Positions 1 through 64,000 of a DNA stretch of 64,000 nt are shown here, in pieces (positions within the stretch are counted from its first letter, which is position 1; the number at the start of each line of letters is the position of its first letter). The stretch comes from Cognataquiflexum nitidum. GTDB taxonomy: Bacteria; Bacteroidota; Bacteroidia; Cytophagales; Cyclobacteriaceae. The notes beneath the pieces were generated by a model. It was not told the DNA's origin. It searched no databases and saw only the letters and a list, made by a program, of their open reading frames with translations. The translations under genes were made by a program, and so were the position numbers. The stretch covers positions 1 to 64,000 of the forward strand of contig NZ_JAKZAM010000001.1 in assembly GCF_022538055.1 (NCBI RefSeq), read 5' to 3'.

Positions 1-15
1 AATATTCATAAAAAA

Positions 16-49
16 AGGCCATAATTCCAAATTATGACCTGTTTTTTTT
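16..49. terminator. Intrinsic terminator, probably bidirectional
   Basis: An inverted repeat (AGGCCATAATT and ATTATGACCT, nearly complementary, 4-nt loop) is followed by a run of eight T and preceded by a run of A, the layout of a terminator usable from both sides. The gene it serves on the left lies outside the window. Confidence 0.6.
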
Positions 50-81
50 CACTGTCTAGTAAAGAGCCAAACAAAAGGGTT

Positions 82-124
82 CAAGTCTTCAGACTTGGAC
101 CATGTCAATACAGTCTTTGGACTG
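82..124 (-). repeat. REP-like paired hairpin, copy upstream of the RAYT gene
   Basis: Two short palindromes lie 13 nt apart: CAAGTCTTCAGACTTG (82-97) and CAGTCTTTGGACTG (111-124). Each is a 5-6 bp stem with a 4-nt loop. The pair is the reverse complement of the three pairs at 740-907, so the transposase gene is enclosed by oppositely oriented copies, as expected for a RAYT and its REP/BIME substrate. Confidence 0.75.
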
Positions 125-176
125 CTTGTTTTAAAAAAATCAACTAAATTACCGCAGTTAGTAATCTTTTTTTTCG

Positions 177-731
177 ATGAGTAGAAAATATAGAATCAGA
201 GACCAAGACAAACTTTATTTTGTAACCTTCACGGTGGTAGAGTGGATTGATTTATTTACCCGCAGGGAGTACAGAGATATCTTTTTGGATTCACTTAGGT
301 ATTGTCAGGAATTCAAAGGCCTCGATCTATGTGCCTATTGTATAATGTCAAGTCACGTCCACATGATCATCGGCAGGAATGGAGAGCAACCACTCGAAGG
401 ATTAATGAGGGATATTAAAAAGTTTACTTCTGTAAAGATTTTGGAAGCTATAAAAGCAAGTTCTACAGAAAGCAGGAAGGAGTTTTTACTTTGGTATTTT
501 GGAAAGGCAGGAAGGGCAAACCCAAATAATACACACTTTCAGGTCTGGCAACAGCATAGTCACCCAATCGAGCTGAACACAAATGAAAAAGTCAGTAAGT
601 GCCTTCATTATATTCATCAAAATCCTGTAGAAGCTGGAATTGTCCTTTCCCAAGAGGATTATTTGTATAGCAGCGCAGCCAATTATGCAGGATTGAATGA
701 GACTTTGATTGATGTGATATTGATTGAGTAA
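177..731 (+). CDS. REP-associated tyrosine transposase (Y1_Tnp family)
   Basis: This 184-residue protein belongs to the IS200/IS605-related Y1 transposases that nick single-stranded REP hairpins. The HUH metal motif is visible as SSHVH at residues 58-62, and the probable nucleophile is Tyr145 in CLHYIHQNPVEAG, a signature of this family. The length is usual for a single-domain RAYT. No second transposon gene and no terminal inverted repeats of a classical IS are present. Instead, paired hairpins flank the gene on both sides in opposite orientation (82-124 and 740-907), which are the likely substrate. The ATG at 177 follows a T-rich stretch and no Shine-Dalgarno sequence. The catalytic residues look intact, so activity is possible but unproven. 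Confidence 0.9.
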   Translation: MSRKYRIRDQDKLYFVTFTVVEWIDLFTRREYRDIFLDSLRYCQEFKGLDLCAYCIMSSHVHMIIGRNGEQPLEGLMRDIKKFTSVKILEAIKASSTESRKEFLLWYFGKAGRANPNNTHFQVWQQHSHPIELNTNEKVSKCLHYIHQNPVEAGIVLSQEDYLYSSAANYAGLNETLIDVILIE

Positions 732-739
732 GATTGAGG

Positions 740-907
740 CAGTCTGAAGACTGGGTTTTGATGGTCCAAGTCTGGAGACTTTAAGCAAGGATGTTTACAG
801 TCTGAAGACTGTGTTTTGATGGTCCAAGTCTGGAGACTTGAACCAAGGATAGTAAGGATGTAGGCAGTCTGAAGACTGCGTTTTGATGGTCCAAGTCTGA
901 AGACTTG
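740..907 (+). repeat. REP-like paired hairpins, three direct copies
   Basis: Three direct copies, each with a CAGTCTGAAGACTG palindrome (740-753, 798-811, 865-878), a 13-nt GTTTTGATGGTC-type spacer and a CAAGTCTGRAGACTTG palindrome (767-781, 825-840, 892-907). The first copy has lost the final G of the second hairpin. The copies are separated by 16-24 nt of less conserved sequence. They sit directly after the transposase gene, and the array ends just before the dnaE stop codon. Confidence 0.8.
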
Positions 908-917
908 AACCATTCCC

Positions 918-3866
918 TCAATCCCCCGCATTCCAGTATTCCATCCTTTCACAGCTGCTGACTTCGATGCTGTAGAAGTCAAATTCCTGCGTGACTTTGC
1001 CCTTGATCAGGTAGATGCCGCGACCTTTGAAGGGATATTTTTTGACTACAGGAGGAAAATGTACCGTGTCGATCCAATCTCCTTCCCGATCGACAAATGT
1101 GCCAAAGTTCATCACCTCTCCTTTGACCGTTCTAGTGTATTTGATCGTGACGAGGTAACTGATAATTTGCACTGTTTTGCCCAGATGCAGTTTCATATTC
1201 TTTGCCTTGATGCTCGCCACAGACTGGTCTTTGACCAGCAGGAAGGGAGAATCCAGCGGAAACTCAAGGATTTCTATCTGATCAACGATTTCCTGCCGGA
1301 TGTCGGCAGCTTCGAGTTCGGGAACCTGCAGTTCACGGAAACCTGCTTTTTTGAACAGTTCATTGCCGACGGCTACGGTTTTTCTTTTGTTCAGGATAAA
1401 ATGCGCCTCCCAAAGCAGTTCCTGTTTGCTCTTCCCTGTAAACCTGAAGCAGGCTATACGGATCAGGATCAGCGCCTGTTCCAGGCTGATTTCTACCCTT
1501 GCGATAAAATCGGACAATCCCAGATAGGGTCCGTTGACGGCTCTTTCCCGAAGGATTTTTTCTACAGATGCCTTTTCGAGAAACTTCAGGTGGATAAATC
1601 CCAAATAGACAGTCTTGCCTTTGATATTGGTCAGGTAGTCGCTCTCGTTGATGTGGGGTGCCTGTATGTCGGCGCCGTTCATGCGGAGTTCGTGGACATA
1701 AAACTCCGTATGGTAAAATCCCCCGAAGTTGTTGATCACCCCGACCATAAACTCCAGCGGAAAGTAGGCCTTGAGGTACAGGCTCTGATAGCTTTCCACT
1801 GCAAAGGAGGCCGAGTGTCCTTTGGCAAAAGAATATCCGGCAAAACTTTCGATCTGATACCAGACCTCTGCTGTGATTTTAGGGTCACGGCCAAGCTTTT
1901 CGCAGTTGATAAAGAACTGGTCTTGTACCCGCTTGAATTCTTCCTTAGAGCGGGATTTGCCACTCATGCCGCGACGCAGCACATCTGCTTCCGAGAGGGA
2001 AAGCTCCGCAAAGTAGTGTGCTACCTTGATCACATCTTCCTGATAGACCATGATGCCGTAGGTTTCGGGCATGATCTCCATCATTACCGGATGAGCGGTT
2101 TTGCGGCGCTCGGGGTCCACATGCCGCAGGATATATTCCCGCATCATACCCGACCGTGCCACCCCCGGACGGATGATGGAGCTGGCAGCCACGAGCTCAA
2201 GGTATTCATCGGCTTTCATCTTGGCGAGTAGCATGCGCATGGCGGGTGACTCGACATAAAATGCCCCGATGGTATGTCCATCCCGGAGGTGTTCCTTGAT
2301 TTTCGGGTCTTTTTTGAATTTTTCAACCTGACGGATATCGACCTTGACGCCCTGATTTTGTTCGATGATTTGGATGGCGCTTTTGATATGGCCGAGACCC
2401 CGTTGACTCAGGATGTCAAATTTATACAGTCCGATGTCCTCAGCCACATGCATGTCAATATGGGCTAGTGGAAATCCCTTTGGCGGCATATCTGTCGCGG
2501 TGTAATAATGTATCGGTTTGTGGGAAATCAGAATGCCGCAGGCATGGATCGTCAGGTGGGAAGGCATGCCGTGGAGGACCTGACTGTATTTGATAATCAG
2601 CTTCCCATATTGGTCAGGCACATAGTCAGGCTTGCCGGCATAATAGATCAGGGATTCGATTTCTGTTTTTGGCAGGCCAAAGACTTTTCCGAGTTCGCGC
2701 AGCATGGAGTTGGACTGGAATGTACTGTACGAACCCAGCAAGGCGACATGCTCCTGATTTCCTTTGTTGTACTTCTCAAAAATGTATGCCGTCACCTCAT
2801 CCCGATCTGTCCAACTGAAGTCGATGTCAAAATCCGGTGGGTTTTCGCGGTACAGGTTGATGAACCTCTCGAAGTACAGGTCCAACTCTATCGGGTCCAC
2901 ATCGGTGATGTAGAGACAGTAAGCGACGATGCTGTTGGCGCCGCTGCCCCGTCCGACATGGTAATAGCCTTTGCCGTGGGCAAAGTTGACGATGTCATAA
3001 TTGATCAGAAAGTAGGAGACAAATCCCTTTTGCTGTATGAGTTCGAGTTCTTTTTCGATCCGCTTGCTGATCTCGGCAGTCAGGTCTGCATAGCGCATGA
3101 GGGCACCTTTGAATGTTTCCTGCCTGAGGTAGTCGTAATCTTCCCAGTCTGAACCGAGGATGTCCCTTCTGTTTTTGACAGCTTGGAAGTAAAAGGAAAA
3201 CTGACAGGCTTCGAGGAGTTTCTGTGCATTGTACAGCAGGTAGCTGTGACCTTCGCAACGGGCGACCATGTCGGCATAGCTGTAGAGCATGTCGCAGATT
3301 TCGCCCTGTTCTTCGGTTTCCAGCTTGCTGAGCAAGGTATTGCCATCGATCGCCCGGAGGAGGCGGTGGGCGTTGAATTCCAACTTGGAGCTAAAAGTTG
3401 CTGGCTGTAGCAGGACGAGTTTGTCTTTGTACCTAAACCATGGCGACTTCACGATTTTGTTGAGTTGGTAGGGATGGATTCCGACAAATTCATTTTCCCG
3501 CAGGGCAAAAAACTTCGCAGGCAGGGGATATATTATAAAGCTATGCTCAAATGCGGGAGCCTTTGCTTCAAAGGGAATGCCTTTGATGCGGTGGTGGGAG
3601 AGGTGTTTGTTGAGTTCGAAGAAGCCCTCTTGGTTTTTGGCGAGGCCGATATATTGTTGCTTCACACCGTTGCGGAAGTCGATGCCGATGACGGGGTGGA
3701 TGCCTTTTTTCTGTGCTTCACGGATAAAAGGAAATACGCCGGCGGTGGAGTTGATGTCGGTGAGAGCGAGGGAGTCGAGTTTTTTGCCTTTCGCTTCAGC
3801 GATCAGTGCTTCCACGGACATCGTCCCGTATTTGAAGCTGTAAAAGGAATGGCAGTTGAGAAACAT
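918..3866 (-). CDS. dnaE2: DNA polymerase III alpha subunit, short error-prone type (DnaE2/DnaE1-like second copy)
   Basis: A 982-residue C-family DNA polymerase. The N-terminus (MFLNCHSFYSFKYGT) starts directly in the PHP domain, supporting the ATG at 3866. The palm carries DFDIDFS with the catalytic Asp pair and a third acidic residue in KFDILSQRGLG. A SYSFAKGHSASFAVESYQ motif is the conserved helix-hairpin approach region, and a C-terminal OB-fold segment resembles the nucleic-acid binding region. Replicative Bacteroidetes DnaE proteins are usually clearly longer, so this is probably the translesion polymerase that elsewhere forms a mutagenesis cassette with an ImuB/DinB-type polymerase. 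No such partner lies next to it here. Its upstream region carries a hairpin array. The exact subtype is inferred from length. Confidence 0.85.
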   Translation of the reverse strand: MFLNCHSFYSFKYGTMSVEALIAEAKGKKLDSLALTDINSTAGVFPFIREAQKKGIHPVIGIDFRNGVKQQYIGLAKNQEGFFELNKHLSHHRIKGIPFEAKAPAFEHSFIIYPLPAKFFALRENEFVGIHPYQLNKIVKSPWFRYKDKLVLLQPATFSSKLEFNAHRLLRAIDGNTLLSKLETEEQGEICDMLYSYADMVARCEGHSYLLYNAQKLLEACQFSFYFQAVKNRRDILGSDWEDYDYLRQETFKGALMRYADLTAEISKRIEKELELIQQKGFVSYFLINYDIVNFAHGKGYYHVGRGSGANSIVAYCLYITDVDPIELDLYFERFINLYRENPPDFDIDFSWTDRDEVTAYIFEKYNKGNQEHVALLGSYSTFQSNSMLRELGKVFGLPKTEIESLIYYAGKPDYVPDQYGKLIIKYSQVLHGMPSHLTIHACGILISHKPIHYYTATDMPPKGFPLAHIDMHVAEDIGLYKFDILSQRGLGHIKSAIQIIEQNQGVKVDIRQVEKFKKDPKIKEHLRDGHTIGAFYVESPAMRMLLAKMKADEYLELVAASSIIRPGVARSGMMREYILRHVDPERRKTAHPVMMEIMPETYGIMVYQEDVIKVAHYFAELSLSEADVLRRGMSGKSRSKEEFKRVQDQFFINCEKLGRDPKITAEVWYQIESFAGYSFAKGHSASFAVESYQSLYLKAYFPLEFMVGVINNFGGFYHTEFYVHELRMNGADIQAPHINESDYLTNIKGKTVYLGFIHLKFLEKASVEKILRERAVNGPYLGLSDFIARVEISLEQALILIRIACFRFTGKSKQELLWEAHFILNKRKTVAVGNELFKKAGFRELQVPELEAADIRQEIVDQIEILEFPLDSPFLLVKDQSVASIKAKNMKLHLGKTVQIISYLVTIKYTRTVKGEVMNFGTFVDREGDWIDTVHFPPVVKKYPFKGRGIYLIKGKVTQEFDFYSIEVSSCERMEYWNAGD

Positions 3867-3883
3867 ATTTAAGGATACTGATG

Positions 3884-4050
3884 GATATTTGCCTTTGGTG
3901 ATATTAATTGATATATGCTGAAGTGATAAGTTGATATATGCTAAAGCGATATAGATGGATATATGCCTTCGGCGAAATGGGTTGATATATGCTAAAGCGA
4001 TATAGGTGGATACCTACCAAAGGTAGGCAGGTATGCCTTCGGCGATATAG
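3884..4050. repeat. Array of six covarying small hairpins
   Basis: Six units spaced 23-26 nt apart (the last further off) each contain ATATGC-N3-GCGATAT-like palindromes, starting at 3884, 3910, 3933, 3958, 3984 and 4030. The stem pair changes in step: GCT..AGC in two units, GCC..GGC in two others, and weaker forms in the rest. Between the fifth and sixth unit lies a separate hairpin CCTACCAAAGGTAGG (4012-4026). The array fills the 5' side of the dnaE gene. Stretches between units are not conserved. Confidence 0.7.
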
Positions 4051-4079
4051 GCTTTAGCAACCATCCTGATTTTTAGCTT

Positions 4080-4164
4080 TTGATGTAATTGCGAGACATG
4101 ATGGAGCTCGCATCCAACTATTTACATCAAGGAATTTTTTAAAATGTTTATTTAATAAACATTT
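4080..4164. promoter_or_regulatory. Two nested/adjacent inverted repeats in a divergent intergenic region
   Basis: TTGATGTAA (4080-4088) pairs with TTACATCAA (4122-4130) and encloses GCGAG...CTCGC. Next to it AAATGTTTA (4142-4150) pairs with TAAACATTT (4156-4164). The region lies between the divergently oriented dnaE and 4362 genes, so operator or leader-structure roles are possible. No regulator match is known to me. The rest of 3867-4361 shows no gene. Confidence 0.3.
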
Positions 4165-4361
4165 ATGTGTTTATAATGTAAACAAAATAATCAAGTGCTG
4201 TCAAGCTTGTGTGGGAAATTGTCAATGAAAAAAACAGAAAGCGGGAAATCATGCTAAAAAGGGATTATTTCTGAAAAGAGTTTTTGGAGGAATAAAAAGG
4301 AAAACTTAAGTTGTGAAACTGCCGTTTGGTTATTTTATTATCAATCACATAAGACACCATC

Positions 4362-4967
4362 ATGAAAAACATCACCACAACAATTTTCATCTTGTTTTTG
4401 ATTTCTTCTATATCCTTTGGACAGGAATCAGAAAAGAGCAACAACATGACATACAGGATAGGCACAGGAGTACTGGTAGAAGGGAATGTAGGCATGTATG
4501 GTTTTAATGTCATCAATGAACTGAGCTTCAAAGTCAAGGATAGATTTTCGATTAACCCAAGTTTGACCTTTTATCATTCCATCATTAATGCGGATTTTAA
4601 CTATACTTTCCCTGAAGATCGGGAACAGTTCGTCTCAGGTATTTTTACAGATGTAAGATTTCAGTATGACCTCATCCGAACCAAAAAGGATTTCAGGGTA
4701 GGCTTGGCTTTTGGGCCATCATTTCAATTTGGGGGCGAAGCCATACACCGTGGTTACCATCTTAACGCTGATGAACCACGGGTTGAGGAAAGTTTAGGGT
4801 TTACAGTTGAAAGTCACAGGAGATTGGGTTATGTGTCCCAAGTGACGTTTGACTGGCAACCGGCAAATCCAAACAGGAGAAATACGATCGGGGTGAGTAT
4901 GTCCTCTTTTGACGGATATTGGCCATACTATCTCATGGTCAACTACAGGTTGGGGTTCAAATTGTAA
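4362..4967 (+). CDS. Predicted outer-membrane beta-barrel protein
   Basis: This 201-residue protein starts with a clear signal peptide (MKNITTTIFILFLISSISFG followed by Gln). The mature part alternates aromatic/hydrophobic and polar residues in strand-like blocks (for example RFSINPSLTFYH and FRVGLAFGPSFQFG) and ends in YYLMVNYRLGFKL, a C-terminal strand typical of small porin-like barrels. I do not recognise a named family. It is a single gene followed by an intrinsic terminator at 4991. An N-terminal shadow ORF in another frame overlaps its start and was discounted. Confidence 0.65.
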   Translation: MKNITTTIFILFLISSISFGQESEKSNNMTYRIGTGVLVEGNVGMYGFNVINELSFKVKDRFSINPSLTFYHSIINADFNYTFPEDREQFVSGIFTDVRFQYDLIRTKKDFRVGLAFGPSFQFGGEAIHRGYHLNADEPRVEESLGFTVESHRRLGYVSQVTFDWQPANPNRRNTIGVSMSSFDGYWPYYLMVNYRLGFKL

Positions 4968-4990
4968 TTCCACCGATACATAAAAACTGA

Positions 4991-5016
4991 AATCCGGCAT
5001 CTTGTCGGATTTTTAT
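4991..5016 (+). terminator. Intrinsic terminator after the 4362-4967 gene
   Basis: AATCCG at 4991-4996 pairs with CGGATT at 5006-5011 and is followed by a run of T. It lies 24 nt after the stop codon. Confidence 0.65.
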
Positions 5017-5059
5017 GATTTTAACCGAAATGCCATTGAGTCAATCCAGAGGCATTATT

Positions 5060-5854
5060 TCAACAGGATTGGTTTCTTATTTTTTTGGTAAGGAATGTTC
5101 GTCGAATCGCTATAAATACAAAAATCAAAACAGAATAGCCGATAAAGAATGGAACGATATAATTGACTAAACCGATAGAAAGCATCATTGCCATGATCAG
5201 TAGCTGGAACCCAAGGCCATACAATGAGACCATACTCATAAACCATTTTGGGAATGAGCTGACTTCGATGGCTTCTTTGTCCAATTCATGAATGACCCGG
5301 TCAAAAGGCAGGTAGAGAAAGTTGAATATCCTGAATAGGATATTTACTGTTTTTTGTTTTTCTCCAGGAAAAGCAATTGGACTTTCACTCTCAAAAATAC
5401 TACTAGTGATATCTCCACCTTCAGAATTGTGGCGCAGGATCACATAGTAGTAATTATACAGAGTACCCTGAAATTGTAAACAAAGAAATGCAGTTAAAGA
5501 AGTCCATATACCTGAATCTGAAACAAAGCAGATGCTTAGTATGAATAGCAAGTTCAGAATATTGTCAAAGATAGAATCAAGATATCTACCGGTGTAGGAA
5601 GGTGTATTTTTCATTCTGGAAAGTTCACCGTCTGCCGCATCGATGACGGATTTAAGAATTAGAAAAAATCCCGCTGCGATAAAAAAACCATTCAGAATGC
5701 AGTAAATTGCCAGTAATCCACTGATTCCAAAAAGGAAAGTGACTTGGACAGGAGTAACGCTGGTGTTTTTGAGTTGATTGGCAAATACTTTGGCCAAAGG
5801 CCTGCCGTAATCTGAGAAATCGAGGAATTTCTCCTCTTTGGAAAGTTTGGACAT
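5060..5854 (-). CDS. CDP-alcohol phosphatidyltransferase family membrane protein
   Basis: The protein (264 residues from the ATG at 5854) carries the family signature D-x2-D-G-x2-(A/S)-R-x8-9-G-x3-D-x3-D in IDAADGELSR...GRYLDSIFDN, with Asp72, Asp75, Asp93 and Asp97 as expected metal ligands. Ala of the motif is Ser here. Several hydrophobic spans fit an integral inner-membrane enzyme transferring a phospho-alcohol from a CDP-activated donor to an alcohol acceptor. The substrate cannot be read from sequence; phosphatidylinositol-phosphate-like or glycerophosphate products are possible. An earlier in-frame TTG at 5872 exists, but the ATG is preferred. It stands alone, divergent from the MscS gene. 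Confidence 0.8.
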   Translation of the reverse strand: MSKLSKEEKFLDFSDYGRPLAKVFANQLKNTSVTPVQVTFLFGISGLLAIYCILNGFFIAAGFFLILKSVIDAADGELSRMKNTPSYTGRYLDSIFDNILNLLFILSICFVSDSGIWTSLTAFLCLQFQGTLYNYYYVILRHNSEGGDITSSIFESESPIAFPGEKQKTVNILFRIFNFLYLPFDRVIHELDKEAIEVSSFPKWFMSMVSLYGLGFQLLIMAMMLSIGLVNYIVPFFIGYSVLIFVFIAIRRTFLTKKIRNQSC

Positions 5855-6062
5855 GATAACTCGCGTGCGCAAACTGATAGCCCTTGCAAAAACTTTCAGT
5901 CAGCCCGCTTTGATTGGTAAAGGTTAATCAATCCTAACAGCAGTAGCTCTTGTTTTGTTTCTGTCCACTTTAAAGTAAACTTATGAAGTGCTTACAGTCA
6001 ATAGTTTAAATAAATGTTTGAAATCATTAATCTAACCTTAGTTTGGAATTTCTCTTTCGTAT

Positions 6063-6968
6063 ATGGAAAATTACATAGATTATTTGAACGACATCATTGC
6101 ATACGACATTAGATGGAATATCTACAAGACTGTCCTTGTGATTTTACTTTTGTGGCTGATCAAAAAAGGAGCCTATAAACTAATTGAAAGGGGAAATGAT
6201 GTTGAAATAAAAAAGAAATTCCACTCCCGCAAGACCGTAGAATATGCACTTGTATTTATAGGATTGTTACTGGTCGGTAATATCTGGATCATCAATTTCC
6301 AATCCATCACCACATTTTTGGGCTTGTTGTCGGCGGGTATTGCCATTGCGCTCAAGGATATTTTCGTCAACATCGCAGGATGGATGTTTATCTATTGGCG
6401 CAAGCCATTTGACGTGGGCGACAGGATTCAGATAGGCGAATACAAAGGTGATGTGGTGGATTTACGATTATTCCAATTTAGTTTGCTGGAAGTGGGCAAT
6501 TGGGTAGACGGAGAGCAAAGCACCGGCAGGATTGTCCATGTGCCAAACGGGAAGGTATTCACAGATCCCCAAGCCAATTACAGTCAGGGCTTTGATTATA
6601 TCTGGAACGAGCAAAACATCTTTATAGGGTTGGATTCCGACTACAAAAAAGCAACGGTTTTGCTAAAGGCTATTATGAATGAGTTGCTGTCTCCCGATTT
6701 TAAGACGATTGAGTCCGAATTGAAAAAAGCTCAAAAGGAGCATTTCATTTCCTTCAGCCAATATACTCCGACAGTCTATACCAAAATTCAGGAACGGGGC
6801 ATTCAGCTTTCACTGCGGTATTTGTGCAAACCAAGAAAAAGGAGGGTTTTTGAGCATCAGATTAGCGAGGCAATTATCGACAGATTTAGGACAGAAAAAG
6901 ACATAAGAATTGTATATCCGATTACTTCAATATATATGGAGAAAGGTAATAATGGTCTTGAAAATTGA
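6063..6968 (+). CDS. Small-conductance mechanosensitive channel (MscS family)
   Basis: A 301-residue MscS-type channel. Three hydrophobic spans occur near residues 20-37, 60-80 and 83-112. The pore helix region is LGLLSAGIAIALKDIFVNIA, followed by the beta-domain signature KPFDVGDRIQIGEYKGDVVD. The cytoplasmic part keeps VHVPNGKVF, a family hallmark. The expected role is release of solutes on membrane tension under hypo-osmotic shock. Length is typical for a minimal MscS. It is a single gene with a strong hairpin terminator at 7105 shared with the convergent gene at 7158-7808. Confidence 0.9.
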   Translation: MENYIDYLNDIIAYDIRWNIYKTVLVILLLWLIKKGAYKLIERGNDVEIKKKFHSRKTVEYALVFIGLLLVGNIWIINFQSITTFLGLLSAGIAIALKDIFVNIAGWMFIYWRKPFDVGDRIQIGEYKGDVVDLRLFQFSLLEVGNWVDGEQSTGRIVHVPNGKVFTDPQANYSQGFDYIWNEQNIFIGLDSDYKKATVLLKAIMNELLSPDFKTIESELKKAQKEHFISFSQYTPTVYTKIQERGIQLSLRYLCKPRKRRVFEHQISEAIIDRFRTEKDIRIVYPITSIYMEKGNNGLEN

Positions 6969-7011
6969 ATAAACAAGACGCTCCATTTGAGGCTAATTTG
7001 ATTAGTAAGGA

Positions 7012-7046
7012 GATATTGATGGATACTGGATATTTGTAGATATTGG
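7012..7046. repeat. Degenerate GATATT-type short repeat
   Basis: Several GATATT/GATACT words occur at 8-10 nt spacing after the MscS gene. A cleaner version of this kind of repeat is found at 34727-34757. No coding potential is seen. Confidence 0.35.
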
Positions 7047-7104
7047 TTTAGAATTTATCGTTTGGTTGGTTTTATTCCAAAAAATCAAACTATCAAAATT
7101 GAAA

Positions 7105-7140
7105 ACGGCTCAAAATTCATCATTTTGAGCCGTTTGTTTG
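7105..7140. terminator. Bidirectional intrinsic terminator between convergent genes
   Basis: A perfect 11-bp stem, ACGGCTCAAAA (7105-7115) with TTTTGAGCCGT (7123-7133), has a 7-nt loop, a T-rich stretch on the right and an A-rich stretch on the left. It separates the MscS gene from the convergent gene ending at 7158. Confidence 0.8.
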
Positions 7141-7157
7141 TTCTATTTCCTGTTATA

Positions 7158-7808
7158 TCAATCCTTTTTCTTCAGATCACCCCTTTTGATGGATTGGATA
7201 AATTTGGACCAAGCAAATGGGTCCATCAAAGTAAAGGGTCTTGGGCCGTAACGGTCTTGGATCTGCATGATCTGACCTTGTTGGAAATACCTCATGTTTT
7301 CATTGCCCGAAGCCGGCATTGCCTCCGCATACCTCAGGAGAGTTTCAGAACTTAGATTTCCTGTTCTATCAATCGTCATCGGTGCTTCATAATTCATCGC
7401 AAGAACCTGCTTCTTAAATTCATCTTCGGTGGGATAAGGCATCACCTCGATCTCTGCCAAAGCAATCTCATCAACTTGCATCGTAAGGATCAGGGAAATC
7501 TTGTCATCATCTACTTTTTCAGGGACTTTGAATGATTGCTTTCTCAAACCTATGAAGCTAAAAATCACACTGTCACCTTCCAATACCGGCATCGAAAAAT
7601 AGCCATACCTACCTGAACTTGTGCCTCGTCCCTTTTTTGGAACATAGACATTGACTCCCGGAACGGCATCCGTACTGTCAGCATTGAGGATAATTCCTGA
7701 AAGCTGAATTACTTTTTTTTCTCTATCTTGGGCAAAACCGTCTTCAATCCCTAAAACAAATAGGGTGAAAAAAAGGAAAACAGCTATCGGGTGTACTTTA
7801 AATTTCAA
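7158..7808 (-). CDS. Secreted carboxypeptidase-like regulatory-domain protein
   Basis: The protein has 216 residues. A signal peptide ends in EDGFAQ near residue 26. Residues about 35-105 form a carboxypeptidase D regulatory-like beta-sandwich (LSGIILNADSTDAVPGVNVY, then YGYFSM and FSFIGLR), the fold used at the N-terminus of many TonB receptors. The C-terminal half (MPYPTEDEFKKQVLAM onward) is conserved in short Cytophagales proteins of unknown role. There is no plug or barrel domain. It is expected to be periplasmic or surface-attached. It is a single gene divergent from the ArsR-type regulator at 7943, so the 134-bp gap may hold both promoters. Confidence 0.7.
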   Translation of the reverse strand: MKFKVHPIAVFLFFTLFVLGIEDGFAQDREKKVIQLSGIILNADSTDAVPGVNVYVPKKGRGTSSGRYGYFSMPVLEGDSVIFSFIGLRKQSFKVPEKVDDDKISLILTMQVDEIALAEIEVMPYPTEDEFKKQVLAMNYEAPMTIDRTGNLSSETLLRYAEAMPASGNENMRYFQQGQIMQIQDRYGPRPFTLMDPFAWSKFIQSIKRGDLKKKD

Positions 7809-7942
7809 AGCAATACGGTTTATCTTTTTGACCTGCTGAACCGAATTCAGTCTAATTAGGTTTTCTAATTTGGGTATAATATTAGCCTATTTTAGTTTCA
7901 TTTGCTTAATTTCAACCGGGTTTTATTCGTTAATTTTACTAA

Positions 7943-8326
7943 ATGCGACTTAAAAATATCAGCTTAAGTTATGGGATGAGGATTTTTAAGGCACTTTCCG
8001 AAGAGCCAAGAGTCCGTATCCTTCATCTTTTACTCCAAAACAAGGAACTGTCTATTTCTGATTTGGAGCATATATTGGACTTTACCCAGACAAAAACCAG
8101 CCGACATTTGATCTACCTCAAAAATTCCGGATTGTTGGGAAGCCGAAGGGTGGATCAATGGATTTTTTACTATATCTTGGACGAAGCCCAAGAAATCATC
8201 CAACAGATTTTTAAGTTTATCCAAAAAGACGGTAATCTCATAAGGGATCAGGAAGTTTACACCATTCTGTACTCTAACCGAGAATTAGCCATCAATAAGA
8301 TAGCGAATAATCCTTATCGCAAATAA
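7943..8326 (+). CDS. ArsR-type winged-helix transcriptional regulator
   Basis: A 127-residue protein with an HTH_5/ArsR fold: ALSEEPRVRILHLLLQNKEL, then SISDLEHILDFTQTKTSRHL as the recognition part, and a wing RRVDQWIFYYILD. No cysteine pairs of the metal-sensing type are visible, so the signal is probably not a thiophilic metal. The next gene starts 12 nt after the stop codon, so the regulator and the phosphatase are most likely one transcript. Its targets cannot be predicted. Confidence 0.8.
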   Translation: MRLKNISLSYGMRIFKALSEEPRVRILHLLLQNKELSISDLEHILDFTQTKTSRHLIYLKNSGLLGSRRVDQWIFYYILDEAQEIIQQIFKFIQKDGNLIRDQEVYTILYSNRELAINKIANNPYRK

Positions 8327-8338
8327 GTCACTTAAGTT

Positions 8339-9034
8339 TTGAAAAAATACCAACACATCTTCTTCGATCTGGACCATACCCTGTGGGATTATGATACTAA
8401 TGTCCAGGAATCACTTTCTGAGTTGTTCGACATTTATCAATTGGTCAACGTCGGCATTCCTGATTTTCAAACTTTCATTGATGCCTTTTATCAGGTCAAT
8501 TTCAAGCTTTGGGCATTGTATGACCTTGGCAAAATCGACAAACAAAACTTAAGGGAAACCCGGTTTAAGCTGATATTTGAAAAGGCAGGAGTACCGGGAA
8601 AACATGTTCCCAAAGAAATGGAAGAGGATTTTATGTACAGGACGTCCTCAAAACCTCATTTGCTTCCCTATTCCAAAGAGATTTTGGACTATTTGAGTCC
8701 AAATTACAAGATGCATATCATCACCAATGGCTTCAATGAAAGTCAGGCTAAGAAAATGCATTCCTCAGGTTTGACGCCTTACTTTGATCTTGTGGTGACT
8801 TCCGAGACAACCGGTCACAAAAAGCCTGATCCAAGGATTTTCCAATATGCGATGGATAAATTGTCTGTTAAGTCAGGGGATTGCATCATGATAGGAGATA
8901 ATCCCAACTCCGATATCCTTGGAGCTATCCGTTCCAATATCGATCAGGTCTATTTTGATCCCCACGAAAAAGGCATCGAGCATCAACCGACGCATACTAT
9001 TCGGCATTTAAAGGAATTGGAAGGGCTATTGTGA
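8339..9034 (+). CDS. YjjG-type HAD phosphatase (pyrimidine nucleotidase-like)
   Basis: This is a 231-residue HAD hydrolase. Motif I is FFDLDHTLWDYD (nucleophile Asp in DxD), motif II is ITNGF, motif III Lys is in HKKPDPRIF, and motif IV is MIGDNPNSDI. The alpha-helical cap and the DHTLWDY motif match the YjjG family, which dephosphorylates non-canonical pyrimidine nucleotides. The start is TTG at 8339, directly before KKYQHIFFDLD; no ATG lies between it and motif I. It follows the ArsR-type gene by 12 nt. The precise substrate is not established by sequence. Confidence 0.85.
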   Translation: MKKYQHIFFDLDHTLWDYDTNVQESLSELFDIYQLVNVGIPDFQTFIDAFYQVNFKLWALYDLGKIDKQNLRETRFKLIFEKAGVPGKHVPKEMEEDFMYRTSSKPHLLPYSKEILDYLSPNYKMHIITNGFNESQAKKMHSSGLTPYFDLVVTSETTGHKKPDPRIFQYAMDKLSVKSGDCIMIGDNPNSDILGAIRSNIDQVYFDPHEKGIEHQPTHTIRHLKELEGLL

Positions 9035-9038
9035 GATT

Positions 9039-9080
9039 GTATCAAGTACAAAGTATCAAGTACTATGTATCAAGATGGAG
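9039..9080. repeat. Three tandem 14-bp repeats
   Basis: GTATCAAGTACAAA, GTATCAAGTACTAT and GTATCAAGATGGAG follow one another directly, just after the stop codon at 9034. They are non-coding. Confidence 0.6.
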
Positions 9081-9213
9081 GAGCAAGAAACAAGAACGAA
9101 GTAATATAATGTTTTCTCCTATCTTCCGTAGCAGGAGCGAAGCAGATAACAATTACCACAAATACAACAAATACAACTTTTGAAATTCGGCAGGTTTTCA
9201 GGATGGTAGTCCT

Positions 9214-9221
9214 TATCTTTG
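9214..9221 (+). promoter_or_regulatory. Candidate Bacteroidetes -7 promoter element (TATCTTTG)
   Basis: TATCTTTG matches the TAnnTTTG consensus of Bacteroidetes sigma-A promoters and lies 30 nt before the start codon of the P5C dehydrogenase gene. A good -33 TTTG at 19-21 nt spacing is not evident. Confidence 0.45.
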
Positions 9222-9251
9222 CCCCTTCAGAAATCATAAACTCAAATTCAT

Positions 9252-10886
9252 ATGCTCAAAGGTTTTTTTAACGTTCCCAAGCCGGTCAACGAACCGGTAA
9301 AAAGTTATGCTCCTGGTTCTCCCGAGAGGAGCGAACTGCAGCAGACGCTGAAGGAATTCAGGTCCCAGCTTGTAGATGTGCCTATGTATATAGGAAGTGA
9401 AGAAGTGAGGACAGGGATCAAAAAATCCATGTCCCCGCCACATGACCACAAACATCTATTGGGTTTCTTCCATGAGGGAGATGCCTCTCATGTGGAGCAA
9501 GCGATCAATGCTGCTTTGGGAGCAAAAGAAGCTTGGGAATCCATGGAATGGGAGCAAAGAGCAGCGATTTTCCTCAAAGCCGCAGACCTCTTGGCAGGTC
9601 CATACCGTGCCAAAATCAATGCCGCCACTATGCTAGGACAATCCAAAAATGCTTTTCAGGCAGAAATCGATGCGGCCTGTGAGTTCATAGATTTCCTTAG
9701 GTTTAATGTGCAATACATGTCTGAAATCTATGCGCAGCAGCCGCCTGTTTCCGGTGCAGGAGTTTGGAATAGATTGGAGCAAAGACCGCTCGAAGGTTTT
9801 GTTTTTGCTTTGACCCCGTTCAATTTCACAGCCATAGCAGGAAATCTTCCTACCGCTCCGGCAATGATGGGAAACACCGTCGTATGGAAGCCAGCTTACA
9901 CGCAGATTTACTCTGCAAATGTACTGATGCAGGTTTTCAAAGAAGCAGGCGTTCCTGATGGCGTTATCAATTTGGTTTTTGTAGACGGCCCAACAGCCGG
10001 AAGCATCATTTTCAACCATCCTGATTTTGCAGGAATCCACTTTACAGGTTCCACAGGAGTATTCCAACACATCTGGAAAACGGTTGGAGAAAATATCTTT
10101 AAGTATAAATCCTATCCGAGAATAGTCGGCGAAACAGGTGGGAAAGACTTTGTTTTGGCACACAAGTCTGCCCATGCCAAAGCAGTAGCTGTCGGACTTT
10201 CTAGGGGAGCTTTTGAATATCAGGGACAGAAATGCTCTGCTGCTTCTAGGGCTTACATTCCTTCCAATATCTGGCCCGATGTCAAAAAATACCTTTTGGA
10301 GGATTTGGCTTCCATGAAAATGGGTCCTACTGAAGACTTTACCAACTTCATCAATGCGGTGATCGACGAGAAGTCTTTTGACAAAATCTCCAAATACATC
10401 GACAATGCCAAAAATGCAGAAGGTGTAGAAATCATCGCCGGCGGCCATCATGACAAATCCAAAGGTTATTTTATCCAACCGACTGTCATCCTAACCAAAG
10501 ACCCGATGTACACGACCATGTGCGAAGAAATATTCGGGCCAGTATTGACCGTCTATGTCTATCACGAAGAGCACTTTGAGGAAGCCTTGGAATTGGTCGA
10601 TCAGACCTCGCCTTATGCCTTGACAGGAGCTGTATTCTCCCAAGACAGGTATGCGATCGAATTGGCAACCAAAAAACTCAGAAATGCAGCAGGTAACTTC
10701 TATATCAATGACAAGCCGACAGGCGCGGTCGTGGGTCAACAGCCTTTTGGAGGTGCAAGGGCATCCGGTACCAATGACAAAGCCGGTTCCATGATCAATT
10801 TGCTGCGTTGGGTTTCTCCAAGAACCATCAAGGAAACGTTTGTATCCCCGGTGGACTACAGGTATCCGTTTTTAGGAAAAGATTGA
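9252..10886 (+). CDS. pruA: L-glutamate gamma-semialdehyde (1-pyrroline-5-carboxylate) dehydrogenase
   Basis: A 544-residue aldehyde dehydrogenase of the P5CDH (ALDH4A1-like) type. It oxidises glutamate semialdehyde to glutamate with NAD+, the last step of proline and ornithine breakdown. Visible are the cofactor region FALTPFNFTAIAGNLPTAPA, the general base Glu294 in GETGGKDF, and the catalytic Cys328 in GQKCSAASR. The C-terminal PTGAVVGQQPFGGARASGTN is a P5CDH hallmark. There is no proline dehydrogenase domain, so it is the monofunctional form. It stands alone; ornithine aminotransferase, which makes the same substrate, is encoded 4 kb downstream. Confidence 0.95.
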   Translation: MLKGFFNVPKPVNEPVKSYAPGSPERSELQQTLKEFRSQLVDVPMYIGSEEVRTGIKKSMSPPHDHKHLLGFFHEGDASHVEQAINAALGAKEAWESMEWEQRAAIFLKAADLLAGPYRAKINAATMLGQSKNAFQAEIDAACEFIDFLRFNVQYMSEIYAQQPPVSGAGVWNRLEQRPLEGFVFALTPFNFTAIAGNLPTAPAMMGNTVVWKPAYTQIYSANVLMQVFKEAGVPDGVINLVFVDGPTAGSIIFNHPDFAGIHFTGSTGVFQHIWKTVGENIFKYKSYPRIVGETGGKDFVLAHKSAHAKAVAVGLSRGAFEYQGQKCSAASRAYIPSNIWPDVKKYLLEDLASMKMGPTEDFTNFINAVIDEKSFDKISKYIDNAKNAEGVEIIAGGHHDKSKGYFIQPTVILTKDPMYTTMCEEIFGPVLTVYVYHEEHFEEALELVDQTSPYALTGAVFSQDRYAIELATKKLRNAAGNFYINDKPTGAVVGQQPFGGARASGTNDKAGSMINLLRWVSPRTIKETFVSPVDYRYPFLGKD

Positions 10887-11004
10887 GAGGAGAAACGAGA
10901 GGCGAGAAGCGAGAGAAAAGAGGCAATACAAGAAAAAGACCATCGGAGCATTTAGGCTTTGGTGGTTTTTTCTTTTTAGAATTCAATAGTGAAATTCAAA
11001 GTGT

Positions 11005-11045
11005 ATCCTTGTAAAATTATAGTATGATTTTAAATTTACAAGGAT
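11005..11045. promoter_or_regulatory. Perfect 11-bp inverted repeat upstream of the lipoprotein gene
   Basis: ATCCTTGTAAA (11005-11015) and TTTACAAGGAT (11035-11045) are perfect reverse complements separated by 19 AT-rich bases, ending 38 nt before the start codon at 11084. A dimeric regulator site or a leader hairpin would both fit. There is no T-run, so a terminator is unlikely. Confidence 0.45.
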
Positions 11046-11083
11046 GATTGAAAGGAAGATGGTTTTTGAACTAAAATTAAGGT

Positions 11084-12190
11084 ATGGGTAAATATTACTT
11101 CTTGCTTTTGGCAGTGGTTTTTTCCTGTAATTCCAAGGAATCCAAATCTCCCGAATTCATATCCGGTGAGTTGACTGAATACATTTCTGATACCTTATAT
11201 TTCGAAAAGGATGAGTTTACAAAAAACCTTCCTGCCAAATTCGCTTACCTTGAACAAAATGACAGTATTTTCCTATATGCTTGGTATGACAAGCGCCTTT
11301 TGAAATACGGTTACCCGTCTGGAGAATTGCTTTCAAGTACCAATTTTTTTGCAGAAGGTCCGGATGGGATCGGCTCTTTTATATCTGGGAGTTTGATTAC
11401 TGAAGATGGATTGTTTTTTATCTCAGATCAGAAAGAAATTGTCCATACTGATTTTGAAGGAAAAGTTGTCAGCCGCTTTCCTTTCCCTTCTGTGCCTGAA
11501 GAAAGGTTGGCTGCTAATTTTTCTGCGATGAATGGCAATGACATGACTTATGATGCAGCGACCAAGACCTTGTTTTTGGCTGATGTTCCTTTTGTACTCC
11601 AAGAACCCAATATGAATTACCGGGATTGGTTATGGAAATTGGACACCCGTTCCGGAAATTTTGAACCTGTAGGCTTCAACTATCCTGAAAAATACAGCGA
11701 ACACTATGACGATCCTGAACTTGGGGTTTTTGCCCATACTTACCTTAAGGATCAGGATATTTTTGTGGTCAATTTTCCTGCAAATGATTCCTTATTGATT
11801 TTGGATTCGGACAAAAGTTATTGGGTGGATGGCCGAAGCGCTAGAACTTTGACTTTTGAAAAAGGCAAAACCGAACCTAGGGGAGAGTGGACAGTTTTTA
11901 ATCCTAGTATGAAGACAAGTAGATACAAATTTACCCAATACGATCCTTATCGGAAAAGACTATTCAGGTATGTAAATATTGAAACCAAAGAATCAGAAAT
12001 AGAAACTTACACCAATGAAAGCAGCTTTGTTGTTTTGGACAGTGAGTTCGGAAAAGTTGCGGAGCTATTTTTTGACAATCAAGAGATCTTACCTTCAGGA
12101 TTTTTCACGCCCAATGGATTTTATCTAAAATTAGTAGAGCAGGAAAACGATGATAAGGAGGGGTATGTAAGGATTGATTTAGACCTTTGA
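11084..12190 (+). CDS. Lipoprotein, DUF4221-like (predicted beta-propeller)
   Basis: A 368-residue protein with a lipoprotein signal (LLLAVVFSCNSK, Cys at about residue 15). The rest shows recurring beta-strand segments of about 40 residues (for example GLFFISDQKEIVHTDFEGKV and GYPSGELLSSTN), which suggests a six- or seven-bladed propeller. It resembles the DUF4221 proteins that are abundant in Cyclobacteriaceae; that assignment is from memory. The function is unknown. The stop codon TGA lies inside a degenerate copy of the palindromic element described at 12184-12260. It is convergent with ftsY. Confidence 0.6.
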   Translation: MGKYYFLLLAVVFSCNSKESKSPEFISGELTEYISDTLYFEKDEFTKNLPAKFAYLEQNDSIFLYAWYDKRLLKYGYPSGELLSSTNFFAEGPDGIGSFISGSLITEDGLFFISDQKEIVHTDFEGKVVSRFPFPSVPEERLAANFSAMNGNDMTYDAATKTLFLADVPFVLQEPNMNYRDWLWKLDTRSGNFEPVGFNYPEKYSEHYDDPELGVFAHTYLKDQDIFVVNFPANDSLLILDSDKSYWVDGRSARTLTFEKGKTEPRGEWTVFNPSMKTSRYKFTQYDPYRKRLFRYVNIETKESEIETYTNESSFVVLDSEFGKVAELFFDNQEILPSGFFTPNGFYLKLVEQENDDKEGYVRIDLDL

Positions 12191-12260
12191 GGTTTTCGAT
12201 AACATCGAAGGTCGAGATTGAATAAATAAAACCTTCGAGGTCCCAAAGACCTCAAAGGTT
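12184..12260. repeat. Palindromic gene-end element, one degenerate and one full copy
   Basis: The full copy is AACCTTCGAGGTC (12230-12242) with GACCTCAAAGGTT (12248-12260), loop CCAAA. A degenerate copy in the opposite orientation lies at 12184-12211. The first copy's CTTTGA supplies the TGA stop of the lipoprotein gene and the second overlaps the TAA stop of ftsY. Other copies are at 34930 and 42986. Confidence 0.75.
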
Positions 12261-13218
12261 AGGATTTCTTCTTAAACAATGAATCTACAAATTCCTTTCT
12301 GTTGAAAACCTGCAGATCGGTCATTTTTTCACCGACTCCGATGTATTTGACTGGGATTTTGAATTGGTCGGAGATGCCGATTACGACACCTCCTTTGGCT
12401 GTGCCGTCTAGTTTGGTGATGGCAAGAGCAGTGATGTCAGTTGCTTTGGTAAATTCCTGCGCTTGGATAAATGCATTCTGACCGGTAGATCCATCCAATA
12501 CGAGCAACACTTCATGCGGTGCATCGTCAATGAATTTTTGCATTACCCTTTTGATTTTGGTCAGCTCGTTCATCAGGTTGACTTTGGTATGGAGTCGTCC
12601 GGCGGTATCTATAATGACGACATCTGCACCGGTATCTACTCCTTGTTTTACCGCATCAAAAGCCACTGAAGCCGGGTCGGTATTCATCCCATGAGAAACT
12701 ATAGGCACATCGACACGCTTGGCCCAAAGGATCAATTGGTCCACCGCAGCAGCCCTGAAAGTATCTGCAGCACCAAGGACTACTGACTTTCCTGCCTGCT
12801 TGAATTGGTGCGCTAATTTGCCGATAGTAGTTGTTTTGCCTACTCCGTTGACACCGACTACCATAATGACATAGGGTTTTTTGTCTGCAGGAAGGTCAAA
12901 GTCTGAGAGATCGGTACTTTGGTTTTCTTCGAGCAGACCCATGATTTCTTGCCTCAGGATGACATCAAGTTCTGCCGTATTGAGGTATTTGTCTTTGGCG
13001 ACACGGTCTTCAATCCTTCTGATAACTTTGATTGTGGTGTCGACTCCAACATCTGAGGTGATGAGGATTTCTTCTAACTCATCCAACACCTCCTCATCAA
13101 CTTTGGATTTGCCAACGACAGCTTTGCTTAACCTAGAAAAAATGTTTTCGCTGGATTTTTGTAAACCTTGGTCAAGGCTTTCTTTTTTTTCCTTCGAAAA
13201 GAAACCGAAAATTCCCAT
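12259..13218 (-). CDS. ftsY: Signal recognition particle receptor FtsY
   Basis: A 319-residue SRP GTPase. The N domain (residues 20-100) precedes the G domain with the P-loop GVNGVGKTTT (122-131), ADTFRAAAVDQL, DTAGR and the specificity motif TKLDGTAKGG. The acidic A domain is nearly absent, as usual in Bacteroidetes, with only a short amphipathic start MGIFGFFSKEKKE for membrane contact. It receives ribosome-SRP complexes at the inner membrane. It is the last gene of the rpmB-rpmG-DUF4295-ftsY order, 91 nt after DUF4295. Confidence 0.97.
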   Translation of the reverse strand: MGIFGFFSKEKKESLDQGLQKSSENIFSRLSKAVVGKSKVDEEVLDELEEILITSDVGVDTTIKVIRRIEDRVAKDKYLNTAELDVILRQEIMGLLEENQSTDLSDFDLPADKKPYVIMVVGVNGVGKTTTIGKLAHQFKQAGKSVVLGAADTFRAAAVDQLILWAKRVDVPIVSHGMNTDPASVAFDAVKQGVDTGADVVIIDTAGRLHTKVNLMNELTKIKRVMQKFIDDAPHEVLLVLDGSTGQNAFIQAQEFTKATDITALAITKLDGTAKGGVVIGISDQFKIPVKYIGVGEKMTDLQVFNRKEFVDSLFKKKS

Positions 13219-13309
13219 AGCTTGTGATTTTTAAAGTCCGAATATAACAAAAAAGTCCCTTCAAAGACTTAGCCTGAAGGGACTTTAGATTGCAAAAAGT
13301 GCAATGAAA

Positions 13310-13462
13310 TTATTTTTTTAAGGTATCCTGAACCATAGTGGTCGGAACCATTTCCTCTTTGAAGGTATATGCACCTGTTTTTTCAGATTTGATTGCTCTG
13401 ATCACTTTTGCATAAGTTATTCCACCTTCTTTTTTCAGGGTTGCTACTACTTTCTTAGCCAT
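13310..13462 (-). CDS. DUF4295 small basic protein
   Basis: This 50-residue protein (MAKKVVATLKKEGGITYAKV at its start, ending QDTLKK) matches the Bacteroidetes DUF4295 family found between rpmG and ftsY. It is lysine-rich, which together with the position among ribosomal protein genes suggests a ribosome-linked role, but no function is known to me. The ATG at 13462 lies 45 nt after the rpmG stop. Confidence 0.9.
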   Translation of the reverse strand: MAKKVVATLKKEGGITYAKVIRAIKSEKTGAYTFKEEMVPTTMVQDTLKK

Positions 13463-13507
13463 ATTTTTAAGGTTTATATCGTTGCCGGAAGCAACCTAGG
13501 TCCTAAA

Positions 13508-13690
13508 TTATTTAATTTCTTTGTGAACCGTCATTTTCTTCAAGATAGGATTGAATTTCTTCAATTCAAGTCTCGTAGTTGTGTTTTTACGGTTTTTGGT
13601 AGTGATGTATCTTGAAGTACCGGGAAGACCTGTAGCCTTGTGCTCAGTGCACTCCATGATCACTTGTACTCTGTTACCTTTCTTAGCCAT
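13508..13690 (-). CDS. rpmG: 50S ribosomal protein bL33
   Basis: 60 residues, beginning [20 protein letters not shown] and including [22 protein letters not shown], the classic bL33 core. Only one Cys is present, so this is the zinc-independent form. It lies 34 nt after rpmB in the same direction and is expected to be co-transcribed with it. Confidence 0.97.
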
Positions 13691-13724
13691 CGCTGTATAT
13701 ATTTAAATGGTAAACCTGATCTGA

Positions 13725-13967
13725 TTATTTAATGATAACGTATCCTTTTGCTTGGGCTTCTCTCAACACAGGGGTGATTCCTTTTTTGTTGATGGTTCTC
13801 AAAGCTTTGGTACAAACCTTCAAAGTGATCCAAGCATCTTCCTCAGGGATGTAGAAGCTTTTCTTGTGCAAATTTGGATAAAACTTACGCTTGGTCTTGT
13901 TGTTCGCATGCGATACATTATTACCTACTTGAGGTCTCTTGCCGGTAATGTCACAAACTTTTGCCAT
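13725..13967 (-). CDS. rpmB: 50S ribosomal protein bL28
   Basis: 80 residues from the ATG at 13967 (MAKVCDITGKRPQVGNNVSH), followed by NNKTKRKFYPNLHKK and the C-terminal AQAKGYVIIK, all typical of bL28. An open frame continues upstream to 14054 but without family similarity, so the internal ATG is the start. The four-Cys zinc site is absent. It is the first gene of the ribosomal protein/ftsY cluster. Confidence 0.97.
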   Translation of the reverse strand: MAKVCDITGKRPQVGNNVSHANNKTKRKFYPNLHKKSFYIPEEDAWITLKVCTKALRTINKKGITPVLREAQAKGYVIIK

Positions 13968-14102
13968 GATATATGATCGTAATTGTATAGACGTTTTTTC
14001 AATTGAGTTTGCAAATATCGGACTTTTACCTGAAATACCAATACTCACCTTCAAAAATATTCAGTAAAGTTTTGCTTTTATTAAAAGAAGCAAGTGGTCA
14101 AT

Positions 14103-14417
14103 AGGCAGTCTCAGTTTTCAGTGGATTTGTGATAGGAATTGATCTGAAAGTAAAGAATAAAAATCCCAAACCAGATAATCAGAAAACCTACCCACTATCA
14201 ACAAGTCCGAAGATTCCAACAATTAAAACAATTACAACCACTACAACCTAACTAACCTTTAACCAATTAACCAATAACCTTCAACCAAATAACCGACAGT
14301 AGGCAGTCTCAGTATTCAGTGGATTGGTAGTGGTATTAGAACAATTAGACCAAATCCAACCACTACAACTCCCTCAACCAAATAACCAGATAACCAATAA
14401 CCAAATAACCAATAACC
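14103..14417. repeat. Repeat-rich non-coding stretch
   Basis: A 25-bp segment (AGGCAGTCTCAGTTTTCAGT... at 14103-14127) recurs with one mismatch at 14301-14325. Around both lie AACCAATAACC/AACCAAATAACC words (about 14250-14300 and 14385-14417) like those near 34880 and 35000. No coding frame is supported between 13968 and 14427. Confidence 0.6.
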
Positions 14418-14427
14418 ATTTTCCAAA

Positions 14428-14586
14428 TCACTTCTCCCCATAAGGACAATGTTTGCAGCCGCTTCCGCAGCAATAACCTCTTCTCAAGTGGTATTGTGCT
14501 GTAAAAACCATCAGCCCTTTTTCATTGGTATAATAATCCCCCGGAATGAGCTTCATGGGTGCTGCAGGCTTCTTTTTTGAGTTCAT
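14428..14586 (-). CDS. Cys-rich small protein, DUF5522-like
   Basis: A 52-residue ORF begins MNSKKKPAAPMKLIPGDYY and ends RRGYCCGSGCKHCPYGEK. Four cysteines in GYCCGSGCKHCPY are the hallmark of the short DUF5522 family seen in many Bacteroidetes; a metal- or Fe-S-binding role is suggested only by the Cys spacing. It is divergent from the ornithine aminotransferase gene, whose -7 box lies 24 nt from this start codon. Confidence 0.85.
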   Translation of the reverse strand: MNSKKKPAAPMKLIPGDYYTNEKGLMVFTAQYHLRRGYCCGSGCKHCPYGEK

Positions 14587-14609
14587 TCTTTAATCCTAAA
14601 GGCTTTTGT

Positions 14610-14617
14610 TATATTTG
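14610..14617 (+). promoter_or_regulatory. Candidate -7 promoter element (TATATTTG)
   Basis: TATATTTG fits TAnnTTTG and lies 57 nt before the preferred aminotransferase start codon. A convincing -33 element is not seen. Confidence 0.45.
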
Positions 14618-14673
14618 CCAAACTGCTTTTCGCGGTGAATTTATCCTAGATGTGTAGCAAATCTACAAATATT

Positions 14674-15948
14674 ATGATCGAAACAATAAACTCAAGTAGT
14701 CAAGCCATCGCATTGGAAGACAAGCATGGAGCACACAATTACCATCCATTACCGGTTGTTTTGTCAAGAGGAGAGGGAGTTTTCCTTTGGGATGTAGAAG
14801 GTAAAAAATACTACGACTTCCTTTCGGCATACTCTGCCGTGAATCAGGGGCATTGTCATCCAAGGATCAAAGATGCCTTGATTGAGCAGGCAAGTACCCT
14901 TACTTTGACATCAAGGGCTTTTTATAATGATGTATTGGGTCCATTTGAGAAATATATTACAGAATATTTTGGCTTTGACAAAGTCCTTCCCATGAATACC
15001 GGTGCGGAAGGGGTGGAAACTGCCTTGAAGATAGCTAGAAAATGGGGATATGAAAGAAAAGGCGTGGACGAAAACCAAGCAGTTATTGTCGTAGCGGAAA
15101 ATAATTTCCATGGCAGGACTTCTACCATCATTTCATTTTCTTCAGATAACAACGCGAGAAAGAATTTTGGCCCCTATACCCCAGGGTTTGTCAAGATACC
15201 TTATGATGATATTTCGGCTTTGCAAAATGCACTTGTGGACAGGAATGTAGTGGCATTTTTGGTAGAGCCGATTCAGGGTGAAGCAGGTGTCTATACTCCG
15301 GCAGAAGATTTTATTCGAAAATCTGCCGAGGTCTGCAAAGCAAAGAATGTCCTTTTCATTGCTGATGAAATCCAGACAGGTATCGCACGGACAGGATCGC
15401 TCTTAGCGGTCTGTGGCAATTGTACCTGCGAAGGACATTGCGAAAAGCAAGATACTTACACCAAACCTGACATGTTGATCTTAGGAAAAGCTATCTCAGG
15501 TGGATTCTATCCTGTATCCGCTGTTTTGGCTGACAACCATATCATGGAAGTCATCAAGCCCGGTCAGCATGGATCTACATTTGGGGGGAATCCATTGGGA
15601 GCAAAAGTCGCTATAGCAGCGCTTGAAGTGGTAAGAGATGAAAAATTAGCCCAAAATGCACGGAAACTAGGAAAGATATTCAGAGAAAGAATGCAGATTT
15701 TGGTGGAGAAATATAGCATCCTCAAACTCGTCAGGGGCAAAGGGCTACTCAACGCAGTCGTGGTCAATGACTCCCCGGACAGCAGTACCGCTTGGGACAT
15801 GTGTGTATCTTTAAAAGATAACGGCCTTCTCGCCAAACCCACCCACGGCAATATCATTCGCTTTGCCCCGCCATTGGTCATGACCGAAGAGCAACTGCAC
15901 GACTGCTGTGATATTATTGAGAAAGTGGTCAAAGAGTTTGAAAAATAG
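14674..15948 (+). CDS. rocD: Ornithine aminotransferase (ornithine-oxo-acid transaminase)
   Basis: A class III PLP aminotransferase, 424 residues from the ATG at 14674 (an upstream in-frame ATG at 14650 adds eight). It transfers the delta-amino group of ornithine to 2-oxoglutarate. Family motifs: [51 protein letters not shown] and the PLP lysine in [11 protein letters not shown] (Lys272). Between the last two lies an insertion with four cysteines, [10 protein letters not shown] (Cys247, 250, 252, 256), that looks like a metal site; most known homologues lack it. Its product feeds the P5C dehydrogenase at 9252. It ends in a strong terminator. Confidence 0.93.
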
Positions 15949-15982
15949 GCGTTTTCGTAGATTTAGACTCATTGAAATAATA

Positions 15983-16019
15983 ACCCTCCGGGAGAATTAA
16001 ATATCTCGGAGGGTTTTTT
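15983..16019 (+). terminator. Intrinsic terminator after ornithine aminotransferase
   Basis: ACCCTCC...GGAGGGT stem (15983-15994 with 16005-16014) is followed by six T. It ends the aminotransferase transcript before the HAD gene. Confidence 0.85.
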
Positions 16020-16032
16020 AATGTCCTTTTGT

Positions 16033-16040
16033 TAGCTTTG
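16033..16040 (+). promoter_or_regulatory. Candidate -7 promoter element (TAGCTTTG)
   Basis: TAGCTTTG fits TAnnTTTG, 26 nt before the HAD gene start and directly after the upstream terminator, where a new promoter would be needed. Confidence 0.5.
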
Positions 16041-16065
16041 CCAATGTAAGAAGACCTATTAATCC

Positions 16066-16719
16066 ATGAAAAAAGCAGTTATTTTCGATATGGATGGCGT
16101 TATCTGCCATACCAATCCGTTTCATTCGATGGCTTTCAGAGAGTTTTTTGCCAAAAGGAAAATGTTTCCGACAGAGGTGGAATTTCAAGCGCACATGTAC
16201 GGCAAAAGTAACTCCTATATAATGAGTCACTTTTTTGGAAGGAAAATCGCCGGAGAGGAATTGTTGGAATTAGAGAATGAGAAAGAAGGCCTCTTCAGGG
16301 AAATATACAAGGACAAAATTGATCCTATCGCAGGTTTTCAGGATTTCTTCCACCAACTCAAAGTCAATGAATTTTTGACGGGGGTAGCCACTTCAGCCCC
16401 TTTTGCCAACCTTCAATTGATTGCAGGCACTTTGTCTCTGATGGAAAGGATGGAGTCCATTTTGGCAAGTGAGGACGTGACCAAACACAAACCCGATCCG
16501 GAGGTTTACCTCAAGTCAGCATTTAACCTTCAAGTCGAACCCGATTTATGTGTAGTTTTTGAAGATTCCTTTTCCGGTGTCACAGCTGCCAAAAATGCAG
16601 GTATGAAAGTAGTGGGAGTCTTGTCCTCCCATTCCAAGTCTGAGCTGCCGGTGTGCGACCTTTATATTGATGATTTTAGGGAGATGGACACAGACCGGAT
16701 TTTTTCATTGATCGGATAA
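16066..16719 (+). CDS. HAD phosphatase, beta-phosphoglucomutase-like
   Basis: A 217-residue HAD subfamily IA hydrolase. Motif I is VIFDMDGVICHTNPFH (nucleophile and acid Asp), motif II is the Thr/Ser of GVATSAP, motif III is KHKPDPEVYL, and motif IV is VFEDSFSGVTAAKNAGM. The DGVI(C/D)(H/D)T start and FEDS(F/P)SG motif resemble beta-phosphoglucomutase and related sugar-phosphate phosphatases. Substrate is unknown. It is followed by hemB after 57 nt; shared transcription is possible, though hemB has its own -7 box. Confidence 0.85.
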   Translation: MKKAVIFDMDGVICHTNPFHSMAFREFFAKRKMFPTEVEFQAHMYGKSNSYIMSHFFGRKIAGEELLELENEKEGLFREIYKDKIDPIAGFQDFFHQLKVNEFLTGVATSAPFANLQLIAGTLSLMERMESILASEDVTKHKPDPEVYLKSAFNLQVEPDLCVVFEDSFSGVTAAKNAGMKVVGVLSSHSKSELPVCDLYIDDFREMDTDRIFSLIG

Positions 16720-16746
16720 TCCAAGTAAATTTCAGTGCTAAACATT

Positions 16747-16754
16747 TAACTTTG
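16747..16754 (+). promoter_or_regulatory. Candidate -7 promoter element for hemB (TAACTTTG)
   Basis: TAACTTTG fits TAnnTTTG and lies 23 nt before the hemB start. The -33 box is unclear. Confidence 0.45.
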
Positions 16755-16776
16755 ATTTGACTAAATTCAGACTACT

Positions 16777-17745
16777 ATGCTCATTAGACCGAGAAGAAAC
16801 AGAAAATCCCAAGGGATTCGCAATATGGTGGAGGAAACAAGACTTTCTGTCAAAGACTTTATTTTTCCGATGTTCCTGATTGATGGAATCAACCAAAAGA
16901 TTGAAGTAAGCTCTATGCCGGGGATTTATAGGTATTCTTTGGACCTGATGTTGCAAGAAATAGAAGTATGTATGAAGCTTGGCATCATGGCATTTGATAT
17001 TTTCCCTGCCTATCCTGATAGCAAAAAAGACAGGTTCGCTACTGAAAGTCACAATCCTGAGACATTTTACCTCAAAGCAATCTACAAAATCAAGAGTTCA
17101 TTCCCTGAGGCAGTGGTCATGACGGACGTGGCAATGGATCCTTACAGTTCGGATGGTCATGATGGGCTTGTAGAAAATGGAAAGATTTTGAATGACGAGA
17201 CATTGGAGATTTTGGGCAAAATGTCTTTGGCGCAGGCACAGGCGGGAGCGGATATACTCGGACCATCGGATATGATGGATGGGAGAGTAGGGTATATAAG
17301 GTCGATTTTGGATAAAAATGGCTATAAAGACGTCTCCATTATGTCCTACACTGCCAAATATGCTTCGGCTTTTTATGGTCCATTTAGAGATGCGTTGGAT
17401 TCAGCACCCAAAATGGGAGATAAAAAGACTTATCAAATGGATCCTGCCAATTACCGGGAAGCATTGATAGAAGCGGAATTGGATACAGCCGAAGGGGCAG
17501 ATTTCTTGATGGTCAAGCCCGCTTTGGCTTATTTGGATATCATCAGATTGCTCAAAGACAATTCAAACCTGCCCATTGCTGCCTACAATGTCAGCGGCGA
17601 GTATGCGATGGTCAAGGCTGCCGCTCAAAAAGGCTGGCTTGATGGAGAAAGGGCCATGTTGGAATCGTTATTGAGTATCAAAAGGGCAGGTGCCAACGTT
17701 ATTTTAAGCTATTTTGCAAAGGAGTACGCATTACTTAATAGTTAG
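16777..17745 (+). CDS. hemB: Porphobilinogen synthase (delta-aminolevulinic acid dehydratase)
   Basis: This 322-residue enzyme condenses two 5-aminolevulinate molecules to porphobilinogen in heme synthesis. The Schiff-base lysines are Lys194 (SYTAKYASAFYGPFRDA) and Lys247 (MVKPALAYLD). The metal-binding loop reads DVAMDPYSSDGHDG (117-130): the three zinc-ligand cysteines of the animal/E. coli type are replaced by Ala/Asp, so this is the aspartate-rich, magnesium/zinc-independent type. The N-terminus MLIRPRRNRKSQGIRNMVEE is typical. It appears monocistronic or joined to the HAD gene. Confidence 0.96.
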   Translation: MLIRPRRNRKSQGIRNMVEETRLSVKDFIFPMFLIDGINQKIEVSSMPGIYRYSLDLMLQEIEVCMKLGIMAFDIFPAYPDSKKDRFATESHNPETFYLKAIYKIKSSFPEAVVMTDVAMDPYSSDGHDGLVENGKILNDETLEILGKMSLAQAQAGADILGPSDMMDGRVGYIRSILDKNGYKDVSIMSYTAKYASAFYGPFRDALDSAPKMGDKKTYQMDPANYREALIEAELDTAEGADFLMVKPALAYLDIIRLLKDNSNLPIAAYNVSGEYAMVKAAAQKGWLDGERAMLESLLSIKRAGANVILSYFAKEYALLNS

Positions 17746-17846
17746 GTGATTTTATCTTTTGAGATCAAAACAGGATTATGAAGTCTTTTGAGGAAGAAAA
17801 GAGGGGAAATCATTTTTGAAGATTCTGATTGGGTTTTTAAGGTGCC

Positions 17847-18221
17847 TTAAAGTTCCTCTTCCCTTTCAAGCATCAGGATGGAATGCTGTGGCACAATGAA
17901 GTATTTTTCCCCTTCATAGATAACTTCAAAGGCACCGTTTAAAAGGAATATTGCCAAGTCCCCTTCCTTAGCTTGAAGTGGGACATACCTGATTTTTTCT
18001 TCTGCCTCCATCCAAGGCTCGCGGTCCTCTGCCGGCATAGGAATGGGATAACCGGGACCTGTTTTGATGATGAAGCCTTGCTGCACTTTTTCTTTTTCCT
18101 GAACTCCCGGAGGAAGGTAAAGTCCTGTGGCGGTTCTTTCATCGGCTTTTCTGAGTTTGATCAAAACCCTGTCACCTACTATGATGAGTTTTTTAAGTTT
18201 ATTATCTGGCGTGAGTTGCAT
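17847..18221 (-). CDS. GroES-like co-chaperonin domain protein
   Basis: A 124-residue protein with the Cpn10 fold signature IIVGDRVLIKLRKADERTATGLYLP and a C-terminal KYFIVPQHSILML. It is longer than the usual 95-residue GroES and has an insert around PIPMPAEDREPWMEAEE, where the mobile loop/roof part would be. There is no groEL next to it. It is therefore probably the second, divergent GroES-family protein seen in Bacteroidetes, of unknown partner. dnaK follows about 190 bp away on the same strand but upstream in transcription order, so a joint transcript dnaK then this gene is possible. Confidence 0.8.
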   Translation of the reverse strand: MQLTPDNKLKKLIIVGDRVLIKLRKADERTATGLYLPPGVQEKEKVQQGFIIKTGPGYPIPMPAEDREPWMEAEEKIRYVPLQAKEGDLAIFLLNGAFEVIYEGEKYFIVPQHSILMLEREEEL

Positions 18222-18407
18222 AGGGGAGATTTGAGACTGGAGATTTGAGAATTAGAAGCGAGAAGCGAGATATGAGACTGGGGATTTTAGTAGTCCTGAT
18301 GAAAGACGATGGGTTTTTCAATTTCGCATCTAGGGTCTTTTTCCGCTAAATAACAACGGCATCCATACTTTCATACAGATGCCGTCGCATATTAGGTTAA
18401 TTCAAAA

Positions 18408-20327
18408 TTATTTTTTGTCTTCAGACACTTCTTCATAATCTACGTCTGATACACCATCACCGGTATTAGATGAACCTGCGCCTGCATTGACATCAGGTCC
18501 TGGTTGGGCACCTTCACCTTGGGTGGCATTATATATTTCCTGAGAAGCTGCTTCCCAAGCTTTGTTCAATGCTTCAGAAGCGGACTCTATGCTTGTAACA
18601 TCTTTTGAAGCATGAGCGGATTTTAATCCCTCCAAAGCAGCGGTAATGTTGGCTTTGTTACCATCTGAAAGTTTGTCACCATATTCTTTCAGTTGCTTTT
18701 CTGTCTGGAAAATCTGACTGTCAGCTTGGTTCAATTTTTCGATTTTTTCTTTTTCAGCTTTATCAGTTGCAGCGTTTGCTTCAGCTTCGCGCTTCATTCT
18801 TTCGATATCATCCTGCGACAAACCGGAGGAAGCCTCGATCTTGATTTTCTGCTCTTTGCCTGTTCCTTTATCTTTTGCAGACACATTGAGGATACCGTTG
18901 GCATCGATGTCAAATGTCACTTCAATCTGCGGAACACCTCTTGGGGCAGGTGGGATATCACTCAATTGGAATCTTCCGATGGACCTGTTGTCTTTAGCCA
19001 AAGCTCTTTCTCCCTGCAATACATGAATATCAACGGCAGGCTGACTGTCAGCTGCAGTGGAAAATACCTCTGATTTTTTGGTTGGGATAGTGGTGTTAGA
19101 TTCGATCAGTTTGGTAAATACACCACCCATGGTCTCGATTCCCAAAGAAAGCGGAGTCACATCGAGCAACAACACATCTTTCACCTCCCCTGTCAAAACA
19201 CCGCCTTGGATAGCAGCACCGATGGCCACAACTTCGTCAGGATTGACACCTTTGGAAGGTTTCTTGCCAAAGAACTTCTCTACTTCTTCCTGTATTTTTG
19301 GAATTCTTGTAGAACCACCGACTAGAATTACCTCATCTATATCTGATGGCTGCATGCCTGCATCAGCAAGAGCTTTTTTACAAGGTTCCATGGATCTTCT
19401 TACCAAGTCAGCAGAAAGCTGTTCAAATTTTGCTCTGCTCAAAGTTCTTACCAAGTGCTTTGGACCTGTTTGGGTAGCAGTAATATATGGCAGGTTGATT
19501 TCTGTGGATGCGGAACTTGAAAGTTCGATTTTTGCTTTTTCAGCTGCCTCTTTCAATCTTTGAAGAGCCATTGGATCATTTCTCAGGTCGATCTGCTCTT
19601 CAGAAAGGAATTCTTCGGCAAGCCAATTGATAATCTTTTGGTCAAAATCATCACCGCCTAAGTGTACGTCACCATTGGTAGACTTTACTTCGAATACGCC
19701 ATCACCTAATTCAAGGACTGAAATATCAAATGTACCACCGCCAAGGTCATACACTGCGATTTTCATATCTTGGTTTTTCTTGTCCATACCGTATGCCAAT
19801 GCGGCAGCAGTAGGTTCGTTGATGATTCTTTTGACTTCAAGACCTGCAATCTGTCCGGCTTCTTTGGTCGCCTGACGCTCTGCATCATTGAAGTAAGCTG
19901 GTACAGTGATGACAGCTTCAGTGACAGTTTGTCCTAAGAAATCTTCAGCAGTACTCTTCATTTTCTGAAGAATCATGGCGGACAGTTCCTGTGGTGTGTA
20001 AGACCTATCTCCGATTTTAACCACGACGGTGTCATTTGCGCCTTTTTCTACTTTGTAAGATGCGTGTTTTTTCTCTTCAGATACTTCCGAGAATTTTTTG
20101 CCCATAAACCTTTTCACAGAGGAAATGGTGTTGGAGGGGTTGGTAATGGCTTGACGTTTTGCAGGGTCACCTACTTTTCTTTCTCCGTTTCCATTGTCTA
20201 GGAAGGCCACGATGGATGGTGTAGTTCTTCTTCCTTCGCTGTTTTGGATGACCACTGGCTCGTTACCTTCCATTACGGCAACGCAGGAGTTGGTGGTACC
20301 CAAGTCTATACCTATGATTTTTCCCAT
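18408..20327 (-). CDS. dnaK: Molecular chaperone DnaK (Hsp70)
   Basis: 639 residues from the ATG at 20327 ([20 protein letters not shown]); the open frame upstream to 20405 is not family sequence. Phosphate-binding motifs [10 protein letters not shown] and [14 protein letters not shown] and the adenosine motif [13 protein letters not shown] are intact, and the linker [14 protein letters not shown] precedes the substrate-binding domain. The C-terminus ends [12 protein letters not shown], a usual Bacteroidetes tail. The chaperone works with DnaJ and GrpE, neither encoded here. A TGTCA-N3-TGACA palindrome at 20415 lies 88 nt upstream of the start and may take part in heat-shock control. Confidence 0.98.
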
Positions 20328-20414
20328 GATTTTATATTTTCTGTTATTGATTACGACTTTGATTCGAAAGCTATTAGACAACTCATGTGCCAATCCGGAA
20401 TTCACTATTTATTG

Positions 20415-20427
20415 TGTCAGTTTGACA
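20415..20427 (-). promoter_or_regulatory. TGTCA-N3-TGACA palindrome upstream of dnaK
   Basis: A perfect 5-bp inverted repeat with a 3-nt spacer lies in the dnaK upstream region, and a second TGTCA-like word is adjacent. It may be an operator or part of a stress promoter. No -7 box of the usual form was found near it. Confidence 0.35.
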
Positions 20428-20691
20428 GACTAAATGACAATAGGTTAGTAAAAAAATTACGTCACACTTAAAATATTTCATGGAAATGGCAGACTTCGGC
20501 TGTTTACTTTGGGTCTGTGAGATTGCGAATCGCTTTTGGTGGCTTATTTGAAAATCGATTTTAAGAAAAGGAGAAATGTAAGGTCGGCAAAAATTGGATG
20601 CACCCCTATTCATCTGGAGTGGGTGGATGTTCAATAGGGAGATAGCTTTTAGAAAATTTGTGATGGGGTGATTTTAAGGCAGGTATCCTTT
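20428..20691. other. Non-coding region between dnaK and the barrel gene
   Basis: No supported gene. A short ORF on the minus strand (20383-20634) overlaps the dnaK upstream region but has no family features and unusual composition. The dnaK promoter should lie at the left end. Confidence 0.5.
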
Positions 20692-20720
20692 TAAAAAAAA
20701 AGGCCGGTAAAAGACCGGCC
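20692..20720 (-). terminator. Intrinsic terminator for the 20734-21483 gene
   Basis: Read on the minus strand, GGCCGGT-CTTTT-ACCGGCC is followed by nine T. It lies 13 nt after the stop codon. Confidence 0.9.
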
Positions 20721-20733
20721 CTGTTGTCGTGTG

Positions 20734-21483
20734 TTAGAAGCTAAAACCTGTAGTCAGCTTGAAGAATGAATCGTTTCCTTCAACCAAATCGGTACCAAAC
20801 GAAAATCTTGCAAAAGGTCCGCCGGTTGGTTTTGTAAATTGGATGTAGGGACCTAACCATTGATAGACATCAGTGGAGGTTTCGACATTGGATCCGCCGG
20901 TATTGATCAGGTGTTCATAATGTGCACCCAAGGAGAAAAACGGAGAAACCTTGTATCCATAATTCACCCAATAGTGGAGATAAGATAAAGTAGTGCCGGT
21001 AGAGGGTGCTTCATTCCTCAGCGGTGCATACAAACCTGCATAGATTTGTCCTTCAGTTTTGGTTTTGTTTAAATTGACAGTCAGGTTCGGAACGATACCA
21101 TCGCCCAATCTTCCGCTGCCTGCTGCACCTGAAGACAAGAGGTTACCTCCAAGAATACCGATTTGAGGATTTACTGCAATTCCTTCAGCCACTTTAAAAT
21201 TGAAACCGACTCCAAATTCGGTCCAGTTTCCCCATGCTGCTCCCGTACCACCGGACCATAGGATTCCATAAAATGTAAAGTCAGTTTTTTCACTGATACT
21301 GTATCCCCCCTGAAAGACGGGATAAAATCCGAAAAACTGATCGGAATTCAAGGTGACGTTAAAGGTGAAGTCGTCTGCTTCTTCTTCTTCTTCCTGCGCC
21401 ATTACGCTTGTCATAGATAGTACCATAAGCATCATGCCAAGTACTGTTCCTCCTTTAAGGAGATTTGTAAAGTTGTTTTTCAT
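20734..21483 (-). CDS. Outer-membrane barrel protein, DUF6733-like
   Basis: A 249-residue protein with a signal peptide (to SVMAQ near residue 30) followed by an acidic stretch EEEEEADD. The mature protein has strand-like segments such as NSDQFFGFYPVFQGGYSIS, TFYGILWSGG, VAEGIAVNPQIGILGGNLLSSG and a C-terminal FFKLTTGFSF. These resemble the DUF6733 barrel proteins of marine and soil Bacteroidetes (recalled, not searched). The role is unknown; many such proteins are abundant porin-like proteins. It has its own strong terminator. Confidence 0.65.
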   Translation of the reverse strand: MKNNFTNLLKGGTVLGMMLMVLSMTSVMAQEEEEEADDFTFNVTLNSDQFFGFYPVFQGGYSISEKTDFTFYGILWSGGTGAAWGNWTEFGVGFNFKVAEGIAVNPQIGILGGNLLSSGAAGSGRLGDGIVPNLTVNLNKTKTEGQIYAGLYAPLRNEAPSTGTTLSYLHYWVNYGYKVSPFFSLGAHYEHLINTGGSNVETSTDVYQWLGPYIQFTKPTGGPFARFSFGTDLVEGNDSFFKLTTGFSF

Positions 21484-21991
21484 AGGTTTAATAGGTTTTG
21501 GTATTGATTAGGTTGTTTTTTTGACCATATTTTTATAAATGAGCTTATAAAATATAAATCATGGGCACTAAATTACCCATGAATTTTAAAAATGCAATAA
21601 AAATGTCATTTATATGTTAAAAAAATAACCAAATATTTTTAGATTATCATTTTTACAACAAATCCATCTGTTAATTTGATAGAACATAATTGGATTTTAT
21701 TGCCTTTAATGGACCTTCTGAGTTTAATTTGAGCCTTTGGGTGCTTTACCAACCTACAGAGGAAAAAGAAATAATTACTTACAATAAAATGGTGTTCAAC
21801 ATGGATTCTTTCTTGAATTCTTAAAATGCGGTTCTCCTGCGATGGGTATAAAGCTTAATAAAACAGGATTTATAAAAAATACCCGGTTTGAATAGGAGAA
21901 GCAATCAATAAATATGACGAACTGAAAAATTTTATGAAAAAACTGGCAAAATGGGTTTCAGCCATTCAACAAAATCTACCAAAAGAAAAAT
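21484..21991. other. AT-rich non-coding region
   Basis: No supported gene. CATGGG (21560-21565) and CCCATG (21576-21581) form a hairpin or operator in the leader of the 20734-21483 gene. An ORF at 21934-22281 on the plus strand is a shadow of the DUF4249 gene. Confidence 0.5.
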
Positions 21992-23071
21992 TTAATCAAA
22001 CTTCCACCAGTCAGGGGCATTGTTTGTCCACCTTCTCCCTTGTGCCCTGGCATCGCAGCTTTTACATTCTGATGCATAGGAGTCGTCAGGCTTATTGGGA
22101 AAAAATTGACAAGGATCAACCAAATAAAAGGGGACATCTGCCCGGGTGGTATAAATCCTGGTCACTTTGGTTTTGGCAACTTCAAAGTATCCAAGGACAG
22201 TTTCATTGGGGTCTTCCACATTGGCGATGTTTCCAAAGACCGGCGCAGGCGGGATATCAAAAAGAGAGCCTTGGTTGTTGATGACGATTTTTATTTTTTC
22301 CCAATATTCATAGGCCTCCCTATTGATGCTGAGTTGCTTGACACTGACAAAAAACGGATACAAAAAGGAATTGTCCACTTTTCTTTTTGCAAGAACAAGT
22401 TTAGTCCTTCGGGTGCTTGTTCCCGATCCGTCAAATAAATTGAGTCGGTTGGGTTCGATGACATCTGAGATAAAGCATGGTGGTGGAACTGGAGGTGGAA
22501 ATCCTGTCCCGGGAAGGTACACCAATGGCCATATGTAGGTTTCTTCGACTGTCCATCTCAGGTATATGGGATCTTGAGTAGTTGGCAGCATGGTCTCTGA
22601 ATAAACTGTGAATACAGATTCAGGTGCTTCAGTACGAAAAGGTTCTTTTACAAAATCAAAACTCAGTTGATCTTCCGCCTGCAATTCTGGGACTTTTTCC
22701 AATTTTGATCGATATAAGTTGTCTCCCAAGGTTACTTCAATGGCATATCTTTCTCCTTCATTGGCTTTTATTCCAAAGATTTCATAATCTCCATTTCCTA
22801 CGGAATTATATCTAGCAACTCTCTCCTCTCTGGAATTCAATAAATAAACCTGTGCATTTGGAATACCCTTTGGGGCCAAACCTGTCGCAGTCGTCTGACT
22901 TACATTTACAACCTGCCTTTCGTTGATGTCGGTAAACAAACCATAGATTACTAATTGGCCCTCCTTTGTTTCTCCTACAAAATCAAGCTTGTCAATACAA
23001 GAAACAGGAAGCACCAAGTATAAGAGGAATACCAAAAGGAATCGGATTGATATGTGATGATTCTTGATCAT
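21992..23071 (-). CDS. DUF4249 lipoprotein, partner of the TonB receptor
   Basis: A 359-residue lipoprotein: signal LLYLVLPVSCIDKLDF with the lipid Cys near residue 25. It carries the DUF4249 pattern: GQLVIYGLFTDINERQVVNVSQT, then a carboxypeptidase-regulatory-like segment (GIPNAQVYLLNSREERVARY), then RYAIEVTLGDNLYRSKLEKVP. A C-terminal Cys pair (ASECKSCDARAQGRRWTNN) is typical. DUF4249 proteins are coded next to TonB receptors and are thought to be surface-exposed binding partners. The start overlaps the receptor stop by 4 nt, so translation is coupled. The ligand is unknown. Confidence 0.88.
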   Translation of the reverse strand: MIKNHHISIRFLLVFLLYLVLPVSCIDKLDFVGETKEGQLVIYGLFTDINERQVVNVSQTTATGLAPKGIPNAQVYLLNSREERVARYNSVGNGDYEIFGIKANEGERYAIEVTLGDNLYRSKLEKVPELQAEDQLSFDFVKEPFRTEAPESVFTVYSETMLPTTQDPIYLRWTVEETYIWPLVYLPGTGFPPPVPPPCFISDVIEPNRLNLFDGSGTSTRRTKLVLAKRKVDNSFLYPFFVSVKQLSINREAYEYWEKIKIVINNQGSLFDIPPAPVFGNIANVEDPNETVLGYFEVAKTKVTRIYTTRADVPFYLVDPCQFFPNKPDDSYASECKSCDARAQGRRWTNNAPDWWKFD

Positions 23072-25548
23072 TTTCCAAAAGCAACAGTGTAGGTAAAAGA
23101 TGGGAAAGCCGATCCCAAAATCGAAATCTGATAAGGTACCAATCGTGGAGTTCTACCCTCCCGTTGGAAGAAAACCGAATAGGCATTTCTCCTTCCGGTA
23201 AGGTTATAGACGCTAAAATTGATTTTGTCGTCCCACTTTCTCACAAAGCCATTGGTCAGGTAGGAGAGGTCAATTCTGAAATAATTTGGAATCCTGAATT
23301 CATTCCTGTTACCAAAATTCGGCACAAAGATTCCTCCAACCACATAATTAGACGAAAGTCCCGTTACAGGTCTGCCAGATGAAAAATTGACATTGGTGTT
23401 GAAAGTCCGTCCTCTTCCGATATGGAAATTGGTGACGAGGGAGATGTTGTGCGGTTTGTCAAAATTGGTCGCGAACCAATTTCCCTGATTTACCTGAATC
23501 TCCGGAAACTCGGAGGTGGTCCTTATAAGCGAACGGCTAAAGGTATAGGCAAGCCAACCGGTGATGCCGCCGCTGTTTTTTTGGATCAAAAGTTCGGCAC
23601 CATAGGCAAGTCCTTCCCCTTGGATCAATTCGGTTTCAATGTGTGGGTTTACAAAAAGATCTGCAAAATCCCTGTATTCCAATTGGTTGGCGGTAGTTCG
23701 GTAAAATCCTTCCAACGAGGTGGACCATTCATCTTCTTTGAAATTTCTGAAAAATCCCAGGGAAGCATTGTGGGATCTTTGTGGCTTGATGTAGGTCGTG
23801 CTCAATTGCCACAGGTCAATGGGAGTGGGGCCTGTAGCATTGGAGATGGTCTGGAGATATTGGTTCATCACAGAATAGCCACCTTTGATAGAATTGACTT
23901 TATCAAAAGTCCACCTGAATGAAAACCTTGGCTCAAAGCCATTGTATCTGACGACTTTTCCGCTTTCCATGAAATCAACACCAATGATGCTTAATCTGGT
24001 ATTTGGAACACCTTCTTCATACCTAAAGATCGAATCTGGTCCCTGTTGTATATAATTGGAATACCTTATTCCACCTGAAAATGATAGACTTTCTGTCGGA
24101 TTCCAATCAGCTGAGATAAAAGGGGCATATTCCATCCCTCTTTCTTTCCGGATAGTTTCGGGTAAAATTCCTGATTCTGAAGTCAGGGCTATCAGGGACT
24201 CAGGCCTCATTTGATATTGGATGGCCTCTGCTCCAAAGTTGATGTCGACCTTATCCAAAGTCCAAAGTCCTGTAATTTTCCCTTGAAAATAGTACAGGCC
24301 ATTTTCAATCTTGGATGGATCTACTTCTGAAGGTTCAAAAAAGGTATTGTTGAATGAACCATATGCCACCATACCTACTAAAGACAAGTCGTCTGTCAAC
24401 AAATTGCGGCTTGTAAGGGAACCTACAAGGTTATTCCAATCAAATCCAAATTGATTAGAGAACCTGAAAAAGTCACCGGTATTCAGGAGATTAAAATCAA
24501 GGTTATTTTTTTCAGTAAACTGATGGTTGATGCCCAAATAAATATCGTGAAAGTTTATTTTACTGTTTTGTACATCCACTTCATTCGCTCTGTCCAAAAG
24601 CCAATTGGCATTGGATAGCCTGGATGCAAAAATCATGGAGGTCTTTTCGGGGACGATCGGACCTTCTATCAGTAATTTATTTACTGCAGTTCCCAATGAT
24701 CCACTTCCTTTCCAGGTTTCTTTGTCTCCTTTCCGCATTTCTATGTTCAGGGCAGAGGAACTCCGTCCACCAAAATAACTCGGTACGGCACCTTTATATA
24801 AAGTGAAATTTTGGAGTGCATCACCGTTAAAGGAAGACAAAAAACCCAAGGCGTGACTGTTGCTCAATACTATGGTTTCATTCATCATTATGAGGTTTTG
24901 GTCTGCCTGACCGCCACGGATATTCATTCCTGCCGAACCTTCCCCGACCGATGTCACGCCGGGCATGGATTGGAGGACATTGAAAACATCCGGTTCCCCC
25001 ATAAAAGCCGGCACAAGTTTGATGTCATTGATGTCCATTTTGGTCACCCCTGTGATTGGACTGCGGATATTCCTGTCCCTTTCATCCGCTTCGACTGTAA
25101 ATGCCTCCAGCTCAAAATCGAGGTTGACAAGTCCCACATCCAATATTCCATCTCCGTAAAGTTGGACCAGGTAATGCACCGGTCTTTTTCCAAATTGACG
25201 GAACACTATGCGGTGCCTGCCTGAATCCAATGAAAGGATGTATTGGCCGTTTTTGTCGGTATTGTTGCCTGTAAAAAAACCATCAATATGGACAGAGACA
25301 CCCGCAAGGTTTTCATTGGTTTCTAAGTGAGTTACTTTTCCTGTTAAAAAATATTGTGCTCTTTTTGGGAAATCCTGCTGCTCAAATCTGATTTCTGTAA
25401 AGACTGTCTGCGCAAGTAGATTTGGGATTCCTACAGCCGCAAGAATCAAAAAGGTCAGCCCACAGAAAACAACTTTATTTAGGTTTCTCTTTATTCGCTG
25501 TTTTCCAACTGTTTGAGATGAAAAAAAAATTTGGTCTTTTAATGACAC
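23068..25548 (-). CDS. TonB-dependent receptor with N-terminal carboxypeptidase-like domain
   Basis: This 826-residue outer-membrane receptor starts at a GTG (25548); no in-frame ATG precedes the signal region (GLTFLILAAVGIPNLLAQ). A carboxypeptidase-regulatory domain (LTGKVTHLETNENLAGVSVH) is followed by the plug (FMGEPDVFNVLQSMPGVTSVGEGSAGMNIRGGQ..LIMMNETIV) and a barrel ending FPSFTYTVAFGK with terminal aromatic/charged residues. It lacks an STN domain. It is translationally coupled to the DUF4249 lipoprotein. The transported molecule cannot be told from sequence. A run of nine T lies inside codons 7-10. Confidence 0.9.
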   Translation of the reverse strand: MSLKDQIFFSSQTVGKQRIKRNLNKVVFCGLTFLILAAVGIPNLLAQTVFTEIRFEQQDFPKRAQYFLTGKVTHLETNENLAGVSVHIDGFFTGNNTDKNGQYILSLDSGRHRIVFRQFGKRPVHYLVQLYGDGILDVGLVNLDFELEAFTVEADERDRNIRSPITGVTKMDINDIKLVPAFMGEPDVFNVLQSMPGVTSVGEGSAGMNIRGGQADQNLIMMNETIVLSNSHALGFLSSFNGDALQNFTLYKGAVPSYFGGRSSSALNIEMRKGDKETWKGSGSLGTAVNKLLIEGPIVPEKTSMIFASRLSNANWLLDRANEVDVQNSKINFHDIYLGINHQFTEKNNLDFNLLNTGDFFRFSNQFGFDWNNLVGSLTSRNLLTDDLSLVGMVAYGSFNNTFFEPSEVDPSKIENGLYYFQGKITGLWTLDKVDINFGAEAIQYQMRPESLIALTSESGILPETIRKERGMEYAPFISADWNPTESLSFSGGIRYSNYIQQGPDSIFRYEEGVPNTRLSIIGVDFMESGKVVRYNGFEPRFSFRWTFDKVNSIKGGYSVMNQYLQTISNATGPTPIDLWQLSTTYIKPQRSHNASLGFFRNFKEDEWSTSLEGFYRTTANQLEYRDFADLFVNPHIETELIQGEGLAYGAELLIQKNSGGITGWLAYTFSRSLIRTTSEFPEIQVNQGNWFATNFDKPHNISLVTNFHIGRGRTFNTNVNFSSGRPVTGLSSNYVVGGIFVPNFGNRNEFRIPNYFRIDLSYLTNGFVRKWDDKINFSVYNLTGRRNAYSVFFQREGRTPRLVPYQISILGSAFPSFTYTVAFGK

Positions 25549-25832
25549 TTTTTTGTTTTTACAGGGTTGACAGGTCTGTAAATTTATTCTTTTATTTCAC
25601 CTTTTTGTGATAAATCATGATTTTTCATTTGGCATACTTTGCTGCATTTATTTAAGAAGGGTGAGATGCGCCTAATTCGATTATGAATATGCTTCAATAT
25701 CTACAGTAGGGTTTTGACAAATTAAACTTTTCTTGTGGGGATATTATGGTTTTTTTTATCTTAGAGTTTCTTCTTTTGGGTACCAAAAAATTCAGTAAAG
25801 TGACAAAAGATTCTGTTAGGCCATTAAGATTG
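25549..25832. other. Divergent intergenic region
   Basis: No gene is supported. The segment 25715-25772 resembles 28708-28770, upstream of the second paralogue, so the duplication that made the two genes included the leader. The open frame from 25746 to 25833 has no family similarity. Confidence 0.6.
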
Positions 25833-28592
25833 ATGAAGTCAATCTTGTGCGTTATTTTTTTATTGCTCCCTCTTTTGGCAAAAACCCAAGTAATTGTCGG
25901 GAAAATCACAGATGAGAAGACAGGAGAGCCTCTTCCTTTTGCCAATGTTTTTATCAACAATACAACTTTGGGAAGTACGACTGATATCAATGGAGATTTT
26001 AAAATCAGCGGATCCCTGCCCCAAAACCTCGAAGTCGTCGCCTCCTTTGTCGGTTACACTACCAAATACAGAAAAATCTCTTTTGGCAATAGAATTCAAA
26101 TTGTTGTCAATTTTCAGTTGGTATCTAAAGAATCCCAATTGGATGAAGTAATGCTCAAATCCAAACGTGATAAAAGATGGGAAAGAAATCTCAAAAAATT
26201 CAAGCGGGTATTTTTGGCGGTCCCAAATGATCCATTTTTCAAAATGAATGAAATCCTCAATCCTTGGGTTATTGATTTTGAAGAAGGGAAAACCCGCGGG
26301 TCAAAATACCTTTTGGCGAGTGCTTCGGAGCCACTCAAAGTTTCTAATTTGGGTTTAGGGTATAATTTGGATTACCATTTACGGGAATTTATCCAGACCA
26401 AGGACGGCTTTAACTATTTTGGGCTGGTCAATTTTCATGAAATAGACACAGTCTCCACCGAAAAAAAGAAATCTTGGGAAGATCAAAGAAACTCCACTTA
26501 TTTCGGATCGCTACGCCATTTCCTACATTCTCTGCTTCATGATGAAGCAAACAGCCAGGGATATAAGCTATATCTGGTAGACAGTTTTCCACCAAAAACG
26601 AGAACAAATGTATTCCATGAGGAATTGGGAAATTCCATCAAACCACTTCCCTTTGATTCCTTAAAAATTGACACACTTCCCAATGGGAATTTTGGACTTT
26701 ATTGGCCTGATAGAGTTGAAATTCATTTCAAAAAGAAGACTTGGGCAAACGATTATTACACCAGAGTATATTACCCTCTCAGTTGGATCACGTCTCCTAC
26801 GTGCTATTTTGAATTTGATGCCAATGGGATTCCGACCGATCCAAAGCAGATCATTTTTTCAGGATTTATGGGAAGACATAGAGTGGGTAGATTTTTACCT
26901 CATGATTTTGTCCCTTCCAAGGATCAACTTACTCTCTTTTCTGAAATTGACAGCGCGCTTTTGGGTCAAACAAGATGGAATTCTCTACGTGAAAAACCCT
27001 ACCTGACATTCAATAAGTCTTATTATACCCCAGGTGAAACCGTTTGGTTTAACGCCCGCATGCTTTACCAAAACCAGTTTTTAGTAGATTCTATGAGCAG
27101 GGTACTTTACATTGACTTGGTCAATGAAAAGAAAGAATTGGTGATCCAAGAGACTTTTGAGATAAGGGAGGGTATGTCAAAAGGACAGTTTCAATTAGGG
27201 TCTGACCTCAAAGCAGGAAATTATACCATCCGTGCCTACACCAATTGGATGAGGTACTATCCTGAGTCGGATTACTTTTACAAGCCATTGCCCCTGATTT
27301 CAGCTGACCGGGAGGTTATTTCCCCCACTGGTTTACTTCCTTCGGACCAGGAAGGAGAGGAAATAACCGTGGCATTGAAAACTACCATTGCCCCTGAGGA
27401 GTTTTTCAATAAGGCCAACTTCAGCATTTCGGTTTTGTATATAGACAGTTCTTTTGTGGAATCGGATTTCAGTATTTCCCTGATCGATGCGGATTTGACA
27501 ACGATTATCGGTGAAGAAAAAACGATAGAAACCGAAATAAACTGGATTGGATCTGAACTTGGTGATTATGAATTTCCGGAGGAAGAATACAATATTGAAT
27601 ATGGGATTTCTGTGGAAGGCATTTTTTCAGACAGGGAGGGAAAACCATTGGCCGTGCCATTGACTGTGGTACTGGGACAAATGGAAGATTATGGTGTGAT
27701 TAAGTCTGATACATCAGGTTATTTTTGGGGGACAGGGCTTTTGTTTACCGATTCGGCTGAGGTTGCGGTAGCGGCACTAAACCAGAGAAGGAAGTCATTT
27801 GGAAAAATTTCCCTTATCGAACCTTTGAGACCGGAGGTTTTGGTCAATTTGCCCAAGCTTCAATTTGAAACCAGGCCAAAATCCACAATTGGAAAGCTTG
27901 ATATTTTTGATGGAGAATATGTTGAGTTGGAGGAGTTCCTCTTTGAAGTGGAAAAAAGGCAAACCATGGAGGAGAAAAACTATGGCTATGGTGAAGGCGA
28001 TAGGAGTATAGGTCCTGATTTTTTGGAGAGATTTCCGGAGCAAACATTGGATGCAATAGTCGGAATGAATATGCAGGGAGGTGGATTGGGTAATTTTAAT
28101 TGGGGACTTGATGCCGGAGAACCACTTTTAATCATTGACGGCGCACGCTATTTTACGGATAGCAGAGAATCTACTATGTCGGTTTTAAAAACTTATATAG
28201 CGGCTGAAGTTGAATCCATTGAAGTCTACACTTTCAATACAGCCCAGTTTGGCATGGCTGGATTTGCAGGAGTCATCATGGTAAATACCAAAAAGAGGGC
28301 AAAGACTCCTCAGGGTGCTGATCAGGTTTTCAACAGTGAAGAATTTCAAATATTTAAAATAAGAGGATTTACTCCCGTCAAAGAATTTCCGGTTCAACAG
28401 ACTGAATCTGTAATCCCCGAGTCTAGACCATCGCTTTATTGGAATCCTAACGTCAAAACCGATAGGGACAATGAAACCTTTACTTTCTCAGTGATTCTTC
28501 CCAAGTCTTCCAAAAATATGTTTATGAAAATTGAAGGTATGAGTGGCGACGGCCTACCTTTTTATCGGATTTTTCAAATCCCGGTCAACTGA
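25833..28592 (+). CDS. MG2/TonB-plug hybrid protein, first of a tandem pair
   Basis: From the ATG at 25833 the protein has 919 residues: a signal peptide (MKSILCVIFLLLPLLAKTQ), a carboxypeptidase-regulatory domain (VGKITDEKTGEPLPFANVFI), a central part shared with DUF5686-like proteins (RWERNLKKFKRVFLAVPNDP), then an alpha-2-macroglobulin MG2-like domain (TPGETVWFNARMLYQN... GNYTIRAYTNWMR), and finally a TonB plug-like domain (DAIVGMNMQGGGLGNFNWGL..EPLLIIDGARY) without any barrel. The ATG used is preceded by 29 codons of unrelated open frame. It is followed by a paralogue of the same layout. Cellular role unknown; periplasmic or surface binding is likely. Confidence 0.75.
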   Translation: MKSILCVIFLLLPLLAKTQVIVGKITDEKTGEPLPFANVFINNTTLGSTTDINGDFKISGSLPQNLEVVASFVGYTTKYRKISFGNRIQIVVNFQLVSKESQLDEVMLKSKRDKRWERNLKKFKRVFLAVPNDPFFKMNEILNPWVIDFEEGKTRGSKYLLASASEPLKVSNLGLGYNLDYHLREFIQTKDGFNYFGLVNFHEIDTVSTEKKKSWEDQRNSTYFGSLRHFLHSLLHDEANSQGYKLYLVDSFPPKTRTNVFHEELGNSIKPLPFDSLKIDTLPNGNFGLYWPDRVEIHFKKKTWANDYYTRVYYPLSWITSPTCYFEFDANGIPTDPKQIIFSGFMGRHRVGRFLPHDFVPSKDQLTLFSEIDSALLGQTRWNSLREKPYLTFNKSYYTPGETVWFNARMLYQNQFLVDSMSRVLYIDLVNEKKELVIQETFEIREGMSKGQFQLGSDLKAGNYTIRAYTNWMRYYPESDYFYKPLPLISADREVISPTGLLPSDQEGEEITVALKTTIAPEEFFNKANFSISVLYIDSSFVESDFSISLIDADLTTIIGEEKTIETEINWIGSELGDYEFPEEEYNIEYGISVEGIFSDREGKPLAVPLTVVLGQMEDYGVIKSDTSGYFWGTGLLFTDSAEVAVAALNQRRKSFGKISLIEPLRPEVLVNLPKLQFETRPKSTIGKLDIFDGEYVELEEFLFEVEKRQTMEEKNYGYGEGDRSIGPDFLERFPEQTLDAIVGMNMQGGGLGNFNWGLDAGEPLLIIDGARYFTDSRESTMSVLKTYIAAEVESIEVYTFNTAQFGMAGFAGVIMVNTKKRAKTPQGADQVFNSEEFQIFKIRGFTPVKEFPVQQTESVIPESRPSLYWNPNVKTDRDNETFTFSVILPKSSKNMFMKIEGMSGDGLPFYRIFQIPVN

Positions 28593-28989
28593 AATTTTAA
28601 GCTGCCTTAGTCACCTATACCAAAATTAAGTCCATGTTGATTCTACAAAATGTCTCAAATACGAGGATTTAAGATTGTATAAATGGTCAATTTTCTAAAG
28701 TTTCTTTCTTAATTAAACTTTCAGGGTGGAGATACTATGGATTTTTTTTCTTTCAAAATCTTCCTTTGAGTGTCCATAACACCGTCTTGAATGATTATGA
28801 AACATGTATTGATGCTTCTTTGGCAGTAACCTAAAAATTTTATTTATTCGAGTCGGATCCCGAGGTATCGGGACGAAAGTCGGAAGACCCCCGCCTTGGG
28901 TCGGGCAGGGATGTGCCGGGTGTTTCAGTCCGCAGACAAGAATTAAAATGGATAACCAATCTATTGGCATAATTGCGTAAATACACTTT
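28593..28989. other. Intergenic region with duplicated leader and a repeat element
   Basis: 28708-28770 resembles 25715-25772. A repeat at 28851-28920 consists of TCCCGA-GGTA-TCGGGA followed by CGAAAGTCGGAAGACC and a GC-rich tail, related to 54632-54671. No gene is supported. Confidence 0.6.
28851..28920 (+). repeat. Palindrome plus GTCGGAAGACC element
   Basis: TCCCGAGGTATCGGGA (28858-28873), then CGAAAGTCGGAAGACC, then a GC-rich tail. The relative at 54632-54671 lies on the other strand and carries TTCCGATAGCTCGGAA and CGAAGTCGGAAGACC. The core GTCGGAAGAC resembles the GTCTGAAGAC of the RAYT-linked hairpins. Confidence 0.55.
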
Positions 28990-31779
28990 ATGAAATTTGC
29001 ATTTCCAAATAAGCTAGCAAAATTCACCTTTCTTATCATGGGTGTGCTGGTTTATGGTTTTTCGGAAGCTCAGGTCATTTCAGGCAAGGTCGTAGATGAA
29101 AAGACAGGAGAATCTCTTCCGTTTGCCAATGTTTTTATCAACAATACCACTTTGGGAAGCACGACGGATATCAATGGGAATTTTAAAATCAGTGGCTCTT
29201 TGCCCCAAAACCCCGAAGTCGTAGCATCCTTTGTAGGGTATTTTACAAAGTACAGGAAGGTTTCTTTTGGCGGGAGAAACCAGGTTACTGTCAATTTTGA
29301 ACTGACTCCAAAGGAAGACCAACTTGACGAGGTCTCTCTTTCTGCCAAAAGAGACAAAACTTGGGAAAGAAACCTGCGCAAATTTGAACGGGTGTTTCTC
29401 GCCGTACCGGATGATCCTTTTTTCAAAAAGAATGAAATACTCAACCCTTGGGTGATTGACTTTGAAGAAGGAAAAGCTGAAGGAATAGGCAGATACCTTG
29501 CGGCAAGTTCTTCGGAACCTATCAAAGTGGCTAACAATGCTCTTGGCTATGAGATTGACTATCATCTTCAGGAATACCTACAGACAAAGAATGGCTTCCA
29601 ATATTATGGTCTTGTCAATTTTGGGAAAATAGAGACTCCGGTAAATCATGATGAACAGAAATGGAATGAAAGCCGGAATTCGGCTTTTTTTGGGTCAATG
29701 AGGCACCTTTTGTATTCATTGGTACGCAATGAAGCCGATAGTCAGGGGTTTGAAGCATTTATCGTTCAGGATATTCCACCATCATTGCGGACCAATGATT
29801 TTGATCAAGAGATAGGCAGTTCCCTTTTGCCACTTCCTTTGGATTCTTTGGCAATTTCAATTTTGCCAAATGGTAATTTCATAATGGAGTGGCCGGGAAA
29901 TGTAGAAGTGCATTTTACCAAAAAGTACTGGCCTAGCACTTATTACACAAATAGATCTCATCCCATATCTTGGATCAATGCGCCTAACTGTAAATTTGAA
30001 GTGGATGCCAATGGTGTCATGATGGACCCAAGGGAGTTGATACTTTCCGGATATGTCGCAAGGGAGCGTGTCGCACGGTCCTTGCCCCATGATTTCAGAC
30101 CGGAACTGGAAGATTTGAAGTTGTTGGCTGAGGTGGACAGCAGTCAGATAGACCGAGATAAATGGAACAACCTACGTGAAAAACCCTACCTGACATTTAA
30201 CAAACCCTACTATTCACCCGGAGAAACAGTCTGGTTTTCTTCTAGAATGCTTTACCAAAACGCAATTTTTCAGGATTCATTAAGCAGGGTATTGTATGTT
30301 GAGCTTCTCAATGACGATAAAGAAGTAGTTTTGGTGGAAAAGTTTCCGATTGCCGTGGGATTAGCTAAAGGTCAACTTCAGCTGCCCGGAGGAATTACAC
30401 CTGGCAATTATACCATCAGGGCTTACACCAATTGGATGAGAAACTTTCCCGAAACAGAATTCTTTTACAAACCGCTGCCTCTCATCAGTGGTGACAGGGA
30501 AGTAGTGGCATCGGATATAGGGCTGACCAAGGATCAAAATGAAGAAGAAGTTTCTATCCAATTTTCCTCAGAGATTACAAAAGAGGAACTTTTCAATATG
30601 GCTACGATTAGCCTATCCGTGCAGGAACCCGACAGTACTTTATTGGCAGGTAATTTCAGTATTTCACTGATTGATGCGGATTTGGCCACTTTCATCGGCG
30701 AGCAACAGACCATTGAAACGGAAATAGACTGGATAGGAACAGAACTCGCCGAGTATGATTTCCCGGAGAAAGGACACAAAATAGAATTTGGGATTTCTTT
30801 GGAGGGTTATTTTTCGGATAAAAAGGGAAAGCCTTTGGCAGTTCCATTGACTGTGGTTTTGGGAGAGATGACCGATTTTGGAATCATCAAATCTGACAGC
30901 AGCGGGTATTTTTGGGGTACAGGCCTTTCATTTACCGATTCTGCTGAAGTTGCCCTTGCTGCTTTGAACAAAAACAGAAAGTCCTTTGGTCAGGTGTCGA
31001 TCTCTGAAAAAACAAGGCCGCCGGTGAATTTGGAATTGCCCAAACTTCAATTGGAAACCAGGCCAAAATCCACAATTGGAAAGCTTGATATTTTTGAGGG
31101 AGATTATTTTGAGTTGGAGGAATTTGTTTTGGAAGACCTGAAAAAGGAAACTTTGGAGGACAAAAACTATGGATATGGACCCGGAGACCGGAGTATAGAT
31201 CAGGATTTTTTAGAGAAATTTCCGGAGCAAACATTAGATGTCATTGTGGGAATGAATATGCAAGGTGGTGGATTAGGGAATTTTAATTGGGGAATAAACG
31301 ATGGAGAGCCACTCTTAATCATTGACGGAAATAGGTATATCACTGATGCCAATGAAAACACAATGACAGTATTAAAGACGTTTATTGCTGCCGAAGTTGA
31401 ATCTATTGAAATCTACACTTTCAATGCTCCCCAGTTTGGCATGGCGGGTTTTGCAGGAGTCATTATGGTCAAAACCAAAAAAGGAAGCAGGATACAGGAA
31501 AATGCCGACAGGGTTTTCAACAGTGATGAATTTCAAATTTTCAAAATAAGAGGATATACTCCTGTCAAAGGATTCCCCATGCAAAAAGACGATTCTGAAA
31601 TCCCCGAGTCTAGACCATCGCTTTATTGGAATCCTAACGCCAAAACTGATGTAGAGAATGAAAGCTTCACTTTCTCAGTCAATATTCCAAAGTCTACCAA
31701 AAGCATGTTCTTGAAGATCGAAGGCGTAAGTGCAGACGGTTTGCCTTTTTACCGGGTTTTTCAAATTCCTGTAAAATGA
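28990..31779 (+). CDS. MG2/TonB-plug hybrid protein, second of a tandem pair
   Basis: A 929-residue paralogue of 25833-28592 with the same order: signal peptide (to YGFSEAQ), carboxypeptidase-regulatory domain (SGKVVDEKTGESLPFANVFI), central region, MG2-like domain (SPGETVWFSSRMLYQN..), and plug-like domain (DVIVGMNMQGGGLGNFNWGI). The copies have diverged overall, but two stretches are identical at DNA level over 44 and 41 nt (see findings), pointing to gene conversion. No barrel. Start ATG 28990 leads directly into the signal peptide. Function unknown; the tandem arrangement suggests binding of related ligands or dosage. Confidence 0.75.
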   Translation: MKFAFPNKLAKFTFLIMGVLVYGFSEAQVISGKVVDEKTGESLPFANVFINNTTLGSTTDINGNFKISGSLPQNPEVVASFVGYFTKYRKVSFGGRNQVTVNFELTPKEDQLDEVSLSAKRDKTWERNLRKFERVFLAVPDDPFFKKNEILNPWVIDFEEGKAEGIGRYLAASSSEPIKVANNALGYEIDYHLQEYLQTKNGFQYYGLVNFGKIETPVNHDEQKWNESRNSAFFGSMRHLLYSLVRNEADSQGFEAFIVQDIPPSLRTNDFDQEIGSSLLPLPLDSLAISILPNGNFIMEWPGNVEVHFTKKYWPSTYYTNRSHPISWINAPNCKFEVDANGVMMDPRELILSGYVARERVARSLPHDFRPELEDLKLLAEVDSSQIDRDKWNNLREKPYLTFNKPYYSPGETVWFSSRMLYQNAIFQDSLSRVLYVELLNDDKEVVLVEKFPIAVGLAKGQLQLPGGITPGNYTIRAYTNWMRNFPETEFFYKPLPLISGDREVVASDIGLTKDQNEEEVSIQFSSEITKEELFNMATISLSVQEPDSTLLAGNFSISLIDADLATFIGEQQTIETEIDWIGTELAEYDFPEKGHKIEFGISLEGYFSDKKGKPLAVPLTVVLGEMTDFGIIKSDSSGYFWGTGLSFTDSAEVALAALNKNRKSFGQVSISEKTRPPVNLELPKLQLETRPKSTIGKLDIFEGDYFELEEFVLEDLKKETLEDKNYGYGPGDRSIDQDFLEKFPEQTLDVIVGMNMQGGGLGNFNWGINDGEPLLIIDGNRYITDANENTMTVLKTFIAAEVESIEIYTFNAPQFGMAGFAGVIMVKTKKGSRIQENADRVFNSDEFQIFKIRGYTPVKGFPMQKDDSEIPESRPSLYWNPNAKTDVENESFTFSVNIPKSTKSMFLKIEGVSADGLPFYRVFQIPVK

Positions 31780-32033
31780 GCAAAGAATCTTAGATTCGCC
31801 TTGCAGAACCGAAACCAAACCCTTTTTTGGCAGTCATAGACTTATGTAATTGGAAATGATGATTTGAAGGAAAAATGCACAAGACTTCCTACTTCCATAC
31901 CTCCTGCCTCTTTCCACTTTTTAATTATCCTTAAATACCTTTACTTATCGTTAATTTTTGTCAACAACCACAATAAAAATGGCTCGTTAGAACATTAAAT
32001 ATTATTTTTCCAACACCATTGACTACCACAACC

Positions 32034-34691
32034 ATGAGCCTTACTATAAGACTTTTCAAACCAATCTTTTTGTGTTTTTTCCTCCTCGGTTTTATTGTCG
32101 AGGCGAATGCTCAAGGCATCAGAGGGAAAGTCACTTCAAAATCCGGGGACGTGCTTCCGTTTGCTTCCATCTATGTCCGCAACCTTGGGGACGGCGTTCC
32201 GACCAACCAAAGCGGGGAATATGAATTTCGCCTCAAAAAAGGGGTTTATGACGTGCTAGCCCAATATTTGGGTTTTGCTTCGGAAGTCAAAACAGTCATT
32301 ATTTTAGAGGATTGGGTGGAACTCAATTTCGAATTGGATGAGCAGGTTTACGCCTTACAGGAGGTCACCGTCAAAACCAAACAGGAAGATCCTGCTTTGA
32401 CGATTATGCGAAAGGCGATTTCCAAAGCCAAATTTCACAGGCTTCAGGTGCAGGAATACAGCATGATGGTTTACCTCAAAGGTACCGGGCAACTTACAGA
32501 TGCTCCTTTTTTTATGAAAAAGGAATTGGAAAAAGAAGGGGTCAAACTCAATGAAGCCTACACAACAGAATCAGTATCAAAAATTACTTTCAAGCAGCCC
32601 AATACGGTAGAAGAAAAAGTAATCAGCATCCGGACAAATGGGGACAATAACGCTACCTCGCCGGCACCCTACATTGCCACGAGTTTTTACAATCCAAAGA
32701 TCAATGAAGCAGTCACACCTCTTGCACCCTCTGCCTTCGCCTATTATCAATTCAAATATGAAGGTTCTTTTGTAGAAAACGGTGTCATGGTCAACAGGGT
32801 CAAGGTGACCCCAAGGTCTAGAGGAGAGCGGGTTTTTGAGGGATACATCTATATCATTGAGGATCTTTGGGCAATCCATAGCCTGGATCTGACGACATCT
32901 TTGCTTGGATTTTCGATAGGGGTGAAGCAGATCTATCAGCCTGTAGCCGAGAACGTATGGATGCCTTCGACGCATACCTACACCTTTGGAGGGAAGTTTT
33001 TTGGCTTTGCAGGGGAATACAAATACCTCGCTTCTACCCGTGAATATCAAGTGACACTCAACCCCGATCTCGTTGCAGAAACTGTGATCATCGATGAAAA
33101 AGTCACCGAAGTTCCCAAGGATGTCACTGCTTTCAATAAAAGTGTGTCAAGTCTGGAACAAATGGCGCAGGCTGACAAGATGACAAGGAAGGACTTCAGG
33201 AAGCTTGTCAATGAATATGAAAAGGAAGAATTAAAACAAAGCAAGGAAGCAGAAGTCGTTTCCAACAGGAATTACACGATTGATTCACTTGCCAAAAAGC
33301 GGGACCTGAGCTATTGGGACAGTATCCGTCCGGTGAAGTTGACTGAAAAAGAAATCCGGGGATATCAAAGAGATGATAGCTTGGCAGTCATCGAAGCCGC
33401 CAAAGTCAGTGAAGTGGATTCAATTGCTAAAAAAGCAAGACGTGGCTTCAAGCCGGGAGAAATCCTGACAGGAGGTTCTTATTCCTTCGGAAAAGGCAGG
33501 TCGGCAGGTTTCCATACCAACCTTACAAAAATCTCCTTCAACACAGTGGAAGGATTCAAGTTTGGCCTGGCAGGTTTTTACCGAATTGAAAAGTATACCA
33601 AAATGGCGGATTCTGTCACCATACACAGGAGATCATGGAATTTCAGGCCTGAGTTCAGGTATGGATTTTCCAGTCAGCAGCCTTACGGAACGCTTGATAT
33701 CCGAAGATCAGTCAACAAAGGACGGCCAGGATATACGGTTGGGTTGACAGGGGGAAAATACATCTTCCAGTTCAATGGAGACAACCCAATTTCAGAACAA
33801 GTCAACATGTTGTATTCCTTGCTTTTCAGGCAAAATTACATGAAGCTTTATGAGCAATCTTTCCTGAAAGGATATTACAACCACCGCATCACGGATGGTT
33901 TAACTTACCGAACCAATGTGACTTATGCCTTCAGGCGTGAATTATTCAATAATTCTGATGTCAGTCTTTGGAATCGACCTGAGCGGGAATATACCCCAAA
34001 CAGACCTGAAAACATTGAAGCTGATCCTGTGTCTTTTGAAAACCACCATGCCTTGATCTGGACCAATAACATCGAATGGAGACCTGGATTGAAGTATTAT
34101 ATCAGGAACGGCCGAAAAAACCCATTGTATGAATCCGCTCCTTTGGTCAATTTCAGGTATACCAAAGCTATTCCGGGAGTATTCAATAATGCGATGGCCT
34201 CAAAGTTTGACTTGGTAGAAGCGAGCATTGAGCATTTCTTCAATTTTGGGGTGAGCGGAAAATTGGATTTCAATGTTAGTGCCGGTGCCTTTCTGAATAA
34301 TGACCGGGTGTACTTTATGGACTTCAAGCATTTTGGCGGTAACAGGACCATCTTTGCCAATATGGGTGTGGCCGCCAATTACAGGTTTTTGGATTACTAC
34401 CAATACAGTACCCAAACCCAATATGTCAGCGGGATTGTACATTACCAGTTCAGGAAGTTTTTGCTGACACAGTTGCCCATGCTGCGGTTTTCGGGAGTGA
34501 GAGAAAATATATTTTTCAATTACCTCAAAACCCAAAATTCCCCTCATTATTGGGAATTAGGCTATTCCTTGGATAATCTCTTCAGGATATTCAGGGTAGA
34601 AATGGGTGCAGGATTTGAAAACAGCAATTACCAAAGAGGAGGATTCCGGTTTGGCATCGCCAGCTTTATCAATGTCAGTTTTGAGGATTAA
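32034..34691 (+). CDS. DUF5686 and carboxypeptidase-like regulatory domain protein
   Basis: 885 residues from the ATG at 32034 (an in-frame TTG at 32019 precedes it). Signal peptide to VEANAQ, carboxypeptidase-regulatory domain (IRGKVTSKSGDVLPFASIYV), then the DUF5686 region (LTIMRKAISKAKFHRLQVQEYSMMVYLKGTG), and a C-terminal part rich in strand-like segments ending GFRFGIASFINVSFED, typical of an outer-membrane barrel. DUF5686 proteins are widespread in Bacteroidetes with unknown role. It is not close enough to the neighbours to be clearly in an operon: 254 nt after the preceding gene and 521 nt before gldA. Confidence 0.88.
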   Translation: MSLTIRLFKPIFLCFFLLGFIVEANAQGIRGKVTSKSGDVLPFASIYVRNLGDGVPTNQSGEYEFRLKKGVYDVLAQYLGFASEVKTVIILEDWVELNFELDEQVYALQEVTVKTKQEDPALTIMRKAISKAKFHRLQVQEYSMMVYLKGTGQLTDAPFFMKKELEKEGVKLNEAYTTESVSKITFKQPNTVEEKVISIRTNGDNNATSPAPYIATSFYNPKINEAVTPLAPSAFAYYQFKYEGSFVENGVMVNRVKVTPRSRGERVFEGYIYIIEDLWAIHSLDLTTSLLGFSIGVKQIYQPVAENVWMPSTHTYTFGGKFFGFAGEYKYLASTREYQVTLNPDLVAETVIIDEKVTEVPKDVTAFNKSVSSLEQMAQADKMTRKDFRKLVNEYEKEELKQSKEAEVVSNRNYTIDSLAKKRDLSYWDSIRPVKLTEKEIRGYQRDDSLAVIEAAKVSEVDSIAKKARRGFKPGEILTGGSYSFGKGRSAGFHTNLTKISFNTVEGFKFGLAGFYRIEKYTKMADSVTIHRRSWNFRPEFRYGFSSQQPYGTLDIRRSVNKGRPGYTVGLTGGKYIFQFNGDNPISEQVNMLYSLLFRQNYMKLYEQSFLKGYYNHRITDGLTYRTNVTYAFRRELFNNSDVSLWNRPEREYTPNRPENIEADPVSFENHHALIWTNNIEWRPGLKYYIRNGRKNPLYESAPLVNFRYTKAIPGVFNNAMASKFDLVEASIEHFFNFGVSGKLDFNVSAGAFLNNDRVYFMDFKHFGGNRTIFANMGVAANYRFLDYYQYSTQTQYVSGIVHYQFRKFLLTQLPMLRFSGVRENIFFNYLKTQNSPHYWELGYSLDNLFRIFRVEMGAGFENSNYQRGGFRFGIASFINVSFED

Positions 34692-34726
34692 TTCTCCTAA
34701 GTAAGAGGTTTTATTTTCTAGAATTT

Positions 34727-34757
34727 GATATTGGGATATTGAGATATTAAGATATTG
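34727..34757. repeat. Tandem GATATTNN octamers
   Basis: Four units, GATATTGG-GATATTGA-GATATTAA-GATATTG, with an exact 8-bp period lie 35 nt after the DUF5686 stop. Confidence 0.7.
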
Positions 34758-34840
34758 TTTTAGAATCCATTGCTTATCGGAGGATGGTCAATTTTAAAAA
34801 ATGGTATCAATATTTCGAAATTTTCCTCCAGTTGGTAGTA

Positions 34841-34870
34841 GTGGTCTGTGGTCCGTGGACTGTCGACCAC
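34841..34870. repeat. GTGGTC/GACCAC inverted repeat
   Basis: GTGGTC (34841-34846) and GACCAC (34865-34870) enclose GTCCGTGGAC, itself a short palindrome. Such sequences are common dispersed repeats in Bacteroidetes genomes. Confidence 0.5.
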
Positions 34871-34929
34871 ATTTACCCTTTAACCAAATAACCAATAACC
34901 AAATACCCACAACATCATCTTAAACCCAA

Positions 34930-34961
34930 AACCTTCGAGGTCAAAAAAGACCTCAAAGGTT
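34930..34961. repeat. Palindromic gene-end element, third copy
   Basis: AACCTTCGAGGTC and GACCTCAAAGGTT with a six-A loop, the same as at 12230 and 42986. This copy is intergenic and lies between AACCAAATAACC-type and CTTCCAAC-type repeats (about 34870-35030). No gene is supported between 34692 and 35212. Confidence 0.75.
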
Positions 34962-35131
34962 ATCGCAACCAACTTTCCAACTTTTCAACCTTCCAACTTT
35001 TTTACCAAATAACCAAATAACCCATAAACCATACTCAAATTTTGATTTTACCGCAAAGCCTTCTATATTGGAAGCTGTAAGGTTTAATATCAATAAAGAT
35101 GAATAACCTTTGGTTATTTCACTTTCATCGG

Positions 35132-35152
35132 GGCTTCTTAGAAGCCTTTTTT
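35132..35152 (+). terminator. Terminator hairpin just upstream of gldA
   Basis: GGCTTC-TTA-GAAGCC followed by six T lies 60 nt before the gldA start. It can end transcripts coming from upstream or act as a leader attenuator. Confidence 0.65.
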
Positions 35153-35212
35153 GGTTTATAGACTTTGATTAAGCCAAGACAAGTCCTTAATTTAGCCTCC
35201 CAAATCCCAAAC

Positions 35213-36118
35213 ATGTCACTAGAAGTAAACAGGCTGACCAAAACCTACGGCTCCCAAAAGGCGCTGGATCAGGTTTCTTTTGTGGCAGAGAAGGGAGAGG
35301 TTTTAGGTTTTTTGGGTCCAAACGGTGCTGGCAAATCCACCACCATGAAAATTGCCACGGGATTTATTTTGCCCGATCAGGGTGATGTCCTAGTCAATGG
35401 ACTCTCCGTCCTTCAAAATCCCAAAGAAGTTAGCCGCTTGGTCGGTTATCTGCCCGAACACAATCCGCTTTACCATGACATGTACATCCGTGAGTTTTTG
35501 GATTTTATCGGTGGCCTTTACGGACTTAAGGGGAATGCCCTAAAAAATAGGATAGAAGAACTGATTCCGCTTTGCGGGTTGGAAGTCGAATCCCACAAGA
35601 AAATCTCCCAACTTTCCAAAGGATACAGACAGCGTGTTGGCCTGGCAAAAGCCCTGATCCATGATCCCGAAGTCATCATCCTCGATGAACCCACCACAGG
35701 CCTCGATCCCAACCAACTGGTAGAGATAAGGAAACTGATCAAGAATATAAGTACCAACAAAACCCTCATACTCAGCACCCACATTATGCAGGAAGTGGAA
35801 GCTATCTGTGACAAAGTGGTCATCATATCCAAAGGAAAAATCGTTGCTTCGGACCTTTTAAAAAACCTAAAATCAGAAGCAGGCAAATCAGTTTTGATAT
35901 TGGAAACAGAAGAATCACTTTTGTTGGAATGGTTTGCTCCCTTGGGCGAAATCACTTTTATCAACTCCGATAAAGCCATTCAGCTTCAAGTGAAAGATGC
36001 CGCTGTTGCAAGAAAAGAATTACTTCAAATCCTTCAGGAGAGGAATCTGACCCTTGTCAGCATTCAGCTAAAGGAAAAGAACCTCGAATCTATTTTTCAC
36101 CAAATCACCCAAAGCTAA
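35213..36118 (+). CDS. gldA: GldA, ATP-binding subunit of the gliding-linked ABC transporter
   Basis: 301 residues from the ATG at 35213; the upstream TTG-started extension is unrelated. Walker A is GPNGAGKSTT (35-44), signature LSKGYRQRVGLAKAL, Walker B VIILDEPTTGLDP, and the switch His in STHIMQE. It heads gldA-gldF-gldG: 4 nt separate it from gldF. In Flavobacterium johnsoniae gldA, gldF and gldG are required for gliding, but they occur in non-gliding Bacteroidetes too, so motility cannot be inferred here. Confidence 0.9.
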   Translation: MSLEVNRLTKTYGSQKALDQVSFVAEKGEVLGFLGPNGAGKSTTMKIATGFILPDQGDVLVNGLSVLQNPKEVSRLVGYLPEHNPLYHDMYIREFLDFIGGLYGLKGNALKNRIEELIPLCGLEVESHKKISQLSKGYRQRVGLAKALIHDPEVIILDEPTTGLDPNQLVEIRKLIKNISTNKTLILSTHIMQEVEAICDKVVIISKGKIVASDLLKNLKSEAGKSVLILETEESLLLEWFAPLGEITFINSDKAIQLQVKDAAVARKELLQILQERNLTLVSIQLKEKNLESIFHQITQS

Positions 36119-36122
36119 GCCG

Positions 36123-36845
36123 ATGCGTGCACTGTATTGGAAGGAAGTCAACGGATTTTTCAGTAACCTGAGCGGTTACCTGATCCTTGGGGTTTTTTTG
36201 GTTTCGTTGGGTTTGATCGTTTGGGTATTTCCTGACACTTCCGTGTTGGAATATGGTTTTGCTGACTTGGAGCCCTTATTTGTGTACACTCCTTATGTTT
36301 TCACATTCCTTGTTCCGGCCATTACCATGAAGATGATTGCCGAGGAAAGGAAGTCCGGGACTTGGGAAATCCTTATGACTTCCCCGCTTTCCATTCCCAA
36401 AATCATTGTTGCCAAATATTCTGCTGCCCTGACTTTGATCGTGGTGGCTTTGCTTCCCACCTTGGTTTACTACTACAGTATCGTTCAGTTGGGAGATCCT
36501 GTCGGAAATATTGACCATGCAGGTTTCTTTGGTTCATGGATCGGATTGGTGTTTATAGGGGCGGTTTTTGCATCTATCGGGATTTTGGGATCGGCCCTGA
36601 CTTCCCATCAGATCGTGGCATTTATCTTGGGAGTTTTTATTTCATTCCTGCTTTATTTTGGGCTGACAGCCTTGGTGCAGCTTCAGGTGATGAGTCCGTT
36701 TGCTTTGTTTTTGGAAGAAATGAGCCTAAGCTATCACTACCAAAGCATGAGTAGGGGGGTGATTGACGCCCAGAATATCGCTTATTTTCTTTCAATTATT
36801 GTATTGATGTTAGGCTTGACGGGGATTTTAATCCGTAGAAAATGA
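36123..36845 (+). CDS. gldF: GldF, permease subunit of the gliding-linked ABC transporter
   Basis: A 240-residue ABC-2-type membrane protein with six hydrophobic spans. The N-terminus MRALYWKEVNGFFSNLSGYLIL and the conserved KMIAEERKSGTWEILMTSPL are family marks. It lies between gldA and gldG; its stop overlaps the gldG start by 4 nt (ATGA), so translation is coupled. Confidence 0.9.
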   Translation: MRALYWKEVNGFFSNLSGYLILGVFLVSLGLIVWVFPDTSVLEYGFADLEPLFVYTPYVFTFLVPAITMKMIAEERKSGTWEILMTSPLSIPKIIVAKYSAALTLIVVALLPTLVYYYSIVQLGDPVGNIDHAGFFGSWIGLVFIGAVFASIGILGSALTSHQIVAFILGVFISFLLYFGLTALVQLQVMSPFALFLEEMSLSYHYQSMSRGVIDAQNIAYFLSIIVLMLGLTGILIRRK

Positions 36846-38533
36846 AAGGATCCTCCAACATATCTCTTATCAAAAACCTTGGAATCATTGCCGGGATCCT
36901 GCTTGTTATATGGGTTTTGGCGACATTGGTTCCTTATCGAATTGACTTAACTTCGGACAAAAGGTATTCCCTTCATCCTGCGACCGTCGAGGTTTTGGAA
37001 TCATTGGAAGAACCTTTGGAAGTGGAAATATTACTAACCGGTAATCTCCCCGGGGGAATGAGAAGACTTCAGCGCTCAATCGAGGAGACGATCAGAACAT
37101 TCAATGCTTACAGTAGCGAAAAAATTACTTTTTATTATCAGGATCCCTTGGCTTTGCCAAAAGAGGATCAAGAAGACTATATCGTCGGATTGTCAGAATA
37201 CGGAATCAATCCCACCAACCTCTATGTAAATGAAGATGGTGGGCAAAAATCAAAACTCATTTTCCCTGGAGTGATTATCAGGAATGCTGAGTTTGAAACA
37301 GGTTCTCTGCTGTTAAAAGGTGAAAGGGGAATGGGACCCGATCAGATTCTAAATCAATCTGTAGAAAATCTTGAATTTGAATTGATCAATGGAATCCGAA
37401 AATTGATCAGTAAACAGGCTTTTGAAATTGGACTTGCTATGGGTCAGGGGGAATTGACTGAAGATGAAGGGTTTGGAATTGTAGAGGCTTTGGCAGATAA
37501 TTATGAAGTGTACAAAGTCCCCTTAGAGCAGGCAAAAAAACCTTCTGACTTGAACCCATTCAAAGTTGTGATTGTAGCAGGACCTAAGGAAGTCTATTCC
37601 GAGAAGGAGATTTATCTCCTCGACCAATACCTCATGAATGGGGGAAACATCATTTTTATGATAGATGCCTTGGCTTATGACATGGCGCAGGCGGGCGGAG
37701 AGGGAACTGTGGCCATGCCTTTTGAAAATGGTCTGGACCAGTTGCTCTTCAGGTATGGCATCAGGGTCAACAAAGATTTGATTCAGGACATGAATTTTGG
37801 TCGCTATCCTGTCATGGCGGGTAATTTTGGAGATCAGCAACAGTTGGTACCGCTGCCGTGGCCGTTTTTTGTTTTGGCAGGGAAGATGGCTTCACACCCT
37901 ATCACCAAAGGATTGGATCAGGTGATGTTTAGGTTTTCGAGTTCAATGGATACTGTAAAGGCAGATGGAGTCAGAAAGACCCCTTTGATTTTCAGTTCTG
38001 ATTTTACCAAAAAATCAGCTTCCCCGGTAAGGTTGGCTTTTGTAGACATGGAAAATGAGCCTGACCTCAATGAATTTGGATTGAAAAATCTTCCTTTGCT
38101 ATACTTACTGGAAGGAAATTTTACTTCATTTTTCAAAAACAGGTTCCTTCCTGAAGATGCAGAAAAAGCTTCATTTAAGGAGAATGGAAATGTTGGGAAA
38201 GTAATTGTGGCCGGAACGGGCAGTCTTTTCCAAAGCGATCTTACTCCCATAGATGGAAATCCTCTTCCTTTAGGACAAGATCCATTTAGCAGTATGCAGT
38301 ATGCCAATCGTCAGCTTCTATTGAATGCGATCAGTTATCTGGTGGAACCGGAAGGAATTATTGCTACTAGAACCAAACAGTTTCAGATCCGGCCGCTAAA
38401 TAAAATCAAAGTTAAGGATGAAAAAACAAAATGGCAGGTGATCAATATTCTGGTTCCCGTGTTTTTATTTTCCATCCTCGGGATGCTTTGGATTGGCATC
38501 AAAAAGCAGACATTTTCTAAGAAGCATCGGTAA
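36842..38533 (+). CDS. gldG: GldG, extracytoplasmic subunit of the gliding-linked ABC transporter
   Basis: A 563-residue protein with an N-terminal membrane anchor (LIKNLGIIAGILLVIWVLATLV), a long periplasmic part with the ABC-type auxiliary fold (YRIDLTSDKRYSLHPATVEVLESLEEPLEVEIL, then NVYVNEDG-like and FMIDALAYDM) and a C-terminal membrane span (VINILVPVFLFSILGMLWIGI). The order anchor-domain-anchor is typical of GldG. It closes the gldA-gldF-gldG operon; dnaN follows 136 nt later and probably has its own promoter. Confidence 0.9.
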   Translation: MKGSSNISLIKNLGIIAGILLVIWVLATLVPYRIDLTSDKRYSLHPATVEVLESLEEPLEVEILLTGNLPGGMRRLQRSIEETIRTFNAYSSEKITFYYQDPLALPKEDQEDYIVGLSEYGINPTNLYVNEDGGQKSKLIFPGVIIRNAEFETGSLLLKGERGMGPDQILNQSVENLEFELINGIRKLISKQAFEIGLAMGQGELTEDEGFGIVEALADNYEVYKVPLEQAKKPSDLNPFKVVIVAGPKEVYSEKEIYLLDQYLMNGGNIIFMIDALAYDMAQAGGEGTVAMPFENGLDQLLFRYGIRVNKDLIQDMNFGRYPVMAGNFGDQQQLVPLPWPFFVLAGKMASHPITKGLDQVMFRFSSSMDTVKADGVRKTPLIFSSDFTKKSASPVRLAFVDMENEPDLNEFGLKNLPLLYLLEGNFTSFFKNRFLPEDAEKASFKENGNVGKVIVAGTGSLFQSDLTPIDGNPLPLGQDPFSSMQYANRQLLLNAISYLVEPEGIIATRTKQFQIRPLNKIKVKDEKTKWQVINILVPVFLFSILGMLWIGIKKQTFSKKHR

Positions 38534-38669
38534 TCCTTACCATAATTCTCAGAAAATACATTAATGACCTTGATTTTTTTACAGGAAAGTGTGAGTCAAG
38601 GGCAGCTTTTATAATTTTATTTATAAATTTACCCTATTCAAAAAATAACGAAAATAAAGCCCTTCCCAT

Positions 38670-39794
38670 ATGAAATTTATTGTTTCTTCTAATGCACTGT
38701 TAAAGCAGCTTTCTGCAATCAATGGCGTGGTCACTACCAATCCGGTAGTACCTATCTTGGAAAATTTCCTTTTTGAAATCAAAGGAGGAAAATTGACCAT
38801 CACAGCCTCAGATTTGCAGACTTCCATGATTACAGAGATAGATGTCGAAGCAAGGGAGGATGGGAATATCGCAGTTCCTGCTAAGATTTTGATCGAAACA
38901 CTCAAAAACCTTCCTGAACAGCCTGTTACTTTCAGCATTGACCAAGATACATATAGCGTCGAAATCAGTTCTGACAATGGTCGGTACAAATTGGCCGGAG
39001 AAAACGCCACAGATTTTCCAAAAATCCCAACAGTGACCAACCCAACCTCAGTGGACATGTCTACTGAAATATTGAGCTCTGCGATCTCCAATACGATTTT
39101 TGCAACCAGCAACGATGAGTTGAGACCTGCCATGACCGGGGTCTATATCAACCTGAGCAGCACCAACACTACTTTTGTTGCTACTGACGGACACCGATTG
39201 GTAAGATACAGAAGGATAGATGTGGCGGCCGCAGATGGTGCAAGCATCATCATCCCGAGAAAAGCACTCAACCTTTTGAAATCAACTCTGCCTTCCGAAA
39301 ATGTGCCGGTAGCAGTGGAATTCAACAATTCCAACGCTTACTTCAAATTCAACAGCATCAAGATGATCTGTAGGTTGATTGACGAAAGATTCCCGGATTA
39401 TGAAAATGTCATCCCGGTGGACAATCCAAACCACATGACCATCGACAGATTGGAGTTTTTGGGTTCATTGAGAAGGATCGCCATCTATGCCAATAAGACT
39501 ACCCATCAGGTAAGGTTGAAATTGACAGGAAGCGAATTGCAGATTTCTGCTGAAGACCTTGATTTCTCCAACGAAGCAAATGAAAGATTGTCATGCGACC
39601 ATGACGGTGAAGATATCGAGATCGGATTCAATGCAAAATTCTTGGTGGAAATGTTGAATAACCTTTCTTCCAAAGAAGTGACCTTGAAGTTTTCGGCACC
39701 AAACAGGGCCGGATTGATCGTGCCATCTGACAAGTCAGACAATGAAGATATCCTGATGCTGGTAATGCCGGTAATGTTAAACAACTACGTGTAG
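38670..39794 (+). CDS. dnaN: DNA polymerase III beta subunit (sliding clamp)
   Basis: A 374-residue clamp protein. The start MKFIVSSNALLKQLSAINGVV and the end NNYV with LMLVMPVML are typical; the three repeated clamp domains are visible around residues 1-120, 125-245 and 250-374. It tethers polymerases, including the short DnaE at 918-3866, to DNA. It is not next to dnaA here, which is normal for Bacteroidetes. A strong terminator follows at 39828. Confidence 0.97.
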   Translation: MKFIVSSNALLKQLSAINGVVTTNPVVPILENFLFEIKGGKLTITASDLQTSMITEIDVEAREDGNIAVPAKILIETLKNLPEQPVTFSIDQDTYSVEISSDNGRYKLAGENATDFPKIPTVTNPTSVDMSTEILSSAISNTIFATSNDELRPAMTGVYINLSSTNTTFVATDGHRLVRYRRIDVAAADGASIIIPRKALNLLKSTLPSENVPVAVEFNNSNAYFKFNSIKMICRLIDERFPDYENVIPVDNPNHMTIDRLEFLGSLRRIAIYANKTTHQVRLKLTGSELQISAEDLDFSNEANERLSCDHDGEDIEIGFNAKFLVEMLNNLSSKEVTLKFSAPNRAGLIVPSDKSDNEDILMLVMPVMLNNYV

Positions 39795-39827
39795 GTTAAA
39801 TAATTGACATTAAAGATTTTCATTTTT

Positions 39828-39854
39828 CCCCTGCAGCGATGCAGGGGTTTTTTT
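39828..39854 (+). terminator. Intrinsic terminator after dnaN
   Basis: CCCCTGCA-GCGA-TGCAGGGG with seven T, 33 nt after the stop codon. Confidence 0.92.
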
Positions 39855-39896
39855 GTGTTTTTTTGTAAACTCAAATTGTAAATACCTAATTGAACT

Positions 39897-40079
39897 ATGA
39901 AAAAAGGATCTGAAGAAATGAAAGAATTTGTGAGCAAACTCTCTGAAAAGGAAAAACAGGAACTTTTGAAATTGCTCGAAGAGGCGCTTACCCCAAAAGT
40001 TGAGGAAAAAAAAAGGGAAATTGGAAAGTATGAAGGGAAAATTTTTATTTCCGAGGATTTCAATGAACCGAATTTTTAG
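39897..40079 (+). CDS. Small antitoxin-like protein (DUF2281-type), no toxin adjacent
   Basis: A 60-residue protein, beginning MKKGSEEMKEFVSKLSEKEK. The middle is amphipathic and charged (KQELLKLLEEALTPKVEEKK) and the end GKIFISEDFNEPNF resembles the C-terminal ISEDFDEPL motif of DUF2281-like antitoxins that pair with PIN toxins. No PIN gene follows; the next gene begins 83 nt later and is a methylase. It may be an orphan remnant. The classification rests on short motifs. Confidence 0.55.
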   Translation: MKKGSEEMKEFVSKLSEKEKQELLKLLEEALTPKVEEKKREIGKYEGKIFISEDFNEPNF

Positions 40080-40162
40080 TAGATTGACCTAAAATTAAGA
40101 AACACCTATTTGCCCATTATCACAACTTTTAAAATAAACATCACTCATTTAAAATTTAGACT

Positions 40163-42910
40163 TTGGCTGCACCTACCTACGGGATTGAACTTGAAGAACT
40201 TAAGAAGTATTTAAGAAGCAATGATAATGAAGACGCTAAACGTCAGTTGCTTTTTCCGCTTTTTAGAAAATTGTTTAAGGACGATTTTAGAGCAGAATCT
40301 GCGGCGTATGGTGCAGATATTTATATACCGGGCCAATTAATTGTTGAGAGTAAATCTAATTTTTCACAATGGCCTCAAGGTTTTTACCAGGCATTCCATT
40401 ATAACAAAAGATTCGGCCTAGCTTATAATACGATAATGGTAATTGCCCAAGAATTTGTAGGAATTTGGAAAACGAATAAAATACCAGAATTCGCAGCAAT
40501 TTTTATCAACACAGCAGACGCGTCAATTTCCCCAAATCAAATTGGGAAAGAAAATGCAAGAAAGACTCAAAAAAATCAACTAAATGCCATTAAAGATTCA
40601 GCGATTTATTGGCTAGACCCCAAGTCCTTACAAGGTGATATATTTGCCGGCGCAAAAAATTTGGTAACAGAATCATTTGAGATTCTCAAGATTTTAAAAA
40701 ATCTTGAGTCTACTAGGCTTCAGGTTAATACTCATAATTTCATTCACACCATAGAATTAATGAAATCCATGTTTGAGCATCCCATCGATGCCATTCATGC
40801 TTTTTATACCATCGTGAACTATTGGGATATTAACGCAACGGTGTCTGAAAATGACTATTCTGACACACTACAAGTTGTAGGATTTCGTGGTCATAAAAGT
40901 AGCGAACCATTTATAGTTCCGCCAAAGCATAAAAAGGAGTTTAAAAATCTAATTGAGAATCGGTATGTTTTTACAAATGAGGGATCAGGACTTACCGCAG
41001 ATTATTATTTCTCAAGATTTGATGAGGTACTTTCTGCACTCGACCCTGAATATGCCAAGCAGCATGGGATTTTTTTCACCGACGGCAACTTAAGTAAATT
41101 CGCCATGTGGTTTGTTCAAGATTATTTCAAGGAGGATTTGGGAGAAAATTATATCGTCTTTGATCCTGCCGGAGGATCCGGCAACTTGGTAACAAGTTGG
41201 AGAGGAAAATTAAGACATAAAATTGTATCCGAGCTTCAGCCGGATCTCTTACGAACTATTGAAAAGCGGATGAAGATCGATCCTTACCACATGGACACAG
41301 GATTTACTATTATTCCGAAGACTTCGGATAACAAAGGCTTGAACTTTTTGGATATATCAGGTGAAGATTACCTGGATCGACTTGCCAAAGAATTAAAAAT
41401 CAAACAACTCTCCCTAGACAAGCCACTTGCCTTTCTCTTAAATCCACCTTATAAAAATACAGATGAAAAAGTAGAAAATCGATCTAAAAAGGAAGCAGAG
41501 TATGAGATTCACCCAACTATTCTAAAGCTAACAGGCTCCGATGCAGGCAAGGAAAGGTATTTAGCTTTTTTAGGTCAAATTTTATTAATGTCAAAAGCCC
41601 AAAATGAAAAAAATTCTGGGCAGTTTCCTCTGGTATTCATTTTTACGCCAACTTCTTGGTTAATTCCCAGACCTTCATATGTATCTTTTAGATCCAAGTG
41701 GGATCAATATTTTCAATTTGAGACAGGATTTATAGTCACTAGCAATGAGTTTTTTAAATTAGATGGTAAATGGCCTTTGGCATTTACGGTATGGAAATAT
41801 TCTCCCGATCAAAATAGGAAAAACAATATTACCCTATCTGATTTGACGAAATTAAAAAGAACGGATTTGAATTTTAATTGGAATTTAGAAGATGAAAAAA
41901 CCCTAGTTTCAATAATATCCTCAGTATCCAGGATTAATTTTTCCGCTAAAAGTTTGGTTATAAGAGAAAGACTACCTTTCATAGAAAGGAAAGGTGAATT
42001 AATTAGGCAACCGAGATACAATAGTTATCGAAATTTGAATAACTCTGAAAAAGGTTTACCATTTGTTAGTGGCTTTGCAAGGATGGATAATCGTCATGAA
42101 AGGCTAGCAGTTCCATATGGGTATGCTGATGGAGAATTTATTGGATTTATGGACGATAACTCCATGGTTAGATTACATCAAGATACTTGTAATAGACTTG
42201 GTGCAAATGAAAAATCTATTTGGTTTCGATTGGATTTAGATTTTAAAGGTGTGAATAAATCGCAATGTTTTAATGGGCCTGCAGATAATAGAAGCTATTG
42301 TGCATACGATCATGAATCAGCAAAGGCTACAATAACATGGTTTTCCATTACAAAAGCCCTGAATGGACAATATCCTGTTTGGGCAAATCAATTTGATATC
42401 TGGGCACCTGAGATTTCCCCTGAACTTTCGGACTATTGGTATTCTCTGTGTTTTGCATTTGTTTTAGCCGAGAACCGTTGCGTGGTAACAAAATTTGAAG
42501 CTAACAATCCTGTTCAGGGCGCTCCTGAGGTGTTTGTGGATAATCCACTTTCACCAAATAATCCAGAGTCTTTTTGGAATACCACCTTAGCTAATCACAT
42601 TGTAAAAAATACTACAGTTGCGAAGAAATTGGTTGAAAAAATCATAGAACTTTATAAGGTTTGGAATTATAATTATTGCAAGGGTGGTATTTTAGAAAAT
42701 GTCGGGTTACATGATGAGCCTTATTTTAGGTATTTTGAGTATCCTGATTTTCTGACAAAGAATTCAGGCTTGATTCAAATTAAGAAATATGCCATGAATG
42801 AAAATTTGGCGGATTTGGGTGAATTGTTTGCTGAAATCAGTTCATTGACCAAATTGGTCAAAGCAGAAATATATAGATTATTAGTAGATGAGTTTAAATA
42901 TTTTGGGTGA
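40163..42910 (+). CDS. Type IIG-like restriction-modification enzyme with PD-ExK and N6-adenine methylase
   Basis: A 915-residue protein. The N-terminal region has a PD-(D/E)xK candidate, ADIYIPGQLIVESKSN (Asp52, Glu62, Lys64). The methylase carries motif I FDPAGGSGNL (334-342) and motif IV LLNPPY (425-430), as in gamma-type N6-adenine enzymes that combine cutting and modification. The C-terminal part (residues about 600-915) is a likely target-recognition region. The only upstream start in frame is TTG at 40163, preceded by an in-frame TAG six bases earlier; the next Met is at residue 92. Composition is more AT-rich than the neighbours, which suggests horizontal gain. No separate restriction or specificity gene is adjacent. 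Activity and site are unknown. Confidence 0.75.
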   Translation: MAAPTYGIELEELKKYLRSNDNEDAKRQLLFPLFRKLFKDDFRAESAAYGADIYIPGQLIVESKSNFSQWPQGFYQAFHYNKRFGLAYNTIMVIAQEFVGIWKTNKIPEFAAIFINTADASISPNQIGKENARKTQKNQLNAIKDSAIYWLDPKSLQGDIFAGAKNLVTESFEILKILKNLESTRLQVNTHNFIHTIELMKSMFEHPIDAIHAFYTIVNYWDINATVSENDYSDTLQVVGFRGHKSSEPFIVPPKHKKEFKNLIENRYVFTNEGSGLTADYYFSRFDEVLSALDPEYAKQHGIFFTDGNLSKFAMWFVQDYFKEDLGENYIVFDPAGGSGNLVTSWRGKLRHKIVSELQPDLLRTIEKRMKIDPYHMDTGFTIIPKTSDNKGLNFLDISGEDYLDRLAKELKIKQLSLDKPLAFLLNPPYKNTDEKVENRSKKEAEYEIHPTILKLTGSDAGKERYLAFLGQILLMSKAQNEKNSGQFPLVFIFTPTSWLIPRPSYVSFRSKWDQYFQFETGFIVTSNEFFKLDGKWPLAFTVWKYSPDQNRKNNITLSDLTKLKRTDLNFNWNLEDEKTLVSIISSVSRINFSAKSLVIRERLPFIERKGELIRQPRYNSYRNLNNSEKGLPFVSGFARMDNRHERLAVPYGYADGEFIGFMDDNSMVRLHQDTCNRLGANEKSIWFRLDLDFKGVNKSQCFNGPADNRSYCAYDHESAKATITWFSITKALNGQYPVWANQFDIWAPEISPELSDYWYSLCFAFVLAENRCVVTKFEANNPVQGAPEVFVDNPLSPNNPESFWNTTLANHIVKNTTVAKKLVEKIIELYKVWNYNYCKGGILENVGLHDEPYFRYFEYPDFLTKNSGLIQIKKYAMNENLADLGELFAEISSLTKLVKAEIYRLLVDEFKYFG

Positions 42911-42985
42911 TACTATACATATCACACGGGTAGGGAATCCGGTAATTTCCCACAATCTTTTTGGTTTTCATATTTAATGGCTTTA

Positions 42986-43016
42986 AACCTTCGAGGTCTT
43001 AAAGACCTCAAAGGTT
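42986..43016. repeat. Palindromic gene-end element, fourth copy
   Basis: AACCTTCGAGGTC and GACCTCAAAGGTT with a five-base loop. On the minus strand its AACCTTTGA forms the last two codons and the TGA stop of the GH13 gene. Confidence 0.8.
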
Positions 43017-44894
43017 GATTTCCAGCACCCAACTTTCCAAAGGTTTCAGATCCACCCTTACTTTTCCTTTTCCATCTTTAATTTTCAAAACCGGATTGAC
43101 CGCGCCATACAGTTTTTCTGACAACGGGTATTCGCCTTCAATCAAATCCCAGGTTTTGATGATTTCGGAGGGAAGTTCAAGGTCAAATCCGAAGGATTCG
43201 GTTGCATCAAAATTGGTAATGATGACCAGTTTTTGGTTTTCATTCCATCTGACAAATGAAAAAACCCGGTCATTGTACCATTCGGTATTTTGTCTGTTAT
43301 GGCTGTGGATGTCTGCAAATTTCCCTGCCAGGGCAGTACTAGTTTGGGTAAAGTTGAGCAGACGGCTATAAAAATCCCGCAATGATTTTTCAGCTTCGGA
43401 AGATTGTCCTCCATCAAATTTTCCTCCGTTCATCCATCTTTGGTGATGGGGAACACCGATATAATCAAAGATGGATGTTCTTGTCGGAGATCCAAATCCT
43501 GCTTTTTCAGCACCGGGTTCGCCGACTTCCTGCCCGAAATATATCATCGTTGGCGATGAACCGATCATAGCCGACACTACCATGGCAGGTTTTCCTTTTT
43601 CTGCATTTCCAGCAAATCCCGGGCTTGCGATGCGTTGTTCGTCATGGTTCTCAAGGAAATGCAACATGTGTTGGTCAATATCTGCCAATCCCTTTTGGAT
43701 CGGGAGGATGTTGTCCGTGGAGCCTTTTCCCTGCATGATGTTTTTGAGCGTATCGTAAAGTTCCACCTTGTCGTAGAGGTAATCCATTTTCCCCAAATGG
43801 ATATAATTCCGGTACTCCTTAGGATTGTATATTTCAGCCAAAAGGAAAGCATCAGGATTATTTATCTTGATGGCAGAGTTCATATAGCTCCAAAATTCCA
43901 CAGGAACCATTTCTGCCATGTCATAGCGGAACCCATCCACGCCTTTTTCGATCCAGTACAAGGCTATATCTTTAAATTTGACCCAGGAATCGGGTACGTC
44001 TTTGCCTTGCCAAAATTCAAAATGTGCTTTGTAATCTTTCTGAGAAAAATCAGCCGGCAATTCTATGAAATCCTTGCTGCCATCGGGTTTGATGCCGTAA
44101 TTGACCTTGACAGTTTCATACCAATCGTGAAAATGTGGTTGGGCTTCACGTGAACCGTTTCCTGTCCATTTGGCTGGTGATTCATCAAACTTTCCGTCAG
44201 CCAATGGATGTGCTTCGCCTCCCAAAGGCTTGTAATTGTCCAATGGTGCTGGAACTTTAAAATCCTTGCCCGGGATATAATAGAAGTTGTTGTTTGTTTT
44301 GTATTCAACCGAAGTGTCGTCACCTGCGCCAAAATCCTTTACTCCTTCGGGATTGCTTTTACCCTCATATCTCCGGGCAACATGGTTGGGTACGATGTCT
44401 ATAATGACTTTCATGCCTTGGTGATGCGTTCTTGCGATCAAAGCTTCAAATTCCTCCAATCGTTTTTCCGGATTCTCTGCCAGGTCAGGATTTACATTAT
44501 AGTAGTCTTTGACGGCATAAGGTGAACCTGCCCTCCCTTTGACTACTTCGGGGTCATCATTGGAGATACCATATTGTGTATAATCATTGATCAAAGCATG
44601 ATGGGGCACTCCTGTGTACCAAATGTGGGTGACTCCCAAAGACTTTATTTCTGATAGCGCTTGGTCTGTGAAGTCATTGAATTTTCCAACGCCATTTTCT
44701 TCCAAGGTTCCCCAAGGTTTGTTTGTGGTATTGGTATTTCCAAAAAGCCTGGTGAAAACCTGATAAACGATCACTTTATTTGGAGTTTCCATTTTGGTAT
44801 TGGCTTCAGGGGTTTGGGTCTGGGGCGAGTTGCAACCGATCAGGATTGATAGCAAGGCTGCAAAAAAGGTAATTTGGGTCAGAAGTTTGTTCAT
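43008..44894 (-). CDS. GH13 alpha-amylase family lipoprotein
   Basis: 628 residues from the ATG at 44894 (the open frame upstream to 44969 is the leader repeat read through). Signal and lipobox LLSILIGC put the lipid Cys at residue 21. GH13 motifs: DIVPNH (166-171), GFRYDMAE with nucleophile Asp325, LLAEIYNP with acid/base Glu354, and FLENHDEQ with Asp418. The C-terminal part is a beta-sandwich. Likely role: surface or periplasmic breakdown of starch- or maltodextrin-like glucans. There are no SusCD genes beside it. The stop lies in a palindromic element. Confidence 0.9.
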   Translation of the reverse strand: MNKLLTQITFFAALLSILIGCNSPQTQTPEANTKMETPNKVIVYQVFTRLFGNTNTTNKPWGTLEENGVGKFNDFTDQALSEIKSLGVTHIWYTGVPHHALINDYTQYGISNDDPEVVKGRAGSPYAVKDYYNVNPDLAENPEKRLEEFEALIARTHHQGMKVIIDIVPNHVARRYEGKSNPEGVKDFGAGDDTSVEYKTNNNFYYIPGKDFKVPAPLDNYKPLGGEAHPLADGKFDESPAKWTGNGSREAQPHFHDWYETVKVNYGIKPDGSKDFIELPADFSQKDYKAHFEFWQGKDVPDSWVKFKDIALYWIEKGVDGFRYDMAEMVPVEFWSYMNSAIKINNPDAFLLAEIYNPKEYRNYIHLGKMDYLYDKVELYDTLKNIMQGKGSTDNILPIQKGLADIDQHMLHFLENHDEQRIASPGFAGNAEKGKPAMVVSAMIGSSPTMIYFGQEVGEPGAEKAGFGSPTRTSIFDYIGVPHHQRWMNGGKFDGGQSSEAEKSLRDFYSRLLNFTQTSTALAGKFADIHSHNRQNTEWYNDRVFSFVRWNENQKLVIITNFDATESFGFDLELPSEIIKTWDLIEGEYPLSEKLYGAVNPVLKIKDGKGKVRVDLKPLESWVLEINL

Positions 44895-44900
44895 GGGGTT

Positions 44901-44949
44901 AAATATAAAAAGTTGTTTCCCACAAAGACACAAAAAAACAAATAAAAAG
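44901..44949 (-). repeat. 49-bp leader repeat before the GH13 start codon
   Basis: The segment resembles 45768-45816. On the minus strand both contain TTTTTGTGTCTTTGTG and ACTTTTTATATTTA and end exactly 6 nt before the start codon of two unrelated genes. Confidence 0.7.
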
Positions 44950-44969
44950 AGATTGCAAAAACAAAACAC

Positions 44970-44990
44970 GGTAGGTTTTCAAAACCTGCC
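44970..44990. repeat. GGTAGGTTTT/AAAACCTGCC hairpin
   Basis: A 10-bp near-perfect inverted repeat (one mismatch) with a 1-nt centre lies between the GH13 gene and the small gene ending at 45002; a palindrome of the AAAACCTGCC type that is common between Bacteroidetes genes. Confidence 0.5.
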
Positions 44991-45001
44991 ATGTTTAAAA
45001 A

Positions 45002-45199
45002 TTATTTGTCTTTATCATTTTCTGAAGTAAGACTATCCGGAACAGAAAAAGGATCCAATTCTACTATTTTTCCATCCTGTTCTACTATAATTGGACTATT
45101 CTTCTCCCGCTTGAATTTGACCAGGTTTTTGTAGGTTTCATCTAAACCGAAAAGGATTTTGTCTAATTCCTCTTCGGCCTCTTTTTCTTTAGTTGTCAT
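45002..45199 (-). CDS. Small protein partnered with the zeta toxin
   Basis: This 65-residue protein (MTTKEKEAEEELDKILFGLD; PIIVEQDGKIVELDP) overlaps the zeta-toxin gene by 11 nt and is translated after it. Small acidic proteins ending in a short DGKIVE.. motif commonly accompany short zeta-type proteins in bacteria; I infer an antitoxin-like role, but the canonical epsilon antitoxin fold is not recognisable. In this arrangement the toxin gene comes first. A role as a neutralising partner is plausible, not shown. Confidence 0.6.
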   Translation of the reverse strand: MTTKEKEAEEELDKILFGLDETYKNLVKFKREKNSPIIVEQDGKIVELDPFSVPDSLTSENDKDK

Positions 45200-45761
45200 A
45201 AAAACGAATTATTTTATTCCAAAGGTTACCATCCGAAATGAAAATCTTACTTGAATTCTTCCTAGCTATCAATTTATAAGGTTTTTTTGAATTGTCAACA
45301 AATATCCATTTATCCAAGATGGGTTTATATAGCTTAAAAAAGTTTACAAGCCCATTTTTATACCTTCTCCGGATTACGTCTTCGGGAATGTTATGTCCCC
45401 CTTCGGCAACTCGTGTCTTAACCCTTTTTAGAGCAAGTTCGGGAGAATTGAGGTAAAAAAACAACAGGATGGTTTCATATCCTTTGTCTTTGGCTTTATG
45501 GATAAAAGTGATAAAACTTTTGGAAGATAATGTTGTCTCAAAAGCGAAATTCTCTCCCGATTCCATCAAACTATTAATCCTTTGAAGCATAATTCTACCG
45601 GCTTCAATGGAAGCTTTTTCCGGTTGAAAAGGTGAAAGACCTTTGGCTATTTCATCGGCATTGACAAATTCCTTGCAGTCTAGAATTTCAGGCAAAACAG
45701 TATATGAAAATGTTGTTTTCCCTGCTCCATTTGGACCTGCAATGACGTAGAGTTTTTTCAT
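45189..45761 (-). CDS. Zeta toxin family P-loop protein
   Basis: 190 residues from the ATG at 45761 (MKKLYVIAGPNGAGKTTF). The P-loop GPNGAGKTT is followed by NADEIAKGLSPFQPE and FAFETTLSSKSF, then GGHNIPEDVIRRRYKNGLVNF, all matching the short zeta-toxin family, which in Streptococcus phosphorylates UDP-N-acetylglucosamine. The open frame up to 45830 is the leader repeat, not protein. It overlaps the following small gene by 11 nt. Whether it is toxic or a housekeeping kinase is open. Confidence 0.85.
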   Translation of the reverse strand: MKKLYVIAGPNGAGKTTFSYTVLPEILDCKEFVNADEIAKGLSPFQPEKASIEAGRIMLQRINSLMESGENFAFETTLSSKSFITFIHKAKDKGYETILLFFYLNSPELALKRVKTRVAEGGHNIPEDVIRRRYKNGLVNFFKLYKPILDKWIFVDNSKKPYKLIARKNSSKIFISDGNLWNKIIRFYDN

Positions 45762-45767
45762 TTTGAT

Positions 45768-45816
45768 AAATATAAAAAGTAGATTCTCACAAAGACACAA
45801 AAACACAAAGTAAAAA
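45768..45816 (-). repeat. 49-bp leader repeat before the zeta-toxin start codon
   Basis: Second copy of the leader at 44901-44949, again ending 6 nt before the start codon. Confidence 0.7.
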
Positions 45817-45836
45817 TCCGGTTGTGCCAATACAAA

Positions 45837-47135
45837 TCACAAATCCAATAACCGATAAACAAACAAAGTACTCCTTTTGATCAGATGGGGGTATTGCTTC
45901 ATGTTGATGGTTTCGGCAGGGGAGTGGGCACCTGTGCCGGATGCGCCAAGTCCATCGATGCAATCCAGGTAATCTGCGACATAAGAAATGTCACCTGCGC
46001 CCCTTGATCCAGGATCTCCGGCTTTGACTTGACCATATCCCATATCCACACTGACTTGACTGAGGATGGTAACCAAACCCATATTGCCTTCTGTCGGCGG
46101 CATGGATGGAATGCCATCCTCAAACTCAATACTGGCAGTAGTTCCATTCAGGTTTTGGGATACGATCTGTTTCATCTTTTCACGTGCCGCTTCTTTTTGT
46201 GGTTCGCCGAGGAACCTCAGGTCACCGGTAACAAAAGCCTCTCTTGCCACAATGTTTGTTTTGCCAAGAGCAGAACCGGCACCCGTATCTCCGTCATAGT
46301 TGATATCCGAACCGCCGATGATTTGGCCGGGATTGAAAGTCAGGTATTGCTCGCCTGCCAATTCTTCCCTGAATTGGTTGAGGATTCTTGCGGCCTCATA
46401 GATAGCGCCGTACCCCACCGATTCCCTGAATACACCCGAGGAATGAACCTGTTTTCCGGTAGTTTTCAACGTCCATCCACTTGCACCTCTTCTGGCAATA
46501 GTGGCCGTATTGAATCCCTGCGCTGTCTCGTAACCCAAGGCATAATCATGTTGCTTGGCTCTTTCGACAAAGTCCAATCTACTTACCCATGAGGGACTTC
46601 CGGCATTTTCCTCGTCGCCGGGGAAGTAAACGGTGATGGTTCGGTCTTTTAGCAAACCCAATTCCTCCATTGCCTTCAAAGTTGCAAAGACCATGACATT
46701 TCCTCCTTTCATGTCATTGACACCCTGTCCTTTGGCCGTGGAGTCATTGACCATGGTAAAAGGATAGAAGGGCATGTCTTTTTCAAAAACAGTATCCAGA
46801 TGACCGATGAAAAACAGCTTTTTACCCTTGGTACCTTTTCTTGTAGCCACAAAATGTCCAGCTCTTTTGAGCGAATCCGGTAAAGTAATCCATTCGGTTT
46901 CAAACCCGATTTTTGCAAATTCCCTCTCAAAAACTCTGCCTACTTCCCGTACACCCTGCATGTTGAAAGTCCCGGAATTAATATTTACTACCTCCTCCAA
47001 CAGCGCCAATGTTTCCTTGTAGTTTTTGTCAATTGTTTCTATCAGTTGCTTTTCCGTTTTGGTAAGTTTTTGCGAAAAGGAAGGGTTTGAAAAAAGGAGA
47101 AATGTGAGAAGGAAGAGCAGTGATCGGATTTTCAT
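45837..47135 (-). CDS. M20 family metallopeptidase (glutamate carboxypeptidase-like)
   Basis: A 432-residue secreted enzyme: signal peptide to SNPSFSQ. Metal motifs are GHLDTVF, GVNDMKGGNVM, GDEENAGS and the final GAHSPAE, the pattern of two-zinc M20 peptidases. The dimerisation (lid) domain lies at about 215-330 (RRGASGWTLKTTGKQVHSSG). The similarity is to carboxypeptidase G2-like enzymes that remove C-terminal glutamate or act on short peptides. Substrate not determined. Its start codon overlaps the end of the PIN remnant frame. Confidence 0.88.
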   Translation of the reverse strand: MKIRSLLFLLTFLLFSNPSFSQKLTKTEKQLIETIDKNYKETLALLEEVVNINSGTFNMQGVREVGRVFEREFAKIGFETEWITLPDSLKRAGHFVATRKGTKGKKLFFIGHLDTVFEKDMPFYPFTMVNDSTAKGQGVNDMKGGNVMVFATLKAMEELGLLKDRTITVYFPGDEENAGSPSWVSRLDFVERAKQHDYALGYETAQGFNTATIARRGASGWTLKTTGKQVHSSGVFRESVGYGAIYEAARILNQFREELAGEQYLTFNPGQIIGGSDINYDGDTGAGSALGKTNIVAREAFVTGDLRFLGEPQKEAAREKMKQIVSQNLNGTTASIEFEDGIPSMPPTEGNMGLVTILSQVSVDMGYGQVKAGDPGSRGAGDISYVADYLDCIDGLGASGTGAHSPAETINMKQYPHLIKRSTLFVYRLLDL

Positions 47136-47185
47136 TTTCTTAGTTCATTTATTTTAAAATAATTTCTGAAAGCTAATTTGGCCAT

Positions 47186-47302
47186 TATGATTCCCCCATT
47201 TTCATTGGCTTTAAAAAAAACATTTAATGTTTCTTGATATTGGGAATTTCATTCAATCAAATATATTAATGGAGCAGTATCCAAAAAATAAAGTTTCTGC
47301 AA
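47186..47302 (-). pseudogene. PIN-domain toxin remnant
   Basis: Reading from a TTG at 47302, 11 nt after the antitoxin-like gene, the frame gives MQKLYFLDTAPLIYLIE, a typical PIN-toxin start with its first catalytic Asp. It then meets a TGA at 47249-47251 and continues in the same frame with NSQYQETLNVFFKANENGG, the expected next part of a PIN domain. Similarity is lost afterwards, and the frame runs into the M20 start codon (stop at 47132). At least two lesions, a nonsense codon and a 3' truncation, therefore disable it. Confidence 0.75.
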
Positions 47303-47313
47303 AAATTCCGGTT

Positions 47314-47532
47314 TTAATCCCACTCCCGTTCTTCTTTAATATAATTGTCCAAGCCAACTCCTTTCCAAACTTCAGAACCTAGATTTTGTAGATCCGATAA
47401 TTTTATACCTGTATTACTTGAGGGATGTGGACTTAGCTTTAGGATCAATTTTTCCAAAATTTCCAGTTGTTCTTTGTCACCAAGTGTATCTATATCATGA
47501 AGGATTTCTTCTATTTTTTCGGAAGGTTTCAT
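47314..47532 (-). CDS. Antitoxin-like protein upstream of the PIN remnant
   Basis: A 72-residue protein: helical N-terminus (KIEEILHDIDTLGDKEQLEI) and C-terminal LQNLGSEVWKGVGLDNYIKE ending EEREWD. The last part resembles short antitoxins (with an ..W.G.D...Y....R..W motif) that neutralise PIN toxins by their C-terminal tail. It is intact although the toxin next to it is a pseudogene; it is therefore a possible orphan antitoxin. Confidence 0.65.
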   Translation of the reverse strand: MKPSEKIEEILHDIDTLGDKEQLEILEKLILKLSPHPSSNTGIKLSDLQNLGSEVWKGVGLDNYIKEEREWD

Positions 47533-47569
47533 GTTTATCCTATTTTAATCCACCTAATTTAACTGTAAT

Positions 47570-48217
47570 TTATTCGACAACGATATCTGAAAACCAGATA
47601 AATTTTACCCCGGCGTCATTTTTATGTTCGGTAGCAAACTTGATCCCCTTGAATTCCTGCTCATTTTCCCAAGTTATCGGTCGTCCTTCCAAGCCATTTC
47701 CTCTTCTGAAAACCCATTCTTTGATCAGGTGGTTTTTATCCAAAAACAAGTCATAGGCATCTCCCGGAGTATAGCCATCGACATCATTGTAGACGATGGT
47801 CAACTGCGTCGTAGGCAACCCTGAAATAGGGGCTTTGGTGTTTTCAATTACAGTGAAGGTATATCCCTTGTCCCAAACCAGTTGAAAAGGGAACATCAGC
47901 CAATATTTGTCATTGATAAAGCCGCCATCAGCTTCCGGCATTTGCTCTTTTGGAAGGTCAAGGCTGTAGGTATAGCTTGTGTCAGCGTCAGCAAATTCCA
48001 CAGTCCTTTCTTTGATATTCCACTTCCAATTCCTTGTCCGTAGGGTTTCGGGATTTGGCTGCACATTCCATTGGTAGGCTATAGAGTTAATTTTGTCAAA
48101 ATTCTCATGACCATACGCTTTGGCAACTTTCATGGGAAGGGTATCTTCTTCTTTTTTGTCACAGGAAAACATCACTGTCAAGGAAAGAAGGAGGAGGGGC
48201 AGGGTTCTGGATTTCAT
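47570..48217 (-). CDS. Lipoprotein of unknown function
   Basis: A 215-residue lipoprotein: signal and lipobox LLLSLTVMFSC with Cys near residue 19. The mature part (KVAKAYGHENFDKINSIAYQWNVQ, WKWNIKERTVEF, DAYDLFLDKNHLIKEWVFRR) suggests a LolA/LppX-like half-barrel pattern seen in secreted proteins, possibly DUF6503-like, but this is not certain. It may be co-transcribed with the SDR gene 78 nt upstream in the same direction. Confidence 0.6.
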   Translation of the reverse strand: MKSRTLPLLLLSLTVMFSCDKKEEDTLPMKVAKAYGHENFDKINSIAYQWNVQPNPETLRTRNWKWNIKERTVEFADADTSYTYSLDLPKEQMPEADGGFINDKYWLMFPFQLVWDKGYTFTVIENTKAPISGLPTTQLTIVYNDVDGYTPGDAYDLFLDKNHLIKEWVFRRGNGLEGRPITWENEQEFKGIKFATEHKNDAGVKFIWFSDIVVE

Positions 48218-48295
48218 AAGATTTGGATTTTGTCTTTCAGATTCATTTCCAATTTATTGTTTTCTTTTGGAAAAACAGATGCCATCCATGTATGA

Positions 48296-49078
48296 TTAGC
48301 TAACCTTCTTGCTCTCCATCCAATTCTTCAGTTTTTTTCTTTCTAATAAAAAATAGAGTAGTTTGAAGACAGGCAAAATTCTGTTAATCAGCATGGTTGC
48401 CTGAAAAAGCCTGGAGGGATAGATTTTCTTTTTTCCTTTGGATACACCTCGGAGGATATGACGAACTACAGTTTGTACGGATTGCACAGGAAAGGCCTTT
48501 GGGATTTCTTTTCCTGCACTTTTGAAAAAATCGGTATCTGTGGCCGCGGGATATACCATTGTAATCCAATCTTCCTCTCCTTCACTCTTGATAGTTTCCA
48601 CAAACTGATGGATAGCGGCTTTGGTGGCTGCATAAGCTGCATATCCCGGAACAGGCCAATAAGACATCGCTGAGGCAGTCACCACCAGTTTGCAGGGATG
48701 ATGCGCCTGCATTGGTTTCAGAATTTTGGCTGTTTCAATAGGGGAGAGGACGTTGATTTGCAGCATTCTGGAGAAAGTTTCTAGGTCAGTATCTTCCCAG
48801 AGCCCAAATTTTGCAAAGCCCGCATTGGCAAAAAAGTAGTCAACCGTTTTCCAGTTGAGTTGGATCCAATCAAAAATATCCAAGATACTACCCGGTTTGG
48901 TTAGGTCTAAAGTCAGGGTGTGGATTTGGGAAGATGTTTTGGGGAGGATTTCCAAACCTTCTTGATTGATGTCTATGGCCAGAATTTTATTGCCGTTTCC
49001 CGCAAGTTGGTGGACCAGCTCTTTTCCTATTCCGGAGGCAGCACCTGTAATGACAATATTTTTATTGCTGATCGGCAT
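48296..49078 (-). CDS. Short-chain dehydrogenase/reductase
   Basis: A 260-residue SDR. Cofactor motif TGAASGIG and NAG (YFFANAGFAKFG); catalytic Ser in VTASAMSYWP and Tyr-Lys in YAAYAATKAA. A C-terminal extension (LPVFKLLYFLLERKKLKNW) is hydrophobic and may attach to membrane, like some lipid-related SDRs. Overlaps the acetoacetate-decarboxylase-like gene by 17 nt, so they are translated together. Substrate unknown. Confidence 0.88.
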   Translation of the reverse strand: MPISNKNIVITGAASGIGKELVHQLAGNGNKILAIDINQEGLEILPKTSSQIHTLTLDLTKPGSILDIFDWIQLNWKTVDYFFANAGFAKFGLWEDTDLETFSRMLQINVLSPIETAKILKPMQAHHPCKLVVTASAMSYWPVPGYAAYAATKAAIHQFVETIKSEGEEDWITMVYPAATDTDFFKSAGKEIPKAFPVQSVQTVVRHILRGVSKGKKKIYPSRLFQATMLINRILPVFKLLYFLLERKKLKNWMESKKVS

Positions 49079-49724
49079 TTTGCAGGGGCAAAGGGAACTC
49101 CATGTAAAACGGATTGATCTTCACACAAAGTAGCGGTTTTAGTTTGCTGATCTCAGGGAAAAAATCGGAATTCACTTTCATTGATTCTATTTTGGCAAAC
49201 TTTCCCCACCCATGACCTTTTGGATCGGTCAAAAATGTTTTCCCTTCCAATTCCTGAAAAAGTTTGATGGGAAGCAGTTTGGTAGTCGCGGGGAAGGGTA
49301 TTCCACCTGAACTGATCTTGCAAAAAAGTATGGGATCGTCTTCCGACCCAACACCGATGGTTTCTGTCTTTCCGTTTTTGAGCCAGATGATAGGAACGGT
49401 TTCTTTTGGAATCCCCCATTTGTACCTACCGTTTTGGGTGCTGGACTCAGAATCCACGTATATTTTTGTAATGGTCTGTCTATTGTCAGGACTGAATTTT
49501 CCGGGAATAAAAAGCAATTCATTATAAGGTCCTGCGGGAGATTCAGTATACCTGACAAGCATGACATACCCGAGTCCCCCTTTGAATTTCCCTTTTAATT
49601 CTTCCTTCAAAAACCCGTTTTGTTCTATCCACTCTTTCTTGAATTTATAGGCGAGGATGATGCCTTCCCCCTTTAATTTCCAAGGGCCGGCAAAGTAGTA
49701 ATCGGGTTTTTCTGGACCGTTCAT
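49062..49724 (-). CDS. Acetoacetate decarboxylase-like protein
   Basis: A 220-residue protein of the acetoacetate decarboxylase (ADC) family. The putative Schiff-base lysine lies in RYKWGIPKETVPIIW, the equivalent of the catalytic Lys region in Clostridium ADC. Other features are VMLVRYTESPAGPYNELLFIPGKF and LTDPKGHGWGKFA. Family members beyond the clostridial enzymes often do not decarboxylate acetoacetate, so the function stays open. It starts 2 nt after the DinB gene stop and overlaps the SDR, forming a three-gene operon. Confidence 0.78.
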   Translation of the reverse strand: MNGPEKPDYYFAGPWKLKGEGIILAYKFKKEWIEQNGFLKEELKGKFKGGLGYVMLVRYTESPAGPYNELLFIPGKFSPDNRQTITKIYVDSESSTQNGRYKWGIPKETVPIIWLKNGKTETIGVGSEDDPILFCKISSGGIPFPATTKLLPIKLFQELEGKTFLTDPKGHGWGKFAKIESMKVNSDFFPEISKLKPLLCVKINPFYMEFPLPLQNADQQ

Positions 49725-49726
49725 GG

Positions 49727-50170
49727 CTATCTTTTGGTAAGAATGTAGTCTGTAGGAATCGGTTCCAGTCCGGCATTCCGAACCAGCAACATCACCTGAC
49801 CCCTATGGTAGCTTGAATGGTTGATGATGTGGAACATGATGTCTTTGATGGTATTTTGATAGGAGAGGCCTTGGCTGTTTTGGTAGGAAATAACCTCATC
49901 AAGCTCATTAGTTTCAATGATTTTTTTGGAAATCAGGTAATTTTCTTCATTCATTTCTGAGAAAACTTCTACAGAATGAAGTTGCCAAATTTTAAAGAAT
50001 GGTTTTTTTCCCAAGATCCTTGCGTTCCAGACATGGTGTGCATTGATCATATGGCTATAAATCTCGATGGCTTTTGGTGGAAGGCTTGCTTTGTTTTCTA
50101 CTAACAGGTCAATGGTAATGTTGTTGCTTTTTTGGATGTACTCTAATAGATCATTAATTGCTATTTTCAT
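49727..50170 (-). CDS. DinB-like four-helix protein
   Basis: A 147-residue DinB/YfiT-like protein with candidate metal histidines in HMINAHHVWNARI and HIINHSSYHRGQV, spaced as in the DinB superfamily (four-helix bundle that binds a metal through three His). Such proteins act as thiol-dependent transferases or hydrolases in other bacteria. It is the first gene of DinB-ADC-SDR. The function is not known. Confidence 0.8.
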   Translation of the reverse strand: MKIAINDLLEYIQKSNNITIDLLVENKASLPPKAIEIYSHMINAHHVWNARILGKKPFFKIWQLHSVEVFSEMNEENYLISKKIIETNELDEVISYQNSQGLSYQNTIKDIMFHIINHSSYHRGQVMLLVRNAGLEPIPTDYILTKR

Positions 50171-50308
50171 TTCTTGGTAGATTTTTCGTCGGATTAGGAC
50201 TGGCAGTTACGCTTTACTTTGTTTTGCTAGGTAAGTTGTATTGATATGGATCAATCGTACAATATTGGTTTTAATTTCAAAAGATGAAATTTTTTTTCTA
50301 CTTTAAAT

Positions 50309-51076
50309 TCAATGATATGGTGAGGGACTTATACAGGTCCATCCTCCGTCAATAATCAGATTTTGCCCGGTAATATGCCTGGCTTCCTCAGAGACCAAAA
50401 ACGCAGCAGTATGGGCAATATCCTCGACAGTTGCCGGTCGTCCCATGGGGGTGATTCTGGACCAGGTATTTTCGTAGTCAGGATCCAAGGCAGTTCGGGA
50501 AGTCAATGTGGCTCCAGGTGAAATGGAATTAACATTGATATTGTACTCTGACAATTCGATCACCAAATTCTTTGCCAACATTTCGATGGCCGCTTTGCTC
50601 ATGGCATATGCTGCGAGATTTTTGTGAGCCTGATGTGCAGTTACTGAGGAAGTAAACAAAAGGGAGCCACCGGAATTTTGTTTTTTCATAATCCCTGCTG
50701 ACGTTTGGGCAAGGAAGAAAGTGCCACCGGCATTGACACGCATCACTTCAAAAAAATCAGCAGGAGAATACCCGAAGAAATCACCATAAAGTGTAATTCC
50801 TGCATTGGCGACGACAATATCCAGTTTTCCAAACTCCCCCTCTGCTAGACCAACCATTTCCTGAATGAATACCGGATCTCCGGAATCACCCGAAATCCCC
50901 AAAACCTTACCTTTGGCTACTTTTAGAATTCTGGTTACAGCTTCTTCGGTAAGGCTCTTTTCAATGTCATTCAAAATGATATGATGTCCTTTTTCCGCCA
51001 AAATCCGCACTATTTCCAAACCGATGCCCTGACCAGCTCCGGTGATCAGGGCAACTTTACCATGGTTTTTTATCAT
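50309..51076 (-). CDS. Classical short-chain dehydrogenase (sugar-acid pathway candidate)
   Basis: A 255-residue SDR with TGAGQGIG, VVANAGITLYG, the Ser of FTSSVTAHQ and Tyr-Lys in YAMSKAA, and the C-terminal IIDGGW. It lies 8 nt after the IlvD/Edd dehydratase stop, hence co-transcribed. This pairing suggests a polyol/sugar or sugar-acid dehydrogenase in an oxidative pathway, but specificity cannot be read from sequence. Confidence 0.9.
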   Translation of the reverse strand: MIKNHGKVALITGAGQGIGLEIVRILAEKGHHIILNDIEKSLTEEAVTRILKVAKGKVLGISGDSGDPVFIQEMVGLAEGEFGKLDIVVANAGITLYGDFFGYSPADFFEVMRVNAGGTFFLAQTSAGIMKKQNSGGSLLFTSSVTAHQAHKNLAAYAMSKAAIEMLAKNLVIELSEYNINVNSISPGATLTSRTALDPDYENTWSRITPMGRPATVEDIAHTAAFLVSEEARHITGQNLIIDGGWTCISPSPYH

Positions 51077-51083
51077 TGCCAGA

Positions 51084-52799
51084 TTAATGAGAATCTCTTT
51101 TCACTACAGGCCCTGATGCTCCTTTGAGAAAATCAAAATCTACGCCTTCATGCGCCTGGGTTACATTCTGTATAAACATGTTGACATATCCTCTGTCATA
51201 CCCTAGCTGTAAAGGCTGAAAAGATGCTCTCCGTTTTGCCAGTTCCTCGTCCGAAACTTCCAAATTCAAAGTACGGTTAGGTACGTCTAGTTGGATCCAA
51301 TCCCCGTTTTGGACCAAGGCGAGGTTGCCGCCAATCGCTGATTCGGGGGAAACGTGAAGCACCACAGTACCGTAACCGGTTCCACTCATCCTGCCATCAG
51401 AGATCCTCACCATGTCTTTGACTCCTTGTTGAATGATTTTCATGGGCAGCTGCATGTTGCCTACTTCAGGCATACCTGGGTAGCCTCTTGGTCCTACATT
51501 TTTCAACACCATCACAGAATCAGGCGTGACATCCAGATCCGGATCATCCAGTCTTTTCTTATAGTCATCAATATCTTCGAATACTACTGCTTGACCACGA
51601 TGCTGAAGGAGAGATGGTGTGGCTGCAGAAGGTTTCAAAACTGCCCCTTCAGGACAGAGATTGCCTTTCAGGACCGCGATGCCTGATTCGGGTTTGAAAG
51701 GTTTTTCCAAAGTACCGATCAGGTTTCTGTCCCAACATTCGGCGTTTAGGACGTTTTCGCCTAGTTTCTTTCCGTTGGCAGTAATGGTATCGAGATGCAA
51801 TAAGGAAGAAACTTCCCGCATCACAGCAGGCAATCCACCTGCATAAAAGAGGTCTTCCACAAAGTTCTCCCCAGAAGGCTGTACATTGGCTATCAAAGGA
51901 ATATGGGATGAAAATTTATCAAAGTCGTCAATATTCAGTTCAATCCCCATCCTTCCCGCAATCGCCAAAAGGTGAAGGATAAAATTGGTCGAACCGCCCA
52001 AAGCTGCGTTAACCATAATGGCATTTTCAAATGATTTTCTGGTCAGGATGTCGGTCATCTTGAGGTCTTCTTTGACCATTTCTACGATCCTGATTCCTGA
52101 CATGTGGGCCAGAACTTTCCTTCTCGAATCCGATGCAGGAATGGTGGCATTATCCGGCAAGCTCAATCCAAGTGACTCTACCATAGCAGCCATTGTGGAG
52201 GCTGTTCCCATGGGGGCACAGTGGCCCTGCGACCTCGCCATGGCAGCTTCTGCTGCGGTGAAATCTTCCTGAGAGAGTTCTCCTTTTTTGAATTCCTCGG
52301 CAAATCTCCATAGATCGGAGGTGCCGATTTTTCTTCCTTTGAATCTTCCTGCGAGCATCGGTCCGCCGGAGACGACGATAGTGGGCAAGTTGACACTGGC
52401 GGCACCCATGACTAGAGATGGAGTAGTTTTGTCACAACCGCACATCAGGACTACACCATCCATGGGATTGGCACGGATGCTTTCCTCCACGTCCATGCTT
52501 GCTAGATTTCGGAATAGCATGGCGGTCGGTTTGATGGAGCATTCGCCCAAAGACATTACCGGGAATTCCAATGGAAAGCCGCCGGCTTCCCAGATTCCCC
52601 GCTTGAGGGCTTCGGCAAGTTCCCGGAAATGGGCATTGCAGGGGGTGAGTTCGGAGTAGGTATTGCAGATGCCGATGACCGGCCTGCCTTCAAAAAGGTG
52701 GTGGGGAAATCCCTGGTTTTTCATCCATGCGCGGTAGATAAAACCGTCTTTTCCTTTGCGGCCAAACCACTCTTGGCTGCGCAATTTCTTTTCTTCCAT
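51084..52799 (-). CDS. IlvD/Edd family dehydratase (pentonate/hexonate type)
   Basis: A 571-residue Fe-S dehydratase. Three cluster cysteines, Cys54 (CNTYSELTPCN), Cys122 (CGCDKTTPS) and Cys194 (QGHCAPMGTAST), match the [2Fe-2S] ligands of the sugar-acid subgroup (L-arabinonate dehydratase type). It dehydrates an aldonate to a 2-keto-3-deoxy acid. DGRMSGTGYG and the C-terminal HEGVDFDFL are family features. Unlike IlvD of valine synthesis, it belongs to the pentonate group and is coupled with an SDR. The exact sugar acid is unknown. Confidence 0.88.
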   Translation of the reverse strand: MEEKKLRSQEWFGRKGKDGFIYRAWMKNQGFPHHLFEGRPVIGICNTYSELTPCNAHFRELAEALKRGIWEAGGFPLEFPVMSLGECSIKPTAMLFRNLASMDVEESIRANPMDGVVLMCGCDKTTPSLVMGAASVNLPTIVVSGGPMLAGRFKGRKIGTSDLWRFAEEFKKGELSQEDFTAAEAAMARSQGHCAPMGTASTMAAMVESLGLSLPDNATIPASDSRRKVLAHMSGIRIVEMVKEDLKMTDILTRKSFENAIMVNAALGGSTNFILHLLAIAGRMGIELNIDDFDKFSSHIPLIANVQPSGENFVEDLFYAGGLPAVMREVSSLLHLDTITANGKKLGENVLNAECWDRNLIGTLEKPFKPESGIAVLKGNLCPEGAVLKPSAATPSLLQHRGQAVVFEDIDDYKKRLDDPDLDVTPDSVMVLKNVGPRGYPGMPEVGNMQLPMKIIQQGVKDMVRISDGRMSGTGYGTVVLHVSPESAIGGNLALVQNGDWIQLDVPNRTLNLEVSDEELAKRRASFQPLQLGYDRGYVNMFIQNVTQAHEGVDFDFLKGASGPVVKRDSH

Positions 52800-52989
52800 G
52801 ACAATGGGTTTATTGGTTTGAATTCGTCGAGAATTTAGGAAATGTTTTGGAGGAAAAGGAAAAGATAGGTAAAAATGTTACCTGCGGAGACAAATGGTTT
52901 TATAGCATGCAGTTCTTGTTTTATTGTTGGCTATTCACTTTTCAATCTTCATGCGAAGCAAAAAAAACAAGGACATTGAACAATTAGGA

Positions 52990-53040
52990 TAAAAAGTTGG
53001 GTATTGTAAATTTTTGAACCTTAAAAATACCCAGAATAGG
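52990..53040 (+). repeat. Leader stem-loop shared by two paralogues, copy 1
   Basis: TGGGTATT (52998-53005) pairs with AATACCCA (53026-53033), and the sequence between them contains GTAAATTTTTGAACCTT. The same element lies at 54760-54810, upstream of the second paralogue. Confidence 0.7.
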
Positions 53041-53073
53041 TTATTTTTTATTTCAGATTGATTTCCTAAAATT

Positions 53074-54405
53074 ATGAGATTAATTAAACATGTTGTCATG
53101 AAGTTCATGAAAAATCTTTTATTTACGCTTCTGGCGTATACAGTATTTTCTTTTTCAACAGCAATAAGTGAAACAGACACAAATCAAATTAGACCTAAAT
53201 CTAATTTTGGCGAACAGATGTTGAATCCAGACATGGATCTCAATTTAGAAAATGCTATGAACTTTGTTTCGACTGAATCAATTTTTACACATTTAGGTAA
53301 GAATATGTATATGATTCTTTTGGTCTTCGTTTGCATGGCAGCTTATTCCAATCTACCAAGTGAAGATTCACCTGAAGCGCCTGTACTTTGGAAACCGGCA
53401 CGAAGCTTCGTAGAAGGTCTCACACATGCCAAAGAAATCAACGGAAAGCTTTATGCTGCATCTAAGACCAGAATATACAGTGATGCCACTATTTTTAAAG
53501 CAAATAAATATTATGACCTTAGTTATTTTTTACCGGTCGATTTCCTATACAGACTTCCTATCTCAGATCTACTCTTGGCCACCATCAACTCTGAAGAGCT
53601 TATTCTCATGCCCCATGGAAAACCGTTTGAAGAAGATGCTTTTGTGTTTAAAATGAAGGATATTGATCCTAGATTTATTGAATTCACCCAAGTAGTTTCT
53701 GGCGACCAAATAGGTATTGATACAAGAGGCAATTTGCTATTACCTTACAAATCATTAAATGTCGGAAAATCAAAATACAGCTCTAATTTCCTCTGGCTAA
53801 AGACGGGAGTCATTGACGGAAAAGTAGCAATATTTGAACAGAAACTGATTAAAGAAGAATTTTTCGATGATTGGTTAAGTATTTGGAGTCTGAAGGTTTT
53901 TGAAAATTTCATCAGGGTTACGATGGAAAATAAGACTATTGATTTCGATCTAACCGGCAGTATGGAACTGCGTTTTGAATCTTATACCAAATCCGTACAA
54001 GTAGGAAATAATATCATCACTTTTGCAAGTGAGGGATTTGAAACATTTCCGCTGATGGTTTATAGATCTGACTTTTCGGGTAAAAACCCAGAGCTGATAG
54101 GTAGCTACAACTCAAAGCAGATTTCCAGGGAAGACCGGAGACTTCTAGGAATTTTCTTTGATACTATTTCAAGTATACATGATAAAATTTTCCTATTTGG
54201 AGGGGAGTCGATTTTTCGGTTGTCCATAAATGATCAAACTATAAAACTTATCCCGCTCGATAATTTAGGTCTCATGGGTACTTCCATCACCTCTATCAAC
54301 CTAATTGACAATTCAACGGTCTTCGTTACCAATAGCAATGTAACGAGTGGGAAGAACTGCGGCGGATACTACAAACCCCTTGAAAATTTTGACAATCAAA
54401 AGTAA
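53074..54405 (+). CDS. Secreted protein, first of a paralogous pair
   Basis: 443 residues. The core from about residue 105 (LWKPARSFVEGLTHAKEING) to the C-terminus closely matches the gene at 54887-56020. The N-terminal 77 residues have no counterpart there: a first hydrophobic segment (KNLLFTLLAYTVFSFSTAI) followed by NFGEQMLNPDMDLN. A second hydrophobic segment at M78 (MYMILLVFVCMAAYSNLP) aligns with the paralogue's lipoprotein signal. A start at 53305 (M78) is a possible alternative. The core is strand-rich, propeller-like, and lacks known catalytic motifs. Function unknown. Confidence 0.6.
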   Translation: MRLIKHVVMKFMKNLLFTLLAYTVFSFSTAISETDTNQIRPKSNFGEQMLNPDMDLNLENAMNFVSTESIFTHLGKNMYMILLVFVCMAAYSNLPSEDSPEAPVLWKPARSFVEGLTHAKEINGKLYAASKTRIYSDATIFKANKYYDLSYFLPVDFLYRLPISDLLLATINSEELILMPHGKPFEEDAFVFKMKDIDPRFIEFTQVVSGDQIGIDTRGNLLLPYKSLNVGKSKYSSNFLWLKTGVIDGKVAIFEQKLIKEEFFDDWLSIWSLKVFENFIRVTMENKTIDFDLTGSMELRFESYTKSVQVGNNIITFASEGFETFPLMVYRSDFSGKNPELIGSYNSKQISREDRRLLGIFFDTISSIHDKIFLFGGESIFRLSINDQTIKLIPLDNLGLMGTSITSINLIDNSTVFVTNSNVTSGKNCGGYYKPLENFDNQK

Positions 54406-54631
54406 TCCTGATCTTGAGTAATGAAAGTTTGATCAGGAAAGTGTAAATTTTTACTGTGTTAGAATGCTTATAATTGCAAACAAAAAAATCAGACTGATAA
54501 ACTCCGGTTATTTTTTATCTTTTTCATTCTATGGTCTTTGGAATGAAAATTATTTTGTATCTACGCAATGATGCCAATAGATTTGATATCTATTTAAATT
54601 CTGTGCTTTGGATTTAAATTCACGCTTCATC

Positions 54632-54671
54632 GGTCTTCCGACTTCGTTCCGAGCTATCGGAATTCCGTCCC
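54632..54671 (-). repeat. Palindrome plus GTCGGAAGACC element
   Basis: GGTCTTCCGACTTCG then TTCCGA-GCTA-TCGGAA (54647-54662), the reverse-complement relative of the element at 28851. Confidence 0.6.
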
Positions 54672-54759
54672 AATTGTATAAGAATATAGGGTTACTGGCA
54701 AAGTAGCGGATAACCATAAAAATTATTAACCTTCCAACTTTTGACCTTTCAAGTTGAAA

Positions 54760-54810
54760 TAAAAGTTGGGTATTGTAAATTTTTGAACCTTGAAAATACC
54801 CAGTATTGGT
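54760..54810 (+). repeat. Leader stem-loop shared by two paralogues, copy 2
   Basis: TGGGTATT (54767-54774) pairs with AATACCCA (54795-54802); nearly identical to 52990-53040 including the loop. Confidence 0.7.
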
Positions 54811-54886
54811 AATTTAAATTCTTAATAATAATAATAATCATTAGTTTTAATCGTTGTAGATTAAACCCAAGACTAGGATCCGTATT

Positions 54887-56020
54887 ATGAAAAGTTCAGC
54901 TCGTTTTCCGATTCTTTTAATCTTCATTGGCATTGTTTGTTTTTTTTCCTGTGGCACATTTGAAACCCCGAAAGAAGAAGTGAATGTGTTTTGGAAACAG
55001 TCACTAAGCTTTCCGGAAGGACTTACACATGCCAAAGAAATCAACGGAAAGCTATATGCTGCGTCTAAAACCAGAATATACAGTGAGGCGGGCCTTTTTG
55101 GAATAAACAAATATTCTTATCTCAGTGCTTTTTTACCTGACAATTTCCTCTACCGGCTTCCCATCTCGGACCAACTCATGGCCACCATCAAATCCGATGA
55201 GCTTATCCTTATGCCCCTTGGAAAGCCTTTTGAAGAAGACGCCCTTGTCATTAAAATGAAGGATCTTGATCCGGGATTTAATGATTTCAAACAAATCGTT
55301 TCCGGGTATGGTGACCAGATAGGTATTGATCCAAAAGGCCATGTGCTGGTTCCTTATGGTGCACCAAAAAGTCCTGGAGTATCAAAATACACCCCTAATT
55401 TCCTTTGGCTCAAGACTGCTGTCGTTGACGGCAAAGTAGAGATATTGGAACAGAAACTGATCAAAGAGGAATTTTTCGATGGTTGGGTAAGTATTTATGG
55501 TTTCAAGGTATTTGAAAACTTCATGAGGGTCACGATCAGCAATAAGACTTTTGATTTTGATCACAGCGGAAATATGGAAGTGCGTTTTGAATCTTATACC
55601 AAATCCGTACAGGTAGGAAATGACATCATCACTTTTGTAGGAGATGGATGGGAAACATTCCCCTTGAAGGTTTACAAGTCTGACCTGTCGGGGAAAAATC
55701 CTGAGTTGATAGGTACATACAATTCCGGCCAAGTTTCCAATGAAGACAGAAGGCGAATTGGAATTTTTTTTGATAATATTTCAAGTATTAAGGACACCAT
55801 TGTCCTTCTCGAAGGGGAATCGATTTTCCGTCTTTCTATGAATGATAAAACTATCAAATTGTTTCCCCTCGACAATGTAGGCCTTATAGGTACCAGTATC
55901 ACCTCGATCAGTCTGCTTGATAATTCAACAGTCTTCGTTACCACAGGCTGCGAGGCTCTTGGGAATAACTGTAGTGGAGGATACTACAAGCCTCTTGATA
56001 AATTTTTAACTCAAAAATAA
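54887..56020 (+). CDS. Lipoprotein, second of a paralogous pair
   Basis: A 377-residue lipoprotein: signal and lipobox IVCFFSC, Cys near residue 22. The mature part matches the protein at 53074-54405 (GLTHAKEINGKLYAASKTRI is shared) along its whole core. Repeated strand patterns and GSYYKPL-type endings suggest a beta-propeller; this is an inference. The C-terminal region has two cysteines (GCEALGNNCSGG). It is followed 8 nt later by the PD40 lipoprotein, so they probably form an operon. Function unknown. Confidence 0.65.
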   Translation: MKSSARFPILLIFIGIVCFFSCGTFETPKEEVNVFWKQSLSFPEGLTHAKEINGKLYAASKTRIYSEAGLFGINKYSYLSAFLPDNFLYRLPISDQLMATIKSDELILMPLGKPFEEDALVIKMKDLDPGFNDFKQIVSGYGDQIGIDPKGHVLVPYGAPKSPGVSKYTPNFLWLKTAVVDGKVEILEQKLIKEEFFDGWVSIYGFKVFENFMRVTISNKTFDFDHSGNMEVRFESYTKSVQVGNDIITFVGDGWETFPLKVYKSDLSGKNPELIGTYNSGQVSNEDRRRIGIFFDNISSIKDTIVLLEGESIFRLSMNDKTIKLFPLDNVGLIGTSITSISLLDNSTVFVTTGCEALGNNCSGGYYKPLDKFLTQK

Positions 56021-56028
56021 CCTGCACT

Positions 56029-57048
56029 ATGAAGTATAAAAGTTTAGTTTTGATAACAATAGTACTTTTTATGACAGCTGGATGCTTTCCAAAAATCAAA
56101 TACAAAACCGGAAAATTCCCTGAGGAAGTTACTTCGTTTGATATATTGAACACCCAATATGATGAGATGAACAGTGATCTACATGTCATTGGAGGGAATT
56201 TTATAATGGTTTATTCTTCAAACTATTCAAGTTTCGGAAACCATTTTGACCTGATGGGTAAGATTATGGGATTTTCTTTTGATCAAGAAAACGGAAATTT
56301 AGGTTTTGGAGAAATGTACGATCCGGTAATTGATCATTCCAAAAAACTACGTGAGCAACTTTATCAAATCAACGACCCTTGTAACCAACGCGGGCCTTAT
56401 TCTTTTCAGGAAAGCAACGGTAATTATGTCTTTCTGTACTCCTCCGACTGTGATGGACTGAGTAAAATAGCTATGAATACCCAAGGAATTACTTCTGCAA
56501 ATTCCCGAAAAACCAATGAAAAATTGAGATTCATGGAAGAAGACAGCAATGAAATGTACCCAAGCCTTTATGGGAAGAATTTTAGGAAGACAATTGATCA
56601 TGCGGAGGAAATGAATGGGAAACCCGAGAAATTGATTTTTACTTCGGACGCAGATGGTAAATTCGATATTTATGAGGTTGATATTCCTGAGGGAGTTGTT
56701 GTTTCCGATTTTATGCAAGACAAACAAAATTTTCAACCAAGAAAATTAACAATAAACAGTTCTTCCAATGACAATGCACCTGCTGTTTTTGGTGATATTT
56801 TGGTTTTTGCTTCCGACAGACCGGGGGGATTTGGAGGATATGACCTGTATTACTCACAATTCAAAAATAGTGCGTGGACTTCTCCGGTAAACTTTGGAGA
56901 AAGAATAAACTCTGCAAGCGATGAATTCAGACCGGTGGTTTATTTTGATCATGGAAGCTTTGAAAATCTACTGATGATTTTCTCCTCCAATCGTCCGGGA
57001 GGAAAAGGGGGATTTGATCTGTATTATGTGGGGATTCCTAAGAATTGA
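56029..57048 (+). CDS. PD40/WD40-like beta-propeller lipoprotein
   Basis: A 339-residue lipoprotein (LFMTAGCFPK; Cys at about residue 19). The C-terminal half carries PD40-type repeats: FTSDADGKFDIYEVD, FASDRPGGFGGYDLYYSQF and FSSNRPGGKGGFDLYYVG, as in TolB- and OmpA-linked propellers. These bind peptidoglycan-associated or surface components. It starts 8 nt after the preceding lipoprotein gene and ends in a terminator. Confidence 0.8.
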   Translation: MKYKSLVLITIVLFMTAGCFPKIKYKTGKFPEEVTSFDILNTQYDEMNSDLHVIGGNFIMVYSSNYSSFGNHFDLMGKIMGFSFDQENGNLGFGEMYDPVIDHSKKLREQLYQINDPCNQRGPYSFQESNGNYVFLYSSDCDGLSKIAMNTQGITSANSRKTNEKLRFMEEDSNEMYPSLYGKNFRKTIDHAEEMNGKPEKLIFTSDADGKFDIYEVDIPEGVVVSDFMQDKQNFQPRKLTINSSSNDNAPAVFGDILVFASDRPGGFGGYDLYYSQFKNSAWTSPVNFGERINSASDEFRPVVYFDHGSFENLLMIFSSNRPGGKGGFDLYYVGIPKN

Positions 57049-57055
57049 CAAAACC

Positions 57056-57087
57056 AAAAAAACCTGAGTGATGAGCTCAGGTTTTTT
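57056..57087 (+). terminator. Intrinsic terminator after the PD40 gene
   Basis: AACCTGAG-TGATGAG-CTCAGGTT with flanking A- and T-runs (T6), usable in both directions. Confidence 0.85.
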
Positions 57088-57118
57088 AATCTATTTCTTA
57101 TGATGGTTTTCAAAAAGC

Positions 57119-57187
57119 AACTTTCCAACCTTCCAACCTTCCAACCTTCAAATTTTTCAATCTTCCAATTTTACAATCTTTCAATCT
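57119..57187. repeat. Tandem CTTCCAAC-like degenerate repeat at the murA end
   Basis: Nine or so 8-9-bp units (CTTCCAAC, CTTCAAAT, CTTCCAATT...). On the minus strand the last codons and TAA stop of murA are formed by this repeat (GAAAGATTG-TAA). Confidence 0.65.
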
Positions 57188-58475
57188 CTGCCCCAAGCGC
57201 ATTCAACCTCTTATCGATAAATTGATACCCGCGGTCGATCTGCTCGATATTGTCAATGATGGAAGTGCCTTCCGCAGAAAGTGCCGCGATCAATAACGAA
57301 ACTCCAGCTCTGATATCAGGAGAAGTCATGCGGATGCCTCTAAGTGGGTATTTTCGATCCAACCCGATGACAGTAGCCCTGTGAGGATCACAAAGAATAA
57401 TCTGTGCACCCATGTCTATCAACTTATCTACAAAGAAGAGACGGCTTTCGAACATCTTCTGATGGACCAAAACAGTTCCTTTTGCCTGTGTGGCCGTGAC
57501 CAAAATGATACTGAGCAAATCAGGCGTGAATCCCGGCCAAATCGCATCTGCGACAGTCAGGATCGAACCGTCGATGAAGGTTTCGATTTCGTAATGCTTC
57601 TGTGCGGGGATAAAAATATCATCTCCACGGAATTCCATTTTGATCCCCAACCTTTTGAAAGTATCGGGAATGATACCCAATCGATGGATTTGGGCGTCCT
57701 TGATGGTGATTTCGGATTGGGTCATGGCAGCCAGGCCAATAAATGATCCGATCTCAATCATATCCGGAAGCATGGTATGTTCTGTTCCTTTGAGGGATTT
57801 GACTCCTTCGATATGCAAAAGGTTGGAACCCACACCGGTGATTTTTGCACCCATACGGTTGAGCATATCACAAAGCTGCTGCAGGTAAGGTTCGCAGGCA
57901 GCGTTGTATATGGTTGTTTTGCCTTCAGCCATTACTGCTGCCATGACGATGTTGGCTGTTCCGGTGACGGAAGCCTCATCCAAAAGCATGTAGGCACCTT
58001 TCAGGTTTTTGCCATCGATATGAAAAATCTCTCTTTTGCTGTCGTAGTGGAATTCGGCTCCGAGTTTTTGGAAACCGTAAAAATGGGTATCCATTCTCCT
58101 ACGTCCGATTTTGTCACCTCCGGGCTTTGATAGTCTTCCATGTCCAAACCTTCCCAGAAGTGGGCCAAGGATCATCACAGAACCCCTGAGTGCAGATGCT
58201 TTCTTGAGGAAATCATCCGTATCGAGGTACTTCAGGTCAACATTATCCGCTTGAAAAGTATATGATTCGGCACCGATTTTTTCCACTTTGACACCCATGT
58301 CAGACAAAAGCTCAATGAGCTTGTTGACATCCCGGATGTCAGGGATTTTGTGGATGGTGATTTTTTCAGGGGAAAGGAGCACTGCGCAAAGGATCTGGAG
58401 TGCTTCGTTTTTTGCGCCTTGAGGGATGATTTCACCCTTGAGCTTCAGGCCGCCTTTTACTTTAAATGATGACAT
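57171..58475 (-). CDS. murA: UDP-N-acetylglucosamine 1-carboxyvinyltransferase
   Basis: A 434-residue MurA, catalysing the first committed step of peptidoglycan synthesis. The active-site loop reads SKPGGDKIGRRR: the residue equivalent to Cys115 of E. coli MurA, the fosfomycin target, is Asp121. Other marks: GAKNEALQI, RGSVMILGPLLGR and SPDIRAGVSLLIAAL. With Asp in this place the enzyme is expected to be fosfomycin-insensitive. The DUF4290 gene ends immediately before its start (0-nt gap). The stop codon lies in a tandem repeat. Confidence 0.96.
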   Translation of the reverse strand: MSSFKVKGGLKLKGEIIPQGAKNEALQILCAVLLSPEKITIHKIPDIRDVNKLIELLSDMGVKVEKIGAESYTFQADNVDLKYLDTDDFLKKASALRGSVMILGPLLGRFGHGRLSKPGGDKIGRRRMDTHFYGFQKLGAEFHYDSKREIFHIDGKNLKGAYMLLDEASVTGTANIVMAAVMAEGKTTIYNAACEPYLQQLCDMLNRMGAKITGVGSNLLHIEGVKSLKGTEHTMLPDMIEIGSFIGLAAMTQSEITIKDAQIHRLGIIPDTFKRLGIKMEFRGDDIFIPAQKHYEIETFIDGSILTVADAIWPGFTPDLLSIILVTATQAKGTVLVHQKMFESRLFFVDKLIDMGAQIILCDPHRATVIGLDRKYPLRGIRMTSPDIRAGVSLLIAALSAEGTSIIDNIEQIDRGYQFIDKRLNALGAEIERL

Positions 58476-59147
58476 TTATCTACGCTTTTTATGGCCGCCA
58501 TTGTTTCTTCTTCTTTCATTACCTCCGCTGAATTTCCTGCGGTTGGTATTGGTATTGGATTCCGGCTCGGAAGGTAATTTGAAATCTCTTCTAGTGTTGG
58601 TTTCAAAAAGTCCCATTTCTCTCACTTTCTCAAGGTCGATATGCAGTTTTCCTTTGGAAAGGGTTTTGATATCGTCTAGGATGATGCCGTCATCGAAATT
58701 CTCTCTGTTCCATGTCGAGTGAAAACTCCTCATCAGCTGACCGATATAAATGATCGCAGCTTCCTGCTCTTCATCGTCCTCGATTTCAACTGCTTTTTCG
58801 ATCAGTTTTTCAATATTTCTTCCGTAATGTTTGAATTTGATTTCTCCTTTTGGATAACCGATCGGAGCAGGTTTTTTATAAAGTAATTCCCTTTGAGGAC
58901 TTGGATAAGGTCCATCTACATCCAAAGCGAAATCAGACATGATGTGCAGGTCATCCCAAATCTTTTGGTCGTTTTCTGCCTTCATCGATGGGTTGAGCTG
59001 CTTGACCATTTCTACCAAAAGGTAGGCACTTTGGGTGCGCTTTTCCCTGTCTTCCATTTCGGAAATGTAAATGGAAAGTCGTTGGATGTTTTTTCCGTAT
59101 TCTTTCAATATGACTGAATGCTTATCGGTAATTTCTTGATTGCTCAT
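58476..59147 (-). CDS. DUF4290 protein
   Basis: A 223-residue protein with KEYGKNIQRLSIYI, MEDREKRTQSAYLLVEMVKQ and GEIKFKHYGRNIEKLIEKA, matching the DUF4290 family that in Bacteroidetes is coded just before murA. The C-terminal tail is Arg/Asn/Gly-rich and probably disordered (NERRRNNGGHKKRR). No catalytic motif is visible; a regulatory or scaffolding role in cell-wall synthesis is a guess from position alone. Confidence 0.9.
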   Translation of the reverse strand: MSNQEITDKHSVILKEYGKNIQRLSIYISEMEDREKRTQSAYLLVEMVKQLNPSMKAENDQKIWDDLHIMSDFALDVDGPYPSPQRELLYKKPAPIGYPKGEIKFKHYGRNIEKLIEKAVEIEDDEEQEAAIIYIGQLMRSFHSTWNRENFDDGIILDDIKTLSKGKLHIDLEKVREMGLFETNTRRDFKLPSEPESNTNTNRRKFSGGNERRRNNGGHKKRR

Positions 59148-59203
59148 GTTGTCTCCCGTTGGTACGATTGTTAAAGTAAAAAAACTTTTTAAGGGGGATT
59201 GGT

Positions 59204-61456
59204 CTATTCGATGATTCGAAGCTTTGCAAAGCTAAGTAATAATGTCTTCTCTCCAAAATTATCGAATTGAATGCTTGCTTTTCTGTTGATTCCTTCAGTT
59301 TCGATTTTGTTTACCAAGCCAAAACCGAATTTTGGATGCTCCACTTTGGCGCCTGCCTGAAGGTTATTGGTATTGGAGGGTTTAAAATCAGGGCTTGGCG
59401 TATGGATTTTGGCCGTGGTCATCGGTCTTTGGCTTTGGTTTTTGATTCCAACAAAACCCGATTTTCCTTCACTTGACTCATTTCTCAGTGCTCCTGAAAG
59501 CGCAGATGTCATTCTTTTGTTGACCTTGATGCACATTGGATCGACCTCCTCGAGGAAGCGGCTCGGTTCACAATTCAACAACCGGCCAAAACGATATCGT
59601 GTCAAGGCATAAGTGAGGTACAATTTGTCCATTGCTCTGGTGGAGGCTACATAAAAGAGCCTTCTTTCTTCTTCCAGATCTTCCCTGCTCTGCATCATCA
59701 TCTGCGAAGGGAAAAGGTCTTCTTCCATTCCCACGACAAAAACCTGCTTGAATTCCAATCCCTTGGAGGAGTGGATGGTCATCAAAGTGACAGCATCCGT
59801 GGTGTCTTTATTCCTGTCGTTGTCAGTCAGCAAGGCGATTTCCTGAAGGAAAGCGCCGAGACTTTTTTCTGGGTTTTCAGGATTGTCCACGTATTCTTTG
59901 ATCGCATTGAGCAATTCCTGTACGTTTTCATAGCGGTTCAGCCCTTCTATTGTTTTGTCTTCATACAGATCCTTCAGCAATCCTGACTGCTTGGCGATGC
60001 TGGAGGCTGCCTCGAAAGCGTCTTTCCTCTCTACCTCGATCCCAAAACTTTTGATCATTGTGCAGAAATCATCCACGGAATTGGCTGCGCGGCCTCCTAG
60101 AAAACTGGCAGCGTTTTGGATCACATCCCAAAGTGGGATATCATGCTCATAGGCTGCGACCAGCATTTTTTCTACTGTTGTGTCGCCGATTCCTCTTTTG
60201 GGATAATTGATGATCCGCTTGAATGCTTCCTCATCTTCATGGTTGACCACAAATCGGAGGTAGGCCAAAAGGTCTTTGATTTCTTTCCTTTGGTAAAATG
60301 ATAGTCCTCCCACAATTTTGTAGGTGATGTTCATTTTTCTCAAGGCCTCCTCAATAGACCTGGATTGGGAGTTGGTACGATAAAGCACAGCAAAGTCGCT
60401 GTTGTTGAGTTTTTTGTTGTTTTTCTCTTCGAAAATTGTGGTGGCCACCAATCTGCCTTCCTCATTATCCGAGCTGGCTTTGATCAGTTCGATCAGGTCA
60501 CCTTCGTTATTTTGGGTCCAGATGTCTTTTTTCAGCTGGGCTTTATTTTTAGCAATGATGCTGTTGGCAGCCTGTACGATATTTTTGGTGGATCGGTAGT
60601 TTTGCTCGAGTTTGACGACAAACAGATCCGGATAGTCCTTTTCAAAATTCAGGATATTCTGAATGTCTGCACCGCGAAAGGCGTAGATACTCTGCGCATC
60701 GTCACCGACCACGCAGATGTTTTGGTGGACTGCTGCGAGTTTTTTGGTGATGAGGTATTGGGAGACGTTGGTATCCTGAAACTCATCCACCATTACATAT
60801 TTAAAGCGCTGCTGGTATTTGTTGAGCACGTCTAGGTGATCTCTGAAAAGGACATTGGTATTGAAAAGCAAGTCATCAAAATCCATCGCTCCCGAGCGGA
60901 AGAGCCGCTTTTGGTAGTTTTTGTAGATTTCTCCCATGCGGGGTTTCATCGCCGCATCATCATCCGACTTGATAAATGGATCATTGAGGTAGGTTTCCCA
61001 TGCGATCAGCCTGTTTTTGGCACCAGAAATTCTCGACAGAACCGTACTTGGTTTGTACACCTTGTCATCCAGCTTCATTTCCTTGACAATGGTCCTGATC
61101 AAGGACTTGCTGTCATCGGTGTCGTAAATGGTGAAGTTGGAAGGATAGCCGATTTTGTCAGCTTCTACCCGGAGGATTTTGGCAAAAGTGGAGTGGAAAG
61201 TGCCCATCCAGGTATTGCGGGCATCGAGTCCGATGAGTTTTTCGATGCGGAGTTTCATCTCCGCAGCGGCTTTATTGGTAAAAGTCAGGGAAAGGATATT
61301 GAAAGGGTCTACTCCTTTGGCATGGATCAGGTGGGCGATCCGGTAGGTGAGTACCCTTGTCTTTCCTGAACCGGCACCTGCGATGATCATCACGGGGCCA
61401 TCTGTGTGTTCTACTGCGTCTCTTTGGGGGGGATTGAGTCCTTTTAAATAATCCAT
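59204..61456 (-). CDS. pcrA: PcrA/UvrD-type DNA helicase
   Basis: A 750-residue superfamily-1 helicase. Motif I GAGSGKTRV (residues 27-35), motif II DEFQDTNVSQY, motif III QSIYAFRGAD, motif IV EQNYRST, motif V IHSSKGLEFKQVF, and motif VI VASTRAMDKLYL are intact. The C-terminus (EHPKFGFGLVNKIETEG) has the PcrA Tudor-like domain. It unwinds DNA in repair and clears replication conflicts. It is a single gene, with a 32-bp repeat copy just upstream at 61489. Confidence 0.95.
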   Translation of the reverse strand: MDYLKGLNPPQRDAVEHTDGPVMIIAGAGSGKTRVLTYRIAHLIHAKGVDPFNILSLTFTNKAAAEMKLRIEKLIGLDARNTWMGTFHSTFAKILRVEADKIGYPSNFTIYDTDDSKSLIRTIVKEMKLDDKVYKPSTVLSRISGAKNRLIAWETYLNDPFIKSDDDAAMKPRMGEIYKNYQKRLFRSGAMDFDDLLFNTNVLFRDHLDVLNKYQQRFKYVMVDEFQDTNVSQYLITKKLAAVHQNICVVGDDAQSIYAFRGADIQNILNFEKDYPDLFVVKLEQNYRSTKNIVQAANSIIAKNKAQLKKDIWTQNNEGDLIELIKASSDNEEGRLVATTIFEEKNNKKLNNSDFAVLYRTNSQSRSIEEALRKMNITYKIVGGLSFYQRKEIKDLLAYLRFVVNHEDEEAFKRIINYPKRGIGDTTVEKMLVAAYEHDIPLWDVIQNAASFLGGRAANSVDDFCTMIKSFGIEVERKDAFEAASSIAKQSGLLKDLYEDKTIEGLNRYENVQELLNAIKEYVDNPENPEKSLGAFLQEIALLTDNDRNKDTTDAVTLMTIHSSKGLEFKQVFVVGMEEDLFPSQMMMQSREDLEEERRLFYVASTRAMDKLYLTYALTRYRFGRLLNCEPSRFLEEVDPMCIKVNKRMTSALSGALRNESSEGKSGFVGIKNQSQRPMTTAKIHTPSPDFKPSNTNNLQAGAKVEHPKFGFGLVNKIETEGINRKASIQFDNFGEKTLLLSFAKLRIIE

Positions 61457-61488
61457 GCGTCAATTTAATCCAACAAGCCTCAAAGTTA

Positions 61489-61520
61489 AGGATTTTGGAT
61501 GGGCAATGGAAATTAAGTTT
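61489..61520. repeat. 32-bp perfect direct repeat, left copy
   Basis: Identical to 63654-63685 and ending at mismatching bases on both sides. It lies 33 nt upstream of the helicase start. The two copies bracket the pair of barrel genes. Confidence 0.85.
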
Positions 61521-61604
61521 TTTGGCAATTCTTTTAATTTCAGGTGGTCTTGGAGTGGGTAGTTTGGATTTTTGTAAGGTGTGATGATTAAGTTTATTAA
61601 TATC

Positions 61605-61648
61605 AAAAAGAAGGCTTGACATAAAAATTGCTATCCTTATGTCAAGCC
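61605..61648 (-). terminator. Terminator of the barrel gene pair
   Basis: A perfect 12-bp stem (GGCTTGACATAA at 61613-61624 with TTATGTCAAGCC at 61637-61648) followed on the minus strand by a T-rich stretch, 70 nt after the stop codon at 61718. Confidence 0.75.
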
Positions 61649-61717
61649 AAAAAGCACAATTCAAGTTTGCTTTATTTAATCAATTTGAATTCAATAAAGA
61701 ATCACAAATAGATAGTT

Positions 61718-62467
61718 TCAGTACTTATCCATCCAAGGGTCTCCTTTTTTCCAGTTGGCCATTACCCCTATTTCAAGTTGAATTGAAAAATAAGGGAAAT
61801 TATCGACCGGGCTATTGGATTCTATATCTGCAAAGAAAGACTCCCAAGCATATCCCGGACCAAATGGTACTCGGTATGCGATTTTCATCCGTAATGTACC
61901 GGGAGCTTCCTCCCAAAACTGAGATACGGCAACACCAAAGCCTGTCAAAAGTCCAGCGGAGAAATGCTGCATATTGACCGATGTACCCGGATTTTGTAAC
62001 AGGCTACCGATGTCATTTTCTGAGGACTGCTTAGATGCAATCAAGTTGGTATCTGACATAGACAAGCCTACAATTGGAAAAAAGGTGAAGTATCCTTTTC
62101 TAAATAAATGATAATGCAAGAAAATATTCGCATTTAGAGGTCGTCGAAGTATTTCAGACCTAAACACTACATTGGTTGCGGTTTGACTTCCCACGGAAAA
62201 ATCAAATCCCGGCTCAAATTTTTTGATTCGATAAGCTAATCCGATCCCGTAATTCAAACTTCCTCTGGGAATATGAGGATAACCGTTTTGGACCAATAGA
62301 GAACTCATATTGCTATGTGGAGAGGTCATAAAGGAAGGAAGTATAAGAGTTAGGGTCATTCCACGGTCAAAATCTTCAAGATTTGGAGGAGTAGCGGAGA
62401 AAATGGTTTGTGCCGAAACAGCTTGATTCAGCAAGACGGCTAATAGTATTAGGATTATATTTTTCAT
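61718..62467 (-). CDS. Outer-membrane barrel protein, paralogue A
   Basis: A 249-residue protein with a signal peptide (to NQAVSAQ) and a strand-rich mature part ending YFSIQLEIGVMANWKKGDPW. It matches the neighbour 62623-63369 throughout (for example DFDRGMTLTL, YRIKKFEPGFDFS, ASKQSSENDIGSLLQNPG). Tandem duplicates of a small beta-barrel family not known to me. They lie between two copies of a 32-bp direct repeat. Confidence 0.7.
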   Translation of the reverse strand: MKNIILILLAVLLNQAVSAQTIFSATPPNLEDFDRGMTLTLILPSFMTSPHSNMSSLLVQNGYPHIPRGSLNYGIGLAYRIKKFEPGFDFSVGSQTATNVVFRSEILRRPLNANIFLHYHLFRKGYFTFFPIVGLSMSDTNLIASKQSSENDIGSLLQNPGTSVNMQHFSAGLLTGFGVAVSQFWEEAPGTLRMKIAYRVPFGPGYAWESFFADIESNSPVDNFPYFSIQLEIGVMANWKKGDPWMDKY

Positions 62468-62622
62468 AATTCCTTAGAGCATATACGGTATTTTGATGTA
62501 AAGCGATTACTTAAGTTTTCGACTGATTCAGACTGAGAAAATTTGCGTTTTCCGATCAGAGAAAAAATCAAACAAAAAAGGCGGACCGCAATCCAATGAA
62601 CCCTTTTTCCTACGTTCATATT

Positions 62623-63369
62623 CTAATACCTATCCATCCATCGGTCTCCTTTTTTCCAATTGGTCATTATTCCCATTTCAGCTTGGATAAAGAAATAAGG
62701 AAAATTGTCTACCGGGGAATTATTGAAGTTTGCAAAATTTGATTCCCAAGCTGAACCTCCATTAAAAGGAATCCTATAGGCAAATTTCATTCGTAAGATT
62801 CCGGTGGATTTCTTCCAATGCTCTGCAAAAGAAAACCCAAATCCCGTCAGAAGACCTCTTGAAAAGTGTTGGAGATTCATAGAAGACCCGGGATTTTGAA
62901 GCAGACTATTGATATCGTTTCCCGGAGATTGTTTAGATGTGATCAAATTTATATTCGAAAACGACAAACCTAAAAGTGGGAAAAAAGTAAAAGACCCCTC
63001 CCTGAATAAGTGATACTGCAAGAAAACATTAAGATTCAGTAGCCGTTTTAAAATTTCAGACTCCGTCGCCTCATTGGTTTCAATTTGATTTCCCATAGAA
63101 ATATCGAATCCGGGCTCAAATTTTTTGATTCGGTAGGCCAATCCCATCCCATAATTCACGCTGCTTCTGGAAATTTGTGGGTAGCCGTTTTGCACCAGTA
63201 CAGAATTCAAATTGCTATGCGGTGAGGTCATATATGAGGGAAACATTATTGTTAGAGTCACCCCACGGTCAAAATCTGAAACATTTAGAGGTGAAGGTGA
63301 TGATTCACTCTGAGCACTTGCACAAATTGAAATTAACAAAACGATTATTGTAAGTGATACATTTTTCAT
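62623..63369 (-). CDS. Outer-membrane barrel protein, paralogue B
   Basis: A 248-residue paralogue of 61718-62467: signal to ISICASAQ, then DFDRGVTLTI, YRIKKFEPGFDIS, TSKQSPGNDINSLLQNPGSS and the shared end GIMTNWKKGDRWMDRY. The 155-nt gap to paralogue A may hold its own promoter. Function unknown. Confidence 0.7.
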   Translation of the reverse strand: MKNVSLTIIVLLISICASAQSESSPSPLNVSDFDRGVTLTIMFPSYMTSPHSNLNSVLVQNGYPQISRSSVNYGMGLAYRIKKFEPGFDISMGNQIETNEATESEILKRLLNLNVFLQYHLFREGSFTFFPLLGLSFSNINLITSKQSPGNDINSLLQNPGSSMNLQHFSRGLLTGFGFSFAEHWKKSTGILRMKFAYRIPFNGGSAWESNFANFNNSPVDNFPYFFIQAEMGIMTNWKKGDRWMDRY

Positions 63370-63653
63370 ATTACCATACTGCTTTTTTCTGCATTTTATG
63401 ACTCTTTCTCAACTGCAGCTTATGCTTGAAAAAACAATAATATTTTTGATGTTTTCATGATTTCTAAAGCAAAGGGTTGAACAATTGAAAAGCTAAAACC
63501 CTAATGTAATAAACAGGTAGTATTTTTGAAAAGTGTTAAACTAAATAATAAATTAATTTTTTTATGCTAATGATAAAAAGTTTTTATGTTTATCTAAGCC
63601 ACTGTTGTGATTATTGAAAAAGCAGAAGAAGCAATCTCCCGATCTTCCTTTCG
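63370..63653. other. AT-rich non-coding region
   Basis: No gene is supported; it holds the likely promoter of paralogue B. Confidence 0.5.
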
Positions 63654-63685
63654 AGGATTTTGGATGGGCAATGGAAATTAAGTTT
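63654..63685. repeat. 32-bp perfect direct repeat, right copy
   Basis: Identical to 61489-61520. The last two bases overlap the TAA stop of the acyltransferase gene. Confidence 0.85.
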
Positions 63686-64000
63686 ACTTCCACCTGTTGT
63701 GGCTCCAGAGATAAATTTCGGGCTGTTCGCGGATTCCTTTTTCGGTAAGGCGGATAAATTCATCAGTGATGCTGTGGGCAGCGGCCCCGGTATATGGAGG
63801 TTCACATACCAATTGATAGGAAATGGTGTATTTCCCTCTTTTAGGCCTTTTCAGATTGACAAAGAATACTGCATAGCCATATCTTTTGGCGAGTTTTTCA
63901 GGGCCTTCAAAAAAAGCCGTTTCCCTGTTCATAAAAGAGGCGCTGTACCGGATTTCGGCATTTCCGGGTCTTTGGTCAGCCGCTAGGCCAATAATCCTCG
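63684..64000 (-). CDS. LpxL/HtrB-type lipid A acyltransferase, C-terminal part (cut by the window)
   Basis: The reading frame is open to the window edge; it starts outside. The visible part reads GLAADQRPGNAEIRY, RETAFFEGPEKLAKRYGYAVF, VCEPPYTGAAAHSITDEF and ends EIYLWSHNRWK, the typical C-terminus of the LpxL/lysophospholipid acyltransferase family in Bacteroidetes. It transfers a fatty acyl chain to lipid A or a related lipid. Its stop codon touches the 32-bp repeat. Confidence 0.88.
   Translation of the reverse strand, partial: RIIGLAADQRPGNAEIRYSASFMNRETAFFEGPEKLAKRYGYAVFFVNLKRPKRGKYTISYQLVCEPPYTGAAAHSITDEFIRLTEKGIREQPEIYLWSHNRWK

What the first reader, a model, noticed from the sequence alone, without database searches (positions are those of the whole stretch)
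61489..63685. A 32-bp perfect direct repeat brackets a two-gene barrel cassette
61489-61520 and 63654-63685 are identical over 32 bp and differ at the first base on each side. Between them lie only the two paralogous barrel genes and their terminator. Removing one copy plus the cassette would leave the acyltransferase next to the helicase. This looks like an insertion or excision scar, site-specific or by recombination, rather than chance. No integrase is present, which is unusual.
Basis: partly seen in the sequence, partly recalled or inferred. Interest (0 to 1): 0.7.

Follow-up and report, generated by a model that had tools for sequence, protein, structure and literature searches.

The report
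Gene-pair insertion with duplicated target
In one bacterium, likely an Aquiflexum, two neighbouring genes for predicted outer-membrane barrels sit in a gap that is only 62 bases long in three related species, and a 32-base piece of that gap stands on both sides of them, so they likely arrived as one insertion that doubled its landing site, a known but little-understood way in which bacteria gain genes without a visible enzyme of insertion.

Summary
In detail: 61489-61520 and 63654-63685 are identical over 32 bp, and the genome holds no third copy at up to 3 mismatches. Three of the four other genomes of the genus that the searches offered have an empty site: one 32-mer, helicase and acyltransferase 62 bp apart, no barrel genes. 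The gap here is longer by exactly cassette plus one copy (2,133 + 32 bp). The fourth, G001, has one 32-mer and, at its edge, a different 648-bp insert with a small predicted lipoprotein gene. The 32-mer is host spacer of this genus, not a site shared by other elements: no match in the other 385 of 390 family genomes or in viral contigs. Both copies agree with each other and differ from all four relatives. [quoted passage not shown] How the ends were joined is unknown: no integrase in the cassette, no Ku found in the genome, no plasmid or phage relative of the first barrel (the second was not searched there). A related species has a second case (123 bp); a barrel locus in another genus has no such repeat.

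The parts
61489..61520 (+). Left copy R1 of the 32-bp direct repeat; keeps the junction with the helicase side seen in the relatives
   Evidence: single copy with the same left neighbour in G001-G004
63654..63685 (+). Right copy R2 of the 32-bp direct repeat; keeps the junction with the acyltransferase seen in G002-G004 and overlaps its stop codon by 2 bases
61521..63653 (.). Inserted cassette, 2,133 bp, G+C 0.366 against 0.449 for window 57171-61488 to its left
   Evidence: absent from the locus in G001-G004; G+C; in 145 other genomes only partial matches to barrel genes of G064 and G079 and five short matches of 25-61 bp
61718..62467 (-). First barrel gene, 249 aa, signal-like N terminus, predicted 8-stranded outer-membrane barrel
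   Evidence: no Pfam match at E up to 1
62623..63369 (-). Second barrel gene, 248 aa, 64% identical to the first
   Evidence: no Pfam match; 91% identical to database protein P0009
61613..61648 (-). Terminator-like hairpin downstream of the first barrel gene, inside the cassette
   Evidence: (I8); consensus match only (3 found, 2.3 expected in shuffles)
61481..61488 (-). TAnnTTTG box abutting R1, possible -7 element of the helicase promoter (consensus recalled)
   Evidence: pattern at about the same place in 8 of 20 relatives, about 30-40 bases further out in 2, not there in the other 10; inference
59204..61456 (-). UvrD/PcrA-type helicase, left flank
   Evidence: PF00580, PF13361, PF21196
63684..64000 (-). 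Lipid A type acyltransferase, right flank; the gene runs on to 64517 of the contig
   Evidence: PF03279; full gene

Best explanation
A 2,133-bp cassette with two tandem genes for predicted outer-membrane barrels stands between a helicase and an acyltransferase gene, flanked on both sides by the same 32 bp that occur once in the four other genomes of the genus examined, and it likely arose as one insertion with long target duplication, probably by recombination of incoming DNA rather than by an integrase of its own. Shown: the empty site in three genomes, the exact length sum (cassette plus one copy), the absence of barrel genes from all four other genus genomes, and the identity of the two copies with each other but with none of the four relatives. 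Inferred: incoming DNA with the barrel pair was joined into the spacer, either where a staggered break was filled in or where copying switched to the foreign DNA and came back 32 bases behind where it had left; either way 32 bases of host spacer are written twice. Such a join leaves the acyltransferase stop codon and the likely helicase promoter region whole, so it would be tolerated. Also inferred: the cassette could spread between strains by ordinary homologous recombination in the flanking genes, and could be lost cleanly by exchange or slippage between the two copies.
For: Empty site with one copy in G002, G003, G004. No barrel gene in the whole genomes of G001-G004. Both copies read alike and differ from the single copy of G001 at 1, G003 at 1, G002 at 3 and G004 at 4 positions, as expected if one is a copy of the other made in this lineage. 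The 32-mer was found nowhere else: own genome 2 places; 5 of 390 family genomes, all of this genus; exact match (one base left open) in 1 record of genome contigs, Aquiflexum sp. TKW24L; 0 viral contigs. No inverted repeat joins the two ends of the cassette. The first barrel protein has no relative on 72,556 plasmid and 50,697 phage records. The spacer takes other DNA: G001 has a different 648-bp insert starting at the right edge of its 32-mer, and its acyltransferase gene is mosaic, 93-95% to this genome over the first 180 nt, about 62% over the next 600, in a region where its nearest relative changes. A second near-identical target duplication, 123 bp, stands in G002.
Against: The joining step leaves no diagnostic trace beyond the duplication. 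No Ku gene was found in the own genome, so Ku-dependent joining of a staggered break has no support. G001's insert has no second 32-mer, so the two inserts did not arise in the same way. No close donor of G001's acyltransferase part was found (best other match 70% in 118 genomes), and fast evolution of that gene is an alternative. A barrel gene in G122 also lies in a stretch about 1 kb longer than in G025 (direction unknown) but has no flanking repeat of 12 bp or more, so barrel genes do not always travel with a target duplication. A recombinase acting from elsewhere is not excluded.
Confidence: 0.55

Rival explanations
1. A tyrosine recombinase or transposase supplied from elsewhere in the cell inserted the cassette, and the 32 bp are its attachment core or target duplication; the cassette is a passenger.
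For: Clean direct repeats at a gene's 3' end are typical of integrase sites (general knowledge); G001 has a different insert at the same edge.
Against: The 32-mer was found in no place outside this one spacer; no inverted repeat at the ends; G001's insert carries no second copy; 32 bp is longer than usual transposon duplications (recalled). The own genome was not searched for recombinases.
Confidence: 0.2
2. A circle that carried the barrel pair and its own copy of the 32-mer integrated by a single crossover within the 32 bp.
For: Gives exactly this structure. The 123-bp case in G002 has the same form, and its two copies differ at 3 of 123 positions, so they need not be copies of one another made at the insertion.
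Against: Here both copies are identical and differ from all four relatives, so a foreign origin of one copy has no support. 32 bp is near the lower limit for RecA-dependent exchange (about 30 bp, as quoted in PMC2884548 section 14). In G002 the differing positions do not settle which copy is foreign: the left copy agrees with G004 and G000 at two, the right at one.
Confidence: 0.17
3. The cassette and repeat pair are ancestral and the relatives lost them by recombination between the copies.
For: Loss between the copies would leave exactly the empty site seen.
Against: Needs loss in each of the other lineages; no barrel sequence was found at the locus in any of 20 relatives nor anywhere in G001-G004.
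Confidence: 0.06
4. Assembly artefact or contamination.
For: Draft genome of 83 contigs.
Against: The cassette lies inside a 287,776-base contig with flanks that are collinear with the genus on both sides; a database protein from another source is 91% identical to the second barrel.
Confidence: 0.02

Closest known systems
Insertion with long target duplication (Nobusato et al. 2000, Helicobacter pylori; not read, seen as described in passages of PMC1643837, PMC3031569 and PMC4978471)
   Same: Whole genes inserted, flanking sequence duplicated in the occupied genome, duplication long and variable (32 bp here, 123 bp in G002).
   Different: Cargo is a pair of predicted outer-membrane barrels, not restriction-modification genes; the comparison here is between species.
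Minimal mobile element (Neisseria; definition read in a passage of PMC3082526)
   Same: Two conserved genes with different whole-gene cassettes, or none, between them; mosaic flanking gene in G001.
   Different: Defined by entry through homologous recombination, with no direct repeat in the definition; here only two different cassettes in five genomes are known.
Small variable segments flanked by direct repeats (Touzain et al. 2010, PMC2884548; passages and section 14 read)
   Same: Short variable segment with direct repeats at its base and an empty locus in other genomes; 10-18% of segments there are flanked by repeats, 66-94% of these under 30 bp.
   Different: 32 bp is longer than most; the paper discusses deletion between repeats, here insertion is the better reading.
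Homology-facilitated illegitimate recombination (start of the abstract of PMC3240628 in a search listing; section 14 of PMC2884548)
   Same: Would join foreign DNA using one homologous end, as may have happened in G001.
   Different: Not shown in this genus; a duplicated target is not named as its mark in what I read.

Membership tests
Insertion with long target duplication | Empty relative has one copy, occupied genome has two copies flanking the insert | tested here: met
   G002, G003, G004 one copy; own genome two
Insertion with long target duplication | Duplication is long and variable | tested here: inconclusive
   32 bp here and 123 bp in G002; two sites only, and 32 bp is modest
Insertion with long target duplication | Frequently associated with restriction-modification genes (described as frequent, not required) | tested here: not met
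   Barrel genes without Pfam match
Minimal mobile element | Different whole-gene cassettes between two conserved genes | tested here: met
   Barrel pair in G000, predicted lipoprotein gene in G001, none in G002-G004
Minimal mobile element | Incorporated through homologous recombination | tested here: inconclusive
   G001 acyltransferase mosaic and mosaic ancestry of the region; no donor found; for G000 itself no clear tract
Integrase-borne element | Integrase gene in the element | tested here: not met
   The only frames of 60 codons or more lying wholly between the copies are the two barrel genes and an overlapping 112-codon frame
Integrase-borne element | Attachment core recurring with other elements or carriers | tested here: not met
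Transposon | Terminal inverted repeats | tested here: not met
   No inverted pair of 12 bp or more joins the two ends

The most novel reading that the evidence does not exclude
Cyclobacteriaceae acquire small gene cassettes by a recurrent, integrase-free insertion process that duplicates a variable stretch of the landing site at gene 3' ends (32 bp around a barrel pair here, 123 bp around a RES-domain cassette in a related species), so that both neighbouring genes stay whole and the cassette stays removable through the repeats.
Probability: 0.15. Interest if true: 0.55.

Novelty: new member of a known kind. Interest (0 to 1): 0.3.

Why it matters
It is a clean example, with empty sites in related species, of gene gain with a doubled target and no visible enzyme. 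Events of this form were described in Helicobacter pylori; the passages I read name the pattern but do not settle how the ends are joined. A spacer that is empty, occupied, and occupied differently within five genomes is a good place to test how such cassettes enter and leave. The barrel family itself is small (32 proteins found) and the two members here match no Pfam family.

Tried and rejected
Integrase attachment site or phage core: not favoured, because the 32-mer was found only in this spacer. Ku-dependent end joining: no Ku found in the own genome (the same search rang in 1 of 14 control genomes, Bacillus subtilis). Barrel genes as plasmid or phage cargo: no match for the first barrel; the second was not searched there. 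Barrel loci in five other genomes: no exact flanking repeat of 12 bp or more within 1.2 kb in four of five; in G121 three tandem barrel genes are flanked by pieces of a longer repeat, not followed. Empty-site comparison of other barrel loci: for G079 no match in G139 left of the barrel gene; for G122 the neighbours on both sides are collinear in G025 and the stretch with the barrel gene is about 1 kb longer in G122, without a flanking repeat, a result against a general rule. Donor of G001's acyltransferase part or insert: none found. Rfam search of 61400-63800: nothing at E up to 0.1. The sigma-70 scan found fewer sites than shuffles (5 against a mean of 7.8) and was not used. Paper searches: nothing of use; listings. 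Papers: passages of PMC2884548 (and its section 14), PMC5361080 (not used), PMC3082526, PMC1643837, PMC3031569, PMC4978471, PMC2869330 (Arabidopsis, not used); Nobusato 2000 not read; PMC2853133 not held.

Full report
WHAT WAS CHECKED. The repeat is real. AGGATTTTGGATGGGCAATGGAAATTAAGTTT stands at 61489-61520 and 63654-63685, identical and not extendable. None of 100 shuffles of the window gave a match at up to 3 mismatches, the own genome holds only these two places, and 150 random boundary pairs at the same distance gave at most 12 bp. The first 284 kb of the contig hold 16 other exact direct repeats of 25 bp or more. Most fall into groups with a shared spacing, as tandem duplications do; I looked only at those at 52992-55581 (gene array) and at 755-880 (cluster of palindromic repeats). 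The 32-mer is not part of a longer similar pair.

THE ANATOMY. On the minus strand, from right to left: lipid A type acyltransferase (ends 63684), R2, 284 bp of leader, second barrel gene (62623-63369), first barrel gene (61718-62467), hairpin (61613-61648), R1, helicase (starts 61456). The helicase has UvrD N, UvrD C and PcrA tudor domains. The barrel proteins have no Pfam match at E up to 1. AlphaFold2 on an alignment of 23 sequences, the query included, gives an N-terminal helix and eight long strands, mean pLDDT 75.8, with residues 205-221 under 50. Foldseek ranks small outer-membrane barrels first, OmpA, Ail, NspA and OmpX among the best twelve; the first-ranked has TM 0.53 by query length and 9% identity. 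So 'outer-membrane barrel' is a prediction. The cassette has G+C 0.366 against 0.449 for the stretch to its left.

THE EMPTY SITE. The helicase protein was searched in 59 genomes, and DNA upstream of it was taken from 20 relatives, among them the four other genomes of the genus that the searches offered. In G002, G003 and G004 the helicase start and the acyltransferase stop are 62 bp apart with one 32-mer. Here the distance is 2,227 bp; the difference of 2,165 is the cassette (2,133) plus one 32-mer. G001 has one 32-mer and then, at its right edge, 648 bp of other DNA with a 155-codon frame that looks like a lipoprotein gene (no Pfam match), then the acyltransferase. Of the 20 relatives, 9 have the acyltransferase next to the helicase; in the fetched stretch of the other 11 it was not found. 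No barrel sequence was found in any of the 20 stretches. Outside the genus the spacer varies in length without a frame of 80 codons wholly inside it in my lists (for example about 0.87 kb in G035).

WHERE THE 32-MER COMES FROM. At up to 3 mismatches it is in 5 of 390 family genomes, all of this genus, and twice only here. One record of genome contigs holds it exactly with one base left open, Aquiflexum sp. TKW24L (that tool may leave out the own record); its contig length equals that of the G003 contig, so the genus is very likely Aquiflexum, family Cyclobacteriaceae. Viral contigs: none. The two copies are the same at every base and differ from G001 at position 20, from G003 at 19, from G002 at 1, 11 and 19, and from G004 at 1, 10, 15 and 19. 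That fits a copy made within this lineage. Caution: over the compared stretches G001 is nearer to G004 (90.4%) than to the own genome (86.7%), so the base shared with G001 alone at position 19 may reflect local recombination.

WHERE THE BARRELS COME FROM. Of 195 genomes 13, own genome included, have a relative of the first barrel at E up to 0.001; none of G001-G004 does. The better ones (G064, G122, G079, G121, G133) lie among other genes; in their reading-frame lists I saw no helicase or acyltransferase neighbour (by eye). In G122 the barrel gene lies in a stretch about 1 kb longer than in G025, with collinear neighbours, but without a flanking exact repeat of 12 bp. A profile search of 5.8 billion proteins found 32, the query itself included; the three whose source gives an organism are Mongoliibacter, Cecembia and Nitritalea, all Cyclobacteriaceae. 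Tandem copies recur: three in a row in G121, and two pairs of database proteins share the same longest contig length (P0008/P0016, P0012/P0028), which suggests but does not prove pairs. P0009, on a 1.3-kb contig of another source, is 91% identical to the second barrel. Of the two barrels only the first was searched on plasmids and phages: no match at E up to 1e-5.

THE SURROUNDINGS ARE A RECOMBINATION ZONE. G001's acyltransferase gene is 93-95% identical to ours for its first 180 nt, then 48-73% per 60-nt window for 600 nt, then 96% over the last 54 nt; the end of the gene is also alike in G025 and G005, so that last rise may be constraint. In 500-bp windows the nearest relative of G001 changes: G003 at 93-97% against G004 at 81-83% in four windows between 53.5 and 56 kb, but G004 at 96.5-98.4% against G003 at 81-92% in four windows from 67.2 to 69.2 kb. 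So exchange between species has likely occurred here. Fast evolution of the acyltransferase is a second possible cause of its divergence: G004 too is only 74%, and no close donor of the G001 form was found in 118 genomes.

HOW COMMON ARE SUCH EVENTS. In contig stretches of five genomes (284, 200, 100, 334 and 400 kb) 43 pairwise rows, which I group by hand into 25 loci (same genome, left edges within 300 bp), show an insertion of 200 bp or more against a closed or nearly closed site. Some of these are deletions in the other genome or gene arrays. Flanking copies longer than 12 bp and at least 95% alike are seen in two: ours (32 of 32), and G002, where 2,673 bp stand at the 3' end of a DNA polymerase III alpha type gene with its last 123 bp on both sides, 120 of 123 alike (domains of the own-genome homologue). 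That insert encodes a RES-domain protein (PF08808, just over its cut-off) and three frames without Pfam match, and begins and ends with short palindromic repeats like those beside an IS200-type transposase gene at the same place in our window.

MECHANISM. Shown: presence of the cassette only here among five genus genomes, and a doubled 32-bp target. Best inferred: insertion in this lineage. Not shown: how the ends were joined. A filled-in staggered break or a template switch that returns 32 bases behind its departure point both give this result. Ku was not found. A recombinase acting in trans, or a single crossover with a circle that carried the 32-mer, cannot be excluded. Later loss by exchange between the copies is expected to be rare but precise; this is inference.

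COMPARISON WITH WHAT IS KNOWN. Passages of PMC1643837, PMC3031569 and PMC4978471 describe 'insertion with long target duplication' in Helicobacter pylori (Nobusato et al. 2000, not read); this locus has that form, with other cargo and a modest length. A passage of PMC3082526 defines minimal mobile elements: different whole-gene cassettes between two conserved genes, brought in by homologous recombination; the first half is met, the second is open. PMC2884548 (passages and section 14) reports that 10-18% of small variable segments in three species are flanked by direct repeats, most under 30 bp. So the finding is sound but of a known kind.

Noticed in passing
L153 16699-19617 (G002:C6): A 2.7-kb insert with a RES-domain protein gene at the 3' end of a DNA polymerase III alpha type gene, with the gene's last 123 bp on both sides (120 of 123 alike) and short palindromic repeats at the insert's ends.
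   Followed up: partly
window 177-917: IS200-type (PF01797) transposase gene beside clustered palindromic repeats, directly downstream of a DNA polymerase III alpha type gene (918-3866); looks like a REP-associated transposase (name recalled).
   Followed up: partly
L033 2315-2962 (G001): A different 648-bp insert with a predicted lipoprotein gene at the edge of the single 32-mer; in 145 other genomes only matches of 24-32 bp.
   Followed up: partly
window 52992-57048: Array of related genes (two tested, no Pfam match) whose copy number differs between the species; a 31-bp exact repeat in leader DNA and large identity shifts between G001, G003 and G004.
   Followed up: partly
window 63684-64000 (gene to 64517 of the contig): The acyltransferase is far more diverged within the genus (70-90% protein identity to ours) than its neighbours helicase, sigma factor, gmk-like and nadD-like genes (87-99.5%).
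   Followed up: partly
L078 (G133) and L074 (G064) around the barrel genes: Barrel homologues stand near small lipoprotein-like frames and large proteins with similar N termini in both genomes, perhaps toxin and immunity-like loci; no Pfam match for those tested.
   Followed up: no
L077 (G121) 6796-10412: Three tandem barrel genes are flanked by a repeat of 72 bp and shorter pieces that may be a dispersed family.
   Followed up: no
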